64,000 bases of DNA from contig NC_090283.1 of the NCBI RefSeq assembly GCF_037392515.1, positions 28,412,249 to 28,476,248 of the forward strand, written 5' to 3'. Below are positions 1 to 64,000 of this stretch, in pieces. Below the pieces are notes generated by a model. The model was given only the letters and a program-made list of their open reading frames with translations. It was not told the origin of the DNA and ran no database searches. Numbering within the stretch: position 1 is the stretch's first letter; the number at the start of each line of letters is the position of its first letter. Source of the stretch: Haliotis asinina (taxonomy: Eukaryota; Mollusca; Gastropoda; Lepetellida; Haliotidae). Position numbers and translations under genes: made by a program.

Positions 1-3000
1 TAATTTTGAAAAATAATGAATATTTTTTCGCTCATGATACATCTATGTATCCGAAATGGGATCCCTATCTCTCGACTCTAGAAAAACGTTAGCAAAACCC
101 ACTCAAACCCATCCATTCGTTGTGCAAATGACGTTAGTGTCAAATCAGGCTTTGCACGTGCACTCGATCACGTGATCTTCGCATTGAAGTTTCCTTCATT
201 TGCATTTGTTTGCATTGGCCTCAAGAATTGAAAAAAACACTTGTAAACCATAGTTCTGTCGGTACTTTAAATGCCACAATTGTCAAATGTGTAACGTCGA
301 CGCGCCGTTGGCATGTTGTTAGCGGGAAGGTCAGTTACTGACGTCGCAAGAGCAGTGGGATGCAGCCGCCGTACTGTGTATGACTTGCGAGGTCGTCTAC
401 AACAAACTGGCCCACTTCTGATCGCCCAAGGTCGGGTGGTCCACGTGTGACGTCACGAGCAGAAGAACGTCAAATCGTCCTACGTCACTTACGTGACAGA
501 TGTCTGCCGGCTACACGAACTAGGGCTGAGATGTTTAGAGCTTGACTGTCCTCACAGACCGTTCGAATTCGACTTGCGGACTGCCAGTCTCCATTCTCGA
601 CGTCCATATTGTGACTTGACATTCTGTATACCCATTGTTTGGAACGGCGGTGTAGCCTAATGGAACTGATTGTGGCACTGTCAATGTATCGAGTACATCA
701 CACAGATCTCAGCAATGAAATAATAACAACTTAACCATCTTACCATCTCTTGTTCTTTTATGGTGCCCTGGAGAAAGAATGTTAAGTTTCTTTTTTGACT
801 TTATTTTTAAGCATGTTTAGTAGTTCAATATTTGCATCTACTTACATGGAATAACGTAAACATCTCCACAGGCAGTTGATGTATTAGCTTCTTGCTTGAC
901 GTTACAACAGATGCTGGAGGCATTCCAAGCCATGCTGAAGGCATAGTAAAACTGGGAGGTCGCCTCAAGGGCACACGTGTCAGTCTGGTTCTCCGCCACA
1001 AACTCCTCTGTGATGAAGTTCAGTCTGTCTAGTGTTGTTCCATTGGCCAGTGTTGCACTCCAGTATACTTCAGCTGGAGGGACACCTTGTCTGTATGTGC
1101 ACACAAACAATGACGTCTCCTTCCATCGGCCTTCAACTATCTCAAACGGCAAGGTCAAGGTCGGCTCTCCAGTTCGAACTGAAAAGAGTGCGTGATTATG
1201 GTTTTACGCCGTTTTTAGCAATATTCCAGCAATATCACGGCAGGGAACACCAGAAATGGGCTTCACACATCGTACCCATGTAGTGAATAGAACCCGGGAC
1301 CTCACCACGACAAGCTGACACTACCCCACCGCAACCTACAATATACATGTACATTATGAACCTGTTGAACTACTGATGACATATTTGATGTCACGTTCTA
1401 GTTGATATTCTATATCATGATACGTCTATCATTTAACATGTGGCTATACTTGCGTTAAAACAGACGTTGTCAGTACGTACCAAGAACTGTAACATTCGCT
1501 GTCGTTGTGAAATTCCCCTCTTCGCTCACTACACGACATTCATATCCCCCGGTGTCAGTGCAGCGTGGATCGTTTATCCTGTAGGTGAACTCAGTCATGT
1601 TGTTGCTGATGCCTGTAGACTGGCCTAGCAGGGCGTCATTCTTGAAGAACTGAACATTGCTGAATGTGTAGCTTCTGTCCATCTGACACAGAAGAATCAC
1701 GTCCCCGTCTCCTTCGAAGACACTGACATCGTCCATGGACAACGTCGGTGGAGGAAGTGATGTTGTGGGAATGGCGGTGGGTGAGACGTCTTGTGTCGTT
1801 GGAGAAGGATATAGCGATGTAGATGTGTAGTCTGACATAACAGGACTCGTCAGGAGATTTTCACCTGTGTTTGATACACCAGAGCTTTTGTACAAACCGT
1901 GATCGTGCACGTGTGGTCATGTGCTTAACCATCAGCACGTCTTCAGAATTTGCTGGGTGACTAACAAAAACACGTGAACAACATCAATGCATTGTTTCGG
2001 AATGCAAGAAGGAGATATATGTTATATGCGGTACTGTAAGGCTCCAATGTAGTTGGCTAGTCGCTATGAAATGAAAACGTGACCCAAACGTGATGTTGTT
2101 GAGTGTGGAGGGTGTACCAAACACACCTTAATGCCTATTCCTAATCTAGGAGACACGCTTTACGTCAGTAAACCAGATTTGTCCACTAGCAACATATTTT
2201 GTTCTACATGAGTATGTTTGGGACAGTAACACGTGAGCAGTTGCGTTTTCATATAGTGTAAAGTAAGATAATATGGCAAATATCGAAAAACAAATTATGA
2301 TTAGTCATTGCATTGGTTCATTTCTGTGTGATGCAAAAGCACAGGTTAGTATATGACAAACCATTTTGCAACATGAAGGAAATGGTGTTGTTTCACACAT
2401 TTTCATTAACGACATGTCGGTTGGTTTCGGTTAAAACAACAACACACAGCACATTTAAGCACATCAAGTACATGACGTGACGATTGCTGGATCTATTTAA
2501 GAAAAGACAAAACAAAGTTGGGTGGTGTTACCTGTGTTCTCAACACACTTTAAAGTGTCTGTTTGTATTGCTAGAACTGAAAAATATCATTTCACAACAC
2601 TGGATGCTTTTGACTTTCAGTTCTTATAGGCATAAAAGACAGGCGAGAGACAGTCACAAATCGTCCTGTAGATGTCAAATATACAGTCATCCAGGTAAGA
2701 AACATTACTTTTCGCTTCAACCTACTACTGCTGCTACTACTACCACTACTTCTGCTGCTGCTACTACTACTGCTGCTGTGGCTACTACCCATGCTACTGC
2801 TACTGAATTTGTACTGTGATTATCTGGTGTAATTATCAACCTGGGTAATGAATCAGTGTATGTCTGGTTTCCTGTATTCAGTGATGAGTGGATATTGTAT
2901 TAGATCGTGTCCCTTTATCGTGATTTATGTATCTTGTATATTTCTTTAATAGTATTGCATCATTCTTACCCATGGTAGTGGTTTCGGTTTCAGTCAGATT

Positions 3001-6000
3001 ACCACCAGGAGCTGAAAAGACAAAAACAGTCTTACATTACCGGTTTCGTGTATACAGTTGTTTGCAATGTGTCAAGGGAAGTGAGGAAAAGACCACAATG
3101 TTCTAAACACCGTAATAGAACATGCAGATCTGTATGCTATATTTATTGTAAAGTTATCACCCAAGTTCACTTTATCAAGATATCAAGTACGTGAATCTGC
3201 ATGGATAAACATCATACTCACTGGTTGAGGGACGTTGCTGTGCACAATATGAAAGTGAATCATTGCTGGTGCAGGCCAATGCTTGTGTCGCGTTAGCCAT
3301 GAAGAAAGAAGTTCCCTGACACGTCCTGTTGATGGGAGCTCCATTTACACACCAGTAGTAATCCTTGCAGTGATTTGGATGCGTGTATTCACGAGGAATG
3401 TTGTCGCCAGTTGCTCTGCCTTTGCAGGAGAATGGATCTTGAACAAACAAATTGCATGGTCAGGTTGCCCAGGCCGTGTACACTTGAACTATTTACGATA
3501 TTGTTTTTTCACTGGGAATAACCCTACTGATGTGGGGCCTAATGAACTGTGTATGACAGTGAATCATTCATTACAGTGGTTGTATTTGTGTGGCAATATT
3601 TACTACCAATACTGTCAATGATGTCGGATTAACTTTACATAACTTTCGGTTCACAATAGCCATTGACATTGGCTGTCATGTCTTGTCAAATGAGTAATGT
3701 CACGTTTCGTACATTCAGCTACTGAGGACATGTTGTGCCAGCACATTAACTCGATTTTGCAACACATAACTAACACAGAAACAGGTTGAAGACATTATCG
3801 ACAAACAAATGTAAATGAAATAGGTTTGTGACGTTACGGCTTTTTAAGTTCAATGGAAGCATAGACATTGGAAACCAGGTTTTTTTACTCGACCAGTAAT
3901 AGGCTTAGTAAACACAACTGTGAATTCAAACAATTCAAATAGTTTATAAATCTTTATTAGATTGTGTATACTGAAGCAGAAAATGAATTTTCAGACATAT
4001 TACCTGTCGTTGTAGTTCCCGTTGGCGCTGATTCAGTGAAAGAAAATGACGTGTTAATATTGTTACGACAAGTTAAGTTACTTCGGTATGATCGTATGTT
4101 TGACATTTAACATCTGCAGGATAACAAATACACACCTCCAATGAACGTTAACCTTGGGCTTAACGGGGGCTCTGCTCTTTATGGTTTGGATGTCAGGATG
4201 TAATTGTACATTGTATTCATGCAATACATAAACTTGCCAGATATTACTTTGCAACATTGATATTAAAATATTTGATTTGATTGAAGGGACTGATAAAATC
4301 AAAGGAAACGCGGTTCTCACCAACATTCGTTCCTAACACACACACGTCATTCTGTACATCAATGCACTGGCCTCTCGGACACGTCCCGATGTAGACAATG
4401 TCGTTAACACAGTCGATCCAGAGCTGACACGAGTAGGGGTGCTCATACTTCCCAGTCTGGTTCACGCACATGTCCGCTGAGAAAAGCAATATGTAAATCT
4501 ATGTATATCTTACAACAAGCATTATTCATCAATAATATGATGGCTGTGTTGCTAATACATACTCAAAAGCCCACAGTGGTTTTCACATGTCAAAAAAGAA
4601 ACTTCACAAAATGTAATTTTGAAAAATAATGAATATTTTTTCGCTCATGATACATCTATGTATCCGAAATGGGATCCCTATCTCTCGACTCTAGAAAAAC
4701 GTTAGCAAAACCCACTCAAACCCATCCATTCGTTGTGCAAATGACGTTAGTGTCAAATCAGGTTTTGCACGTGCAGTCGATCATGTGATCTTCGCATTGA
4801 AGTTTTCTTCATTTGCATTTGTTTGCATTGGCCTCAAGAATTGAAAACAAACACTTGTAAACCATAGTTCTGTCGGTACTTTAAATGCCACAATTGTCAA
4901 ATGTGTAACGTCGACGCGCCGTTGGCATGTTGTTAGCGGGAAGGTCAGTTACTGACGTCGCAAGAACAGTGGGATGCAGCCGCCGTACTGTGTATGACTT
5001 GCGAGGTCGTCTACAACAAACTGGCCCACTTCTGATCGCCCAAGGTCGGGTGGTCCACGTGTGACGTCACGAGCAGAAGAACGTCAAATCGTCCTACGTC
5101 ACTTACGTGACAGATGTCTGCCGGCTACACGAACTAGGGCTGAGATGTTTAGAGCTTGACTGTCCTCACAGACCGTTCGAATTCGACTTGCGGACTGCCA
5201 GTCTCCATTCTCGACGTCCATATTGTGACTTGACATTCTGTATAGCCATGTTTTGGAACGGCGGTGTAGCTTAATAGAGCTGATTGTGGCACTGTCAGTG
5301 TATCGAGTACTTCACACAGATCTCAGCAATGAAATAATAACAACTTAACCATCTTATCATCTCTTGTTCTTTTATAGTGCCCTGGAGAGAGAATGTTAAG
5401 TTTCTGTTTTGACTTTATATTTAAGCATGTTTAGTAGTTCAATATTTGCATCTACTTACATGGAATAACGTAAACATCTCCACAGGCAGTTGATGTATTA
5501 GCTTCTTGCTTGACGTTACAACAGATGCTGGAGGCATTCCAAGCCATGCTGAAGGCATAGTAAAACTGGGAGGTCGCTTCCAGGGCACACGTGTCAGTCT
5601 GGTTCTCCGCCACAAACTCCTTTGTGATGAAGTTCAGTCTGTCTAGTGTTGTTCCATTGGCCAGTGTTGCACTCCAGTATACTTCAGCTGGAGGGACACC
5701 TTGTCTGTATGTGCACACAAACAATGACGTCTCCTTCCATCGGCCTTCAACTATCTCAAACGGCAAGGTCAAGGTCGGCTCTCCAGTTCGAACTGAAAAG
5801 AGAATCCGCATATAGTAGATTAAAAAGTGATCTCACCTTAATGAAACAGAGCTGTGTGTAGCATGAGTTGTGAGTGCGTGAGTATGGTTTTGCGCCGTTT
5901 TTAGCAATATTCCAGCAATATCACGGCAGGGAACACCAGAAATGGGCTTCACACATCGTACCCATGTAGTGAATAGAACCCGGGACCTCACCATGACAAG

Positions 6001-9000
6001 CCGACACTACCCTACGGCAACCTACAATATACATGTACATTATGAACCTGTTGAACTACTGATGACATATTTGATGTCACGTTCTAGTAGATGTTCTATA
6101 TCATGATACGTCTATCATTTAGCATGTGGCTATACTTGCGTTAAAACAGACGTTGTCAGTACGTACCAAGAACTGTAACATTCGCTGTCGTTGTGAGATT
6201 CCCCTCTTCGCTCACTACACGACATTCATATCCCCCGGTGTCAGTGCAGCGTGGATCGTTTATCCTGTAGGTGAACTCAGTCATGTTGTTGCTGATGCCT
6301 GTAGACTGGCCTAGCAGGGCGTCATTCTTGAAGAACTGCACATTGCTGAATGTGTAGCTTCTGTCCATCTGACACAGGAGAATCACGTCCCCGTCTCCTT
6401 CGAAGACACTGACATCGCCCATGGACAACGTCGGTGGAGGAAGTGATGTTGTGGGAATGGCGGTGGGTGAGACGTCTTGTGTCGTTGGAGAAGGATATAG
6501 CGATGTGGATGTGTAGTCTGACATAACAGGACTCGTCAGGAGATTTGCATCTGTGTTTGATACACCAGGGCTTGCTGATTCGACAATTATCACGGTAGAA
6601 AGTGGTGTTTGAACAACCCCACCCAGGTTTGATGTTTGCAGACCGGCGTCTGGACTTAAATCTGAGCTTGATGTTTGGAGACTTATATCAGGACTCGATG
6701 TTTTAAGACTTACATCAGGGCTTGATGTTTGGAGACTTACATCAGGGCTTGATGTTTGGACAACGGCATCCGGGCTTGATGTTTCGAGACTTACACCCGG
6801 GCTTGATGTTTGGAGACTCACATCCGAGCTTGATGTTTGGAGACTTACATCAGGGGTTGATGTTTGGAGACTTACACCAGGGCTTGATGTTTGGACAACG
6901 GCATCCGGGCTTGATGTTTCGAGACTTACACCCGGGCTTGATGTTTGGAGACTCACATCCGAGCTTGATGTTTGGAGACTTACATCAGGGGTTGATGTTT
7001 GGAGACTTACACCAGGGCTTGATGTTTGGAAACTTACATCCGGGCTTGATGTTTGGAGACTCACATCAAGCCCGGGTGTTTCGAGACTTACATCAGAGCT
7101 TGATGTTTGGAGACTTACATCAGGGCTTGATGTTTGGAGACTTACATCAGGGCTTGATGTTTGGAGACTTACATCAGAGCTTGATGTTTCGAGACTTACA
7201 TCTGGGCTTGGTGTTTGGAGACTAATATCCAGGTTTGATGTTTGGAGACTTACATCCGGGCTTGATGTTTGGAGACTTACATCAGGGCTTGAAGTTTGGA
7301 GACTAATATTCGGGCTTGATGTTTGGAGACTTACATCCGGGCTTGATGTTTGGAGACTTACATCCGGGCTTGATGTTTGGAGACTTACATCAGGGCTTGA
7401 TGTTTGGAGACTTACATCAGAGCTTGATGTTTGGAGACTTACATCTGGGCTTGGTGTTTGGAGACTAATATCCGGGTTTGATGTTTGGAGACTTGCATCC
7501 GAGCTTGATGTTCGGAGACTTACATCAGGGCTTGATGTTTCGAGGCTAATATCCGGGCTTGATGTTTGGACAACGGCATCCAGGCTTGATGTTTGGAGAC
7601 TCACATCAGGGCTTGATGTTTGGAGACTTACATCAGGACTTGATGTTTGGAGACTTACATCAGAGCTTGATGTTTGGACAACGGCATCCGGGCTTGATGT
7701 TTGGAGACAAACATCAGAGCTTGATGTTTGGACAGTGGCATCCGTGCTTGATGTTTCGAGACTTACACCCGGGCTTGATGTTTGGAGACTTACATCAGGA
7801 CTTGGTGTTAGGACAATGGCATCCGGGATTTGTGTTTCGAGACTTACATCAGGGCTTGATGTTTGGAGACTTACATCAGGGGTTGATGTTTGGAGACTTA
7901 TATCAGGGATTGATGTATGGACAAAGGCATCCGTTCTTGATGTTTGGAGACTTACATCAGGGCTTGATGTTTGGAGACTTACACCCGGGCTTGATGTTTG
8001 GAGACTTACATCAAGACTTGATGTTTGGATACTTATATCCGGGGTTGATGTTTCGAGACTTACATCAGAGCTTGATGTTTGGAGACTTACACCCGGACTT
8101 GATGTTTGGAGACTTACACCCGGGCTTGATTTTTGGAGACTTACACCCGGGCTTGATGTTTGGAGACTTACATCAGGGCTTGATGTTTGGAGACTTGCAT
8201 CAGAGCTTGATGTTAGGACAACGGCATCCAGGCTTGATGTTTGGAGACTTACATCAGGGCTTGATGTTTGGAGACTCACATCGGGGCTTGATGTTTGGAG
8301 ACTTACATCAGGGCTTGATGTTTGGAGACTCACATCGGGGCTTGATGTTTGGAGACTTACACCAGGACTTGATGTTTGGAGACTTACACCTGGGCTTTTT
8401 TCGGGAACTGAAACATAGTGCAAGGGAAAAGTGTTTTCTTTTTAATGTGAGGTAGACCAAATGTTGAAACTGTAATCTTATCCGGAGGTATTTACCATAA
8501 ATAGTAATTTCAACCTGCACAATGTGAAAAAGTATTTGTCATATGATTATCCGAAAACATTTGTCACAAGCTGAATTTGATAGTTTGAAAACAGTTTTCG
8601 TCACAGTATATTTTTATGGTGGTTGATTCGGGCTATCGCTTTATCGCCCTTTAAAATCTGCAAAATTCAACAATAGATTCTCTGTTGAAGAAATAATGTG
8701 GCAAGGATATAGTATCCAATATTCATGCAGAATTACTTCTTAAATCCAGTTAACATTCCATAATTAACTCCAAACGTTTGGTTAAATACCACATAAAATA
8801 CCATAAGTACTAACTCGTTTTCTTGGTTTTGAAAATTGCCTCATTGAATTATACATAATTTTCTCTTAATCGTGTTTAATTCGTTTTCTCTTGTAAAACA
8901 TTCAGCCTGGAAACACGTTCATTTGATCTCTCCTACAATCACACCTAAATGGCTAGTGGCATTGTTTCAAAAGAAATGAAACAGTAATTTCATGACCTTA

Positions 9001-12000
9001 AACCATGTGTTCCACTTTCACAATGTATTGCAATACATATTGCAGTACGCCAACGTATATCACAAAACATTGCAATACGAAAATTTTGGTAACACCCAAC
9101 CCTGCTAATGACCATTTAAAGGAAATTGGTAAATAACATTTCTACATTTATTGTAATTTTTTGCCCTTATGTATGGGAGAATGATTCCATGTGTCGACGT
9201 TGTTCCATTATTCTTTAGTGAGTGGTAATATGACGCCGCGGTTACACAGCTGGTAAGAGATAAGAGATAACAGGTAAGTTTTAAATAGTAATAACCACTC
9301 CACCATTCAAATACAACATTGACATAGTCAGAAAGCAAGCACACATGTTTTCATCTGTTTGTTTCCAAATCGTTTACCGGAGGGATCACGCCATAACAAC
9401 TACAAGACCTAGACTTTCTTAATCTATAAATATCTGTAGAGATAGATTGAAAGCCATGTACATTAATCACATACATTGTGTTTCATTAACTAGATGTTTC
9501 ACCCCCAAAACATTTACATCCCCGTACATGTACCTTTCCAGTAAAATTCTATTGCTCTAGCCTCAATCAACCAAATATAAAGTCAGTTCCACCTAATTTT
9601 GTATCAAATTCTTTAAACAGGGCGATAAAGCGATCAGCCACCATAATGTTTTGGATTGTATACCGTATTTCCCAGTCTTTAATACCCAGATGCCTACCCG
9701 TATTATACAGATACTCTGTGTTGGTATAAGTATACTGAACAAAGTTGAACAACCTTTAGACCCATGCTGTGTGGTAATAATTGGGAGGACGCGGTTTTTC
9801 AGTTCGTTTTTAGCTCTTAAGCTAACACAATAAAGCCTTCTAAAATGGTTTATGCGTTTCTTTTATATCAAGTGAAGCATGATATAATGTACATATAGGT
9901 GAAGACATATGTATATCAGGTGGACGTGATCCAAATTGCCTACCTAACCTTACTGCTGGAGTGTCCTGACTGGTCTCTTCTACAGCAGCAACAGCAACAG
10001 CTACAAACTCCGTCTCGATGACGTAGATAGACACTGTGGTGGTTGGGGACGAAGAAGGCTTAAAAATGTTTGTCACAGCAACTTGTAAAGGTGCTGGGGT
10101 TTGAATAGTGAAGTAGAACAGTGCTACAATGATGACCGAGCCGTTTCTGCAACACATATGAAGTCAGCGTGACGGTAGTTAACAGGTGTACAACATTATG
10201 GACAATGAGCAATGCCTCACATGCCTGCGTGCGGATCCTATTGTCAGAGCGGCGGAGGGGTAGCCTAGTGGTTAAAACGTTGGTTCGTCACGCCGAAGAC
10301 CCGGGTTCGATTCCCCGCATGGGCACAATGTGTAAAGTACATTTCTGGTGCTACCCGCCCTGGTATCGCTGGAATATCGCTAGCGATAATATTCCTATTG
10401 TCCACGAATAACATTTAAACCATAAACTGGGGTTCGGCATGGACCTTTATTTCCCTTACTATGTCATTCACCGCTACCATTTCTATTTTCTTAGATAGGG
10501 ACGTACTTGAGAAAAGACAAGAACATGCTAAAAACTTGTACATTCTTTCGTGAAACAAAGGGAGGCAGTTGTTGGTAAAGCGATTTGTGCCGAGACATTA
10601 TATTTGGTAATAAAAATGTCATAATTTCATTTAAACTATCATCTGATTAGACTCCATTAGATGTCCCCTCCTCCTCCTCCTATAACATAACTTGACAGAA
10701 CATTGATTGTCCGTAAACTATAGTATAATATAACTGCATGTCTATGAAAGCCATTTGTCCAAGGCCGGTGACCTACCATACAACAAATCAGTGAGGTGGA
10801 TTGGGTGTAGGTAACCCTGTTCAACTGCAGCATGCAGTCTGTTTGCTAGCGGGGACCTTGATATCGTCGTTAAACTTCATTTCAACTGATTTCAATAACG
10901 TCTTCGATTTTTTAAGTACATGAGGTAAGCAAGCACTTAATTGCAAGCTTGTATTTGATTATAATCCATGTGTTGTTAAACCATGATTACATGCAGACTA
11001 AACAAAGCTGAAACCTTGCACTTTCAACTGTACATCCCTCGTATCCAGTTGTCGATTTGTCTTTGTCCACAAGGCTGCCGACCTATGAAACAAATCAAGA
11101 AGATAAAAAGCAAAATGATACAAACAATCTCACGTCACCTACAAACATCCTCACATATCCGTTACAAACATCCTCCTGTCACCTACAAACACCCTAGTGT
11201 CACCTACAAACACCCTCCTGTCACCTACAGACATCCACCTGTCAGCCACAAACATCCTCCTGTCACCTACAAACATCCTAGTGTCACCTACAAACATCCA
11301 CCTGTCAGCCACAAACATCCACCTTTCAGCCGCAAACATCCACCTTTCAGCCACAAACATCCTCCTGTCACCCACAAACATCCTCCTGTCACCTACTAAC
11401 ACCCTAGTGTCACCTACGAACATCCACCTGTCACCTACAAACATCCACCTGTCAGCCACAAACATCCTCCTGTCAGCCACGAACATCCTCCTGTCACCTA
11501 CAAACATCCTAGTGTCACCTAAAAGCATCCACCTGTCAGCCACAAACATCCACCTTTCAGCCACAAACATCCACCTTTCAGCCACAAACATCCTCCTGTC
11601 AACCACAAACATCCTCCTGTCACTTACTAACACCCTAGTGTCACCTACAAACATCCTCCTGTCACCTACAAACACCCTAGTGTCACCTACAAACATCCTA
11701 GTGTCACCTACAAACATCCTAGTGTCACCTACAAACATGCACCTGTCAACCACAAACATCCTCCTGTCAACCACAAACACCCTAGTGTCACCTACAAACA
11801 TCCTAGTGTCACCTACAAACATCCACCTGTCACCCACAAACATCCACCTGTCAGTCACAAACATCCTCCTGTCACCCACAAACATCCTCCTGTCACCTAC
11901 AAACACCCTTGTGTCACCTACAGACATCCTCCTGTCACTTTAAGCATCCTCCTGCCAGGTACAATAATTCTCTTCTCACCTACAAACATCACCCTGTCAG

Positions 12001-14957
12001 GTACACACATCTTTCTGTCAGCTGCAAACACCCCCCTTTCACCGACAGGCATCCTCCCGTCACCCACAAGCATCCTCCTGTCAGTCGCAAACTTCCCCCG
12101 GTCAGCAGCAAACATCTTTCTGTCACCTACAAACATCCTTCTGTCACCTACAGTCATCTTCCTGTCAGGTACAAACACCTTCCTGTCATTACAAACACGC
12201 TCATGGTACTTTCAAACATCCTCCTGTCACCTTTAAGCAGCTTCCTGTCACCTTAAAAATCCTCCTGTCATCTACAAACAGTTATTTCAGCTCCATAATT
12301 CTTAATGCAAACATATTGTACTATATGTAGTGAATATTTAAAAGAAAGAAGAGTAAGTGAAAGTATCTTCAGACATGATCACAATTTCAGTACTGTTACA
12401 TTTTAAGTGCTGGTTACAGGAACGTTTGTACACGCACTTACATTCGAACAAAACTCATTTTGAAGTGCTTTAAACTCGAGCGACGTTTTGTCTGACAGCG
12501 CCTCGGTGTAGACGACATTCAGTACACGAAGTTTTACCTCCGCCCTGGCTGAAACCATGAGAGAAACAATGAAACAAACGTCTCCACTCCACACACACAC
12601 ACGCACACGCACACGCACACGCACAGAGACACACACACACACAGACAGACAGACACACACACACACACAGACAGGCGTAAAAACTAGAGTGAGATGACTT
12701 CATTTAAAACAAAGCAAGTGTATTTCCTTCCTACCGTAGTTGTAGATGTATGCTACTTCAGCGCTATTTGGCTGGCTAAGTTGGCTTAACCTACAGGACA
12801 ATCCAGTCCTAAGTATGTGGTGGATGTACAGGTATATAGCTTCACATAATTTACCAAGGTATACAATCGCATGTGCATTGAACTGTATTATATACATGTG
12901 CATTGAACTGTATTATATACATGTGCAGTGAACTGTATTATATACATGTGCAGTGAACGTTATAAGAGAGCCACCACATTATTCACACTTTCACCGCAGG
13001 TTGTGATATCATGCATCATATTCGCATGATATTCGCATGATATTCACACTGAACGGTATGAAAGGGCAGCTAGGTATATTTTTCACATGTGTATTGCATA
13101 TTATGATAGAGCAGGCATATTTTCACATGTGCACTGAACGATATGATAGACCAGTTATGTCATTCACATTTTATATAATATGATACAGGTTATTATTCAC
13201 AAGTTAATGCTGGACAAGTATATCGTTACATTGCACTGCAGACATAACAGACCGATTCTATCATGTGTATGGAAGGTTAGAATAGTGGGTTATGACAGAC
13301 CAGGAATATCATTGAAATGTTCAACAAATGACAAAAGTATTTTAGTGTTGTTAGCAATTGTTACTATGTAATATTTACTTACTGTATTGATGCTTGGCAC
13401 CTGAAACAATGTACAACTTTCATGAAAAAAACATTCAAGGGACAGTTTTCAACATGTACCTGTTACATGTTCTTGAACGACTGCACTATCATACTATCAA
13501 CCCCTTGTTTGTCTGGTCCAGACTGGACTAGCTGCACGTCGTCGTCAGGTGGTAGAATCCAGAAATATACTGAACAGCAAAATAAGAGCAAGTTTCCAAA
13601 CAACGCAGTCTCAGATAAGTAAGCGTACATGTTCATGTCTTGATAAAAAGCCAGAGTTGAGTTTCTTTTGCTGTTCAGTATAGACGACACCCGTATAACT
13701 ACGGACATCACCAAAATAATGTTTGAATTTTTAAGAAAACAAGCCTCCCGAAAATGGTCCGGAAAGGCCTGAAAACGACTGATAAATTTAACAGGGAAAA
13801 GAGCTGTTATTCTAAGGGAAAGCTGATCCGGGAAGAAAAAGAAAACAGCTCGTGACAATAATAAACTAATCTCGAAAACGGCCAAAGGCCATAACAGTGT
13901 TCGCGCTACCGCTGACACGTGCGTTTTTTCACGCCAAAAAAAAAAAAAATAATAATAGAACCACTCAAAAAATATTTTGCGCATGTGTTTTGGACGCATA
14001 TATTCTGATCTTCATAATTTTTAAAAATATCGTAAAACCGCAACATATAAACAAACAATAAATTATAACATGATTCTGGATATTTCTGCACACACTCGTA
14101 CATAACTGCGATCACTGCAATAACGTACGTTTGACCAAAAGGCCTACATAAAGATGGACATCAGAAGATGGGAGACCCAATGTCATCATGAAGATGAGCA
14201 GGATTAGTTAGTTTGTAAGGAACACTTAAGGTTTACGTTCTAAACTGTGCGACGATCCAACATAAACAGCATGTGCTACATGTACACCATGGAATTTCAA
14301 TATTAAAATATAGCCGACCTCCTGTTAAGTGTTCACTTACATTGACTTGTAGGAAGTTATAAGACTGCATTGCAAACATCAGGCACATGTACCTTTGGTA
14401 GTCAAGGCTTAACTTATAGATGTAATGCTTTTATGACCACTTTCATCAATGTCTGATCTTGCTTTTTCAGTGTGTGAACATATTGAATAGACATTTGGCC
14501 GTACAACTTTCTTGAGTAATAGTGTTTGCATCGTATATTACTGTAATGCTTTTGAGGAACTATTGATATCTTACCTCTATTTAAGTCGTCCGAAGGGATG
14601 GGACAATATTATTCTGTAAAGATGCCATAAAATCCGCAATACCCTTCAACGTCACATCCTGTCATATCATACCATTTCGTATGGGATAAAACCATTTATC
14701 ACAATAAGCTGGAAAATATCATGCGTTTGATGTTCAGAAACGGACATACTAAATGCTGACCTCATAACGCGATCTATTATGACCTCAAACGTGACCCCAT
14801 CCCAAAGAAGGTTGTTGACTAAGTCTCATGGAAAATAACTGAAAGTGAACGCGTAGCCAGAAAGTGTGTTGAGGTTTCTTTTCATGGTATAACAAGTGTG
14901 GCATTGTCGCAATGTATCGCTTGAAATATTTTTCGCATATTTTCAGTATTTACATTT

Positions 14958-14991
<34 letters not shown>

Positions 14992-17900
14992 AACACATTT
15001 ATAATACGCTGAAGTCCATGCAGTCCATGCTCAAAGCACAGATAGAAATTACACAGTGATATTTGAAAAGGTTATCCTGACAAAATGCGTTTTTAACATT
15101 GATTTCGATGTTACAAAGTTAGTAGAGTCTTAGATTCTCTTGAAGTTTGTTCCCGGCCACTGGTGCTGCAATGACAACGGTCCTGCGTCCATACTGCACT
15201 GTTCTTGTTTTAGGGACAAGTGGATGTTTTTCTTGCGAACAAGAAGGCTTGTGCAGAAAAGGAAGACTGGATAAATATGTAGGTGTTGTTCCAGACAGAC
15301 AGCAAAAAGAAGGCTGAGAAGTTTAAACTGAATTCTGAAATCCACGGGCAACCAGTATAGAAAGTATTGAATATGATCATTCTTTTTGGATCTTGTCACA
15401 AAGGGCGTTGCTACAGTCTGTACTATTTGTAGCTCTTGTATAGGAGACTTCGTTCCACCAGTCGACAGGCATTTGCAGTAGTCAAGTCTGCTCATGACAA
15501 GGAATAGAACAGAAGTTGTTGAGGTTTCCGTTGTCAGGTATTGACGGATATTGCCAGTGTTGAGATGAAGCAGGTCTTAAATGGATAAGAGATATTATTG
15601 TCAAGAGACAAATGTGAGTTGTCGAACTCGAAGTAATCAATTACAGCGCACCGATCCCTCCGATTAACTGGACCCAAGAGAATAGATTGCTGCTATTCAT
15701 ATTTAGTAGCATGCGGGAGTTGATACTGGCACAACATTGGGACGTGTGTTTCGATGCAATTCCTGTTTGCTCCTTGATACGAGAGAAGCATCTGTACACG
15801 TATCTGCATAGTGATGACATAGTGATGACATAGTGATGACATAGTGATGTTGGCCGAGGCAGAGTACTGATCATCAATGATGACGGTCTGAACACGACCT
15901 GACAGATACGACTGGAACCAACTGAAAGCTGTATCAAAGACACCACGCCTCAGATCATCGAAGACCTTGACTATTACTCAGTCCTGTGATGACCACGATG
16001 TACAAACTACAGATTGCATATGAGGAATGGCACATACCGATATTTCATAAAATGTTCCCAACACTGGATTCAATGATATTGTAACGCACACTACAGAATG
16101 ATTCGACTGTGGTCATTCTTCAAGCAATTTATGGTGATTCGCCCAAATCATGAGCGTCTGAACTGTACGGTCCTTCGTCGATGTGTGCGAAGTCACAGTT
16201 CGCAGTTCAGTGTGTTTTGTGTATTACATTAAAAACATTCATTCGTTCAGTGCCAAAAGCTGAATGCGGCATGTGTAACCAGTTATATATACATTGTTCA
16301 GTAGTGTGTTTGAAACCATTAAGACATGTACACGCGACATATATAATATAACTGTGTAACACAAGATATAAGTATAGGAGAAAACAATACAACTGTTGTT
16401 CCATGATAACCCACTGAACACACTGAACCCACTGAACACACTGAACACACTGAACACACTGAGTTACGTGGTACAATCTACTTCATCACCATGGACATTA
16501 TCTACCGGTAACGTAGACGTGGCGAATAGTCATTGCTGGGGGGTTTATGCGGTTTTAACTGCAGTCCCAAACGTCACCGGGCTCCGAAATCGATATGAAG
16601 GTGTATCCTGCTTGGCTGTGTGCCACTTGAATACAAAGGCTACTTGGGGACAAGATTAAGTGCTTAGTATATTCTATAAAAATCTGTATGATGAAATGAA
16701 TATGAACGTGTGTGAGATTGCACAATTGTTATTGTCATTTGATCAACATAGATTACACATGAACAATCTACAATCTATCTGTCTTTTCATAGGAAATGGT
16801 TTACAGGTATACAGTTAGATATGTTTAGATAGACTGAAAAACAAACTAGACAGCCAATTTCATTCCAACATATTTCATTAATTTCTCCAGGGAGAAAATC
16901 CGCTATATCGCCAGTATTCCTACATATATATGGCTATGGCTACACCTTTCCAGAGTGGTTATACTTTATAGAACGATATCTTTATATGTTCGTTATATGG
17001 AACGCGTCATTAGGTTCTTGACAATATAGATGACCAATCTTTATGGACGATTAATCATATAACAGAAACTGTATGAGAAGCTATACCGAAACGTCGGTTA
17101 AAATAAAGAAGTTGATTATCCATGAAGTTTTGTCGTCTCTACACCACCAACTTCTAGAATGACACTACAGCAAATCCTCACAATATGTATAAGATTTGAT
17201 GCACATGTATCGTGCTTTGTGTACTGATATTGAACGAACTTGTCTGCATTTCGTAATAGTCAAACGGGTCTGTCGATATACAATTCTGTCCCCAGTACGA
17301 TCTACTTCAGGGGAAACATGGAGACATTGCCTCGGGTCAGTCTGATATCGGGATCTATCAAACCCATCTGCATATTTATTCGTACGCAACTCGCATATTG
17401 TGAGGGAAGAATTGTGTGGGTATTATGTGTATGTTTCACTATCCACCACGCTGTCGTGAACCATCAATTGAAGATTGTCTATGGACGTTTGTAACCTCCT
17501 TCTTCCTTTGGTATGGTCTGTTACATGTCATCGTGTATAGGTGTTTTCCATATCATGCGTGACCCATGTGTTTCGCCCACTACTGCGTGAATTGTGCAGA
17601 CAGAGTCAATGTTCCTCACAACACTCGAAATATGTACGCGTACACACATCGGATAATAATAGCAAGTACACAGGAAATGAAAACTACCTTGAATGTGTAA
17701 TGACCTGAAAAATATTTCCACTTTGACAACCATTTGCAAATGTCGCATGAACCGCATTTACTTATCAATCAGTTTTGTACATATTCATGGGTGTTGTCTA
17801 CAATTTGAACCAAACAATACTAATTGGCGTTGACTTTTCTGTAAAACGTCGTATCAATCAATCTTTATTCGGTACTTAAAAGGCCACAGGCCTATAGCAG

Positions 17901-18661
17901 ATCGTATCAATGTAGTATCAATATCAAACGTCGTATCAATGTAGTATCAGTATCAAACGTCGTATCAATGTAGTATCAGTATCAAACGTCGTATCAATGT
18001 AGTATCAGTATCAAACGTCGTATCAATGTAGTATCAATATCAAACGTCGTATCAATGTAGTATCAATATCAATGTAGTATCAATATCAAACGTCGTATCA
18101 ATGTAGTATCAATATCAAACGTCGTATCAATGTAGTATCAATATCAAACGTCGTATCAATGTAGCTACATGTATCATAATGCTTCCAAATGACGATTTCT
18201 CAAATCCAGATGTATCCTTGTTTGGCTTATAGGGTACAATATGTAAAGTTCTTATCTTTGTAAATGTCTCTTACTAGCTCTTTGATAGATTTCTCTTTTA
18301 ATCACAAGTCATTTCACTTGCTTGAACATCGTCTGAACATATGATCATCAAATTGGACACCTTAAAATGTCTTAAAAACCCTGTAGCAACATGTGAACCA
18401 TGGGTAAAAATTGTGACTATACGGGATTAAATACAAGTTGAAGGTTATCACAATGACAAAACATGAGTTACCCTTGGAAACGAGGACTGCGGTGGCAATG
18501 GCAGCAGCTATTCCCGCTACGACAAGGAGGACCATGATGAAGATAGTGATGTAGACAGCGCGAGGTCTGGAAGATGCTGGTGATTCTGACGTGTCTTCAC
18601 TGAATGACCCTTGCATACTCGGGTCAAGGTCGTTCTCCTTGCCTGTGTAGCGGTTAGCATG
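1..18661 (-). CDS. Mosaic membrane protein gene: TM, SEA, mucin stalk, Ig, Ig, CBM14, CBM14, Ig, Ig
   Basis: Gene-level entry. Exons in transcript order: 18472-18661, probably 13495-13569, 12442-12548, 11015-11082, 9944-10146, 6167-8407, 5460-5792, 4321-4476, 4004-4027, 3222-3437, 2970-3011, 1481-1864 and 846-1178. Each has AG/GT borders, and every junction keeps the frame; apart from the SEA exons, nearly all introns are phase 1, as expected of shuffled extracellular modules. The helix precedes the SEA domain and follows a charged Ser-rich segment, so a type II orientation (N-terminus inside) is likely. The first coding exon, which should end in phase 0 upstream of 18661, and the 3' end left of base 1 were not found. 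A signal peptide in the missing exon would change the topology. Family knowledge: Ig plus chitin-binding mosaics in chordates (VCBPs) act in gut immunity. The function here is inferred only. Confidence 0.72.
310..620 (+). mobile_element. Tc1/mariner-like transposase relic (N-terminal HTH)
   Basis: Translation from 310 gives GMLLAGRSVTDVARAVGCSR, then RTVYDLRGRLQQTGP, the paired helix-turn-helix pattern of Tc1-like transposases. After a frameshift the typical linker follows: DRPRSGGPRVT, then LRHLRDRCLPATRT. The catalytic DDE part is absent. It is a dead fragment lying in the sequence 3' of Ig-B exon 1 and is repeated in the duplicated copy at 4923. Confidence 0.8.
846..1178 (-). CDS. Ig-B domain exon, copy 1 (membrane mosaic gene)
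   Basis: The acceptor ctcttttcag precedes 1178 and the donor GTAAGT follows 846; both borders are phase 1. The first codon is completed by the last base of the Ig-A exon (G plus TT gives Val). The 111-residue module starts VRTGEPTLTLPFEIVEG. It has an Ig B-strand Cys (FVCTYRQGVPPAEVYW), repeated NxS/NxT glycosylation sites (NGT, NQT, NAS, NTS) and an unusual double Cys in SSICCNVKQE near the F strand, plus three further cysteines, so extra disulfides are likely. It is probably V- or I-set-like but divergent. The exon ends in a donor, so the protein continues left of base 1. Confidence 0.82.
1188..1320 (-). mobile_element. tRNA-derived SINE fragment (intron between Ig-A1 and Ig-B1)
   Basis: The reverse complement carries the B-box region (cccgggttctattcact) and the body acatgggtacgatgtgtgaa, matching the fuller SINE at 10250-10405. 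It is shared with duplicate copy 2, so insertion preceded the duplication. Confidence 0.7.
1481..1864 (-). CDS. Ig-A domain exon, copy 1
   Basis: Donor GTACGT lies below 1481. The acceptor is most likely acacag at 1865-1867, which gives 128 whole codons with phase-1 borders; a competing AG at 1890 would be out of phase. A Thr/Ser/Pro-rich linker (LLTSPVMSDYTSTS, then SPTTQDVSPTAIPTT) precedes the Ig fold. The Ig part shows VILLCQM (B strand), VQFFKNDALL where the core Trp is replaced by Phe, and DTGGYECRV, the canonical DxGxYxC F-strand motif, ending NVTVLG. Unlike copy 2 (6167-8407), this exon has no 9-residue repeat stalk. Confidence 0.85.
1885..2969. other. Intron between CBM14 linker exon and Ig-A1
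   Basis: No supported exon. A trinucleotide tract (ACT/GCT repeats, about 2722-2800) opens short Ser-rich and Thr-rich frames on the two strands that I regard as non-coding. Confidence 0.6.
2970..3011 (-). CDS. 42-bp Thr-rich linker exon
   Basis: The acceptor tttttgtcttttcag ends at 3012 and donor GTAAGA follows 2970. Joined to the CBM14 exon (which ends in A) it reads TPGGNLTETETTTM plus a split Gly, phase 1 on both sides, so it can be skipped without a frameshift. It forms an O-glycosylatable spacer between the second chitin-binding module and the distal Ig pair. Confidence 0.72.
3222..3437 (-). CDS. Chitin-binding (CBM14/peritrophin-A) exon 2
   Basis: The acceptor gtttgttcaag ends at 3438 and donor GTGAGT lies below 3222; both borders are phase 1. 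The 72-codon module begins D-PFSCKGRATGD and contains HCKDYYWCVNGAPINRTC, the aromatic-rich centre of peritrophin-A domains, followed by two more cysteines (ALAC, SYC). The six-Cys spacing is near C-x18-C-x5-C-x9-C-x15-C-x8-C, in the usual range for CBM14. The Tyr-Tyr-Trp stretch suggests that sugar-stacking residues are kept. The tail QQRPSTS leads into the Thr-rich linker. Confidence 0.88.
4004..4027 (-). CDS. 24-bp Thr-rich micro-exon between CBM14 domains
   Basis: It is bounded by ...gaatcag and GTAATA and reads APTGTTTTG with its split codons, phase 1 on both sides. Support is phase agreement plus composition matching the neighbouring linker exon. The pyrimidine tract is modest, so it may be an alternative exon. 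Confidence 0.5.
4321..4476 (-). CDS. Chitin-binding (CBM14-like) exon 1
   Basis: The acceptor ttgcttttctcag ends at 4477; donor GTGAGA lies below 4321; both borders are phase 1. It encodes 52 residues: DMCVNQTGKYEHPYSCQLW, then IDCVNDIVYIGTCPRGQC, then DVQNDVC. Six cysteines in the order C-x12-C-x5-C-x9-C-x4-C-x7-C fit a short, divergent peritrophin-A fold. The C4-C5 interval is shorter than usual and the central aromatics are fewer than in the partner domain, so its chitin affinity may differ. It follows directly after Ig-B of duplicate copy 2. Confidence 0.8.
4923..5235 (+). mobile_element. Tc1/mariner-like transposase relic, duplicated copy
   Basis: Same HTH fragment as at 310-620 with the same frameshift. 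The lesion therefore predates the segmental duplication. Confidence 0.8.
5460..5792 (-). CDS. Ig-B domain exon, copy 2
   Basis: Same borders and phases as the exon at 846-1178, with near-identical protein (one visible change, FITKEF for FITEEF). Its donor GTAAGT joins in frame (T plus CG gives Ser) to the chitin-binding exon at 4476, which places this Ig pair next to CBM14 in the mature protein. Confidence 0.87.
5873..6015 (-). mobile_element. tRNA-derived SINE fragment, duplicated copy
   Basis: Counterpart of the fragment at 1188-1320, with slightly more of the tail (gtgagtgcgtgagtatgg) than copy 1. Confidence 0.7.
6167..8407 (-). CDS. Mucin-like repeat stalk plus Ig-A domain (single 2.2-kb exon)
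   Basis: The acceptor cactatgtttcag ends at 8408; donor GTACGT lies below 6167; 747 codons, phase 1 in and out. After VPEKSPGV come roughly sixty near-identical 9-residue repeats (consensus SSPDVSLQT, with variants SLDAVVQT and STPDVSLQT) in a continuous frame. A short non-repeat segment follows (VIIVESASPGVSNTDANLL), then a Thr/Pro linker and an Ig domain with VILLCQM, VQFFKNDALL and DTGGYECRV. The stalk is about one-third Ser/Thr with regular Pro and one acidic residue per unit, typical of a mucin-type O-glycosylated spacer. Copy number is probably polymorphic. Confidence 0.88.
6655..8400 (-). repeat. 27-bp coding minisatellite
   Basis: About 64 tandem units of 27 bp; the plus-strand form is gggcttgatgtttggagact followed by tacatca. 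Substitutions are mostly third-position or conservative and no frameshift is visible, in contrast to the non-coding arrays nearby. Two antisense frames are also open (7559-8455 and 7735-8418) simply because the unit is a multiple of three. Confidence 0.95.
8408..9943. other. Intron between SEA exon 3 and stalk exon
   Basis: AT-rich. No exon with convincing borders was found. Short frames such as 9105-9344 and 9567-9752 on the minus strand lack family resemblance. Confidence 0.6.
9944..10146 (-). CDS. SEA domain, exon 3 (self-cleavage motif)
   Basis: The acceptor catatgtgttgcag ends at 10147 and the frame enters in phase 2. The exon opens NGSVIIVALFYFTIQTPAPL, matching the FxPGSVVV-type core of SEA domains, in which autoproteolysis occurs between Gly and Ser. 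The rest is a helix-like segment and a Ser/Thr-rich tail (FKPSSSPTTTVS, then AAVEETSQDTPA). Donor choice is uncertain: GTAGGC (end 9944) gives the phase 1 needed by the stalk exon, while GTAAGG (end 9954) is a better site but out of phase. An in-frame ATG at 10157 is part of the intron in this model. Confidence 0.75.
10245..10405 (+). mobile_element. tRNA-derived SINE with A and B boxes
   Basis: It has A box tagcctagtgg (10261-10271) and B box ggttcgattcc (10304-10314) with a tRNA-like spacing, followed by a body (cgcatgggcacaatgtgtaa) and a tail with gctggaatatcgct. No acceptor-stem pairing typical of a working tRNA is seen, so this is a SINE head. It lies in the intron between SEA exons 2 and 3. 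Confidence 0.8.
11015..11082 (-). CDS. SEA domain, exon 2
   Basis: The acceptor cttgatttgtttcatag ends at 11083; the exon is 68 bases, phase 0 in and phase 2 out. It reads VGSLVDKDKSTTGYEGCTVE, then SA and a split Arg, matching the middle of SEA domains (variable loop, then the strand before the GSVVV core). It joins SEA exon 1 (ending AAT) and exon 3 exactly in frame. The donor GTTTCA is weak, but phase and family pattern favour it. Confidence 0.65.
11140..12285. repeat. 21-bp minisatellite in SEA intron
   Basis: About 50 units of roughly 21 bp (catcctcctgtcacctacaa plus one base), degenerate at the right end. The unit length is a multiple of three, so long frames open on both strands (11151-11927 minus, 11197-11943 plus). 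I treat them as non-coding because the array lies inside the intron that splits the SEA domain. Confidence 0.92.
12442..12548 (-). CDS. SEA domain, exon 1
   Basis: The acceptor tctctcatggtttcag ends at 12549 and donor GTAAGT lies below 12442; 107 bases, phase 1 in and phase 0 out. It reads RAEVKLRVLNVVYTEALSDK, then TSLEFKALQNEFCSN. This is the N-terminal strand and helix signature of SEA domains (hydrophobic strand, yteeLsdptS, efk.l...f). It is followed in frame by 11082 and 10146 to complete the domain. Confidence 0.85.
12588..12672. repeat. CA-rich microsatellite
   Basis: Imperfect (CA)n with GCACAC, GAGACA and CAGACA interruptions, immediately 5' of the SEA exon-1 acceptor on the transcript. 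Confidence 0.95.
12873..12957. repeat. 25-bp minisatellite
   Basis: About 3.4 units of gtgcattgaactgtattata plus tacat in the intron upstream of SEA exon 1; degraded relatives with gaacg(g/a)tatga follow to about 13145. Confidence 0.85.
13495..13569 (-). CDS. Probable juxtamembrane exon
   Basis: A 75-base candidate with acceptor ttgctgttcag and donor GTATGA, phase 1 on both sides, fitting between the TM exon and SEA exon 1. It reads YFWILPPDDDVQLVQSGPDK, then QGVD. Length, phase and position suit the short spacer normally found between a helix and SEA domain, but there is no family match. Skipping it leaves the frame intact. Confidence 0.4.
13570..15120. other. Intronic sequence, no gene seen
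   Basis: AT-rich, with a 13-base A run at about 13937 and an (ATC)n microsatellite at 14960-14993. The open frame at 13463-13999 lacks coding character outside the small exon at 13495-13569. Confidence 0.6.
15125..15960 (-). mobile_element. LINE reverse-transcriptase relic (CR1/L2/Rex-like)
   Basis: On the minus strand, SRLDYCKCLSTGGTKSPIQE followed by a LVTRSKKNDHI-like block and YWLPVDFRIQFKLLSLLFA is the well-known region after the RT palm (SRLDYCNsLL...hWLPv..RI.fKl..l.) of non-LTR retrotransposons. Upstream (about 15880-15935), a frame-broken FSWFQSYLSGRVQT-like piece matches the WF.SYLsgR motif. Several frameshifts are present and the 5' part is missing. It lies in the long intron between the TM and SEA exons. 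Confidence 0.75.
16405..16465. repeat. 9-bp tandem repeat (actgaacac)
   Basis: Six to seven units of actgaacac or actgaaccc. Open on both strands but short and simple. Confidence 0.9.
17070..17150 (+). repeat. Relic sharing a terminal motif with the 52.4-kb inverted repeat
   Basis: Contains ccgaaacgtcgg followed closely by aaagaagttgattatccat, matching the ccgaaacg and aaagaagttgatatccat blocks at 52436-52490. Single-sided here. Confidence 0.5.
17890..18172. repeat. 29-bp minisatellite
   Basis: About nine units of cgtcgtatcaatgtagtatc plus aatatcaaa (or agtatcaaa), in the intron just 3' of the TM exon on the transcript. Confidence 0.95.
18472..18661 (-). CDS. Cytoplasmic segment and transmembrane helix exon
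   Basis: The acceptor ctgtctgattttcag ends at 18662 and donor GTAACT lies below 18472; phase 0 in, phase 1 out. It encodes about 33 hydrophilic residues (HANRYTGKENDLDPSMQGSF, then SEDTSESPASSRPRA) and a roughly 27-residue helix starting VYITIFIMVLLVVAG and rich in Ala and Val. The acidic Ser-rich stretch contains possible CK2-type sites. Basic residues (RPR) before the helix and a SEA domain after it suggest a type II signal anchor. The start codon must lie in an exon further right that I could not identify. Confidence 0.72.
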
Positions 18662-19746
18662 CTGAAAATCAGACAGATGACTTTGTGTTTCCACTGCCAC
18701 GACAAAATTACACGGTTCATCAGAAAGTTAAAAAATACATCAAACAGAGTATAAGTTAAGAAAGTACTTACTCTGCAACAGATTATATACACGTGTGTAA
18801 ATATACATGCATATGTCGCTCGAGTGGTAGTGCTGTTTTATGTATTTACATACAGCGGCTTTGTTTATATCTTTATAGGTTGCAGAAGATACCAAGACAC
18901 CTCCAAGGCCAAATTCACCTCTCAGTACTGTCGACGATGACATGGACGTTCCTGAGGATGTCAGTCGTGGTTTACCTTGCCTACTATGCTATATGTGCAA
19001 ACCACACCGATATAGTCTAACATATTCAATATAGCTGAACGGCGTATAACAGCATTCTTACCAGTAAACTACTCTCACATTGACAATTGAGGACAAACAA
19101 CGCCAAGGCAATAGTGCAAAAACTGGAAACAAGCCACGTCAGTTATGTTATCTGCCAATCAGTCACCCAAACACCTATAGTGTAAAGATCCTGTGTTTTC
19201 ATGCAGGTATTAATGAGTATAATTCATGTTTTATTCTGATTAAACACTGTACTCTGTTTAGTGACAACCTTAAAATGCCCACGGCATTAAGCCTTTTGTT
19301 AGTCTACAGCTAAATACTGTTCATCTCGCATTCTGTGTAAACCACACCCCGTACCCTGACCTCGGCCACCATAAACACCGAGGATGGACCAGGAAAAAGA
19401 TTTAATCTTCTCCGCCGAATCAGTGAATGTCGCTAAAGCACTCATGGAAGTCTTGAAATCCAAGTCGCACCCTTAATATTTAGTTCATTGTCCATTATAA
19501 GCACTTTGTAGCTGTGAGAAGTATTCATCTCGTACACGTTGACATTTCTGACACAGGAAAACATGATTTTCACTTTCACAATTCCCTGAGCATCACAGCG
19601 TAAGCAGTGGGGTATGTCGGTAATGATGATTTCAAGTTAGACCAATGCAACCCAAACTGCCTGTTAAGTTGCGTTTAAAATTTATTTAGGATATGCAAGG
19701 ATGACTTGCGACAAAGTATTTGTGGCAATACTGTCAATACTCATCG

Positions 19747-20373
19747 TTGTTACAGCGTGAGGCTGTTTAGCTGACATGATATGGTGAAGTGAGGTTGTGT
19801 AGCTGACATGATATGGTGCAGTGAGGCTGTGTAGCTGACATGATATGGTGAAGTGAGGCTGTTTAGCTGACATGATATGGTGAAGTGAGGCTGTTTAGCT
19901 GACATGATATGGTGAAGTGAGGCTGTGTAGCTGACATGATATGGTGAAGTGAGGCTGTTTAGCTGACATGATATGGTGAAGTGAGGCTGTTTAGCTGACA
20001 TGATATGGCGAAGTGAGGCTGTTTAGCTGACATGATATGGTGAAGTGAGGCTGTGTAGCTGACAAGATATGGTGAAGTGAGGCTGTGTAGCTGACATGAT
20101 ATGGTGAAGTGAGGCTGTGTAGCTGACATGATATGGTGAAGTGAGGCTGTGTAGCTGACATGATATGGTGAAGTGAGGCTGTTTAGCTGACATGATATGG
20201 TGAAGTGAGGCTGTTTAGCTGACATGATATGGTGAAGTGAGGCTGTGTAGCTGACATGATATGGTGAAGTGAGGCTGTTTAGCTGACATGATATGGTGAA
20301 GTGAGGCTGTGTAGCTGACATGATATGGTGAAGTGAGGCTGTTTAGCTGACATGATATGGTGAAGTGAGGCTG
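19747..20373. repeat. 32-bp minisatellite
   Basis: About 19-20 very homogeneous units of gaggctgtgtagctgacatg plus atatggtgaagt. The main variation is a T/G at position 9 (tttag versus tgtag), alternating irregularly. Non-coding. Confidence 0.97.
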
Positions 20374-20744
20374 GGTAATGATAAATGATGTGTTAATGAT
20401 ATGTCAATAGAAATGAGTGCCACGAAAGATTTAAAAACACTGTCCGTGTTTTTTCTTAGCAATATGGTCATTTGTAAACGTGTATGTACATTAGGTGAAA
20501 CCTGATCGAGCAACTATTATGTTAAAACTCGAAACACTTTTCACTGTGTTCTCCGTTTAATGTAAATTAAACGTAAAAATTGACTTGGAATGCGACCTGT
20601 TGGTCTTCCTTATCCAATTATATCATACATGTATGCACGACTGACTTTCTTTCTTGCTCATCCATATTCGTGAAGATTGTCGTTGTGAATACAAGATGTT
20701 AATACCGAGGTGAAGGCACCTTCACGTGACATGTCTCTGTCATA

Positions 20745-21690
20745 CATTATCAACACATCTAAGTTATCATCAACACACATCTAAGTTATCATCAACACAC
20801 ATCTAAGTTATCATCAACACACATCCAAGCTATCACACATCTAAGTTATCATCAACACACATCTAAGTTATCATCAACACACATCTAAGTTATCATCAAC
20901 ACACATCTAAGTTATCATCAACACACATCTAAGTTATCATCAACACACATCTAAGCTATCATCAACACACATCTAAGTTATCATCAACACACATCCAAGT
21001 TATCATCAACACACATCTAAGTTATCATCAACACACATCTAAGTTATCATCAACACACATCTAAGTTATCATCAACACACATCTAAGCTATCATCAACAC
21101 ACATCTAAGTTATCATCAACACACATCCAAGTTATCATCAACACACATCTAAGTTATCATCAACACACATCCAAGCTATCACACATCTAAGTTATCATCA
21201 ACACACATCTAAGTTATCATCAACACACATCTAAGCTATCATCAACACACACCCAAGTTATCATCAACACACATCTAAGCTATCATCAACACACATCCAA
21301 GTTATCATCAACACTTCCATGTTATCATCAACACATCCAAATTATAATTCTACACATATCTGTCCCTGACATGCGAGTTGCCATCAACACATATCCAACT
21401 TATCATCAACACGTGCAAGTTGTCATCAATACATGCAAGTTATCATTTACACATCCAACTTATCATCAACACGTATCAAGGTTATCATCAAGACACACCT
21501 ACGTTATCATCAAGACACATCCACGTTATCATCTACACATCCAACTTATCATCAACACATATCAAGGTTATAATCAAGACACACCTACGTTATCATCAAG
21601 ACACATCCAAGGTATCACCAACCCATCCGAGTTATCATCAACACGTGCAAGTTATCATCAACACATCCATGTTTGTTAATTTGGTATTAC
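20745..21690. repeat. 22-bp minisatellite with degenerate tail
   Basis: About 26 units of tcatcaacacacatctaagt plus ta up to about 21330, then a degraded zone with aagacacatcc and acgtgcaagt variants to about 21690. Two internal units lack the same bases (about 20826 and 21174), suggesting higher-order duplication within the array. Confidence 0.95.
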
Positions 21691-21699
21691 AGGTCAGTA

Positions 21700-22980
21700 T
21701 AGAATACAGGCCGATCATCCTCCTGTTGAAGGGGTTTCGTGTATTGAGTGAGTGACGACAATGTAAGTATATATAAATCCTTAATATACTAGGAATAGGA
21801 AATCTGTCACTGATGGCCAGTAACATATACATTGTCACACGTATAGGTTAAAACTAGTTGATACCAGTTAACAAAGTGAATGAGTTTACTTTTACGCTGC
21901 ATTTAGCAATATTCACTTACACGGCGGATTTAAAAGAATAAATGACTAAACAACACATTGTATAAATGGCTATAAACTGCCAGCAACTGACACTAGATCA
22001 CCATATTTGGGACCATTGGGACTATTGGGATCTTAGATGGATTTACATTACATCTTCAACCGCTGGCGAGCTGGCGACAATTTGCTAAATCTTACTCTCT
22101 CACGGGAATAATCATTTCAGGTAGATTGTCTTCTTAGAATAGTAATTAATTAATACACTATGACGTCATGAATGATGTCAGTGACTCTATTTGTTTGTGT
22201 AGGGCGAATTTATGACATGTATGTGCATGTCTTCCTCAAAAGAAGGGACGGAGGAAGAAGACAATTGGAGGGTGCAGTCGTCAGTGTGAGGAAGCGGTAG
22301 GAGGAAGGGGGTGGCAGTGATGGATATTTTGGACACGTATCACTTCAGGCGTTCTTCCACAGAGAGCGGCCACAGGCTGATCACTGGGTGATTGTTCACA
22401 ACGTTAAACCAACCTCACTGATTTGAGAACTTAACTCTGCAAAGATAGTAAGGGAACTGTAATTTTGATTTACGATTGACATAAAATTGGTGATATATTG
22501 GAGATATGATGATAACGAATGTTTTAGAAGGGCATCACTACTTACACTCCATTATAACTATTGTTGTTTGAACACTAATGGCTCTTGAAAGATGATTCAT
22601 GAATGATGTGAAATTTGCATTTTCATTTTCAAACGAAACAAACCCCGACTAGAAACAACAGTAACAACTGTGTGATGTACGATGATTGTCACAATTAACA
22701 GTCTACACTTACTTCCTGACCTCGAAAACCGTCAAAATCAAGAATGCCAGCCCATGCATGTGTATACTATACGTTGTGTTTTATGGATGATGATAAAGAG
22801 AAATGGTTTTGCATTCATAAGATGTCTGCGTGTGGAAGGTTTGTTAAAGCTTATACGTCCTTTTCAAATTATACGTTCAGGTTCCCCTACTTTTTCAAGA
22901 GTATATCATGCATGATATATTTGAGAAGATAGTATTCAAAACGACGCGTCATCACCTTGTCATCTGAAAACACTAGAATC
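21700..22980. other. No gene recognised
   Basis: AT-rich sequence. Open frames at 22682-22932 show no family pattern or paired splice sites. Confidence 0.5.
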
Positions 22981-23237
22981 TCGATATTTTGCAAATAATG
23001 AAAGATTTCTGTGACGACAAGTTGTGATATCGAACACAGTGTTACGTCTGACAATAAATACCTGAAGTTACTTACTTACCCCATAAAACACATGTCTGGT
23101 GGAAGGAAAACGGTACTGCCAGCTGAAACCATAAAACGAAACATAGATTGCAACTATTGTAGGATGGATTATTACAGCGTCAAAATATTCAATCAGATAA
23201 TATTTAGTTAGAAGATATTCAATGAAAATTAGTCTTC

Positions 23238-23312
23238 AGCAACCCATTCTTGTCCAACAAGGCGACTAACAGGATCGGGTATTCAGCCTCGCTGACTTGG
23301 TTAACACAAACA
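23238..23312 (-). repeat. Fragment of the abundant dispersed repeat
   Basis: The reverse complement reads aaccaagtcagcgaggctga, then the gatcctgttagtcgcc-like block, matching the elements at 30478 and 33816. Confidence 0.7.
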
Positions 23313-23421
23313 CTCAAACTATTTAATCAGAACCACATACAAATCTGGTGACCCGTCGTTGTATGAATCCATGAATGTATGTATTCTACAAATTATAGGT
23401 AGTCCTGAAGGTGTTACTTAC

Positions 23422-23836
23422 CCTGTATAGAAGGGCTCCATGGAAGGTTTGCGGGTAGGTTTCGAGCGTCCATCCATGTTGAGGGTACACAGTCAGCACG
23501 TGACGTGTGGTAGGTAAGGGTAACTCAAATACCGTGAATGCTCTGGGATCAGGAAGTTGTATGACACTGAAGTAGCGATAGACAGCAAACAAGATCTTTT
23601 TCAGGTTCACAAGGTGACTTAATACTATTTGTATGTTTGTCATGGTTATATACGGGTGGAATGAAGTGACAGGTGACTTCCTGCTTGGCGGGCACCAGAG
23701 CGTACATGCTGTACCAGACAGCCAGAGCCAAAGACATGCCTATAGCACATAGTAATGAATAAATGATTTCGTTCAGAACACCCATGCTTGTTAATGCGCT
23801 TGAACAAATGATTGCACCTTGGAACCTACGAAGCAC
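23422..23836 (-). CDS. Candidate exons of an unidentified membrane protein
   Basis: The best-defined exon is 23422-23566: acceptor tatcgctacttcag, donor AGG/GTAAGT, 48 codons starting VIQLPDPRAFTVFELPLPTT and ending FHGALLYR, phase 2 in and phase 0 out. Upstream in another frame, 23655-23790 encodes a hydrophobic helix (LLCAIGMSLALAVWYSMYAL) followed by VPAKQEVTCHFIPP. A possible further exon lies at about 23085-23128. I could not connect these in phase, so they may belong to a new gene, be frameshifted, or be the missing 5' part of the mosaic gene. No family is recognised. Confidence 0.3.
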
Positions 23837-24409
23837 GTTCTAATACAGTACGTTAAGTTTTTGTAAGATTTATATATACACATGTACTGACAATTATGTA
23901 ACACGCCTATGTTTGCAGATAAGCTAAGTATACTTTATTGTTCATGAACACATAACATTAAACAAAATTAAAACTGATTTATCAGGGGAACAGCAGTTTG
24001 TTTTGAGCAGAGCTAGTAGCAGGATGTGTGTGTGTGCGCGCGTGTTTGCAAGCGTTTTTTATGCACATGTATGTTTTGATTTGGTTATGTATATGTATAT
24101 ATAAAACCGTAACTGGCGCCTCTCCCCGTGGCAGGCTTTCGCTCGTTAAATACATTTTGAAACAGCTCGTTGTAGGAGAAATGATATTTGACAGACACGA
24201 GTACAGTAATCTCTATTTCTACTTACCAGAAACGTGATACTATTGAGGGCGATCGATCATGTACGATCTACCTTCATTGTAGTGTCAAGATCGTTTAGTA
24301 TCATCTTTAATCGTAAAACATAAAATATTATCAGCAAAAAATACAAACTTTTAACTCTTAATGTGGTTGAGGAAAGATTAAACAATTCATTTAATCACCA
24401 AAGCATAGC

Positions 24410-25960
24410 AGCTGGATTGCTGAAGCTGACTATTTACGCAAATGAGGAGGTTGGTATTGTAGCCAGGGAATGGGAGCATAGGTCTTTGATGGTGTGCTAC
24501 AGCAAGTGTGGTATTGTAGCCAGGGCATGGGAACACACGTTCTGAGATGGTGTGTTACAGTCAGTGTGGTATTGTAGCCAGAGAAAAGGAACACATGTAC
24601 ATCACGTGAAACTAATCAATATACTAACCGTATATTCAATAAACTTCCCACCCAGGTAAGTCAAGGTAGCTTGGTGACGTTATTGTAGACAGGGAGTGGG
24701 AATACACGTTCTGAGATGGTGTGTTACAGCAAGTGTGGAATTGTAGACAGGGAATGGGAACACATGCTCAGACATGGTGTGTTACAGCAAGTGTGGTATT
24801 GTAGCCAGGGGAAAGGAACACACGTTCTGAGATGGTGTGTTACAGCCAGTGTGGCATTGTAGCCAGGGAATGGGAACACACGTTCTGAGATGGTGTGTTC
24901 CAGCTAGTGTGGCATTGTAGCCAGGGGAAAGGAACATACGGTCTGAGATGGTGTGTTACACCCAGTGTGGTATTGTAGACAGGGGAAAGGAACACACGGT
25001 CTGAGATGGTGTGTTACACCCAGTGTGGTATTGTAGACAGGGGAAAGGAACAGACGTTCTGAGATGGTGTGTTACACCCAGTGTGGTATTGTAGCCAGAG
25101 AATGGGAACAGACGTTCTGAGATGGTGTGTTACTGCCAGTGTGGTATTGTAGCCAGAGAATGGGAACAGACGTTCTGAGATGGTGTGTTACTGCCAGTGT
25201 GGTATTGTAGCCAGAGAATGGGAACAGACGTTCTGAGATGGTGTGTTGCTGCCAGTGTGGCATTGTAGCCAGAGAATGGGAACAGACGTTCTGAGATGCT
25301 GTGTTGCTGCCAGTGTGGTATTGTAGCCAGAGAATGGGAACAGACGTTCTGAGATGGTGTGTTACTGCCAGTGTGGTATTGTAGCCAGAGAATGGGAACA
25401 GACGTTATGAGATGGTGTGTTGCACCCTGTGTGGTATTGTAGCCAGAGAATGGGAACAGACGTTCTGAGATGGTGTGTTGCTGCCAGTGTGGTATTGTAG
25501 CCAGGGGAAAGGAACAGACGTTCTGAGATGGTGTGTTACAGCCAGTGTGGTATTGTAGCCAGAGAATGGGAACAGACGTTCTGAGATGGTGTGTTACTGC
25601 CAGTGTGGTATTGTAGCCAGAGAATGGGAACAGACGTTCTGAGATGGTGTGTTACACCCAGTGTGGTATTGTAGACAGGGGAAAGGAACAGACGTTCTGA
25701 GATGGTGTGTTACACCCAGTGTGGTATTGTAGCCAGAGAATGGGAACAGACGTTCTGAGATGATGTGTTACTGCCAGTGTGGCATTGTAGCCAGAGAATG
25801 GGAACAGACGTTCTGAGATGATGTGTTACTGCCAGTGTGGTATTGTCGCCAGAGAATGGGAACAGACGTTCTGAGATGGTGTGTTACAGCCAGTGTGGCA
25901 TTGTAGCCAGAGAATGGGAACAGACGTTCTGAGATGGTGTGTTGCATTCAATGTAATCTG
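24410..25960. repeat. 58-bp minisatellite with duplicated flanks
   Basis: About 26 units of 58 bp (gatggtgtgttacagccagt, then gtggtattgtagccagagaa, then tgggaacagacgttctga) with two interchangeable subtypes, agagaatggg and aggggaaagg. A unique-looking block (aactaatcaatatactaac to gcttggtgacgtta) occurs both inside the array (about 24610-24680) and just after it (25987-26057), so a larger segment was duplicated. Confidence 0.95.
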
Positions 25961-26057
25961 AGTAGACGATATGTACATCTTTTGAAACTAATCAATATAC
26001 TAACTGTATACTCAATAAACTTCCCACCCAGATAAGCCAAGGCAGCTTGGTGACGTT

Positions 26058-29000
26058 ACGTGTGTGTAACAATGAAAATGAAAACCAACCGTCTAACGTT
26101 CTTTTGCTTTCAAATTTATGTCAACATCTAACTGTAATTAATTACGAAATTAAACATTCATTCAATGGAATTTGCAAATACGACCGAAAATATTCACAGG
26201 CGTCTTCGGTTTGGTTATTCTTACCGTAAAGTATGAGATACAATAAGTGCTGGGAGATCATTACAAGTTCACCTCCAGCCATGTCAGATATGTGAGATTA
26301 TGTGTTTGAGTTTTGTTTCTGAGTCACAGAGCCTTGGGGATTAATGATATGTCACTTAATAGGACATGGACGTTGGGACACGGGGTACAGGTCAACAGAA
26401 TTACAGTATCTCCAATATTTCTTGGGTAGTCTTACACTTACTGACTCATACTTGATAAAAATTGTCAAAATCTCAAACCTCTGTTTCAAGTATTTTGTTA
26501 TATTTACGAACGTGAAATTCTGCATAGTGTGTTTGTGGCGGGTTCTTCGTCTCGTTAGCCAAGCATACTTGATATTTCTCTGTTAGAAAATCGGTATTGA
26601 CCAAGACATGATCGTGATACACGTACCTGTTTCAGTGAAGCAGTGCCCCTTGCCATGTCTGTGTAACTGGCCTTGTGCATGCACAATGTAGCTGACTATG
26701 TCTTCCGTCTGAGACACTCTATCTCAGTAATCTACGCGCAGCTCTTTCTGTAGGCTGTTCGACCAACTGGAACGCTGGTTGCTTCTGTTGTAACTGAAGG
26801 TTAGAGAATATCGTATGTTTAACTTGTCTTTGTCATTCAAAAGATACAGCTTTGATGACTAGCCTGTTTGATCTAAAAGTGAACCTGATTATCAACACTC
26901 GTGTACCTGTTAGGCTGTCAGTCTCACTAACTCGTTTATGTGATAATCCCATAGTAGGTGTGCTATCTGTGTGTAATAACAGTTGTTTTATCCGGGTACA
27001 GATGCTCATTTTATGTCCCTGCTTATATACAATAAAATATCAGTTAAAACAGTCCACTGGCTAATTTCAATGGGGTTTCATTTGAGTGAATAAAATATTA
27101 TATTATTGATTAAACTTCCTACAATGCATATGTCAGAAAATTGGTAAATATTTCCCAACAACACGCATTATGAAATCAGTATAGCTATAGATCTTGATCA
27201 AACTGATGTGAACACGTACGACTAAGTCAGTTGAAGTGTTTGGACAGCTGCAAAAGACGCCCTTTGTATGTTGTGGACACCTGGACCCACAACACTGCAT
27301 GGCGTGACATCTTGGTTCTTGATCTTAACTTGTTACTTGTGACACTGCTGTGGGTCCACAACGTTTTCGTGTCTGGTATTTGTGATATCTAAAATCTCCT
27401 AGAAGTGTTTTTTGACATCTGAAGAACATTTAACATTAAACATGCGATAGGTGGATAAAAAGTGTATGTGCACTAAGCTTTTGGAAATTGCATGTATCAT
27501 ATTTGCAGACTGGGTTTGAAAGCATTACAGAAGGTTACACCTCCACGCGAGCATCAAAATAGCATATCCCTACTGAATAAAATAGACAAAGTGACTATAG
27601 CGTTGACATCAACTGTTTCCATCTGAGAGAGATCCAACAAACAGACAACTGTGTAGGGTGTTGATGTGCCTACCTGTTTTCAGCGGAGTTCAAGCAGAGA
27701 AATAATGGTACAAGTGATTATGGATAACCGATGTCTTATCACATGGTCGGCACAGTACACATCTTTCATGATAAAGTTGGGAACATTCGGGAGAATGACC
27801 AAGGCAAGAAAAAGACTCCAGCAAGCCGGGTTCCACTGTAGGCATCTGTCATGAGAGAGTTGGGAACATTCTGGAGAAAGATCTGGGCATGACAAAAACT
27901 TCAGCAAGCCGCGTTCCGTGGCTTCTGACGACTGACCATAAACACTCCTGGGTCGTCCTCTGTTGTGAGAATTACCAAGCAGGCCAAGATTTTGTAACGT
28001 TAATCAGTTGGTCCTCCACTGTTTGCCTCAGACGCAAATGCTGTCAAAGCAACCAAAAGAAAAAAGCGTTGCCTCCGACATAGACGTCTGCTCCATCAGC
28101 TTGCAACACGATGGTATCGGTTTCGGAGATTTTAAATATGGTCTACATCCCAGTAATTGTAAAAGCAAGTCTCAAGGATAAAACTGTTTCAATTTATTCA
28201 AAGTCTTTTTTTCAGCCTTGACGGCAGTGCATGACCTGGTTTCGACTCATTGACCATCCACTGTATTTATCTGCAGTTTCATTACAGCGATATCCTTTAC
28301 GACATGACGTCATCGCGCCTAAGTGATACCGCTAATTCAAGCTAGTTTGGTATGATAAATATTCTATTGTATGTTGATCTGTCTGACGGAGTGTTGAATG
28401 GCCTTCCACATATCGAGATTTCAGAATGTAATCTAGTCTTTAATAAGGGCATTTAGCGTGAGTGTTTCTTATACAGGTATTTATCTAAACACTGACATGG
28501 CAGTTTATTCAACCTTAACGGTTTGTGCGGTGTGACCTAGCCTTAAAAGTAAAGGCACCTCTCTATGTTGTAAAGAGATACGATACGTCCAGTGCAGAGA
28601 TTGCTTATATGTGCAGAGGTCTCGTTCTTTGAACATCACATTTGCCTCACTGGTATAGTTTTTTTTGTTTTGTTTTTTCAGAAGCTACTGGGTATGTTTT
28701 CAAGCGATCCTCGCGTCATTGAACAACGACAGAACGAATCATCATTCACTGTACAAACAGTTACGTTTTCTGACTGCGGAATGACCAAAGCTCCACCCCA
28801 TACTCAGTCACACCATTTGAGCAGATTTGGACATTTCGAAATATACATGCGTGTGCACATGAAAATGTTACTATGAGTTCACCTTGGATAAAGTGATTGG
28901 TATGATTAAGGCTTGAAAATCGTAAAAAAATTGAGTATCCATTTGTCTGTTATTGAGCTTCAACATGGAAAACCTCTTTATTATAGGAAATAATGGAGCA

Positions 29001-30464
29001 AGGAAACACCTTATAGGATGAATGAAACTTTACTTACTGATCTTCAGTGAAAGATGAAGTGATGAAATGCATGTCTAGACAGTTAGCTATGATATGTTAC
29101 ACTTGTGTTACAATTTTTGCAGTGTTCAGACACTTATGTACCTTTTGCCAATCTTTCACATACCAATATTTACATACTGTGCACATTTGCACTTATCTTA
29201 CCTCGCATATAAATAAAAATAAATACTGTCTGATAGCCTGAGCGCCCTTGTATTAGTTTCAGTGTACCCCGTGTAAAGGCGAGGTGTATTGTACTACTTC
29301 GTGGTAGTTACTTTTTTATATCCAATAACATTAACTACACGGAAATTACCGATGTTTTGCGAATGGAAATCGAGGGAGAGGAGATAACTCTATATCTGTT
29401 TGTCTTGTGTCCATTGCAAAAGCTAGCAATGGCTACGAAAACATTTGACTCTCTTTCAAATAAATAAGTTTCGACAAAATGTTCAAATGTAGTCCCAGTG
29501 AATATTAAGAAGGGGAATTACATCGCGGCGATTTTACTAAGACAATGCCCACGGGAAAGCACAGTAAGATGCAAGATTCGAACAGTTGAAGTATACAATC
29601 CGACCGACATGCTTTTGACAGTTCACAATTAACATCGGGATGTTTGGTAAGATAAATACGTTGTTCAGTGGTCCCTCGGGGACCATGGGTTGAGGTACAC
29701 TCGGTTTTTGTTTATGCTCACTGTGCCGGTCGGGCAAACACACATCGAGGCCCGAAGACGAGGGGAACATCGAGGGTATCACAACCCCTCGTGACCAGTG
29801 AACAACCTACAATGTGTAAATGTATCTTTCCACATGCTTAAGGCTACATACACATTTCTCCTGTCGTGAGGAAACGAGGTCACGTGACATGTACAACTGT
29901 TACTGTGTTTTCTGTAATTTGTATGCTCATTGATTAAGTGATAATTATGATTGGGTCACAATGTTTAGATTTTTTATGTTTGGATCACATTTCGTTTCAC
30001 GGCAGTTCACTAAGCGTAAAAAAATTGGGGAATCATTTGACATTTGAGATCTATTGTGAAATTTATTAACTGTTTGCACTTTTGCAACAATTTAATTGTT
30101 ATACCAGCAAAATGGTGTTTGAACTTGAGACATTGTTATTGTCCCTTGACTCTGAGACAGTAAGTCAATTGCGCTAACAGATGTTTTGCAAATTTATTCA
30201 CATTTCAAGCTTGATGCCAACAAGCCATGAGGAAAGTTCAGATTGCGAAAATTGTGTTGAATCACTTTTATTGCTGAGGGAGTTTTCGAAAATGATGGTT
30301 TGGAAATGGTTCAAGAGGAATGTTCAGATTAGTTGGAAATACAGAAACCTGAAAACTTCAAAAAGAAGAAAACAGGAAACAGAAAAAGAAATGGAATATA
30401 GAAAAGTAAAAAAAGCAATGGAAGATAGGGAAAAAAGAAGAAAGATAAATGAAAAAGTTTGAAA
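26058..30464. other. Long stretch with no supported gene
   Basis: No exon with both splice borders and protein-like content was found. Near 27265-27362 two copies of a gtggacac/gtgggtccacaa block lie inverted. The minus frame at 29537-29782 looks protein-like in composition but has no context. Confidence 0.5.
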
Positions 30465-30477
30465 TGGAGAAGGAAGA

Positions 30478-30745
30478 GTGAGTGAGTGAGTTTAGTTTTA
30501 CGCCACACTCAGCAATATTACAGCTATATGGCGGCGGTCTGTAAATAATCGAGTCTGGACCAGACAATCCAGTGATCAACAACATGAGCATCGATCTGCG
30601 CAATTGGGAACCGATGACATGTGTCAACCAAGTCAGCGAGTCTGACCACCCGATCCCGTTAGTCGCCTCTTACGACAAGCATAGTCGCCTTTTATGGCAA
30701 GCATGGATTGCTGAAGGCCTATTCTACCCCGGGACCTTCACGGGT
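30478..30745 (+). mobile_element. Dispersed SINE-like element with 13-bp target-site duplication
   Basis: The element begins gtgagtgagtgagtttagtt, contains gcaatattacagctatatgg and agtctggaccagacaatcca, and ends gggaccttcacgggt. It is flanked by perfect direct repeats tggagaaggaaga (30465-30477 and 30746-30758), showing it was inserted as a unit. The family is one I associate with abalone genomes. A second near-full copy is at 33816-34090. Confidence 0.85.
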
Positions 30746-30784
30746 TGGAGAAGGAAGAAATAGAAAGAGAATTGAAATGATATA

Positions 30785-31065
30785 TGGAGGAACATATGGG
30801 TGGGAAACATACCATGACAACGTATGGATTGGAAACATACCATGGCAACGTATGGATTGGAAACATACCATGGCAACGGATGAAAGGGAAATATACCATG
30901 ATAGCGTATGGACGGGAAAGAAACCATGGCAATGTATGGGCGGGAAACATACCATGACAACGTATGGACGGGAAACATACCATGGCAGCGTATGAACGGG
31001 AAACATACCATGGCAACGTATGGACGGGAAACATACCATGGCAACGTATGAACGGGAAACATACT
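30785..31065. repeat. 28-bp minisatellite
   Basis: About ten units of ccatggcaacgtatggacgg plus gaaacata (with tggattgg and tgaacgg variants), starting about 30 bases after the SINE-like insertion. Confidence 0.95.
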
Positions 31066-32800
31066 AAATTACTTTGTACATATCATGAACAGAAGTGTAC
31101 TTTCAACGCCCATCAGCTTTAATGTGCAAATCTACAGGGAAACTATGACAAGTTTGCGCAGATGCACGGACGCCCGCAGTGTTTAAAGAAATGATTACTG
31201 CGTTAAGCGAGGCCTTCTTGCCCTGAGGACAATAGTCCACATAATATACGCTTGACTGAATACAGAATTGGGAGAGGGTTTCTAACGAAAATAAGCGATG
31301 ATTCAATAGATATGGCAAGCATACATGAATTATAAATTGAATATTCCTTCCCTTATTAAATAACGCATGGAAGGAAAATTGTCCGCAGTAGTCAATAAAC
31401 AGTGTCACGTGAACTGAGAACTGTACTTATGAGGGAAGAGTTTCACCACCGTCATTGTAGAAATACCGTAAACTGCCTTACTGCTGGTCCACAGCCAGAA
31501 GTTATTCAAGTCTCTAACCATGTTCCACTGTTGCTGGAAGTCATGAAGACCAATATGAGAGAAACAAAAGTTGAATCATAATAGGGAGGTGCCACGCATA
31601 TGGCGTTCGACATGTAGTTGCAATGTGTGGAGCGCATTTCTGATTTCCTCGATGCTAAAGACTTTTTTTAACTGGGAATGCGGCATTTAAACATGGGAAG
31701 AGAAGAGAATAAGTCGGTCATGCCAGTAATGTAGTATTACAACATGCACATACGACGATAAAGGACAACTCAGCCACCGAAACTTCCACATTTGGTTTCA
31801 TACACGCCATCTAGAATACCACATGTCCGACTTTCATTTCTGTTGTAGTGGTGGTGGTTGGTCTCGTAGAGAATGGTTGTTTCTTGTTTAGTGTCGATGG
31901 TGGTGTAATGGCGTCTCATGTAGAGATGAAACATCTTGTGTCGTGGGATGTCAGTGGTAGTAGCTCTCTTTCTGCTTTTTGTATTTATTCGTAGACATCG
32001 TCTGTACGACGGATGCTTCTTTTACACTAAAACTTGCTTCTTGTTAATGTGTCAGATCACTGAAAATGTCCTTTACGTTTCACGTGAAACCTTTTTGAAA
32101 GGTCAAAGCCTTGAGTGTCATGACAAATGTTGTCCAGGAATAGCATTACCTCCTTTGAATGTTTTTGTAGAGAGAGCACAACATATTTGACCTCCATAGA
32201 TGTGAAATGTGGACACAAACGCCTGAACCTGATGCAATGTCCGACATGAAGTGACTGTTAGAAAGTCACCCCTCTTGTCAAAGTCGTGCTAGTTTTTATG
32301 TATTTATCTATTTATACCAAAACAAATAACGCGGCCACAGGCTGCCATATCTTTCGGTCAAACCACCCATCTTTCCACCACACACAAAATGCCCTGGTGG
32401 GCCTGTACGAGAAATACGCAAAAATCGGAGAATCATCATTGTGATTGATAGGTAGCCACAGTTTTTATTGAATTCATTGTTGAATATACATTTTGATTCA
32501 AACATGGACAAACAACTCATTTATAGAGACATACTACAATCCATTTCCAGTATTACTCAGGGCTCGGCCTGTCGCATCCATCAGAGTACCAGTAAGCTAA
32601 ATCCGCATAATGATTCGATTTCCCACGTGTATGGGTACTGATGTAGTGAAACAAAAACCCCATCTCGACACCACCTGTGCCCACAGATTTGCAGTGACAA
32701 TATTGCCATTAGACTTCTTTGTGAAACTCGAACACTATAGGATAACAAGCAAACTGAAAAAATGTTTTATGACGTCATACGTGCTCGAACTGTCAGCTGA
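31066..32800. other. No gene recognised
   Basis: No exon pair found. The segment at about 32330-32350 (gcggccacaggctgccatat) resembles a degraded dispersed repeat. Confidence 0.5.
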
Positions 32801-32814
32801 ATTAACCCGAAACC

Positions 32815-33665
32815 CACTCAAGTTGTACAAGACATGACATGGGACCTGTTTAAGATGTACAAGACATGACATGGACCCTGTTTAAGTTGTACAAGACATG
32901 ACATGGATCCTATTTAAGTTGTACAAGACATGTCATGGACACTGTTTAAGTTGTACAAGACATGACATGGACACTGTTTAAGTTGTACAAGACATGACAT
33001 GGACCCTGTTTAAGTTGTACAAAACATACCATGGAAACTGTTTAAGTTGTACAAGACATGTCATGGACACTGTTTAAGTTGTACAAGACATGTCATGGAC
33101 ACTGTTTAAGTTGTACAAGACATGACATGGACACTGTTTAAGTTGTACAAGACATGACATGGACACTGTTTAAGTTGTACAAGACATGTCATGGACACTG
33201 TTTAAGTTGTACAAGACATGACATGGACACTGTTTAAGTTGTACAAGACATGACATGGACACTGTTTAAGTTGTACAAGACATGACATGGACACTGTTTA
33301 AGTTGTACAAGACATGACATGGACAGTGTTTAAATGTACAGGACATGACATGGACCCTGTTTAGTTTACACAAGACATGACATGGACCCTTTTTAACTTG
33401 TACAAGACATTACATGGGCCCTGTTTAAGTTGTACAAAACCAACCATGGAAACTGTTTAAGTGTATAAGACATGACATGGACCATGTTTAGGTTGTACAA
33501 GACATGATATGGACCGTGTTTGATTTATACAAGACCCTGTTTACTATATACAAAACATGACATGAATCCTGTTTAAGTTGTACAAGACATGACATGGACA
33601 CTGTTTAAGTTGTACAAAACATGACATGGATCCCGGACCCTCTTTAAGTTGTACAAGAGATGAGA
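32815..33665. repeat. 32-bp minisatellite
   Basis: About 26 units of gacatgacatggacactgtt plus taagttgtacaa; homogeneous in the centre (about 32930-33320) and diverged toward both edges, especially the right. Confidence 0.95.
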
Positions 33666-33815
33666 TAATCCCATATAAGCGTTCTATGTCCCAAATAGGA
33701 CGTAAAGATCTTTACCTTACATTTAAAAGTACAAATGATACCCACAGACTAGTACGGGTGGCTTTCAGTGGGTCTCGAGCAAACTGAGCGTAAAGAAAAA
33801 AAGGACAGTTTATAG

Positions 33816-34090
33816 TGTGAGTGAGTGTGTTTAGTTTTACGCCGCACTCAGCAATATTCCAGCTATATGGCGGCGGTCTGTAAATAAACGAGTCTGGACC
33901 AGACAATCCAGTGACCAACAACATGAGCATCGATCTGCGCAACTGGGAACCGATGACATGTGTCAACCAAGTCAGCGCGTCTGACCACCCGATCCCGTTA
34001 GTCGCCTCTCACGACAAGCATAGTCGCCTTTTATGGCAAGCATGGGTTGCTGAAGGCCTATTCTACCGCGGGATCTTCACGGGTCTTTTG
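33816..34090 (+). mobile_element. Dispersed SINE-like element, second copy
   Basis: Same family as 30478-30745. Flanked by direct repeats agtttatag (33807-33815 and 34091-34099), a 9-bp target-site duplication. It sits about 150 bases right of a minisatellite. Confidence 0.82.
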
Positions 34091-34845
34091 AGTTTATAGC
34101 CATCTGTTGAGTGTTAAATCTCTTCCTCATCAACTCTAAACGTAAAGATATAATTTCAGAGTAAATGAAATGTATATACAATGCTAGTTAAAACCGTAGG
34201 TTCTAGTGATTTGGGCGTTTCCTGTTGTAATAGACTGAGTTCGCTACTGTACTGAATAATCTAGCATGTTCGACACCCTACACACAAGGTATAGACAAAG
34301 AGAACATAGTGAATGATCCAATCTGGTACCTAAAGTCGAAACCATAACAATAATTATCAAAGCCCTTCTGCTCAGATCACATCTGGCGCATTCCTCCTTC
34401 AGACATCCACAATCTGGACGTTTTTGATCCTCTGCTACCACAGTTTGAGCAGACACATTATCAAAGCTCAGCGTGTAATGTCTATGTATAGTAAGCTATC
34501 GTTGTGTTGAACTAGATTTGACGGTGGACATGGCGTAACACCGCCACAGTTGTCAAGGTCCATGGCATCAACATACATGACGTCATTCAATATTTCAAGT
34601 GATAATGTCACCACAAATATATGCCTTAGTCCGCTGCTTTTGTTATATTGATCTATTTAACAAAAACATGATTTGAAAAACCATAGCTTTATCAAAATTT
34701 GTTTTTTTTAAAAGTTTCATTCTTTAGCATTTGAAATGCTCAGATTTAATAATATTGGTGAGGACGAAGCAAGCGTTTGGGTTATGAAGCAAGCGTTTGG
34801 CATAAATAATGACTATGCATGTCTGTGATTCGTGTTCTAGAATTT

Positions 34846-35107
34846 GGATAGATATGAAAATGAGGGCTGTTTTGTGAATATACAACTGTCTTATTCTGTA
34901 TAGGCGACGTTTAGCGTTGCCACGCAAGTGGTGCATGAGAAGTAAAAGTTTGGGTGATGTATATATACATGAGATGTTTGGACAATAGATGAATGAACTC
35001 ATCTACAACTTGCTTGACCACGACATTAAAATCTCTGTCAAAACGTCGCCTATACAGAATAACGAAGTTGTATATCCATAAAAAAGTCCTCATTCTTTTG
35101 TTACTAA
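34846..35107. repeat. Inverted repeat, about 65-bp imperfect arms
   Basis: The left arm includes ttctgtataggcgacgttt and the right arm aaacgtcgcctatacagaa (35041 onward), continuing into gttgtatatccataaaa. The gaagttg(t/a)atatccataaaa block matches the inverted repeat at 52324-52524, so the two belong to one family. Confidence 0.75.
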
Positions 35108-35875
35108 GCAAACTGACGCAGAAAAGGACGTATTATCTGGCAAACTGTATGGCAATGAATATCACGTATAAACGTTGGCAAGTAAAATACATTCTACAAA
35201 ACACAGTACACTTATGTTCCAAACACAACGATGATGCCCAAATCAAATACATCGCCATCCAATAACCATTAATTCATATTTGTGTCACGTTTAGCTACCA
35301 TGAAACATCGGCGTACTTTCTTTTACTGGGAGTGTTTAGTTTTGACTAGACAATCACAATATAAATACATCCGACATACGAATGATCCAGTAACAGAAGG
35401 AGCATATTTAAGGTTTGTTTTGCACTCAGAAATATTACATGTATACGACGGCGGTTTGCACGGTGTCTGGACCAACAATGCCCTGAAAGCAACCATGAGC
35501 ATGAGCGAGGTCAGCTGAACACATGATCCTTTCGTTACCTGGGTAGCTGAATGCTACTCGTACGACTAATTGACCATATCAAATATCTGTCTACATGTAG
35601 ACTAGGGTTCCTAGGTCACCAGCTCAGTATCTATAACAGTAACAGTAGTTGGGACATATGCAGATAGCAAACATTCAGTTTTCTTCCGCTGAATACAATG
35701 TAATATCCACCAAACCATTGCATAATCATCCTGGATATTACATAATGCTCGCCCACTGAACCAGATTCAGAGAGAACAGTTTGAATATGTAACATGCTAA
35801 TGTATGTGCAAGTCTGTATAAGTATCGCTTCCATCCACTGTGGTGTTCGTGTACATGTATGCCATCAATCACTGT

Positions 35876-36023
35876 CTATGCAGGAGAAATTGACGTCATC
35901 TCAGCTTCTTCCTCTTTCGTCCTGGCCTCATCCAGAGCTCGGAGATCAGCTCTGCAGAAACTGTAGGTTACAGCCGCGTTGAAAGTATGACTTACAATGT
36001 TGGTTGGTGTACGAATGCGGTCC
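35876..36023 (-). CDS. SLC1 coding exon 11: TM8 end and C-terminus
   Basis: The acceptor tctgatttcag joins L444 to DRIRTPTNIVSHTFNAAVTY. Relative to GltPh, D394, R397 and N401 are kept (D445, R448, N452), but D405 is His456 and the following Gly-rich NVLGDSLGAG pattern is lost. The tail is short and acidic (LDEARTKEEEAEMTSISPA) and lacks a recognisable PDZ ligand. Confidence 0.92.
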
Positions 36024-39000
36024 CTGAAATCAGATGGAAAGAAAGCTAGTTAATGTTCAGAAAAGCTTGAATTCAAGCGAGACGTATCCTGAGATTTCTG
36101 TCCCATTGTGTGAAAAGTGTAATAGGATACAGTACATACAATAGATTGCATCGTAAACAGGCTTACGCCTTTTGCACCCATGTATACGGGGGATTACTTA
36201 AGGGGGTGGGTCTGTTGGTGGTGGTGGTGGTGGGGGGGGGGGGGGGATGGGGGTGCGGTGGTGGTGGGGTTTGAGGGTGGCATTATGTTAATATATCAAA
36301 TGCGCACATGTAGCTGGATTCTTCACCTGCCATGCAATTTATTAATCGTTACTAGGTACCGTGTATTGAATCGGGTATTTGCACCGTATTTCATTGCATT
36401 GTGTCAAGTGCTATGGATCTGAATGTGCTCACTTACAAGAACCACTCGACTGCAAACAAAAGAGCGATGTGATCAACAGGTATGTTGGCGGACGTCAGTA
36501 TGATGACTAAGGTGACAATGCTTGAACTAGGGACGGATGGGATTGCCATTGCTGCTACAGCTGTTAACACACTGAAACATGGCAAAAAAAGACTGATAAA
36601 CTGTTAACACAGTGAAAGAAAAAGAATGATAGAACAGTTCGCATTATCACGCATTATCACACTGAAATATGGAAGGACTGATACAGGCATTATCACACTC
36701 AAACACGGAAGAGGAGCTGATACAGACGTTATCACACTGAAATATGGAAGAAGGACTGATACAGACGTTGTCACAGTGAAACATGAAAGAAGGACTGATA
36801 CAGACGTTATCACACTGAAATATGGAAGAAGGACTGATACAGACGTTATCACACTGCATTATGGAAAAAGGACTGATACAGATGTTATCACACTGAAACA
36901 TGAAAGAAGGGCTGATACAAACGTTATCACGCTGAAATATGGAAGAAGGACTGATACAGACGTTATCACACTGAAACACGAAAGAAGGACTGATACAGAC
37001 GTTATCACACTGAAATATAGAAGGACTGATACAGACGTTATCACACTGAAATATGGAAGAAGGACTGATACAGACGTTATCACAGTGAAACATGAAAGAA
37101 GGGCTGATACAAACGTTATCACACTGAAATATGGAAGAAGGACTGATACAGACGTTATCACACTGAAATATGGAAGAAGGACTGATACAGACGTTATCAC
37201 ACTGAAATATGGAAGAAGGACTGATACAGACGTTATCACACTGAAACATGAAAGAAGGGCTGATACAAACGTTATCACGCTGAAATATGGAAGAAGGACT
37301 GATACAGACGTTATCACACTGAAACACGAAAGAAGGACTGATACAGACGCTATCACACTGAAATATAGAAGGACTGATACAGACGTTATCACACTGAAAT
37401 ATGGAAGAAGGACTGATACAGACGTTATCACACTGAAACATGAAAGAAGGGCTGATACAAACGTTATCACACTGAAATATGGAAGAAGGACTGATACAGA
37501 CGTTATCACACTGAAATATGGAAGAAGGACTGATACAGACGTTATCACACTGAAATATGGAAGAAGGACTGATACAGACGTTATCACACTGAAATATGAA
37601 AGAAGGACTGATACAGACGTTATCACACTGAAACATGAAAGAAGGACTGATACAGACGTTATCACACTGAAATATGGAAGAAGGACTGATACAGACGTTA
37701 TCACACTGAAACATGAAAGAAGGGCTGATACAAACGTTATCACACTGAAATATGGAAAAGGGACTGATACAGCCAATATCACACTGAACCGTGCAAGACG
37801 AGTTCGTACAGACGCTATCACACTGAAACATGGAAAAAGTATTGATACAAACGTTATCACACTGAAATATGGAAAAGGGACTGATACAGCCAATATCACA
37901 CTGAACCGTGCAGGACGAATTCATACAGACGCTATCACACTGAAACACGGAAGAGCTACTGATATTTCGCCAGTATATAATAATATGTGCATTTATATTG
38001 CGCCAAACTCCACGCACGAGGTGAATACTCATAGCGCTAACAGTCAAAGCAGGCATATTATTACCCCGGATAACCCAAGCTGCCTGTTAGGTGCTAGAAG
38101 GTTATAGTAACATGACTTATTCCACCGGGTATATGAAAGAGATCATCGGGTTAGGGAGAAAGTTAAGTTTGGTTGATATTACACAGGAGTGAACAACAGC
38201 ATTTTACTTTTACTGCAGCATTGACAGGAAAGGCAGAACTGAATCATTTGTATTGTCCATGAGCTCAGGCATTGTGTTCACAAACTAAGAATCACAGTGG
38301 ATCTATGACGATTCACGTATTCCAGTTCACAACAACGGGATCCTGTCACACCAAAGGGATAAAATTATGTACGTCGTTTAATATAGCAAATTTGTGTTCG
38401 TAGAACTGTTCCAAAAGAATAGAAATTATACCTAACATTTCAGTGATCGCATTTACGTTAATTTAAATGCCATCTAGCTTCCAGATTTACACCAGCTGGG
38501 ATCCAGGTCCTTGTCAACCCTATATAATTCAACGAAATAATATAATATTATATAATATAATATAATATAATATATAATTCAACGAAACAGACAACTGTTG
38601 TCTTCGCTCATACCCACCCGATAATAGCCACAACGCCAAATGTGACCTCCACGCCACTTAAGTTAGCTATAAATAACGCTGCTGACGTAATGTAGAGGGC
38701 GCTGCCATCGGCGTTCAGCGTGACGCTGAATGGAATCACAAATCGACTCACTCGGGAGTCGATACCGTTTTTCACTTCACAAGATTCTAGCATCTCAGGA
38801 ATGGCCACAGCTCTAGAAAACGAACAGATAGACGAAAATAAACTAAGTTCTGGTACAGCAATATATGTAAATATGTATTACAATAGCTAAATAACAGAGC
38901 ATGATTGTCCAGCAGTGACAGGGAAGCAAACTATTATCTGTTAAAGTCATTGATTTGAGTATCTATTTTTGTGTACACCATTACTTTACGGGGATATCGT

Positions 39001-42000
39001 TCTGCTTGAATCCGAAATGCTCTTTCGGCCTGACATAATGTTTCATCACGCCTAACAGAGGAAGGGAGGCAACGCGTATTGACTTAGTACGTGGGCAGGA
39101 CCAACATTGTTGAACCGATAGAAGCTTATGGAGTAGACGGCAAAATGAAGGTCCAATTAAACGTTGCTGACGGAAACATATAGCATTTCACGACACAAAA
39201 ATATACTTCTTTCCAATCGAAATTCGTTGTTTTCAATGTGTAAAACAATTAACGAATCTGTTTTACCATCCTACAAGTGTGTCTTTTACGACGCACTCAT
39301 TTAATAATAAAACCTGGTCCTGGCTGACTATAGCCTGAATTGTAGACACTGACTTTAGTGGGGCACTATAGCGTATAACTAAGCTCACTGGGCTGACTAT
39401 CTGATCATCTCTAGACATGACTACTGGGGATATCTTCCCTGGCATCCCAACTATACGTCTTAACTGAATCCGACACTCACGTGCTTGTGGAGGCGAAGCC
39501 GATGAGACAAGGTCGAAAGATTGTCAGAAGGTAGGCATAGGGGTTTCTTCTAGTCAGTGCAAACAGAATGGCGGGCAGGACAATGAAGGAATGAAACAGA
39601 ATGCCGACTGTAACTGCGACGACAAACATCCCCAGCTGTGAGAAGGTCCCGGTGATGTTGCTCACTCCAGCCACCGACACTGCGATGAGGCTGCCGATAC
39701 CCACAGGTGCTACCCTACACAACACAGGGAGGACAGACATGATGATGATGATGATGATATGTATATATTTAATTGGAACAGCGTTTTACTTAATTGAAAC
39801 GGCGTTTGAAGTCTATGACTTCTAACTGTAGGAGAAAGTCATGAATTTGTTTGTATGAGTTGCGACAAGTGGACAACTGAGCAGCTTCAAAACCGAGAGA
39901 CTGATTTAGGTTTATTGCCATACCACGACATACTGCGTATTTACCAAAAGAATTTTCTCAAGATCAGAAGGACGATTTCCGTGGCACCCGAGAAGAACTT
40001 GAGGAAGATGTCGGTTTTGTCCTTCAGCGCGCTGGCGGCCATGCCGATGATGGTGCAAGCTGTGATCAGACCTGTAGAGAGTTGTACAGGTTTTAGAATG
40101 AGGTACAAGACTGAAAGTATCCATACACCCGTAGCTATAAAAACATTATGTCTTTAGGTTAGTTTCATTCTCCTGTTTACATAAATCAGATCTGAAGTGT
40201 GTCCATCTATATTATTCCAGGAACTCCTGCCGAATGATGGGAGCTATGTGCTTTAATGGTATAAGATGGCGCTGGTCGCAAAGAGACAGGGACAGAAAGA
40301 CTGACTGAGTTTAGTTTTACGCCGTACTCAGCAATATTCCAGCTTTTGGCCGCGGTCTGTAAAAAAAAATCGAGCCCGGACCGGAGAAGCATGGATTACG
40401 AAAATCAATTCTAATCCGGATCTTCTCGGATTCAAACAAAAAGAACATTTCAGTAACATTATCATTCAATTAATCTCACTGAATACTATTTATTGTGACA
40501 TACTGAAAATATCAGCAGAATAATATGTTGATTTATTTTCGTTTTAAGCATAGGAATATTTATAACGTTATAGTTCACGTCAGCTAGTAGGTCAACAATC
40601 ATTGGACCTTGCATCACAGCATGTGAAATATATAGTGATGTTCCTTAAAGATCGCACCGCCGTGATATTTCCGGATTAATGCCAAAAGCGGCGTACACCA
40701 AACACACTCACTACATATAAATTTACTAGATGTAACTACAATTTATTACTTTTGATAAAAGTGTATATTTTATGTCTGCTTCATTATTGTAGCCTGCACG
40801 CGGGTTCAGTCAGTGCGATATGAGATCGACAGAAGCATTCATCATGATATCAACAGGCAAAATCACTTCGTCCACCAGGTCCCAGCGTGTATTACCTAAC
40901 ACGTTAACACTGTCCGTCTTGCCCAGGGACTTGGTGACGTGTGTGACGACATCTACCACAGTGGCGTTGGAGTTATTCCTCGCTACATCCGTCACCGAGG
41001 CGGCGTACTGTGTCTGGACCTGTGTCAACACACGGAACACGTGACATGATGCACATGCACATGTACATGCACACAGATTCTACATGTGTAACGCCCCATT
41101 AAACAACTATGTGTAATAATTTGCATTTAGGCATCGCCTTTCCATGTCCTTGGTAGTTGATACCATTATCTCGTATGTTCACAGTTCAGTGATATATGTA
41201 GAAAGAGTATCACACGAGTGTCCTTGAGATATCGGATGTATTCCAGTGATTACCTACCAAACAAAGTAATGAAAGGACTTTTGCAATGATCACGTATACT
41301 TTGTACATCATATGACGACATAGACATATATGTGATGTCTATCTCCCACAAACACATACCACCCATTACTGTTCCCAGGACAGCTGCGCACATAGATACA
41401 ATAAAATTCCTCCAGTACAAAATCATCTCATTTACTGAGCTCAACATAGCCATAAAACAGTGTTGCTATACGTATGGTTATTCAGATATTCAGAGATCCA
41501 ACTTCGGGGTAAATGTTCTCTTATACACAGGAAATGATTTACCCCCTGGAAAGTGTCTAAACCCCGTGTACAGTGTTTAACTCAGAAGAACCCGACCCGC
41601 ATGGAAATGAGCAGAACAGAGCAGTGCTTCATCATTCAACAGAATCGACCATATCAGAGGTTCCACCCACTGATAATCACTGCCAACGGGAGAAATATAA
41701 CTCATGAGAATATTTATGAACCTCAATTCTATTTTTTTAAACAAAAAACTGATTGATTCATCTGTGCGTGTAATTTAGTGAAATATGCTTCGCGCACAAC
41801 AGTTTAATCTATGCAAATTCCTATCCAGGCATGTGAGAATAATTATTGGAAACGCAAACCCACCTGCCTGAACGTCGCCTCCACCACGTTGTCCGGCACA
41901 ATGTTCCTGCAACAGAATACAAGAGGCATACACAGAACTCTATTTATTACACAAGCACTTGGCGGAAGATCGGGCAGAAATATAAATACATGAACTCACC

Positions 42001-45000
42001 ACACGTCCTTCACATGTTTTAATGTATTTTCACATTCAGGTAACTTTGAACTAGAATCAAACCGAAGGAAATGGCCTGAGCAATTAAAAGGGTGATAAGA
42101 TGAAAAGAGGGAACTACGACTAAATAACAAGAAGCATGGTCGATGTCAGAGTGTACCAGACGAAAACTGGAAAAGCAAGTTTCTGCGGCACGCCCATACT
42201 TAAATGGTCGTGACAACCTACTTCTGTTCACGTGAAAGAGAAACGAATTGTAGTCTATTATCTGTGAGCGTGCACTAATTAACTGCTTGAGTTTCCAATC
42301 GGAACTAAACTGGTATTGACGTTCTGTGGCCCAAGACAACATCCATTGGTGAAGTCTAAGTGGGAGAATTTCATTGTATGAAAGAGAAAGAGAGGGGGAC
42401 AATGAAAGGTGGGAGTGAGCGAACACAGGATGCAAACATCCTGGGTCATCCTACAATGCCTAAATTAACCTCAGCAAAAAGAGACGCCATCAAAGTGCGA
42501 ACCTGAGCATGTCGGCGAATATATCCTGAGTTTCCATGATCTCGCGAGTCACACTTTCATCAACACTCAACTGCTCAGATCCTGTCAGAACAATACAACA
42601 GCACAATTATATACGTCATCATCTATACAACAACTGCAACACAACACAACACAACACAACACAACACAACACAACACTATTTATCTCGGTCTCTCCAGGT
42701 TCAACAATTATTAAGGTTCACAATCACTCACCTAGCTTCTCTGTATCACAAAGTCAATGTACATTAAGCCATTGATTTCCCATCATCATAAGGAAACAAT
42801 TCTTGCTTCGATAATTTATAATGTTCAATTGAAAAGTATTTATTCATTCATTCATTTATGTAAGCATTTCATTTATATTTTAGTGTTATCTCATCCAATT
42901 ACATCTTACACGAGACGTGAGTTTAGATGGTTACCTGGTTTAACGATGAAATGTAGTGCAATAGCTTCAATACAGACAAGACTGTTCGTTACTACGATGA
43001 AGACGAAAGCTACGACACTAACTTTCCCGTTAGACTTGGGATCCAGCGATGCTGTTCCTGTGTGACAAGGAGTAGAAAGTGATCAGTCCTATTTATGAAT
43101 GTTCATAAGTATTAGTCTTCGAACAATGATTGAAATAGGGGATATGGGCTACACACATTGTATCCATGTGGGGATCGAAATTCAATGGTTGACATGGCAC
43201 CCGAGGTGCAGATTGAAAGAGTTGAATAGTTTACCTGATATAACGCTGCAGACAATCAACGGAAGAATCATCATTCTCAACATGCGCAGAAAGAGCTCTC
43301 CTGGCATACCTGAAATCCGCATTGTGATATATTTACCTCTAAACAAAATACAAACCCTCATAGACCGATTTGAACAGCGTTAAATGTTTGCACAGACAAT
43401 TACCGAAACTCCAAAAATGTTTCCTTTTGTATAGTGTTTGTGGATGGTGTACTTGGTCTAAATGTTTCCCTCTATCTTTAAGGGCTGCCTTACAAAACGG
43501 ACCTTGAATATCCGGGTTAGCTCGGTCTTCAGGAAACCCATGCTTGTTCTCAGAAGCGACTAACGGAATCGGGTGGTCAGACTCATCTCATCGTATCCCA
43601 GTTGCTTGGATCGATGCTAATACTGTCGATCACTGGATTATCTGGTCCATATGATCGCAAAGGGGTATACGTAGTGGACACGTATGACCGCAGTGGCCGT
43701 TAGATTCAGGCAGTAGGCGCAAACTTGACCCAACATAGATGTATGACTTGTATGGTATTTATGCATGACACATCTCAGTGGTACACCTGCGAGGTATGCA
43801 TGCATGATATATCTGTGTGGTATTTGTTTATGATATATCTGAGTGGTACACCTGCGAGGTATGCATGCATGATATATCTGTGTGGTATTTGTTTATGATA
43901 TATCTGAGTGGTACACCTGCGAGGTATGCATGCATGATATATCTGTGTGGTATTTGTTTATGATATATCTGAGTGGTACACCTGCGAGGTATGCATGCAT
44001 GATATATCTGTGTGGTATTTGTTTATGATATATCTGAGTGGTACACCTGCGAGGTATGCATGCATGATATATCTGTGTGGTATTTGTTTATGATATATCT
44101 GAGTGGTACACCTGCGAGGTATGCATGCATGATATATCTGTGTGGTATTTGTTTATGATATATATCTGTGGTACACCAGCGATGTATGCACGTATGATAT
44201 TTTTGGGTGGCATGCATGTATGATATATCTCTGTGGTACACCTGCGAGGTATCATTCTTGTATTACTGTGGTACTGGGGCAAAGCAACAAGCTGTATAGT
44301 ATGTAACCACGTGTACACACTGTGAATCTGTGTGGTATGTCTGGCGGTATACGCCTTGACATCCCGTATAATCATTCGTTCAGCCAATCGATGAACCGGT
44401 TGGATGTCCTCGACAGGCCACGACACATACTAGTGCTGCAGGTAGTGGGTTAACAGCGCGGGTTAAGGTCAGTGATCACTGTCTGTGTACACACGTTAGA
44501 TCCCGCCATGCAAGAGGGTGATGACTGACATTCACAGGCAACTCTTAAGGTTTATTTGATCTGTCAGGAGTGGGTATATGTTTAAGAGGACCACGTCAAA
44601 CGGTTCATGAATGTTAAAAGGGCAGTCGAGATTTGTGTGAACTTCGAAAACATTGAAAAAGAAATAAGTATATAAATTTCAGTCCTCGTGTCGCACTCTG
44701 TGATTCTGTCGTAAGGTATATTTTGTAGAAATGCCGTTTGGTGCAAACAAAAAAAGACAAGGCGAAAATCCCATTTTCACGTGGAATGTATTTGTAATAT
44801 TCACACAGGTTAGTCAAGAGCACAGATTTGTCTTGCAGAATGTACATTTGTTTAATATTTTGCGATGTGTTCTTTGTGATCATCGCTTGTTAAAGATCAA
44901 GCGAAACTGCGACTTAGATTAAACAGTCAGCATAAGCTCAACAAACACAATCTTGAGATGGACACTGTGTGAGGAAAGGACGTCCAGCTGAGGGCAGCAC

Positions 45001-45244
45001 TGTAGGACACCAACACAACCTTTAGTAACTAACTTGATGTCAGCTTACCTATCCACATGAGGGCGTCTTTGGATGGATGCAGTTCTCTGACTCCGAATCC
45101 GACTGCAAATCCAACTACAATCCCAGCAACTGTCAGGAGAAGCAGAGCGTCTCTTCGCAAAAAAGATTTCACTTTGAACAGAAAGGAACCTTTCTTGTTG
45201 GCTTTTTCAATCATGGGCTCCGCCGTTAGATTTTGTCGTTCCAT
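35876..45244 (-). CDS. SLC1 family (excitatory amino acid transporter-like) gene, 11 coding exons
   Basis: Coding exons: 45049-45244, 43235-43309, 42935-43057, 42503-42581, 41864-41906, 40896-41019, 39945-40071, 39481-39714, 38618-38812, 36437-36571 and 35876-36023. Lengths sum to 1479 bases, that is 492 residues plus TAG, with every junction in phase. Family markers in order: LRRDALLLLTVAGIVVGFAV (TM1), MPGELFLRMLRMMILPLIV, TASLDPKSNGK, the glycosylated loop with NNSNAT, WVAPVGI, the HP1 region FASTSTAVAIP, the TM7 motif NADGS and the TM8 stretch EWFLDRIRTPTN. The family is Na+-coupled glutamate/neutral amino acid carriers in the plasma membrane. Several cation-site positions are changed, so substrate and coupling are open. 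A 5' UTR intron acceptor ends just before 45248. Confidence 0.95.
36201..36280 (+). repeat. G-run tract with quadruplex potential (SLC1 intron 10)
   Basis: GGT repeats followed by an uninterrupted G run and further GGGGG, GGTGG and GGGTGG blocks. The G-rich strand is the template strand for SLC1. Confidence 0.85.
36437..36571 (-). CDS. SLC1 coding exon 10: HP2 and start of TM8
   Basis: Acceptor catgtttcag/TGTGTTAAC is required by phase (GG plus T gives Gly) and gives the expected 24-residue spacing from the FG of TM7 to VTLV. It reads VLTAVAAMAIPSVPSSSIVT, LVIILTSANIPVD, then AVEWF. The HP2 tip has Ser and Pro where relatives have Gly (AAGIPxxG); GltPh D390 is Glu441. Confidence 0.93.
36640..37965. 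repeat. 39-bp minisatellite upstream of SLC1 exon 10
   Basis: About 33 units of actgatacagacgttatcac, then actgaaatatggaagaagg, with 36-bp and diverged variants at the right end. Each unit on the minus strand contains atatttcag/tgtgataac, matching the true exon-10 acceptor. Frames of 493 (plus) and 469 (minus) codons span it because the unit is a multiple of three. They are not coding. Confidence 0.97.
38618..38812 (-). CDS. SLC1 coding exon 9: HP1 end and TM7
   Basis: It begins by completing a Thr from exon 8, then AVAIPEMLESCEVKNGIDSR, VSRFVIPFSVTLNADGSALY and ITSAALFIANLSGVEVTFG. NADGS (367-371) replaces the family motif NMDGT in TM7, the Na+-site Met becoming Ala and Thr becoming Ser; the Glu after the following Tyr is Ile. 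Confidence 0.95.
39481..39714 (-). CDS. SLC1 coding exon 8
   Basis: Acceptor gtgttgtgtag and donor GTGAGT. It completes the W of WVAPVGIGSLIAVSVAG and runs through TM6 to LLTIFRPCLIGFAST, the start of HP1. Similar in length and content to the corresponding EAAT region (WYAPVGI to LGTSSS). Confidence 0.95.
39945..40071 (-). CDS. SLC1 coding exon 7
   Basis: Reads GLITACTIIGMAASALKDKT, DIFLKFFSGATEIVLL and ILRKFFW, aligning with the EAAT GLvvFs..fG..i to MWYAPVG region. Phase 1 in, phase 2 out. Confidence 0.93.
40302..40385 (+). repeat. Fragment of the dispersed SINE-like element
   Basis: gtttagttttacgccgtact and cagcaatattccagc, then cggtctgtaa, truncated; in the SLC1 intron between exons 6 and 7. 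Confidence 0.75.
40896..41019 (-). CDS. SLC1 coding exon 6 (extracellular loop)
   Basis: Reads VQTQYAASVTDVARNNSNAT, VVDVVTHVTKSLGKTDSVNV and LG. The loop carries the N-glycosylation site NAT. Phase 0 in, phase 1 out (donor GTAATA). Confidence 0.9.
41864..41906 (-). CDS. SLC1 coding exon 5 (43 bp)
   Basis: RNIVPDNVVEATFRQ, equivalent to the RNMFPENLVxAxFQQ segment of EAATs. Phase 2 in, phase 0 out. Confidence 0.93.
42503..42581 (-). CDS. SLC1 coding exon 4
   Basis: GSEQLSVDESVTREIMETQD, then IFADMLR; the cytoplasmic/extracellular stretch before the RNxxP motif. Donor GTTCGC is weak but phase-consistent. Confidence 0.88.
42637..42676. repeat. (ACAAC)n microsatellite
   Basis: Eight pentamer units in the SLC1 intron between exons 3 and 4. 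Confidence 0.95.
42935..43057 (-). CDS. SLC1 coding exon 3
   Basis: GTASLDPKSNGKVSVVAFVF, IVVTNSLVCIEAIALHFIVK, PG. Matches the SGLASLDxKxxGR to IKPG block of SLC1 carriers. Confidence 0.95.
43235..43309 (-). CDS. SLC1 coding exon 2
   Basis: GMPGELFLRMLRMMILPLIV, CSVIS; the PGELLMRMLxMLxLPLI signature of the family. Phase 1 on both sides. Confidence 0.96.
43490..43655 (-). repeat. Fragment of the dispersed SINE-like element
   Basis: The reverse complement contains the ccagatatccagtgatcgac-like block and the gattccgttagtcgcttctg region of the elements at 30478 and 33816. A small tRNA-SINE fragment also lies at about 43125-43175. Confidence 0.7.
43770..44250. repeat. 65-bp minisatellite in SLC1 intron 1
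   Basis: About seven units of gtggtacacctgcgaggtat, gcatgcatgatatatctgtg, tggtatttgtttatgatata, tctga. The central five are essentially identical. Confidence 0.96.
45049..45244 (-). CDS. SLC1 coding exon 1 (start codon)
   Basis: ATG at 45244 lies four bases inside an exon whose acceptor (gtttttacttttcag) ends at 45249, so a 5' UTR intron precedes it. It encodes MERQNLTAEPMIEKANKKGS, a basic segment, and TM1 (RRDALLLLTVAGIVVGFAVG), ending at ALMWIG. Confidence 0.93.
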
Positions 45245-45251
45245 CGTTCTG

Positions 45252-47560
45252 AAAAGTAAAAACATTGTAGGGGCAAGCATTTAGTGCACCCTATCACATG
45301 AACTATCCCTGGTCTTGGAAACACTTGTCAAGTTCAGTTCCATTTTCAGAACCTTATACGTTAATGTTAAAACCTAATACGTTTTACTGGTCTTTCCATT
45401 CCCGGGACTTCTGTTATTTTCATATGTATGAACTTATATATACCTTTGGTTGGCACTGCATGCATGGAAAATCATTAAAAGGGAGCAAACGTTGGCCCTT
45501 TGATACAAAGTATCAACGAGAACAGAAGTGTCCAACATACTGTTGGACTATCGTTATGATAACATAACAGAAAGCTCTTAAATGTTATCCCAAATGTCTC
45601 CCTTTGCTCATCAAAGAATGGTGAGTAAGTCTCGTCATCGTAACGCAAGCAACATTTCCTTCCTATCAATATGTGTGTATTGTTCTTAATTATCAGTGCA
45701 TTCCCAGTCGACATGTTAGTGAAGGTCACCAATGTCGACATCACCGGACAACGTTTCAAGACCACTTGTACACACTAAAGTGTCCAAAAGCTTCAGCCTC
45801 TCGCAGCTACCTTTCTGTATGTGCATTGACGTCATGAAGTTGAAAAGGGTCAACGAAAACGATTTAGCGTCAACTTATTTGCAACTTTATCACAGAGGAA
45901 GATCTACAATGGCAGAGACGTATTGCTTTACATACATTAAGTGCTTACCTTTATGGACACAAAGATATTCCTAGATAATATTCATATCAACATCCCGCTT
46001 CTGCTGTCACTTCCCTATGATATATAGGCCTCAGTATTAGTGATGTGTAATGATATACACAAAAAGTCACACATGACATGGTCATGACACTATAAGCATC
46101 GATCTCCGCAACTGGTATACGATGACATACATGAAACACGTAAGTGACAACGACCATACGATCACATTAGTTCCCTCTTACGACAACATGGGTTGCTGAA
46201 GATCAAGACGTGACCCAACATACCTCTGACCTCTGTTGATTAACTCGTAAATCCATAGTCTCATGATGTGGAGTGGAGTGACTACACTATGTATGTCGCC
46301 ATAATCAACCGGTCTCTGCATAATTAATTACTATCAACTACAGACAATTCTACTTTTGACTCTCTAGCAGATGTATGTACAGCAGTCAACAAAATGAAAT
46401 CGGCAGGACGTGGCGTGCAGAGCAAAATTGTGGACTATGTTAAACGCAGTTAAGTGTTATATTGTTGAAATTGTTGTGATTGTTAAACATGTTCTAGATA
46501 ATGTATTTGAACAATGAAATCAGAATTTTAATGTCAATGTACAAGAATAAATATATGTAGCCCATGTATATACGTGTCTCTTCATCTCTATAAGCCAATA
46601 TGGCGGTCAAACGTGAATAACGAACAACGGATATAGCGAACTAAATCCCTTGGTCCCTTGGAGTTCTACTGTATTCATATACTTTGCGTATACGTTGTCA
46701 GACGCTTTAGAATTAGATTTTGCGCGGAAAACCTTGAAATTGTCGATACATGTTGACAGTAGTTGGTGACCTCGTGTAGACAGATACTAATAGACCAACT
46801 GTTCTTCATTTCCCGAGTTCATTAGGTGACCGACCTCCCCAAGATGAACACTACCAAGTCGGCTGCATTGTTCAAACAGATATGAAACCACCAGCTGTGA
46901 TCAGCAGAGCGTGTTTTGATGAAAGTCGCCTTCATCTTGTTCTGTATATTCATTTTTCGAAATACGAATGCTAATATTACTAGGAGATTAGGCGTTTCAA
47001 ATGTAATTCCCTTCTTGTACGAAGCACATTCTCACTGTATCGCCGGGGTCTTACACATGCCAGTCATCGGTCTCATAGTCCACACTTTCTGCCCCGTCCT
47101 ATCTGTAATGTCCCCATTGAAGCCAGTCTAGACCCCAACTGTTCTAACTCTCCGAGCTACTGGGCTTAGTCAGTGTATACGCAGTTATATATTTCTATCA
47201 AAATTTCCTATTTTCGGAGGCTTACGCTTTGTATAACATGCCAGGATTGCAAAGTTGACAATTAAATTGACAATTGAATTATCTCGTGTAGCTTGATAAC
47301 GACGCTTTCAATCAAGGTTGTCCTCGTGTAAAGTGTCACAATACTTTCACGACTTCATTTGGCTAGTACTGTATACACGAATAAGTTATAGACACCATGC
47401 TCTATGCATTTCGTTGTGTCAACGATTTTCTTCTTATATATCTTCACGCTGTGCACTGAGTCATCATCATACACCTGGTGTGAAGGAGCAAGTAGTACCT
47501 CTGAAAGGTTGCAAGAAGAATACACAGAAGCTGCAATCCATTAAACGTTGCACGCAATGA
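45252..47560. other. Probable SLC1 5' intron; repeat fragment
   Basis: A degraded copy of the SINE-like element is at 46083-46205 (gcatcgatctccgcaactgg). The plus frame starting at ATG 46919 opens with a signal-peptide-like stretch but has no further support. Confidence 0.45.
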
Positions 47561-47579
47561 CGTTCGTCCAACTTTTGCC

Positions 47580-48122
47580 TAACAACAACACATACTCTAT
47601 ACACTTGTGGCAGTAGAATATCGGATACAGTTGTGAAATATAGATTGTATACTCTATACACGTGTGACAGTAGAATATCGGATACAGTTGTGAAATATAG
47701 ATTGTATACTCTATACACGTGTGACTGTAGAATATCGGATACAGTTGTGAAATATAGATTGTATGCTCTATACACGTGTGACAGTAGAATATCGGATACA
47801 GTTGTGAAATATAGATTGTATACTCTATACACGTGTGACAGTAGAATATCGGATACAGTTGTGAAATATAGATTGTATACTTTATACACGTGTGACAGTA
47901 GAATATCGGATGCAAGTGTGAAATATAGATTGTATACTCTATACACGTGTGACCGTAGAATATCGGATGCAAGTGTTAAATATAGATTGTATACTCTATA
48001 CACGTGTGACAGTAGAATATCGGATACAGTTGTGAAATATAGATTGTATACTCTATACACGTGTGACAGTAGAATATCGGATGCAAGTGTGAAATATAGA
48101 TTGTATACTCTATACCCGTCCG
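47580..48122. repeat. 57-bp minisatellite
   Basis: About 9.5 units of gtgaaatatagattgtatac, tctatacacgtgtgacagta, gaatatcggatacagtt, with a gatgcaagt variant in three units. A multiple of three, hence long spurious frames on both strands. Confidence 0.96.
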
Positions 48123-48293
48123 ACATTTAGTGCACCCGTGTAAGAAATAGACGGGCGCGCAATAGCTTGTATCTTATTAACTGCCTCTCTGCTGCCTTGG
48201 TGACAATAACGTCAATAATTCATTAACACTAAAATGTAAAATGTACAAGTACTAGACTTCTTCCTAAACAACATAAGCTTTCAGAATAGTACA

Positions 48294-48505
48294 CCGGCGT
48301 GGTGGGCGAGCTGTCTAAGGCACCAGGCTACTAATCCAGCGAGTTGCAGGTACAGCAACGTGCAGTAAACATGGACAAAGTAATGTGACTATGTGTCCCA
48401 GTCCACCCAGCTGTGAATGGGTATCTAGTAAGGATGGGAAAGCTATATTAACTCGGTGCTCCTGTTAAGGCTGCAAGAGTTGTATAATCCCCAGGGAGTT
48501 GAGAT
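48294..48505 (+). mobile_element. Second tRNA-derived SINE type
   Basis: A head ggcgtggtgggcgagctgtc with a decayed B-box region, followed by a body gtgcagtaaacatggacaaa, gtcccagtccacccagctgt and ggtgctcctgttaaggctgc ending at ccccaggga. Recognised as a family common in molluscan sequence; the promoter is mutated. Confidence 0.65.
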
Positions 48506-51500
48506 TGAAAATACGATGTGCCGTTGTTGTGAACATCCAGTGATCGAGGGGAAAAGCTGGATGTCGGCGCTATACAAGTATCTAGTTGCATTGTATTGTA
48601 CACCAATCATGGGCACGCGTTCCACTGTTTGCTGATCTGTCTGGAGTTCAGCTTCATGAACATCAATGTGATATAGTCTGCTAATTCCCTTTAGCCTTTT
48701 ACCTGGAACAATTACACCAGTCAAACTGCTGTATATATTTCATACCTGTATACTAAAACGAATGTTCGCTTTATGCTGGGCTGTTAAACCTATGGTATGA
48801 ACATTCCCCAACCTTTGAGGTACAATCAAGCATGCTTTATCCTCCAAGATTTCAAAGAGCGTCGCGGAACACTTGCTCATACATTGTGTGATCAGGTTTA
48901 TACATGGACGGGTTTTCAGAATGTTTACTGGTGAACATGTAGGGGACATTTTTTAACTTGACGCACCAGTGACGCAAATGAGTTTGATAGATATCGTGTG
49001 CTGTTGTGTTTGCCACCTTCGCACAAACACTGGGACTTGTTCATAAACACATAAGTGATTTCATATACATAAGGAAAGGGCTTTACAGACAAGTCAGATT
49101 AGGTAAATGATTCCGGAATTAGTCGGAATGTTGATTGGAGCAATGCCCCCAACGCCGGATGTGACGGCTATAACCCACCACACTGGCCCTCGTGCATTTC
49201 AGTAGATATAACGAAATAATGAACAATATAATAAACATAGCTCAATTTTGAAGCCGCTTTACTTTCATGATTCAAGTAAGAAACGACACTCGTCTGTTGC
49301 CGGAGTGTCGTCCCATTTGTAAGAACTCCCATATGTGAGAGTCATTAGTTAATTGGTTCAGTGCACATAGGTGGTGCTTCCTCATCCCTACAATGAAAGT
49401 GGGAACAGCCCTGTTGCTGAAGGCATAGTTCATTAGTGAGCTAATGTTTTTACTTAAAGAGCGTTTATATTTTTCACTAAAGAACATCGGTAGATACAGA
49501 AATAATGAAACAGATTATCAAAGAGATAGAGCAGCCTGGTTGACATCGGTACTTGCGGAAGGCCTGTCTTATAATCGTGATCGAAAAGATCTGTCAAATA
49601 GCTGTCATGTAATTCATTTATATTAATTATAGTTAAAGCAGTTATTATTACCTCTTTAAACACGTAAATCTAAGCATGTAAATTACTTTTTCTTTCTCTT
49701 TGGTGAATTAGCAGATACCCCATCAGTATCAGTGGAACTCATATCAAACTGGGCTGAAATGTTACGTTGAAGTGGCAAATTAAATACAATATTTTATAAT
49801 GTTATGAAAAGTTTATGTTCTTCAAATGCTGATTTTAATGTGCCATTGTTAACAAGTGTCAAGCGTATCCAACAGGATACTGGACTGTGTTATATTTGGC
49901 TAACCCAAGCTGTACCTAGCACCTAGCATTGTTTGACTTAAAGATACGGTTATAACTATATAATAAATAAGCGTTCACTATTTTAGGAACATTGTGGTCA
50001 CAATTACATTAATATTATAGACGCTGGTTTACTAAACTTACAACTTCAACCCACAGACTGCTCATTGTAAGGCACTGAAATATATAATAGACTCTGCCAA
50101 CTATATACATCATCACTTAATTAATACATTTATCAAAACTGGAATTTTTTATTCTTTTTATATGTATCGTTATGTTGTGTGTTCTCAGTGTCACAATATG
50201 TGATTTGTCACAATAAAATATCTGTCCTGTACTGTCACATTATTCAGTTCCATAACTAACCCCCAATTAGCTTGGGTTAATTCAGTCTAACACATAGGGG
50301 AGTATTTATGTTTTCTTTGCTAATTACCCACTCGACTGTCTGGCAATAGGGAGTTCTCACAAATGGGAGTAGACCGTTGCCAACTGTATAAGTCAGCCCA
50401 TCAAATGTAGGATATATGGAGCACCAATAAGAGTTCGTTTTGTACTCGTTTGACAGACTGCAGGGTACGACAGTGTCTGGCGCAAACTCATTATGTATGC
50501 ATTATGTATCATGAAATTATGCATAAACATTAATGGTTTTATTGTGTACGATCTGTTTGAGCAAGAAACGCTCCGCATGCAATTACTGTCCGCTGTCTGA
50601 GTTATTTTCCTCCAGAAAGATTAAGCCAAGACTGTGGGTAATTACATGTTATAAACCATAGGTGTATGACATTAATGTGTCTTTGAATGATACCATGAAA
50701 AAAAATTCAAACTGGGTTCAATCTGGAGTCTTACTTTCAGATTTCACCTAGAAATATAAAGATAAATGGACAAACGTGTTCTCCTCCACTCTGAGATTTG
50801 ATGATGGACCCGTAGCTGTCCAGATGAAGGGGCGTCCAAGTGTAACGTGGGTGAAATAGGGAGTGCATGTTACACTGCTTATACATCTAATAGTGGTGGG
50901 TTCTCCCTGTCTGGTAGTATAACGATGCCCTCCCAGTTTTGAACTACGGACATTTTGTCTTGCAACACGATCAGTATTTTTCTGATTGTGTTACGTATTT
51001 TCAAGGATTCCCTTCCTAATCTTATATAACTGAGATGTTGTTATGACGGCACTTAGCACCCGCACGTCTGTGTCAGCGTCGTGGATGGCTTCACACCAAA
51101 AGTGCCGTATGTGTTCGGACAAATTACTGTTGATTGCGTCATCTGCGACAGACTGACAACAGTTTTTTAAGGCTTTCCGGTGCATCGTGTGGATGTCGTC
51201 AGCAGAATCAATATTTACTTCCAAACAGAGCGTTCATGTCGGTTGAAAGCGTGTTATATGAGTTCGACCAGATTTTGTGGGTGACGCAACACTTATAATT
51301 TAGGTACAGTAGTTAATTAATTTCATTCCAATATGTTATCTGGTAAATACATATTCTCGGTAGGCATTCGCAACCAGAACACTCTACACGACCTACTCTC
51401 GAATGTCATCATGACCCTGATACACAGCATAGCAGACACTTTCAAATGGAGGCGTCTCAACCGGGGTGTTTGCTCAAACAAAATCCGAATGGATTAAATT

Positions 51501-52320
51501 AAAATATGTAGAGAAGCGCGACAAACGACTGCCAGTCTGTTAAATTGTTTTTTCATGCTTTAGGGGTAGTTATATCACAAATTGAAACAAATAAAAGAAG
51601 GAAACCATGTTAAGTTAACACCAAAATTCTTTACTCAAAACTACACCTTATTTTGTTTTTATTTCACGTGAAACTATCATCAATAGGAACCTACTTTCTT
51701 GATTATCGTGCAGTATTAAAATTCACTCACCAAAGTACATGTGAATGAAAAATAATTATCGTGAAGGAAATGTTTTTAATGATATCATAACCAAATGAGC
51801 TCCTCAATATGGTTTCATAGGTAGAAACACAGATGTTATGACTTCTTTCATATTTACGCGAATCAAGGAATTTGACGTACACTGAGGTTTAACAACAACT
51901 AACTGCAGATCAGCCTGAGGTATAAACACTAATGCATATTTTCTTTCTTTCTTTCTGCTACCAGAGCTTGATGCTCATTTTTTTTGGCACAATATTGTGT
52001 ATTACATAATGTGTGGCAAAAATACGGAGCAAGATAATAGCACACCGATCAAACAAGCATGCTGCAGTCCACTGTTACAGCTGAAAGATTACTCACTGGA
52101 ACATATAATACGCGTTCAGGTACTGAACACTAAAAGGGGGGGATATATGTCTACACTAGAAGACATTTCCCTAAATTTTAATGAGCCTTATATATTTAGG
52201 ATAATGAAGGACAACAGACAGCGTGGGTTGAATGCTGTGAAATCACAATCATGACAGGTCAAGGTTATCTCAGGAACATTTTTCATTTGAAAATATTGCA
52301 GATGATCAGAGACAACTGCA
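48506..52320. other. No gene recognised
   Basis: Presumed SLC1 5' intron. The minus frame at 50991-51224 has protein-like composition but no ATG at its start and no clear splice context. Confidence 0.45.
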
Positions 52321-52323
52321 TTT

Positions 52324-52524
52324 CATAAGAATGTCATTTAGAAGTGAAAATACATAAGAATGAAGATTTTTATGGATATCAACTTCTTTATGAGAGAACA
52401 CAACGTGTTCATCCGATGAAGGAGTAAGCATTAACTCCGAAACGTTGTGTTCTCTCATAAAGAAGTTGATATCCATAAAAATCTTCATTCTTATGTATTT
52501 TCACTTCTAAATGACATTCTTATG
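52324..52524. repeat. Perfect 82-bp-arm inverted repeat with hammerhead-like loop
   Basis: The arms 52324-52405 and 52443-52524 appear to be exact reverse complements. The 37-base spacer has ccgatga, then a short stem ggagt/actcc, then gaaac. That order (CUGAUGA-like, stem II, GAAA) is the hammerhead ribozyme core, but the first motif has C for U. It may be a terminal structure of a Penelope-like or retrozyme-type element. Confidence 0.85.
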
Positions 52525-53980
52525 TATTTTCACTTCTAAATGACATTCAAAGACTTAACTGCATTTCAACTGAATGTTCTCAAACTATCGAACATTACAA
52601 CCACCTGTTGACAGAATACTTTGAACCAATCTGAGTCTTATCGATATATTCAATGTTTAAATATATATTCCACTATGTAAAATGTTTTGTATTTATGAGA
52701 CTCGCACGGACACTAACAGATGTGCAACATATAGATATATCAAAAGACAGGCGATCTATTTAGACTCACGTGAAGAGACCGCAAGCTACCGTTTGTGCCC
52801 GAAGTAACAAGCTGAAGAAGTGGAATGTGATTAGAGCAAATATCATTTACGTAAATTAATATACATTGTCTACATGATCAAACAATGAATTACAGTGAAA
52901 ATATGTCTCCCATATATGCTTCTCCCACTGACAGCAGGAGTCTACGTGGTTATTCTGTGTTTGTTGCCTACAGTACTGAGATGTTGGAACGAACTGAGCG
53001 TGAGACAGGGCATCTGTCTGGGACCCCTACCATCACGCCTGAGGGGGCACGGCAGGTGTCGCTGCTTGACCCCATGTATCAATACTCATGTTTGCTAGAC
53101 GGAAACCTGTCAATGTTTACTTTATGACTATTTGCCAAGTTTGTGTTTTAATTTATATAGTGGGGTCATTATTCAAACATAGGCAAACACAAACGCTACA
53201 CAGACATAACTAATGTGGCTGTAAACAGACTGATTACTTTCATCATGATGTAGTAGTAAATAACGTGGAGACGCCGGTACTCCACTGAATACTTCAACAT
53301 GTGAGTAGGAGGGACAACGAATTTTGCCCTGACACGTTCAATGTACTGTTGGACAAAGCGATGGTTGAATTCTCACGACTTTAACATAGATGTACGACAG
53401 ATTTAGTCCTATTGTCGCCTTTGTGGATGGCACAGGCCATCAACATACAAGAGTCGTCAGGTTCATCTCAGTTTGGTATCGTATAATTCAAAGAGAATAT
53501 CCCCATCTCCAAGTATCACGATCACTTACACCCTCACTGTGACCTCGCTCCACCCACCCCTGTAAACACACTCCCCACCAAACCCTTCACTCACATAAAA
53601 ACCAAATGAGCTATTTGCCAAACGGGAGATCGGGGTAGGAACTGCTAACTCCATCTCCAAAATCACAACCCGCACATAGCAGGCAATACACGCAGGTAAC
53701 TGCGCGATATTGGCCAGTTACACATCACAGTGTATTTTATGCAATGAAAAAAAAAAGAATACAAAAATACACACCTGTGAACGTTGATTAGGACATTTGT
53801 ACATGAAAACACGGGCCTGTTTATAATGCACCTTTCTGTGTTGACAACTGCGATGCACTCGGTAACCAAGTTATTCAGGTCGGTATTCAGATTAATTAGT
53901 CAATGTGCAACGAGAGACAGATTTTCACGTGATGTGGATACACTTGGGGTCGTTTGATTAAAAACCTGTAGCACAGTAGC
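52525..53980. other. No gene recognised
   Basis: Presumed SLC1 5' intron. Open frames at 52885-53127 are short and unsupported. Confidence 0.45.
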
Positions 53981-53987
53981 ATGCAAG

Positions 53988-54027
53988 TAGACACACACGC
54001 ACACGCACACGCACACGCACACGCACA
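53988..54027. repeat. (CACACG)n microsatellite
   Basis: CACACGCACACG units; open on the minus strand as Cys/Val repeats, non-coding. Confidence 0.95.
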
Positions 54028-54124
54028 AACACAAAGCAACACATGTACGTACAAACAAATGAACAAATTCATAAACACGTGTATGCACACACTCAAGCCA
54101 CATACCTGCATAAAAGCACAACCC

Positions 54125-54362
54125 TCGAAGGTCCGGGTTAGAATCGATCTTCAGTAACCCAAGCTTGTAGTAAGGGGCGACCAACGAGATCGGGTGATCG
54201 GCCAGGCTTGCTGATTTGGTTGACACATGCCATCGGTTCGCGCAGATCGATGCTCATGATGTTGATCACTGACTTGTCTGGTCCAGACTCGATTATTTAC
54301 ATACCGCCACCATACAGCTGGAATATTGCTGAGTACGGCGTAAAACTAAACTCACTCACTCA
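54125..54362 (-). mobile_element. Dispersed SINE-like element, reverse orientation
   Basis: The reverse complement runs from gtgagtgagtgagtttagtt through cagcaatattccagctgtat and agtctggaccagacaagtca to the distal block. It is diverged from the copies at 30478 and 33816. Confidence 0.82.
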
Positions 54363-54970
54363 CTGGAAATATGCATCCGAATAAAATGTAGAACTAACTC
54401 ACTATCTCATAAAACACACAAATACAGACAAGCCCACACATACAAACAAACAAATGCACATGAAGGTCGTTATACAGTTCTACCGTCTTAAATACAGGTT
54501 AACGTATTTCACCAATCCCCCTTCCCATTTCCTGCACATCCTGTATATACGCCTTCATACACGTCAAACAACGTCTACATCTGTTTGGCTACATTCTCTC
54601 CGAGTCTAGGGGTGGTTGCGTCATCTGTGTATTGTTACAATCATAATGTACTCTGCATCCATGATAGTGTACTCCGTGCATTATATCAATATGGGTACTG
54701 GTGCTGTTTCTCCACAATCACATTAAGTTGTAATTAGTGTAAGGACTGAGGCCCGACGTGAAATATAATTTAATAGTTTGGGCGTACAGATACACATGGT
54801 AGCCCAAAGTTAGAATTAAGAGTTTAATACACATTATCCATTTGTCTCTAACAATATACACTGATCTAAATGTAACATTATTAAAGACTGATTAAAAAAT
54901 AAGAGGATGATAATAACAGCAAGCAATAAGAACATAATAATTACAGATCATATATATGAAATACACTTAC

Positions 54971-55095
54971 TAGGTTTCCACCGCCTCGAAGACGTCCTCT
55001 ATCTGCCAACTGTTGTATCGATGTGACTGCTACAGGTAACAGCGTCTGTGACGACACAGCGACGGCCTGCGTATCGAGCCGCGCCGCTCTGTTTA
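54971..55095 (-). promoter_or_regulatory. Probable non-coding first exon and CpG-rich promoter of the SLC1 gene
   Basis: On the minus strand a strong donor (CCTA/GTAAGTG) follows 54971. The preceding ~150 bases are unusually GC- and CpG-rich for this window (gagcggcgcggctcgatacg). The SLC1 start exon has an acceptor right before its ATG, which requires an upstream UTR exon; this is the best candidate, about 9.7 kb away. The link is inferred from position and splice sites only. Confidence 0.45.
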
Positions 55096-55099
55096 GTCA

Positions 55100-56600
55100 C
55101 TTTTATCGTTGTTTACATCCGGGTACTCGCCTTTGCGGTGAATGGGTTTGTGAGAGCGCATGACGAGGCAGATTTGGGGAGGAAAAGTGCAGGTTCTTCT
55201 GGAAGAGTTTCAACAGTATCAATGACGTAATAATACAATAGTTTCTGCCATGTCATGATTCATACGAGTAATGCGTTGTGTGAGTATACCCGTGTGAACA
55301 ATCACACACGTGTTTTACCAAATTATGTCCCGTTTTTTGCTAGTAAGCATTTGTATTGTTTCCTATTGTTTGGTAAGTTCCCCACCGTCACTATATTGTC
55401 TTTACTTTGATCGGTTATTTTGTTTGTTTCTTCAGTTTAGCAAAAGGAAAGACCACAGAAACATAAAATTACACACACAGGGGGAAACTTCAACGACATT
55501 TATTTTACACTTCCATAAAACATGCCTCCCTCCATATGTTATAAAAACGGTTCCAGTTTCGGGGGCAACACAATTAGAAGTCCTAGTGTTATAAAGAAAA
55601 ACGCTTTCATGACGAGGGGTATTACTCCTTTCTTACTTGCGTATATAGCGATGTTATCACTGGACCAGGCTATATCGACTGATTTTATGTGATTGTTTTA
55701 GAATCAAACTGATCAAGTCCATATGCTCAAATGTTATAATATATATATATAGTGTCCTGTAAATGGCTAAGTGTTAAACATACGTTTCGGACGATCTGTA
55801 TATATTTCATGTATTATACGCCACTTTAAAGTACCAAGTTAGACTGCCTGTCTGCCTGTCAGCCTGTCAGCCTGTCAGCCTGTCTGTCTATTTATCCTGA
55901 TTTCTAGGCTAATTACTCAACCACCTCAAATACTGTAAAGGTGTTGGTGAGTTACTGGTTATGTCAGGCACTAATGACAGAAGGAGACGGAGAACTATAC
56001 TTTACCTTAGACTTTACACTCTCCACACATATCGCAGAGTACCAACACGAAGACTCTGTCGACCTTGAGACATCTAACGTGATCAAGGAATGTGAGTAAA
56101 CGGGTGGTTTAGTTTACTTCGGGCACTGCGGCTCGCGGTGTACAGTTGCGTCCCTTGGCTGGTGACTGGTTCTAGGCTAAATCTGCTATGATCGCGCAAA
56201 TTCCTGGGGGTCTCATCTAGGGGGTAGATACAATGACACCAACATAAACATAAACACCAGATACAAGTCAATAACTTGGCTGTATGCTGTATGACATCTC
56301 AAGGACCACATTGAAGTTAATGGTTTGCCGAATATAAATAACGTGTTGCAGTAATGCAAACAGACATATTGAACTGCTGAAACTGTAAAGTGAGTATGAA
56401 TTCATTTGAATATATTTTGGATTGCTCCAGTGACAACAGTTCAATCATAACTGATCTGACAAAATATTTAGGAGATAAACGTAACGTGTTGAAAATGAAA
56501 ATTGTATAACGAAATTAGAATTATTACGTTTATCTCCATTCTACCATAACTGCGATATTAAGCTTTAAACAAATACACACTGCGTTGGAATATCAGAGTT
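55100..56600. other. Intergenic, no gene recognised
   Basis: Contains a (TA)n tract at about 55738-55752 and a short (TGTCAGCC)n repeat at 55855-55885. Confidence 0.5.
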
Positions 56601-56621
56601 ATATGCATACATACATGTACA

Positions 56622-56625
56622 TTTG

Positions 56626-56661
<36 letters not shown>

Positions 56662-56662
56662 T
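56622..56662. repeat. (GTGC)n microsatellite
   Basis: About ten GTGC tetramers, ending in GTGTGT. Confidence 0.95.
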
Positions 56663-56851
56663 GTGTATGAATGTCGTTGATTAACCAATCACAATCCAGT
56701 ATTTACTGAAGTCATGGTAGAATAATTTTAAACATGGTGTAGAACACAACACAAGGACGAACTACTTTTCTTTGCGCAGCACCTTTAAAATAACGTCCGC
56801 CGAACGATCGCTGCACGTAACAGCTGGGGTATTACTGTAGATAGTTGACTC

Positions 56852-56889
56852 AGAGACCATATACCGATATATATCGGTATATGGTCTCT
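56852..56889. repeat. 38-bp perfect palindrome with flanking direct repeats
   Basis: agagaccatataccgatat and its exact complement meet without a spacer. The sequence tagttgact lies on both sides (56842-56850 and 56889-56897). Confidence 0.9.
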
Positions 56890-56899
56890 AGTTGACTGA

Positions 56900-57835
56900 A
56901 CAGCCCAGGCAGATAATAAAATAACACCATCGTGGTCTATATCGCTTTTATTGTCACACCAGTCGAGAATAAATAAACACTGAGAATCAATTGTAAAATT
57001 AATAAGACAGATTCAATTACCGTATGTTTTTAACAAAACATTGATCGCACAAAGTTCAGTTAGGAACACATCTCACCACTGATTCACCTATAGTTTATCA
57101 ACAGTCTATAGAAAGAGTTCATTTACGGGAAGACCCACATCTTGGTGATTTCAGTGACAGGACGTGTGCTTGATGAAAGTGGAAACCCGTGATAAATGTA
57201 TCAGGACGCAAATGTCCTTGTAACGATTACTAAGAAGTTTCTGAGTGATGCTGCTGCTGCTAAATTTCGAGATGGTAGTGGCGGTGGCCTCGTGTGCATA
57301 AAGCTGGTGACAGTTGTTTGCCAGTTTGACCTTTGAGATCTGCAGTCCAAAACAAAGCTTCAAGGATGTTTATAAGCGCTTTGTCCAATATTGTCACGAT
57401 GGGGACAAAACTTAGGGCTAAAGCAAACATGTATTCGCATGAACATAGGAAATTTTGTTATGAACAAAACCTGCTTAGATATGGATCAGTGTCGGGGAAG
57501 CTGTTTCAGCAATCCAGGAGGAACATCCCATTTGTTGCTGGTACTCATAACCAATTTCTTCACTTCAACAAATGGGGATATGCCGTCAATAGATGAAACA
57601 TTTCGGTCCGGCTTAATCACAATTCAACAGAACTCAAGTACTTGGGATACAGTACTTCAGAGAATACAAGTGGAATCTGGCTTGTAATGACAGTTCCTCA
57701 AGGTAGATACATACATATTGCAGGGATAATGTATTCCCTGAGGCAAACCTTTACTTCTCCTGCATATGTGCCCATCTTGTTTATGAACTATCTGGTCGCT
57801 AAGTCTGTGATTGAATTGTAGTCCAGTTGACTGAC
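56900..57835. other. No gene recognised
   Basis: Plus frames at 57333-57687 are open but show no family pattern or splice pairing. Confidence 0.45.
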
Positions 57836-57837
57836 AG

Positions 57838-57904
57838 AGAAGAAGAAGAAGAAGAAGAAGAAGAAGAAGAAGAAGAAGAAGAAGAAGAAGAAGAAGAAGA
57901 AGAA
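57838..57904. repeat. (GAA)n microsatellite
   Basis: About 22 units, purine-only, able to form triplex structures; opens a poly-Ser frame on the minus strand. Confidence 0.97.
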
Positions 57905-58161
57905 ATATAGTTTATTGTTGCATCAAATGCTGAATTACAACAAAAGACATTTCGTTGTTCCAGAGAACAGCATCCGACCATATGGCCTAAGAGTTGAAAA
58001 TAAAGTCACACCAACACATACACACACGTAATGAGTTTGTTAGTACTGAGCTGGACTTAAGATACGCAAATATCAAACTTTTTATCTGAGGTGCATGTAT
58101 GGTTACAATGTATTTGGCTGTCCTCAGCCGTGGTGTTGCTGAAATATTGCTTAAAGTGGCA

Positions 58162-58163
<2 letters not shown>

Positions 58164-58242
<79 letters not shown>
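58164..58242. repeat. (CA)n microsatellite
   Basis: About 39 uninterrupted dinucleotides. Confidence 0.97.
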
Positions 58243-58243
<1 letters not shown>

Positions 58244-58651
58244 GTGGTGGTAAGTCTCACCAACTACTAGCAATACATTATTCTAAAAGCAGTCTTTGTT
58301 GTTACAGAATTTGACAATGTACTGCAGGACCTAGACTGACGATTAGTCTCTAAACATATAAACTTTTGATAGGAACAAATAGCTCCATTCGTACTGATAA
58401 GTAGCCCGAGACAGCTGGGAGGAAAATCTCGACTTGCTTCAGTCGGCTTTTGCATGGGGCTGTGTGGGAAGGGAAATAGTGCTCTCACATTCTTAAGAAG
58501 AGCATGTAAAATGTCGCCTAGAGCACTGGTCCATGTGGTCAGTTTTGAATGGAGCTGGGAAGGTGTATCACCTTGTGGGAGAAAAGTCCCAGGGAAAGGA
58601 GAGGGTGTTAATCTTGTAGTTTGCAGTGAAAACGCACTGGCGAATTTCATT

Positions 58652-58652
58652 C

Positions 58653-58747
<95 letters not shown>

Positions 58748-58750
58748 ATA
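58652..58750. repeat. (AAAT)n microsatellite, possible retroposon tail
   Basis: About 24 tetramers following a segment with decayed coding look on the minus strand (58267-58650); tails of this kind end many SINEs and LINEs, but no body was identified. Confidence 0.9.
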
Positions 58751-58754
58751 GAAA

Positions 58755-59850
58755 TTAAGATTGCGAATCCTCATAATTTTACCATGCCAACTGAACATTT
58801 AAATCTAAGAATTTTTTTCAACTCGGAATAATAGTTGTTACACACAAACGGGCATAGTTTCAAATTGCTTTATTTGTTCGCATTACTAGGGGGTATGCAG
58901 ATTGAATTCAACACATAGAACAAGCAGCGTTGGTCTAAGATAACGATTTGTGGAGCCATGAGAGGAACTAATCATGAAAACGTCTACAAGGTGACTGATT
59001 TCATACCATTAGTTAAGCGTAGGGAAATGAAAAAAAAACCCCTTACTTTATTCTACAAAATGAAAAATAACCTATACACTTGTCTAATTTAACATCATAA
59101 ATCGTCTTTTCTTGACTCAGTTCATAAATATATACTACTTTCTGGTAGATTCAAATTATTCAACTGTACTGTATCTAGAGAATCATTCAATAACGTAATT
59201 TTGCAGACTTTTTCCTCTTGTTATGCTCTTCGATCATGCCTTTGTAACCTAGCTAACTGCTTCTGCACTTTGTTTGAAATTAATTATTGGTTGTATTGTA
59301 CTATATCTTGTGGAGCCGTACAATTTTCCGCTGGATTGTTATTCAAATCCATATTCATGTCACATTAATACTTCATGAATAAAATATGTATATCAATTCC
59401 AAAGTGTCTGGACCTTCACGGGTCGAATCCATTTCAGGTGAACATTCCCCACAACACGAATCTAATGCAGATAGTGTGCAGTACACTGTATTGTGGTGAT
59501 CAAAGTTGTGAATGAACTATGATGTACATGGTCTGATGGAATTAGGTACTGGAAGTGAACAAATTCTCATGGCATGCTGTTCTATGCTGGCCATGGACGT
59601 GTAATCAGATATAGAGTGCTCTCCCTTGGCATGTCAACACGCGATGCTTGAGTGGCCAGGGTGTTTGAAAAGCCCTGCTGTACGTGACAGTGGGTCCACA
59701 TGTCGTGTAACGCACTGTCGGTTTGAGGTGAGTTGAACGGATGATCAATATTGTAGTACATTTATGTAGCAACGTTTTCATGCTTAAAAAAGATACATGT
59801 ATTTCAAGTTGAAGACCTGATCACTGCCCCTTAATTGACCTTCAACCGTT
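58755..59850. other. No gene recognised
   Basis: AT-rich; no exon pair found. Probably upstream intron or intergenic sequence of the plus-strand gene that follows. Confidence 0.45.
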
Positions 59851-59855
59851 CATGA

Positions 59856-60146
59856 ATACCGTTCCAAGATGCAGTCACCCGGCCGTATTCCCCAGACACA
59901 GACCTGTCAGCATCAGGTCACTGCAGGGTCGAGTGGGCCTGGTCACCTGAGAAGGAGTGTGTTGTTAGTGTGATACATGTATCGGCGGACCCTATTAGTT
60001 TTCGTTTTCATGTTCTAATGGACTGTCAGAACGACACGCCGAATTATACCTGGCCAATAACTTTGGATGATGAATCTGTGAAGAGTCATATACTCATAAA
60101 CGGATCCGTATACATGGACACTGGTCTGACAAGGATCCCGTGGAAG
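59856..60146 (+). CDS. Exon of an unidentified plus-strand gene
   Basis: An open frame of 97 codons between TGA (59853) and donor AAG/GTATGA. It includes HCRVEWAWSPEKECVVSVIH, VSADPISFRFHVLMDCQNDT, PNYTWPITLDDESVK and NGSVYMDTGLTRIPWK. The true start is an acceptor inside this interval (possibly ccgttccaag at 59869). Composition and length look coding; the 3' border is phase 0 and matches the next exon. No family is recognised. Confidence 0.5.
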
Positions 60147-60344
60147 GTATGATACTATAAATACTTCATTGTTTATCCAAGAGCCTAACATCAGCTGATT
60201 CCTTTTTGCTTTTACTGTAACTGTCAACTGCTGCCAGTGCTGGTCGGATTCAGAACAAAGTGAATATGAAAAACTTATATTGTTGAACAATTCTGTCAGT
60301 GTTTTTCCAGTTTATAGTTCTATGGGTCCTTGACTAAACCCAGG

Positions 60345-60590
60345 AAGATCCGGGGTAGATCTAGAACGATCATCAGCACAACCTGCTTGTTGTACAAGTC
60401 AACAAGGTAATAGGGTGGTCAGATTCGCTGACTTGGCTGACAGATGTCATCGTATCCCATTTGGATAGTTTGATGTTCATGCTGTTGATCTCTGGATTGT
60501 CTGGTCCAAATTTGATTATTTACAGACTGCTGCCAAATAGCAGGAAGATTGCTGAGTGTGGCGTAAAACTACATTCACTTGTTGTAAATG
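60345..60590 (-). mobile_element. Dispersed SINE-like element, reverse orientation, diverged
   Basis: The reverse complement contains acgccacactcagcaatctt, then tggaccagacaatccagaga and the gatgacatctgtcagccaag block. Located in the intron between 60146 and 60857. Confidence 0.78.
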
Positions 60591-60856
60591 ATTAACTGAT
60601 ATAGTCTAGCATTGATAATGGTTTTAAAATGAGAGAATGTGCATTGATTGTATATGCACAAAGATGAATACATACCTTCATCATCAAACAGATTATTAAA
60701 ATGTTCCACTGTGTGATAGTATACTGATTTAAATAGTATTTACATGCTGCACAGTTTTAGTAAAATCACATGATTACACTGCCTAGGAATACCATAATAG
60801 TGAACAATTAAGACAGCATACCACTGGTTTTTCTGTCACACTTTATTTTGTTATAG

Positions 60857-60967
60857 ACCCTTAAACGACAACCGGCTGAAACATCAGCTGGCCACATAAA
60901 GGACAGTGTATTTTCAGAGCTAGCATCAACATGGCAAGATGACACCTGTCACATCACACAGATATAA
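60857..60967 (+). CDS. Second exon of the unidentified plus-strand gene
   Basis: A strong acceptor (cactttattttgttatag). Only phase 0 is open, which is what 60146 supplies. It reads TLKRQPAETSAGHIKDSVFS, ELASTWQDDTCHITQI, then TAA. It could be terminal or, with an internal donor (AGT/GTATTT), lead to later exons. Its end almost touches the opposing candidate exon at 60971. Confidence 0.45.
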   Translation, partial: TLKRQPAETSAGHIKDSVFSELASTWQDDTCHITQI

Positions 60968-60970
60968 TAC

Positions 60971-61072
60971 CTTGTTGCAAGTCAGGCAGTAGTTGTAGGT
61001 TTCCACAACCATGTCAACTTGATGTGACTCCATGACAGTCCTCTCAAGAAGACATTTTACACCTCGAGACAC
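60971..61072 (-). CDS. Candidate minus-strand exon with CxxC motif
   Basis: A strong acceptor (gtccctctttgcag) and donor AAG/GTATTA; 34 whole codons: VSRGVKCLLERTVMESHQVD, MVVETYNYCLTCNK. The frame would also read on to a TGA (VLYLCDVTGVILPC). YCLTC, with a further out-of-frame HCPLCGQLMFQP on the same strand at about 60870-60905, hints at a zinc-binding module. It conflicts with the plus-strand model; which is real is unresolved. Confidence 0.35.
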
Positions 61073-61750
61073 CTGCAAAGAGGGACTGTTTGTTTGCACA
61101 GTTAGGTGGCGAGATAAGTCGGAGATTTAAGACGTTATCTTGACATGAATACATGACTTGTTTTATTGATAACCGCTTTTTTTATTCTGTGCAAGATGTT
61201 TCAGAACTAACTCCCGCTCCTTAACCAAGAGCTGAGTCAGATTGTACACAAAGCTCAGAAGTAGAATGTACAAAGATACCAATATAATTACTAAGCCCAA
61301 AAGAGTGGATTAATGCACTGTACGGTATTCAGACTCTTTAAGTACAGTTTTAGATAAACCCCTATACGATGATGTCACCAGGCACGAAAGGCGTCAGTCA
61401 TTTTGGTTGTTCAGAAGTAAAGTTTGAGTCGAGGTTCCTGAGTCTTGCTTGTGTTAAATCAGGTACAACGGCAAAGAAGCATAACATGCACAAAGATAAC
61501 AATGTGTTGTAATAACAAGGCCAAGAGTCAGATTAGGAGGTGTCTTGATGTACGAAGATAACAACATGATAGGAAGCCACTTGGATGGGATTAATGTACA
61601 AATATAAGAGAGTTGTGGCAATCTGATACGAATCACAGTACTGGTAGTCTGATGTATATGGTACAATATGTATCACAATACTTTGTCCTTGTATACAGAA
61701 AGATGAAAGGAAAGGAAATAATGTGCTGATGTGTTATTTTTTCATGTCAG

Positions 61751-61895
61751 GGGAAGTATTCTTCTGCAAAGAGTAGATCGAGTTATCATAAAAGACGTTT
61801 TAGTCAAAACGTTTAACGAGTCTCTTCATAAACAAATGGGACACCTGGCATCAACATTGGCACAGCTGGCTATTCGGCACAAAAAATCAAAATAA
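61751..61895 (+). CDS. Likely 3'-terminal exon, plus strand
   Basis: An excellent acceptor (gtgttattttttcatgtcag). In phase 2 it encodes GSILLQRVDRVIIKDVLVKT, FNESLHKQMGHLASTLAQLA, IRHKKSK, then TAA; amphipathic and Lys-rich, very protein-like. Phase 0 gives a shorter basic alternative. No phase-2 donor was found in 60857-60967, so an intermediate exon is missing or this is a separate transcript. Confidence 0.5.
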
Positions 61896-62740
61896 ACTTT
61901 GTGAAAATGATCTCAGTCTAAGCATTTTCATTGCCTATAAATGAATCATTGTGTTATCATAATGTACTCTTACAATGATCATATCATTTTCATATGTCAA
62001 GACCAGAGAAATATTGAAATACTTTGATATGAGCATGAACTGTGACTTTGTTCAAATATCCGCACACTCTTACAGACCTTTTGATCAGACACTTGTCAGT
62101 TGTCATCAGTTCTTAAGCTAGTTTACTTTTAAATAAAATATGTCATAATTTGAAACTTGAAATAACCAAAAAATTGAACACACATTTAGCAAACTTGCGT
62201 AATATATCAAAAGAGTTGTTTCACAGGAAATGTAATAGCTTAAAAAAAGATTCAAAGGCAGTATTTCCAAAGAACTCAAAATGTTATTGCTTCAAATGTT
62301 ATTGCTTGCTTTTTTGAACTGGAAGAAACATTGTAAAGTTGACAATTCTGTTTGGCAACTTGTTCGAGGGTAGCACCAAATTTCACAAACCCACCATTTA
62401 CTATGAGAGAAAATGGCTGCAAATCCACACTCAAGAAATGCCAAAAATGGGGACCTTTGTCGGGTAATCTAAGTGGCATTACTACTAATTATACCTGTTA
62501 TAAATTCATTAACTGACCATCAAGTGAATGATGACAAATAATGTATAGGTTTATACGAACAAACACGGGTTGCAACAAGGGAGTATTAATTCCTGTATAG
62601 CATGTGAAAACTTATGGGCCGACACTGTTTTGAGGATAGAAACAGAACTTCATTTTAGCATGAGAAATACATACAGTACATGTATAAGCATTTGTCATGT
62701 GCTAGAACTGTATGTACCTATTTACCTAATTAAATTTCAG

Positions 62741-62787
62741 ATTCCTCTAGTAATGGCAAAAAAGGGTTATTTAGTTGATGGTTTCAA
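62741..62787 (+). CDS. Possible small exon
   Basis: Acceptor cctaattaaatttcag and donor AA/GTATGT enclose IPLVMAKKGYLVDGF. Splice sites and composition are good, but neighbours are unknown. Confidence 0.25.
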
Positions 62788-63354
62788 GTATGTAAATCAA
62801 ATGGCAATTTTTATTATCATACATAATAGACGTCATATTTTTACACGACACGATTAACTATTGAGGTGAAAAAACGACTGAAATAGGATCAGTTTGGATC
62901 AGTCATTATACCATCCAGGCATTAGAAAACCTGAAAAAGCCCACCATGCTTTGATACTTATTGCAATCAGACAAGAACTACCGAGGATATTTTTAGATAA
63001 CTGCATCTGATGGGCATCCACCATTGGTAATGTTGCGATGTTTAGATTGAAGAAATTAACCGTAATCTTGATGAGCAAAGCTGATCATTGTTTTCACAAT
63101 CACTAGCGTCTGGATCAAACAAATAAGGCCTAGCAACACAAAGTGATTTTGACAGAATCGTCTATGAACACAATTTGTAACTTGGAAACTAGGCAAAGCA
63201 GGAGACAAACTTAAGTGATAGCAGTTTATGGGAACTTAAAACTTTCATTTTTCTCAACAGCTGTTGCGATTTAAGATTTATACAAACCAAAAAACGAAGT
63301 ATTTTACCCCCTGAAATGTAGATGAATTCTACATAGGCCCTCATATCTATACCT

Positions 63355-63462
63355 TACGTTACGTCACTGAGACACGCCACTGTGATTGGTTGAAATTTTG
63401 TTGGCATCTGAGAATTGTGCAGTGTTGTTGAAAAGGTCAATTTAAGGTAACAGAAGATCAAA
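63355..63462 (+). promoter_or_regulatory. Likely promoter of the right-edge gene
   Basis: Upstream of the ATG at 63463 lie a CRE-like tacgtcactga (about 63360) and an inverted CCAAT box gattggttg (63384-63392), a spacing typical of TATA-less promoters. It may be bidirectional. Confidence 0.4.
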
Positions 63463-64000
63463 ATGAGTAGGTTTAATGACGGGGTTTCATTTATGACGAT
63501 GCCAGTGAGTGAATTATGTATTTGTACCCCCTAGAGTATATGTGATCTTTAGCTAAAGCTGATACCTGTATGTATTAACACAGGGTATACCCGTATGCAT
63601 TAACACTATTATATTTACAGAATGTCTTGAAAGGATGAATTTACAAAGGCCTTACAGCTCCATCCACCATTTTAAAACACCATGTGACAAATTCATTACC
63701 CTTAAGATTTCTTATGTTTGCTTATCTTTAAACAGCAACAATGAACCTTCGGCAGAGTGACATGCTAAATGTTTTGCCACGATGTTGCCTGAATGGCCAC
63801 AAAGGGATATAAGTCAGGGCGGCTTAGTTTATGATAAAAATTAACAAATTTGAGGTTTTGTTGAACAACAAATGAAATACAGAAATATTTTATTTTATGC
63901 GTGTATTTACAGACACAAACAAATAAGAAATTTTGGCAACAATTTTATTACTCTCTTTATACCCATAATTTCAGGAAATGGCAAATCCACCTACTTGGTT
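63463..64000 (+). CDS. First two exons of a plus-strand gene running off the window
   Basis: Exon 1 coding part 63463-63504: MSRFNDGVSFMTMP with the consensus donor CCA/GTGAGT, phase 0. Exon 2 starts at 63975 after the acceptor acccataatttcag and reads EMANPPTW to the window end, in phase. The combination of start codon, donor, acceptor and phase is convincing, but too little protein is visible to name it. Confidence 0.6.

Follow-up and report, generated by a model that had tools for sequence, protein, structure and literature searches.

On balance, a gene on the minus strand of the window (the whole stretch of 64,000 nucleotides of Haliotis asinina DNA analysed here, C4:28412249-28476248, in a genome of 1.14 Gb and 159 contigs) probably encodes a type II membrane glycoprotein, a SEA-anchored, mucin-stalked and perhaps sheddable surface molecule with Ig and chitin-binding domains. 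Thirteen minus-strand exons, joined by splice signal and frame, give 1604 codons without a stop. From 18661 to 846 they specify TM, SEA, a Ser/Thr stalk, Ig, Ig, CBM14, CBM14, Ig and Ig with compatible phases, and past base 1 the gene continues: the two CBM14 exons recur there as copies, and another CBM14 (CBMc) is added. Two diverged paralogues, p1 and p2, lie beyond it on the same strand within the 294 kb examined. The domain order had been proposed in an earlier note, and it stands: Pfam calls SEA (34.3 bits, cut-off 26.4) and both CBM14 domains of the window (29.8 and 26.5 bits, cut-off 22.1), and the first Ig domain (Ig1) is also over its cut-offs. Because Pfam calls the domains and the phases agree, we take the gene to be real, in a model built from DNA alone.

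Gene structure and domain assignments

Phase 1 is found at every modelled between-domain intron, the exceptions being the two introns within SEA (phases 0 and 2). Splice scores are weak at the donor of the middle SEA exon (0.0), the acceptor of the Ig1 copy (-0.3) and the acceptor of the second CBM14 exon (-0.4). Past the last CBM14, the main gene, p1 and p2 each have an additional phase-1 donor, and comparison of the three recovered no exon after it. The model contains 25 N-glycosylation sequons.

The TM exon (18472-18661, minus strand) encodes a short N-terminus, with an in-frame ATG at 18616, and one hydrophobic helix (19-residue hydropathy maximum 2.91), and ends in a phase-1 donor; a 6 kb intron separates it from the SEA exons. 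The helix suggests an anchor. Its flanking charges (0 before, +3 after) do not favour an N-terminus inside the cell; in the p1 and p2 helices the net positive charge is greater on the N-terminal side, as in type II anchors.

Three minus-strand exons make up the SEA domain: SEAa (12442-12548; phase 1 in, 0 out), SEAm (11015-11082; phase 0 in, 2 out) and SEAb (9944-10146; phase 2 in, 1 out), the last with an NGSVII motif. Entry and exit are both in phase 1, and the set thus forms a cassette that separates TM from the stalk. The Pfam call given above is for the joined exons; SEAa by itself scores 22.3 bits (E 1.5e-4), below the cut-off, and SEAb by itself has no Pfam match. SEAm was located by a search for a phase 0-to-2 exon between the other two, which gave two candidates at the set thresholds, and was modelled with the acceptor of the first candidate and an earlier, weak donor (AAG/GTTTCA, the slash marking the junction). 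The alternative donor still leaves the SEA call above the cut-off (30.9 bits, junction residue omitted), and dropping SEAm altogether brings the score down to 21.6, under the cut-off. A phmmer search of the PDB matched no SEA protein. Within the 294 kb, the SEA peptides match nothing but themselves, so the paralogues give this domain no support. The motifs GSVVV and GSIVA have been described in cleavable SEA domains (PMC6954182), and the SEA of the main gene probably cleaves itself at NG/SVII.

The stalk shares one exon with Ig1, an I-set/V-like domain (6167-8407, minus strand). Directly after an acceptor scoring 4.6 comes a 27-bp tandem array (6653-8397; 64.6 copies; consensus SPDVSLQTS), and all 2241 nt of the exon are open. 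The modelled stalk has 654 residues, 42% of them Ser or Thr. Its repeats exceed the Pfam cut-offs of DUF6470 (74.6 bits against 28.9) and DUF4097 (70.9 against 22.9), matches that presumably reflect the repeat itself. In frame, synonymous differences are in excess (62 against an expectation of 40.5, z 4.0); values for the array's other frames go up to z 2.9 to 3.4 and that of one control array to z 3.6, so the kinship of repeat copies inflates this test. Better evidence comes from p2, whose stalk is built of other repeats, is similarly rich in Ser and Thr and shares an exon with its own Ig1, which suggests that the main-gene stalk is translated. Minisatellites at 36654-37954, 11119-12280 and 6653-8397 have periods that are multiples of three and long frames open on both strands. 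Since arrays open in several frames are frequent in the window, the length of an ORF says little about whether it is coding.

Ig1 passes the cut-offs of Ig_3 (30.7 bits against 30, in the joined Ig-CBM part) and I-set (23.8 against 23.7, 92 residues, exon alone). The second domain, Ig2 (5460-5792, minus strand), is a probable Ig of C2 type: it scores 15.7 bits with C2-set_2 and its copy 16.3 (cut-off 21), it is below the cut-off or unmatched in all three versions scanned, and each of its three weak matches in a PDB profile search is an Ig protein (best E 0.044). Its predicted fold is of low confidence (pLDDT 38.6). CBM14a (4321-4476) and CBM14b (3222-3437), both on the minus strand, each have six cysteines and give, respectively, the higher and lower of the CBM14 scores above; CBMc (-3898 to -4107, minus strand; negative positions lie outside the window, beyond base 1) has seven and scores 19.0, below the cut-off of 22.1. 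Four of the five distinct CBM exons scanned (CBM14a, CBM14b and those of p1 and p2) exceed this value, and all five have at least six cysteines. CBM_14 is a large family in the genome, with 517 candidates, of which 150 were scored. In the PDB, the Ig-Ig-CBM part has 45 matches, among them JAM-A, nectin-3, neuroplastin, NCAM, CD276, titin and antibody and Fc-receptor chains.

Tandem duplication within the gene

Positions 1-1887 copy 4614-6573 with 98% identity over two aligned pieces, and the second Ig pair is therefore a tandem duplicate. In other words, the repeated Ig-Ig of the earlier note is present in the gene and is the product of a recent segment duplication, outside the basic order. 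Unit A (1888-6573, minus strand) comprises Ig1, Ig2, CBM14a and CBM14b with their introns; unit B follows head to tail from 1887 to beyond base 1, with its exons on the minus strand at 1481-1864 (Ig1'), 846-1178 (Ig2', placed in the joined model and in the Pfam scan), -137 to -292 (CBM14a') and -1162 to -1377 (CBM14b'), the last two placed, like CBMc, in the joined model. Compared in steps of about 300 columns, the units are 96.0-99.7% identical in 12 of 17 steps and 85.0-92.3% identical in the other five (3273-2290 and the last 103 columns). The four exon pairs differ by 9 synonymous and 11 replacement codon differences, and neither copy has a stop.

The breakpoint lies inside the Ig1 exon, and the two units meet cleanly, head to tail, at 1887/1888. 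Since the copy begins within that exon, the original acceptor is lost and Ig1' requires a new one; a weak phase-1 AG is present, and we propose AACACAG/GT. The exons are symmetric, so that skipping Ig1' would preserve the frame. Ig1' scores below the cut-offs of both models (Ig_3 24.4 bits against 30; I-set 21.8 against 23.7).

A cluster of paralogues

In p1 (-25517 to -29416, minus strand), which begins MAARK, a single exon carries TM, a short linker of Thr and Pro, and Ig1; a shortened Ig2 and a CBM14 come next. In p2, also on the minus strand, there is a TM exon with a phase-1 donor (about -34200 to -34400). After a gap of about 530 bp, one exon with a phase-1 acceptor (ending at -35847) combines a stalk rich in Ser and Thr with Ig1, and Ig2 (from about -36727) and CBM14 (-37448 to -37648) come after it. 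No SEA was seen in p1 or p2. The TM exon of the main gene has no significant sequence similarity to those of the paralogues and is for that reason tied to them by phase and position. The earlier note had allowed that TM and Ig exons might belong to separate genes; the shared exon of p1 and the arrangement of p2 support their linkage, at the level of DNA rather than of transcripts.

Ig1 of p1 and p2 are 57% identical, and over 85 codons they differ at 19, 19 and 44 first, second and third positions, a pattern that indicates coding constraint on Ig1. Genome-wide searches gave at least two matches each for window Ig2 and p2 Ig2, at least four for p2 Ig1 and at least five for the p2 CBM. None of these 13 matches lies outside the cluster, a result of limited reach given that the window Ig2 query missed even p1 and p2. 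The genome thus searched appears to encode a small family of surface proteins, predicted to carry Ig beside CBM14 on an anchor. A candidate first exon of p2, with good start context and donor, lies at -32225 to -32311 (C4, window coordinates) and reads MEPRQEYVNTITTEALVSSGKGEKYLWTK, in which YVNT, we presume, could be a signalling motif.

Comparison with known systems

Type II transmembrane serine proteases have a type II anchor followed by SEA, an arrangement that the main gene would share; no protease or trypsin-like domain is among the Pfam matches of the main-gene pieces scanned. MUC1-type transmembrane mucins combine TM, SEA and a stalk of Ser/Thr tandem repeats. The main gene is alike in all three, including the GSV motif in SEA, and differs in its predicted orientation, which is reversed (N-terminus inside), and in an ectodomain that ends in Ig and CBM14. 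Peritrophins and peritrophin-like mucins share CBM14 and mucin segments with it, but are without Ig, TM and SEA.

The comparison with VCBPs drawn in the earlier note is apt, since the order Ig-Ig-CBM14 matches. The VCBPs of amphioxus and Ciona form a gene cluster, as here, and place a chitin-binding domain after two tandem Ig domains; in the main gene the second of these is a probable Ig. According to PMC2632668, the chitin-binding domain of VCBP1 and VCBP3 is of CBM_14 type and further such exons lie downstream at VCBP3; VCBPs are secreted proteins whose exon 1 encodes the signal, with splicing frame 0 in all exons and V domains split over exons. The main gene, by contrast, encodes each Ig in one exon, has phase 1 at each modelled Ig/CBM14 intron, and adds a TM helix, SEA and a stalk. 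Its Ig1 is best matched by I-set and Ig_3 models; VCBP Ig domains are of V type. Because VCBPs are secreted and in frame 0, common descent is unsupported; intron phase and exon layout differ, and we therefore do not claim membership among them.

Gastropod VIgLs (FREP, CREP and GREP) also join IgSF to a carbohydrate-binding domain (PMC9334734, PMC10875847), but they carry a signal for secretion where the main gene has a TM helix, and a fibrinogen, C-type lectin or galectin domain where it has CBM14; no such lectin-type domain is among the Pfam matches of the exons scanned. The word 'chitin' is absent from the main text of both snail immune-gene papers (PMC9334734, PMC10875847). The view that no molluscan protein of this architecture has been described agrees with our search of open-licence literature, which found no description of a molluscan Ig-CBM14 or SEA-Ig-CBM14 protein and is weak evidence of absence.

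Interpretation and alternatives

We interpret the gene as most likely encoding an independently assembled, tethered and perhaps sheddable Ig/chitin-binding surface molecule that resembles VCBPs in tethered form. To the domain order, phases, duplication and paralogue cluster observed here we add a mechanism whose cleavage, binding and shedding steps follow the described behaviour of SEA, CBM14 and VCBPs. The short N-terminus would lie in the cytosol, with one helix anchoring the protein. Just outside the membrane, SEA would cut itself at its motif, the halves staying associated until pulled apart. The long, presumably O-glycosylated stalk would hold out the Ig-Ig-CBM14 array, in which CBM14 could dock on chitin, either of the animal's own mucus, gut or shell-forming surfaces or of food, fungi or parasites, and the Ig domains could bind a second partner, a microbe or a cell. 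On separation at SEA, the ectodomain would then enter the chitin layer in soluble form, much like a VCBP.

A structural or adhesive role without immunity deserves serious thought, even if we rate it as somewhat improbable. Here the protein would tether the epithelium of mantle, gut or radula to a layer of chitin or belong to the shell matrix, with Ig serving self-adhesion. The CBM14 domains in tandem and the length of the Ser/Thr stalk fit a tether, adhesion molecules are among the PDB matches of the Ig-Ig-CBM part, and CBM14 exons are abundant in the genome; the likely cleavable SEA points to release over permanent tethering and Ig1 has diverged between p1 and p2, both weak arguments against it. 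It is unlikely that the repeated unit is an assembly artefact, with two haplotypes in tandem and a true gene of one Ig-Ig-CBM14-CBM14 unit plus CBMc. The identity in 12 of 17 steps is of a level possible between mollusc haplotypes, but five steps are below it, and the copy starts within an exon at a clean junction.

Still less credible is a wrong joining of two neighbours, a TM-SEA fragment and an Ig-CBM14 gene. The 6 kb intron, the dissimilarity of the main TM exon to those of the paralogues and the restriction of SEA to the main gene would allow it; against this, phases are compatible throughout, TM adjoins Ig in both p1 and p2, and the stalk-Ig1 exon starts with an acceptor and has no Met until the part adjoining Ig1. 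We are just as doubtful that the stalk is an untranslated intronic minisatellite, with Ig1 starting at a later acceptor. Many minisatellites occur in the window, several of them open in many frames, yet the acceptor before the array, the long open exon and the fusion of a different Ser/Thr stalk to Ig1 in p2 argue for translation.

Returning to the tethered and sheddable surface molecule, a recognition role is plausible by analogy. VCBPs are gut-immunity proteins known from protochordates, in which they connect Ig domains with the host's chitin and its gut microbes; VCBP-C binds bacteria and chitin-rich gut mucus (PMC4757023). Tentatively, and short of thinking it probable, we suggest that gastropods may have independently evolved a membrane-tethered VCBP counterpart, with a private cluster, an SEA-releasable mucin stalk, duplication of a unit within one gene, and both surface and sheddable chitin-bound forms. 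If so, the same Ig-Ig-CBM14 order, made from other exons on a cleavable stalk, would be a solution reached more than once at chitin-lined surfaces, and an animal suited to keeping, challenge and sequencing would be at hand to test the idea.

Neighbouring genes and other observations

Upstream of the main gene lie minus-strand exons of a sodium:dicarboxylate symporter (SDF; 38611-39785; Pfam 56.1 and 44.2 bits), and an ORF at 45032-45280, without a Pfam match, resembles by eye the start of this gene. A dispersed peptide-like repeat, GWSDSLTWLTHVIGSQLRRSMLMLLITGLSGPDS..., seen by eye in the ORF list at 30361-30669 and 33715-34008 (minus strand) and at 54142-54381 and 60365-60592 (plus strand), is probably the remnant of a mobile element. 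At about -140500 to -141080 on C4 (window coordinates), an ORF with a CBM14-like stretch and then Thr-rich repeats belongs to a separate mucin-like gene. Elsewhere in the genome, 16 haemocyanin beta-sandwich domains (PF14830) lie at G000:C2:96255865-96318095, where they form two tandem runs with eight domains each; the best PDB match of a sampled unit is 3j32, haemocyanin isoform 1, which we take to be from abalone.
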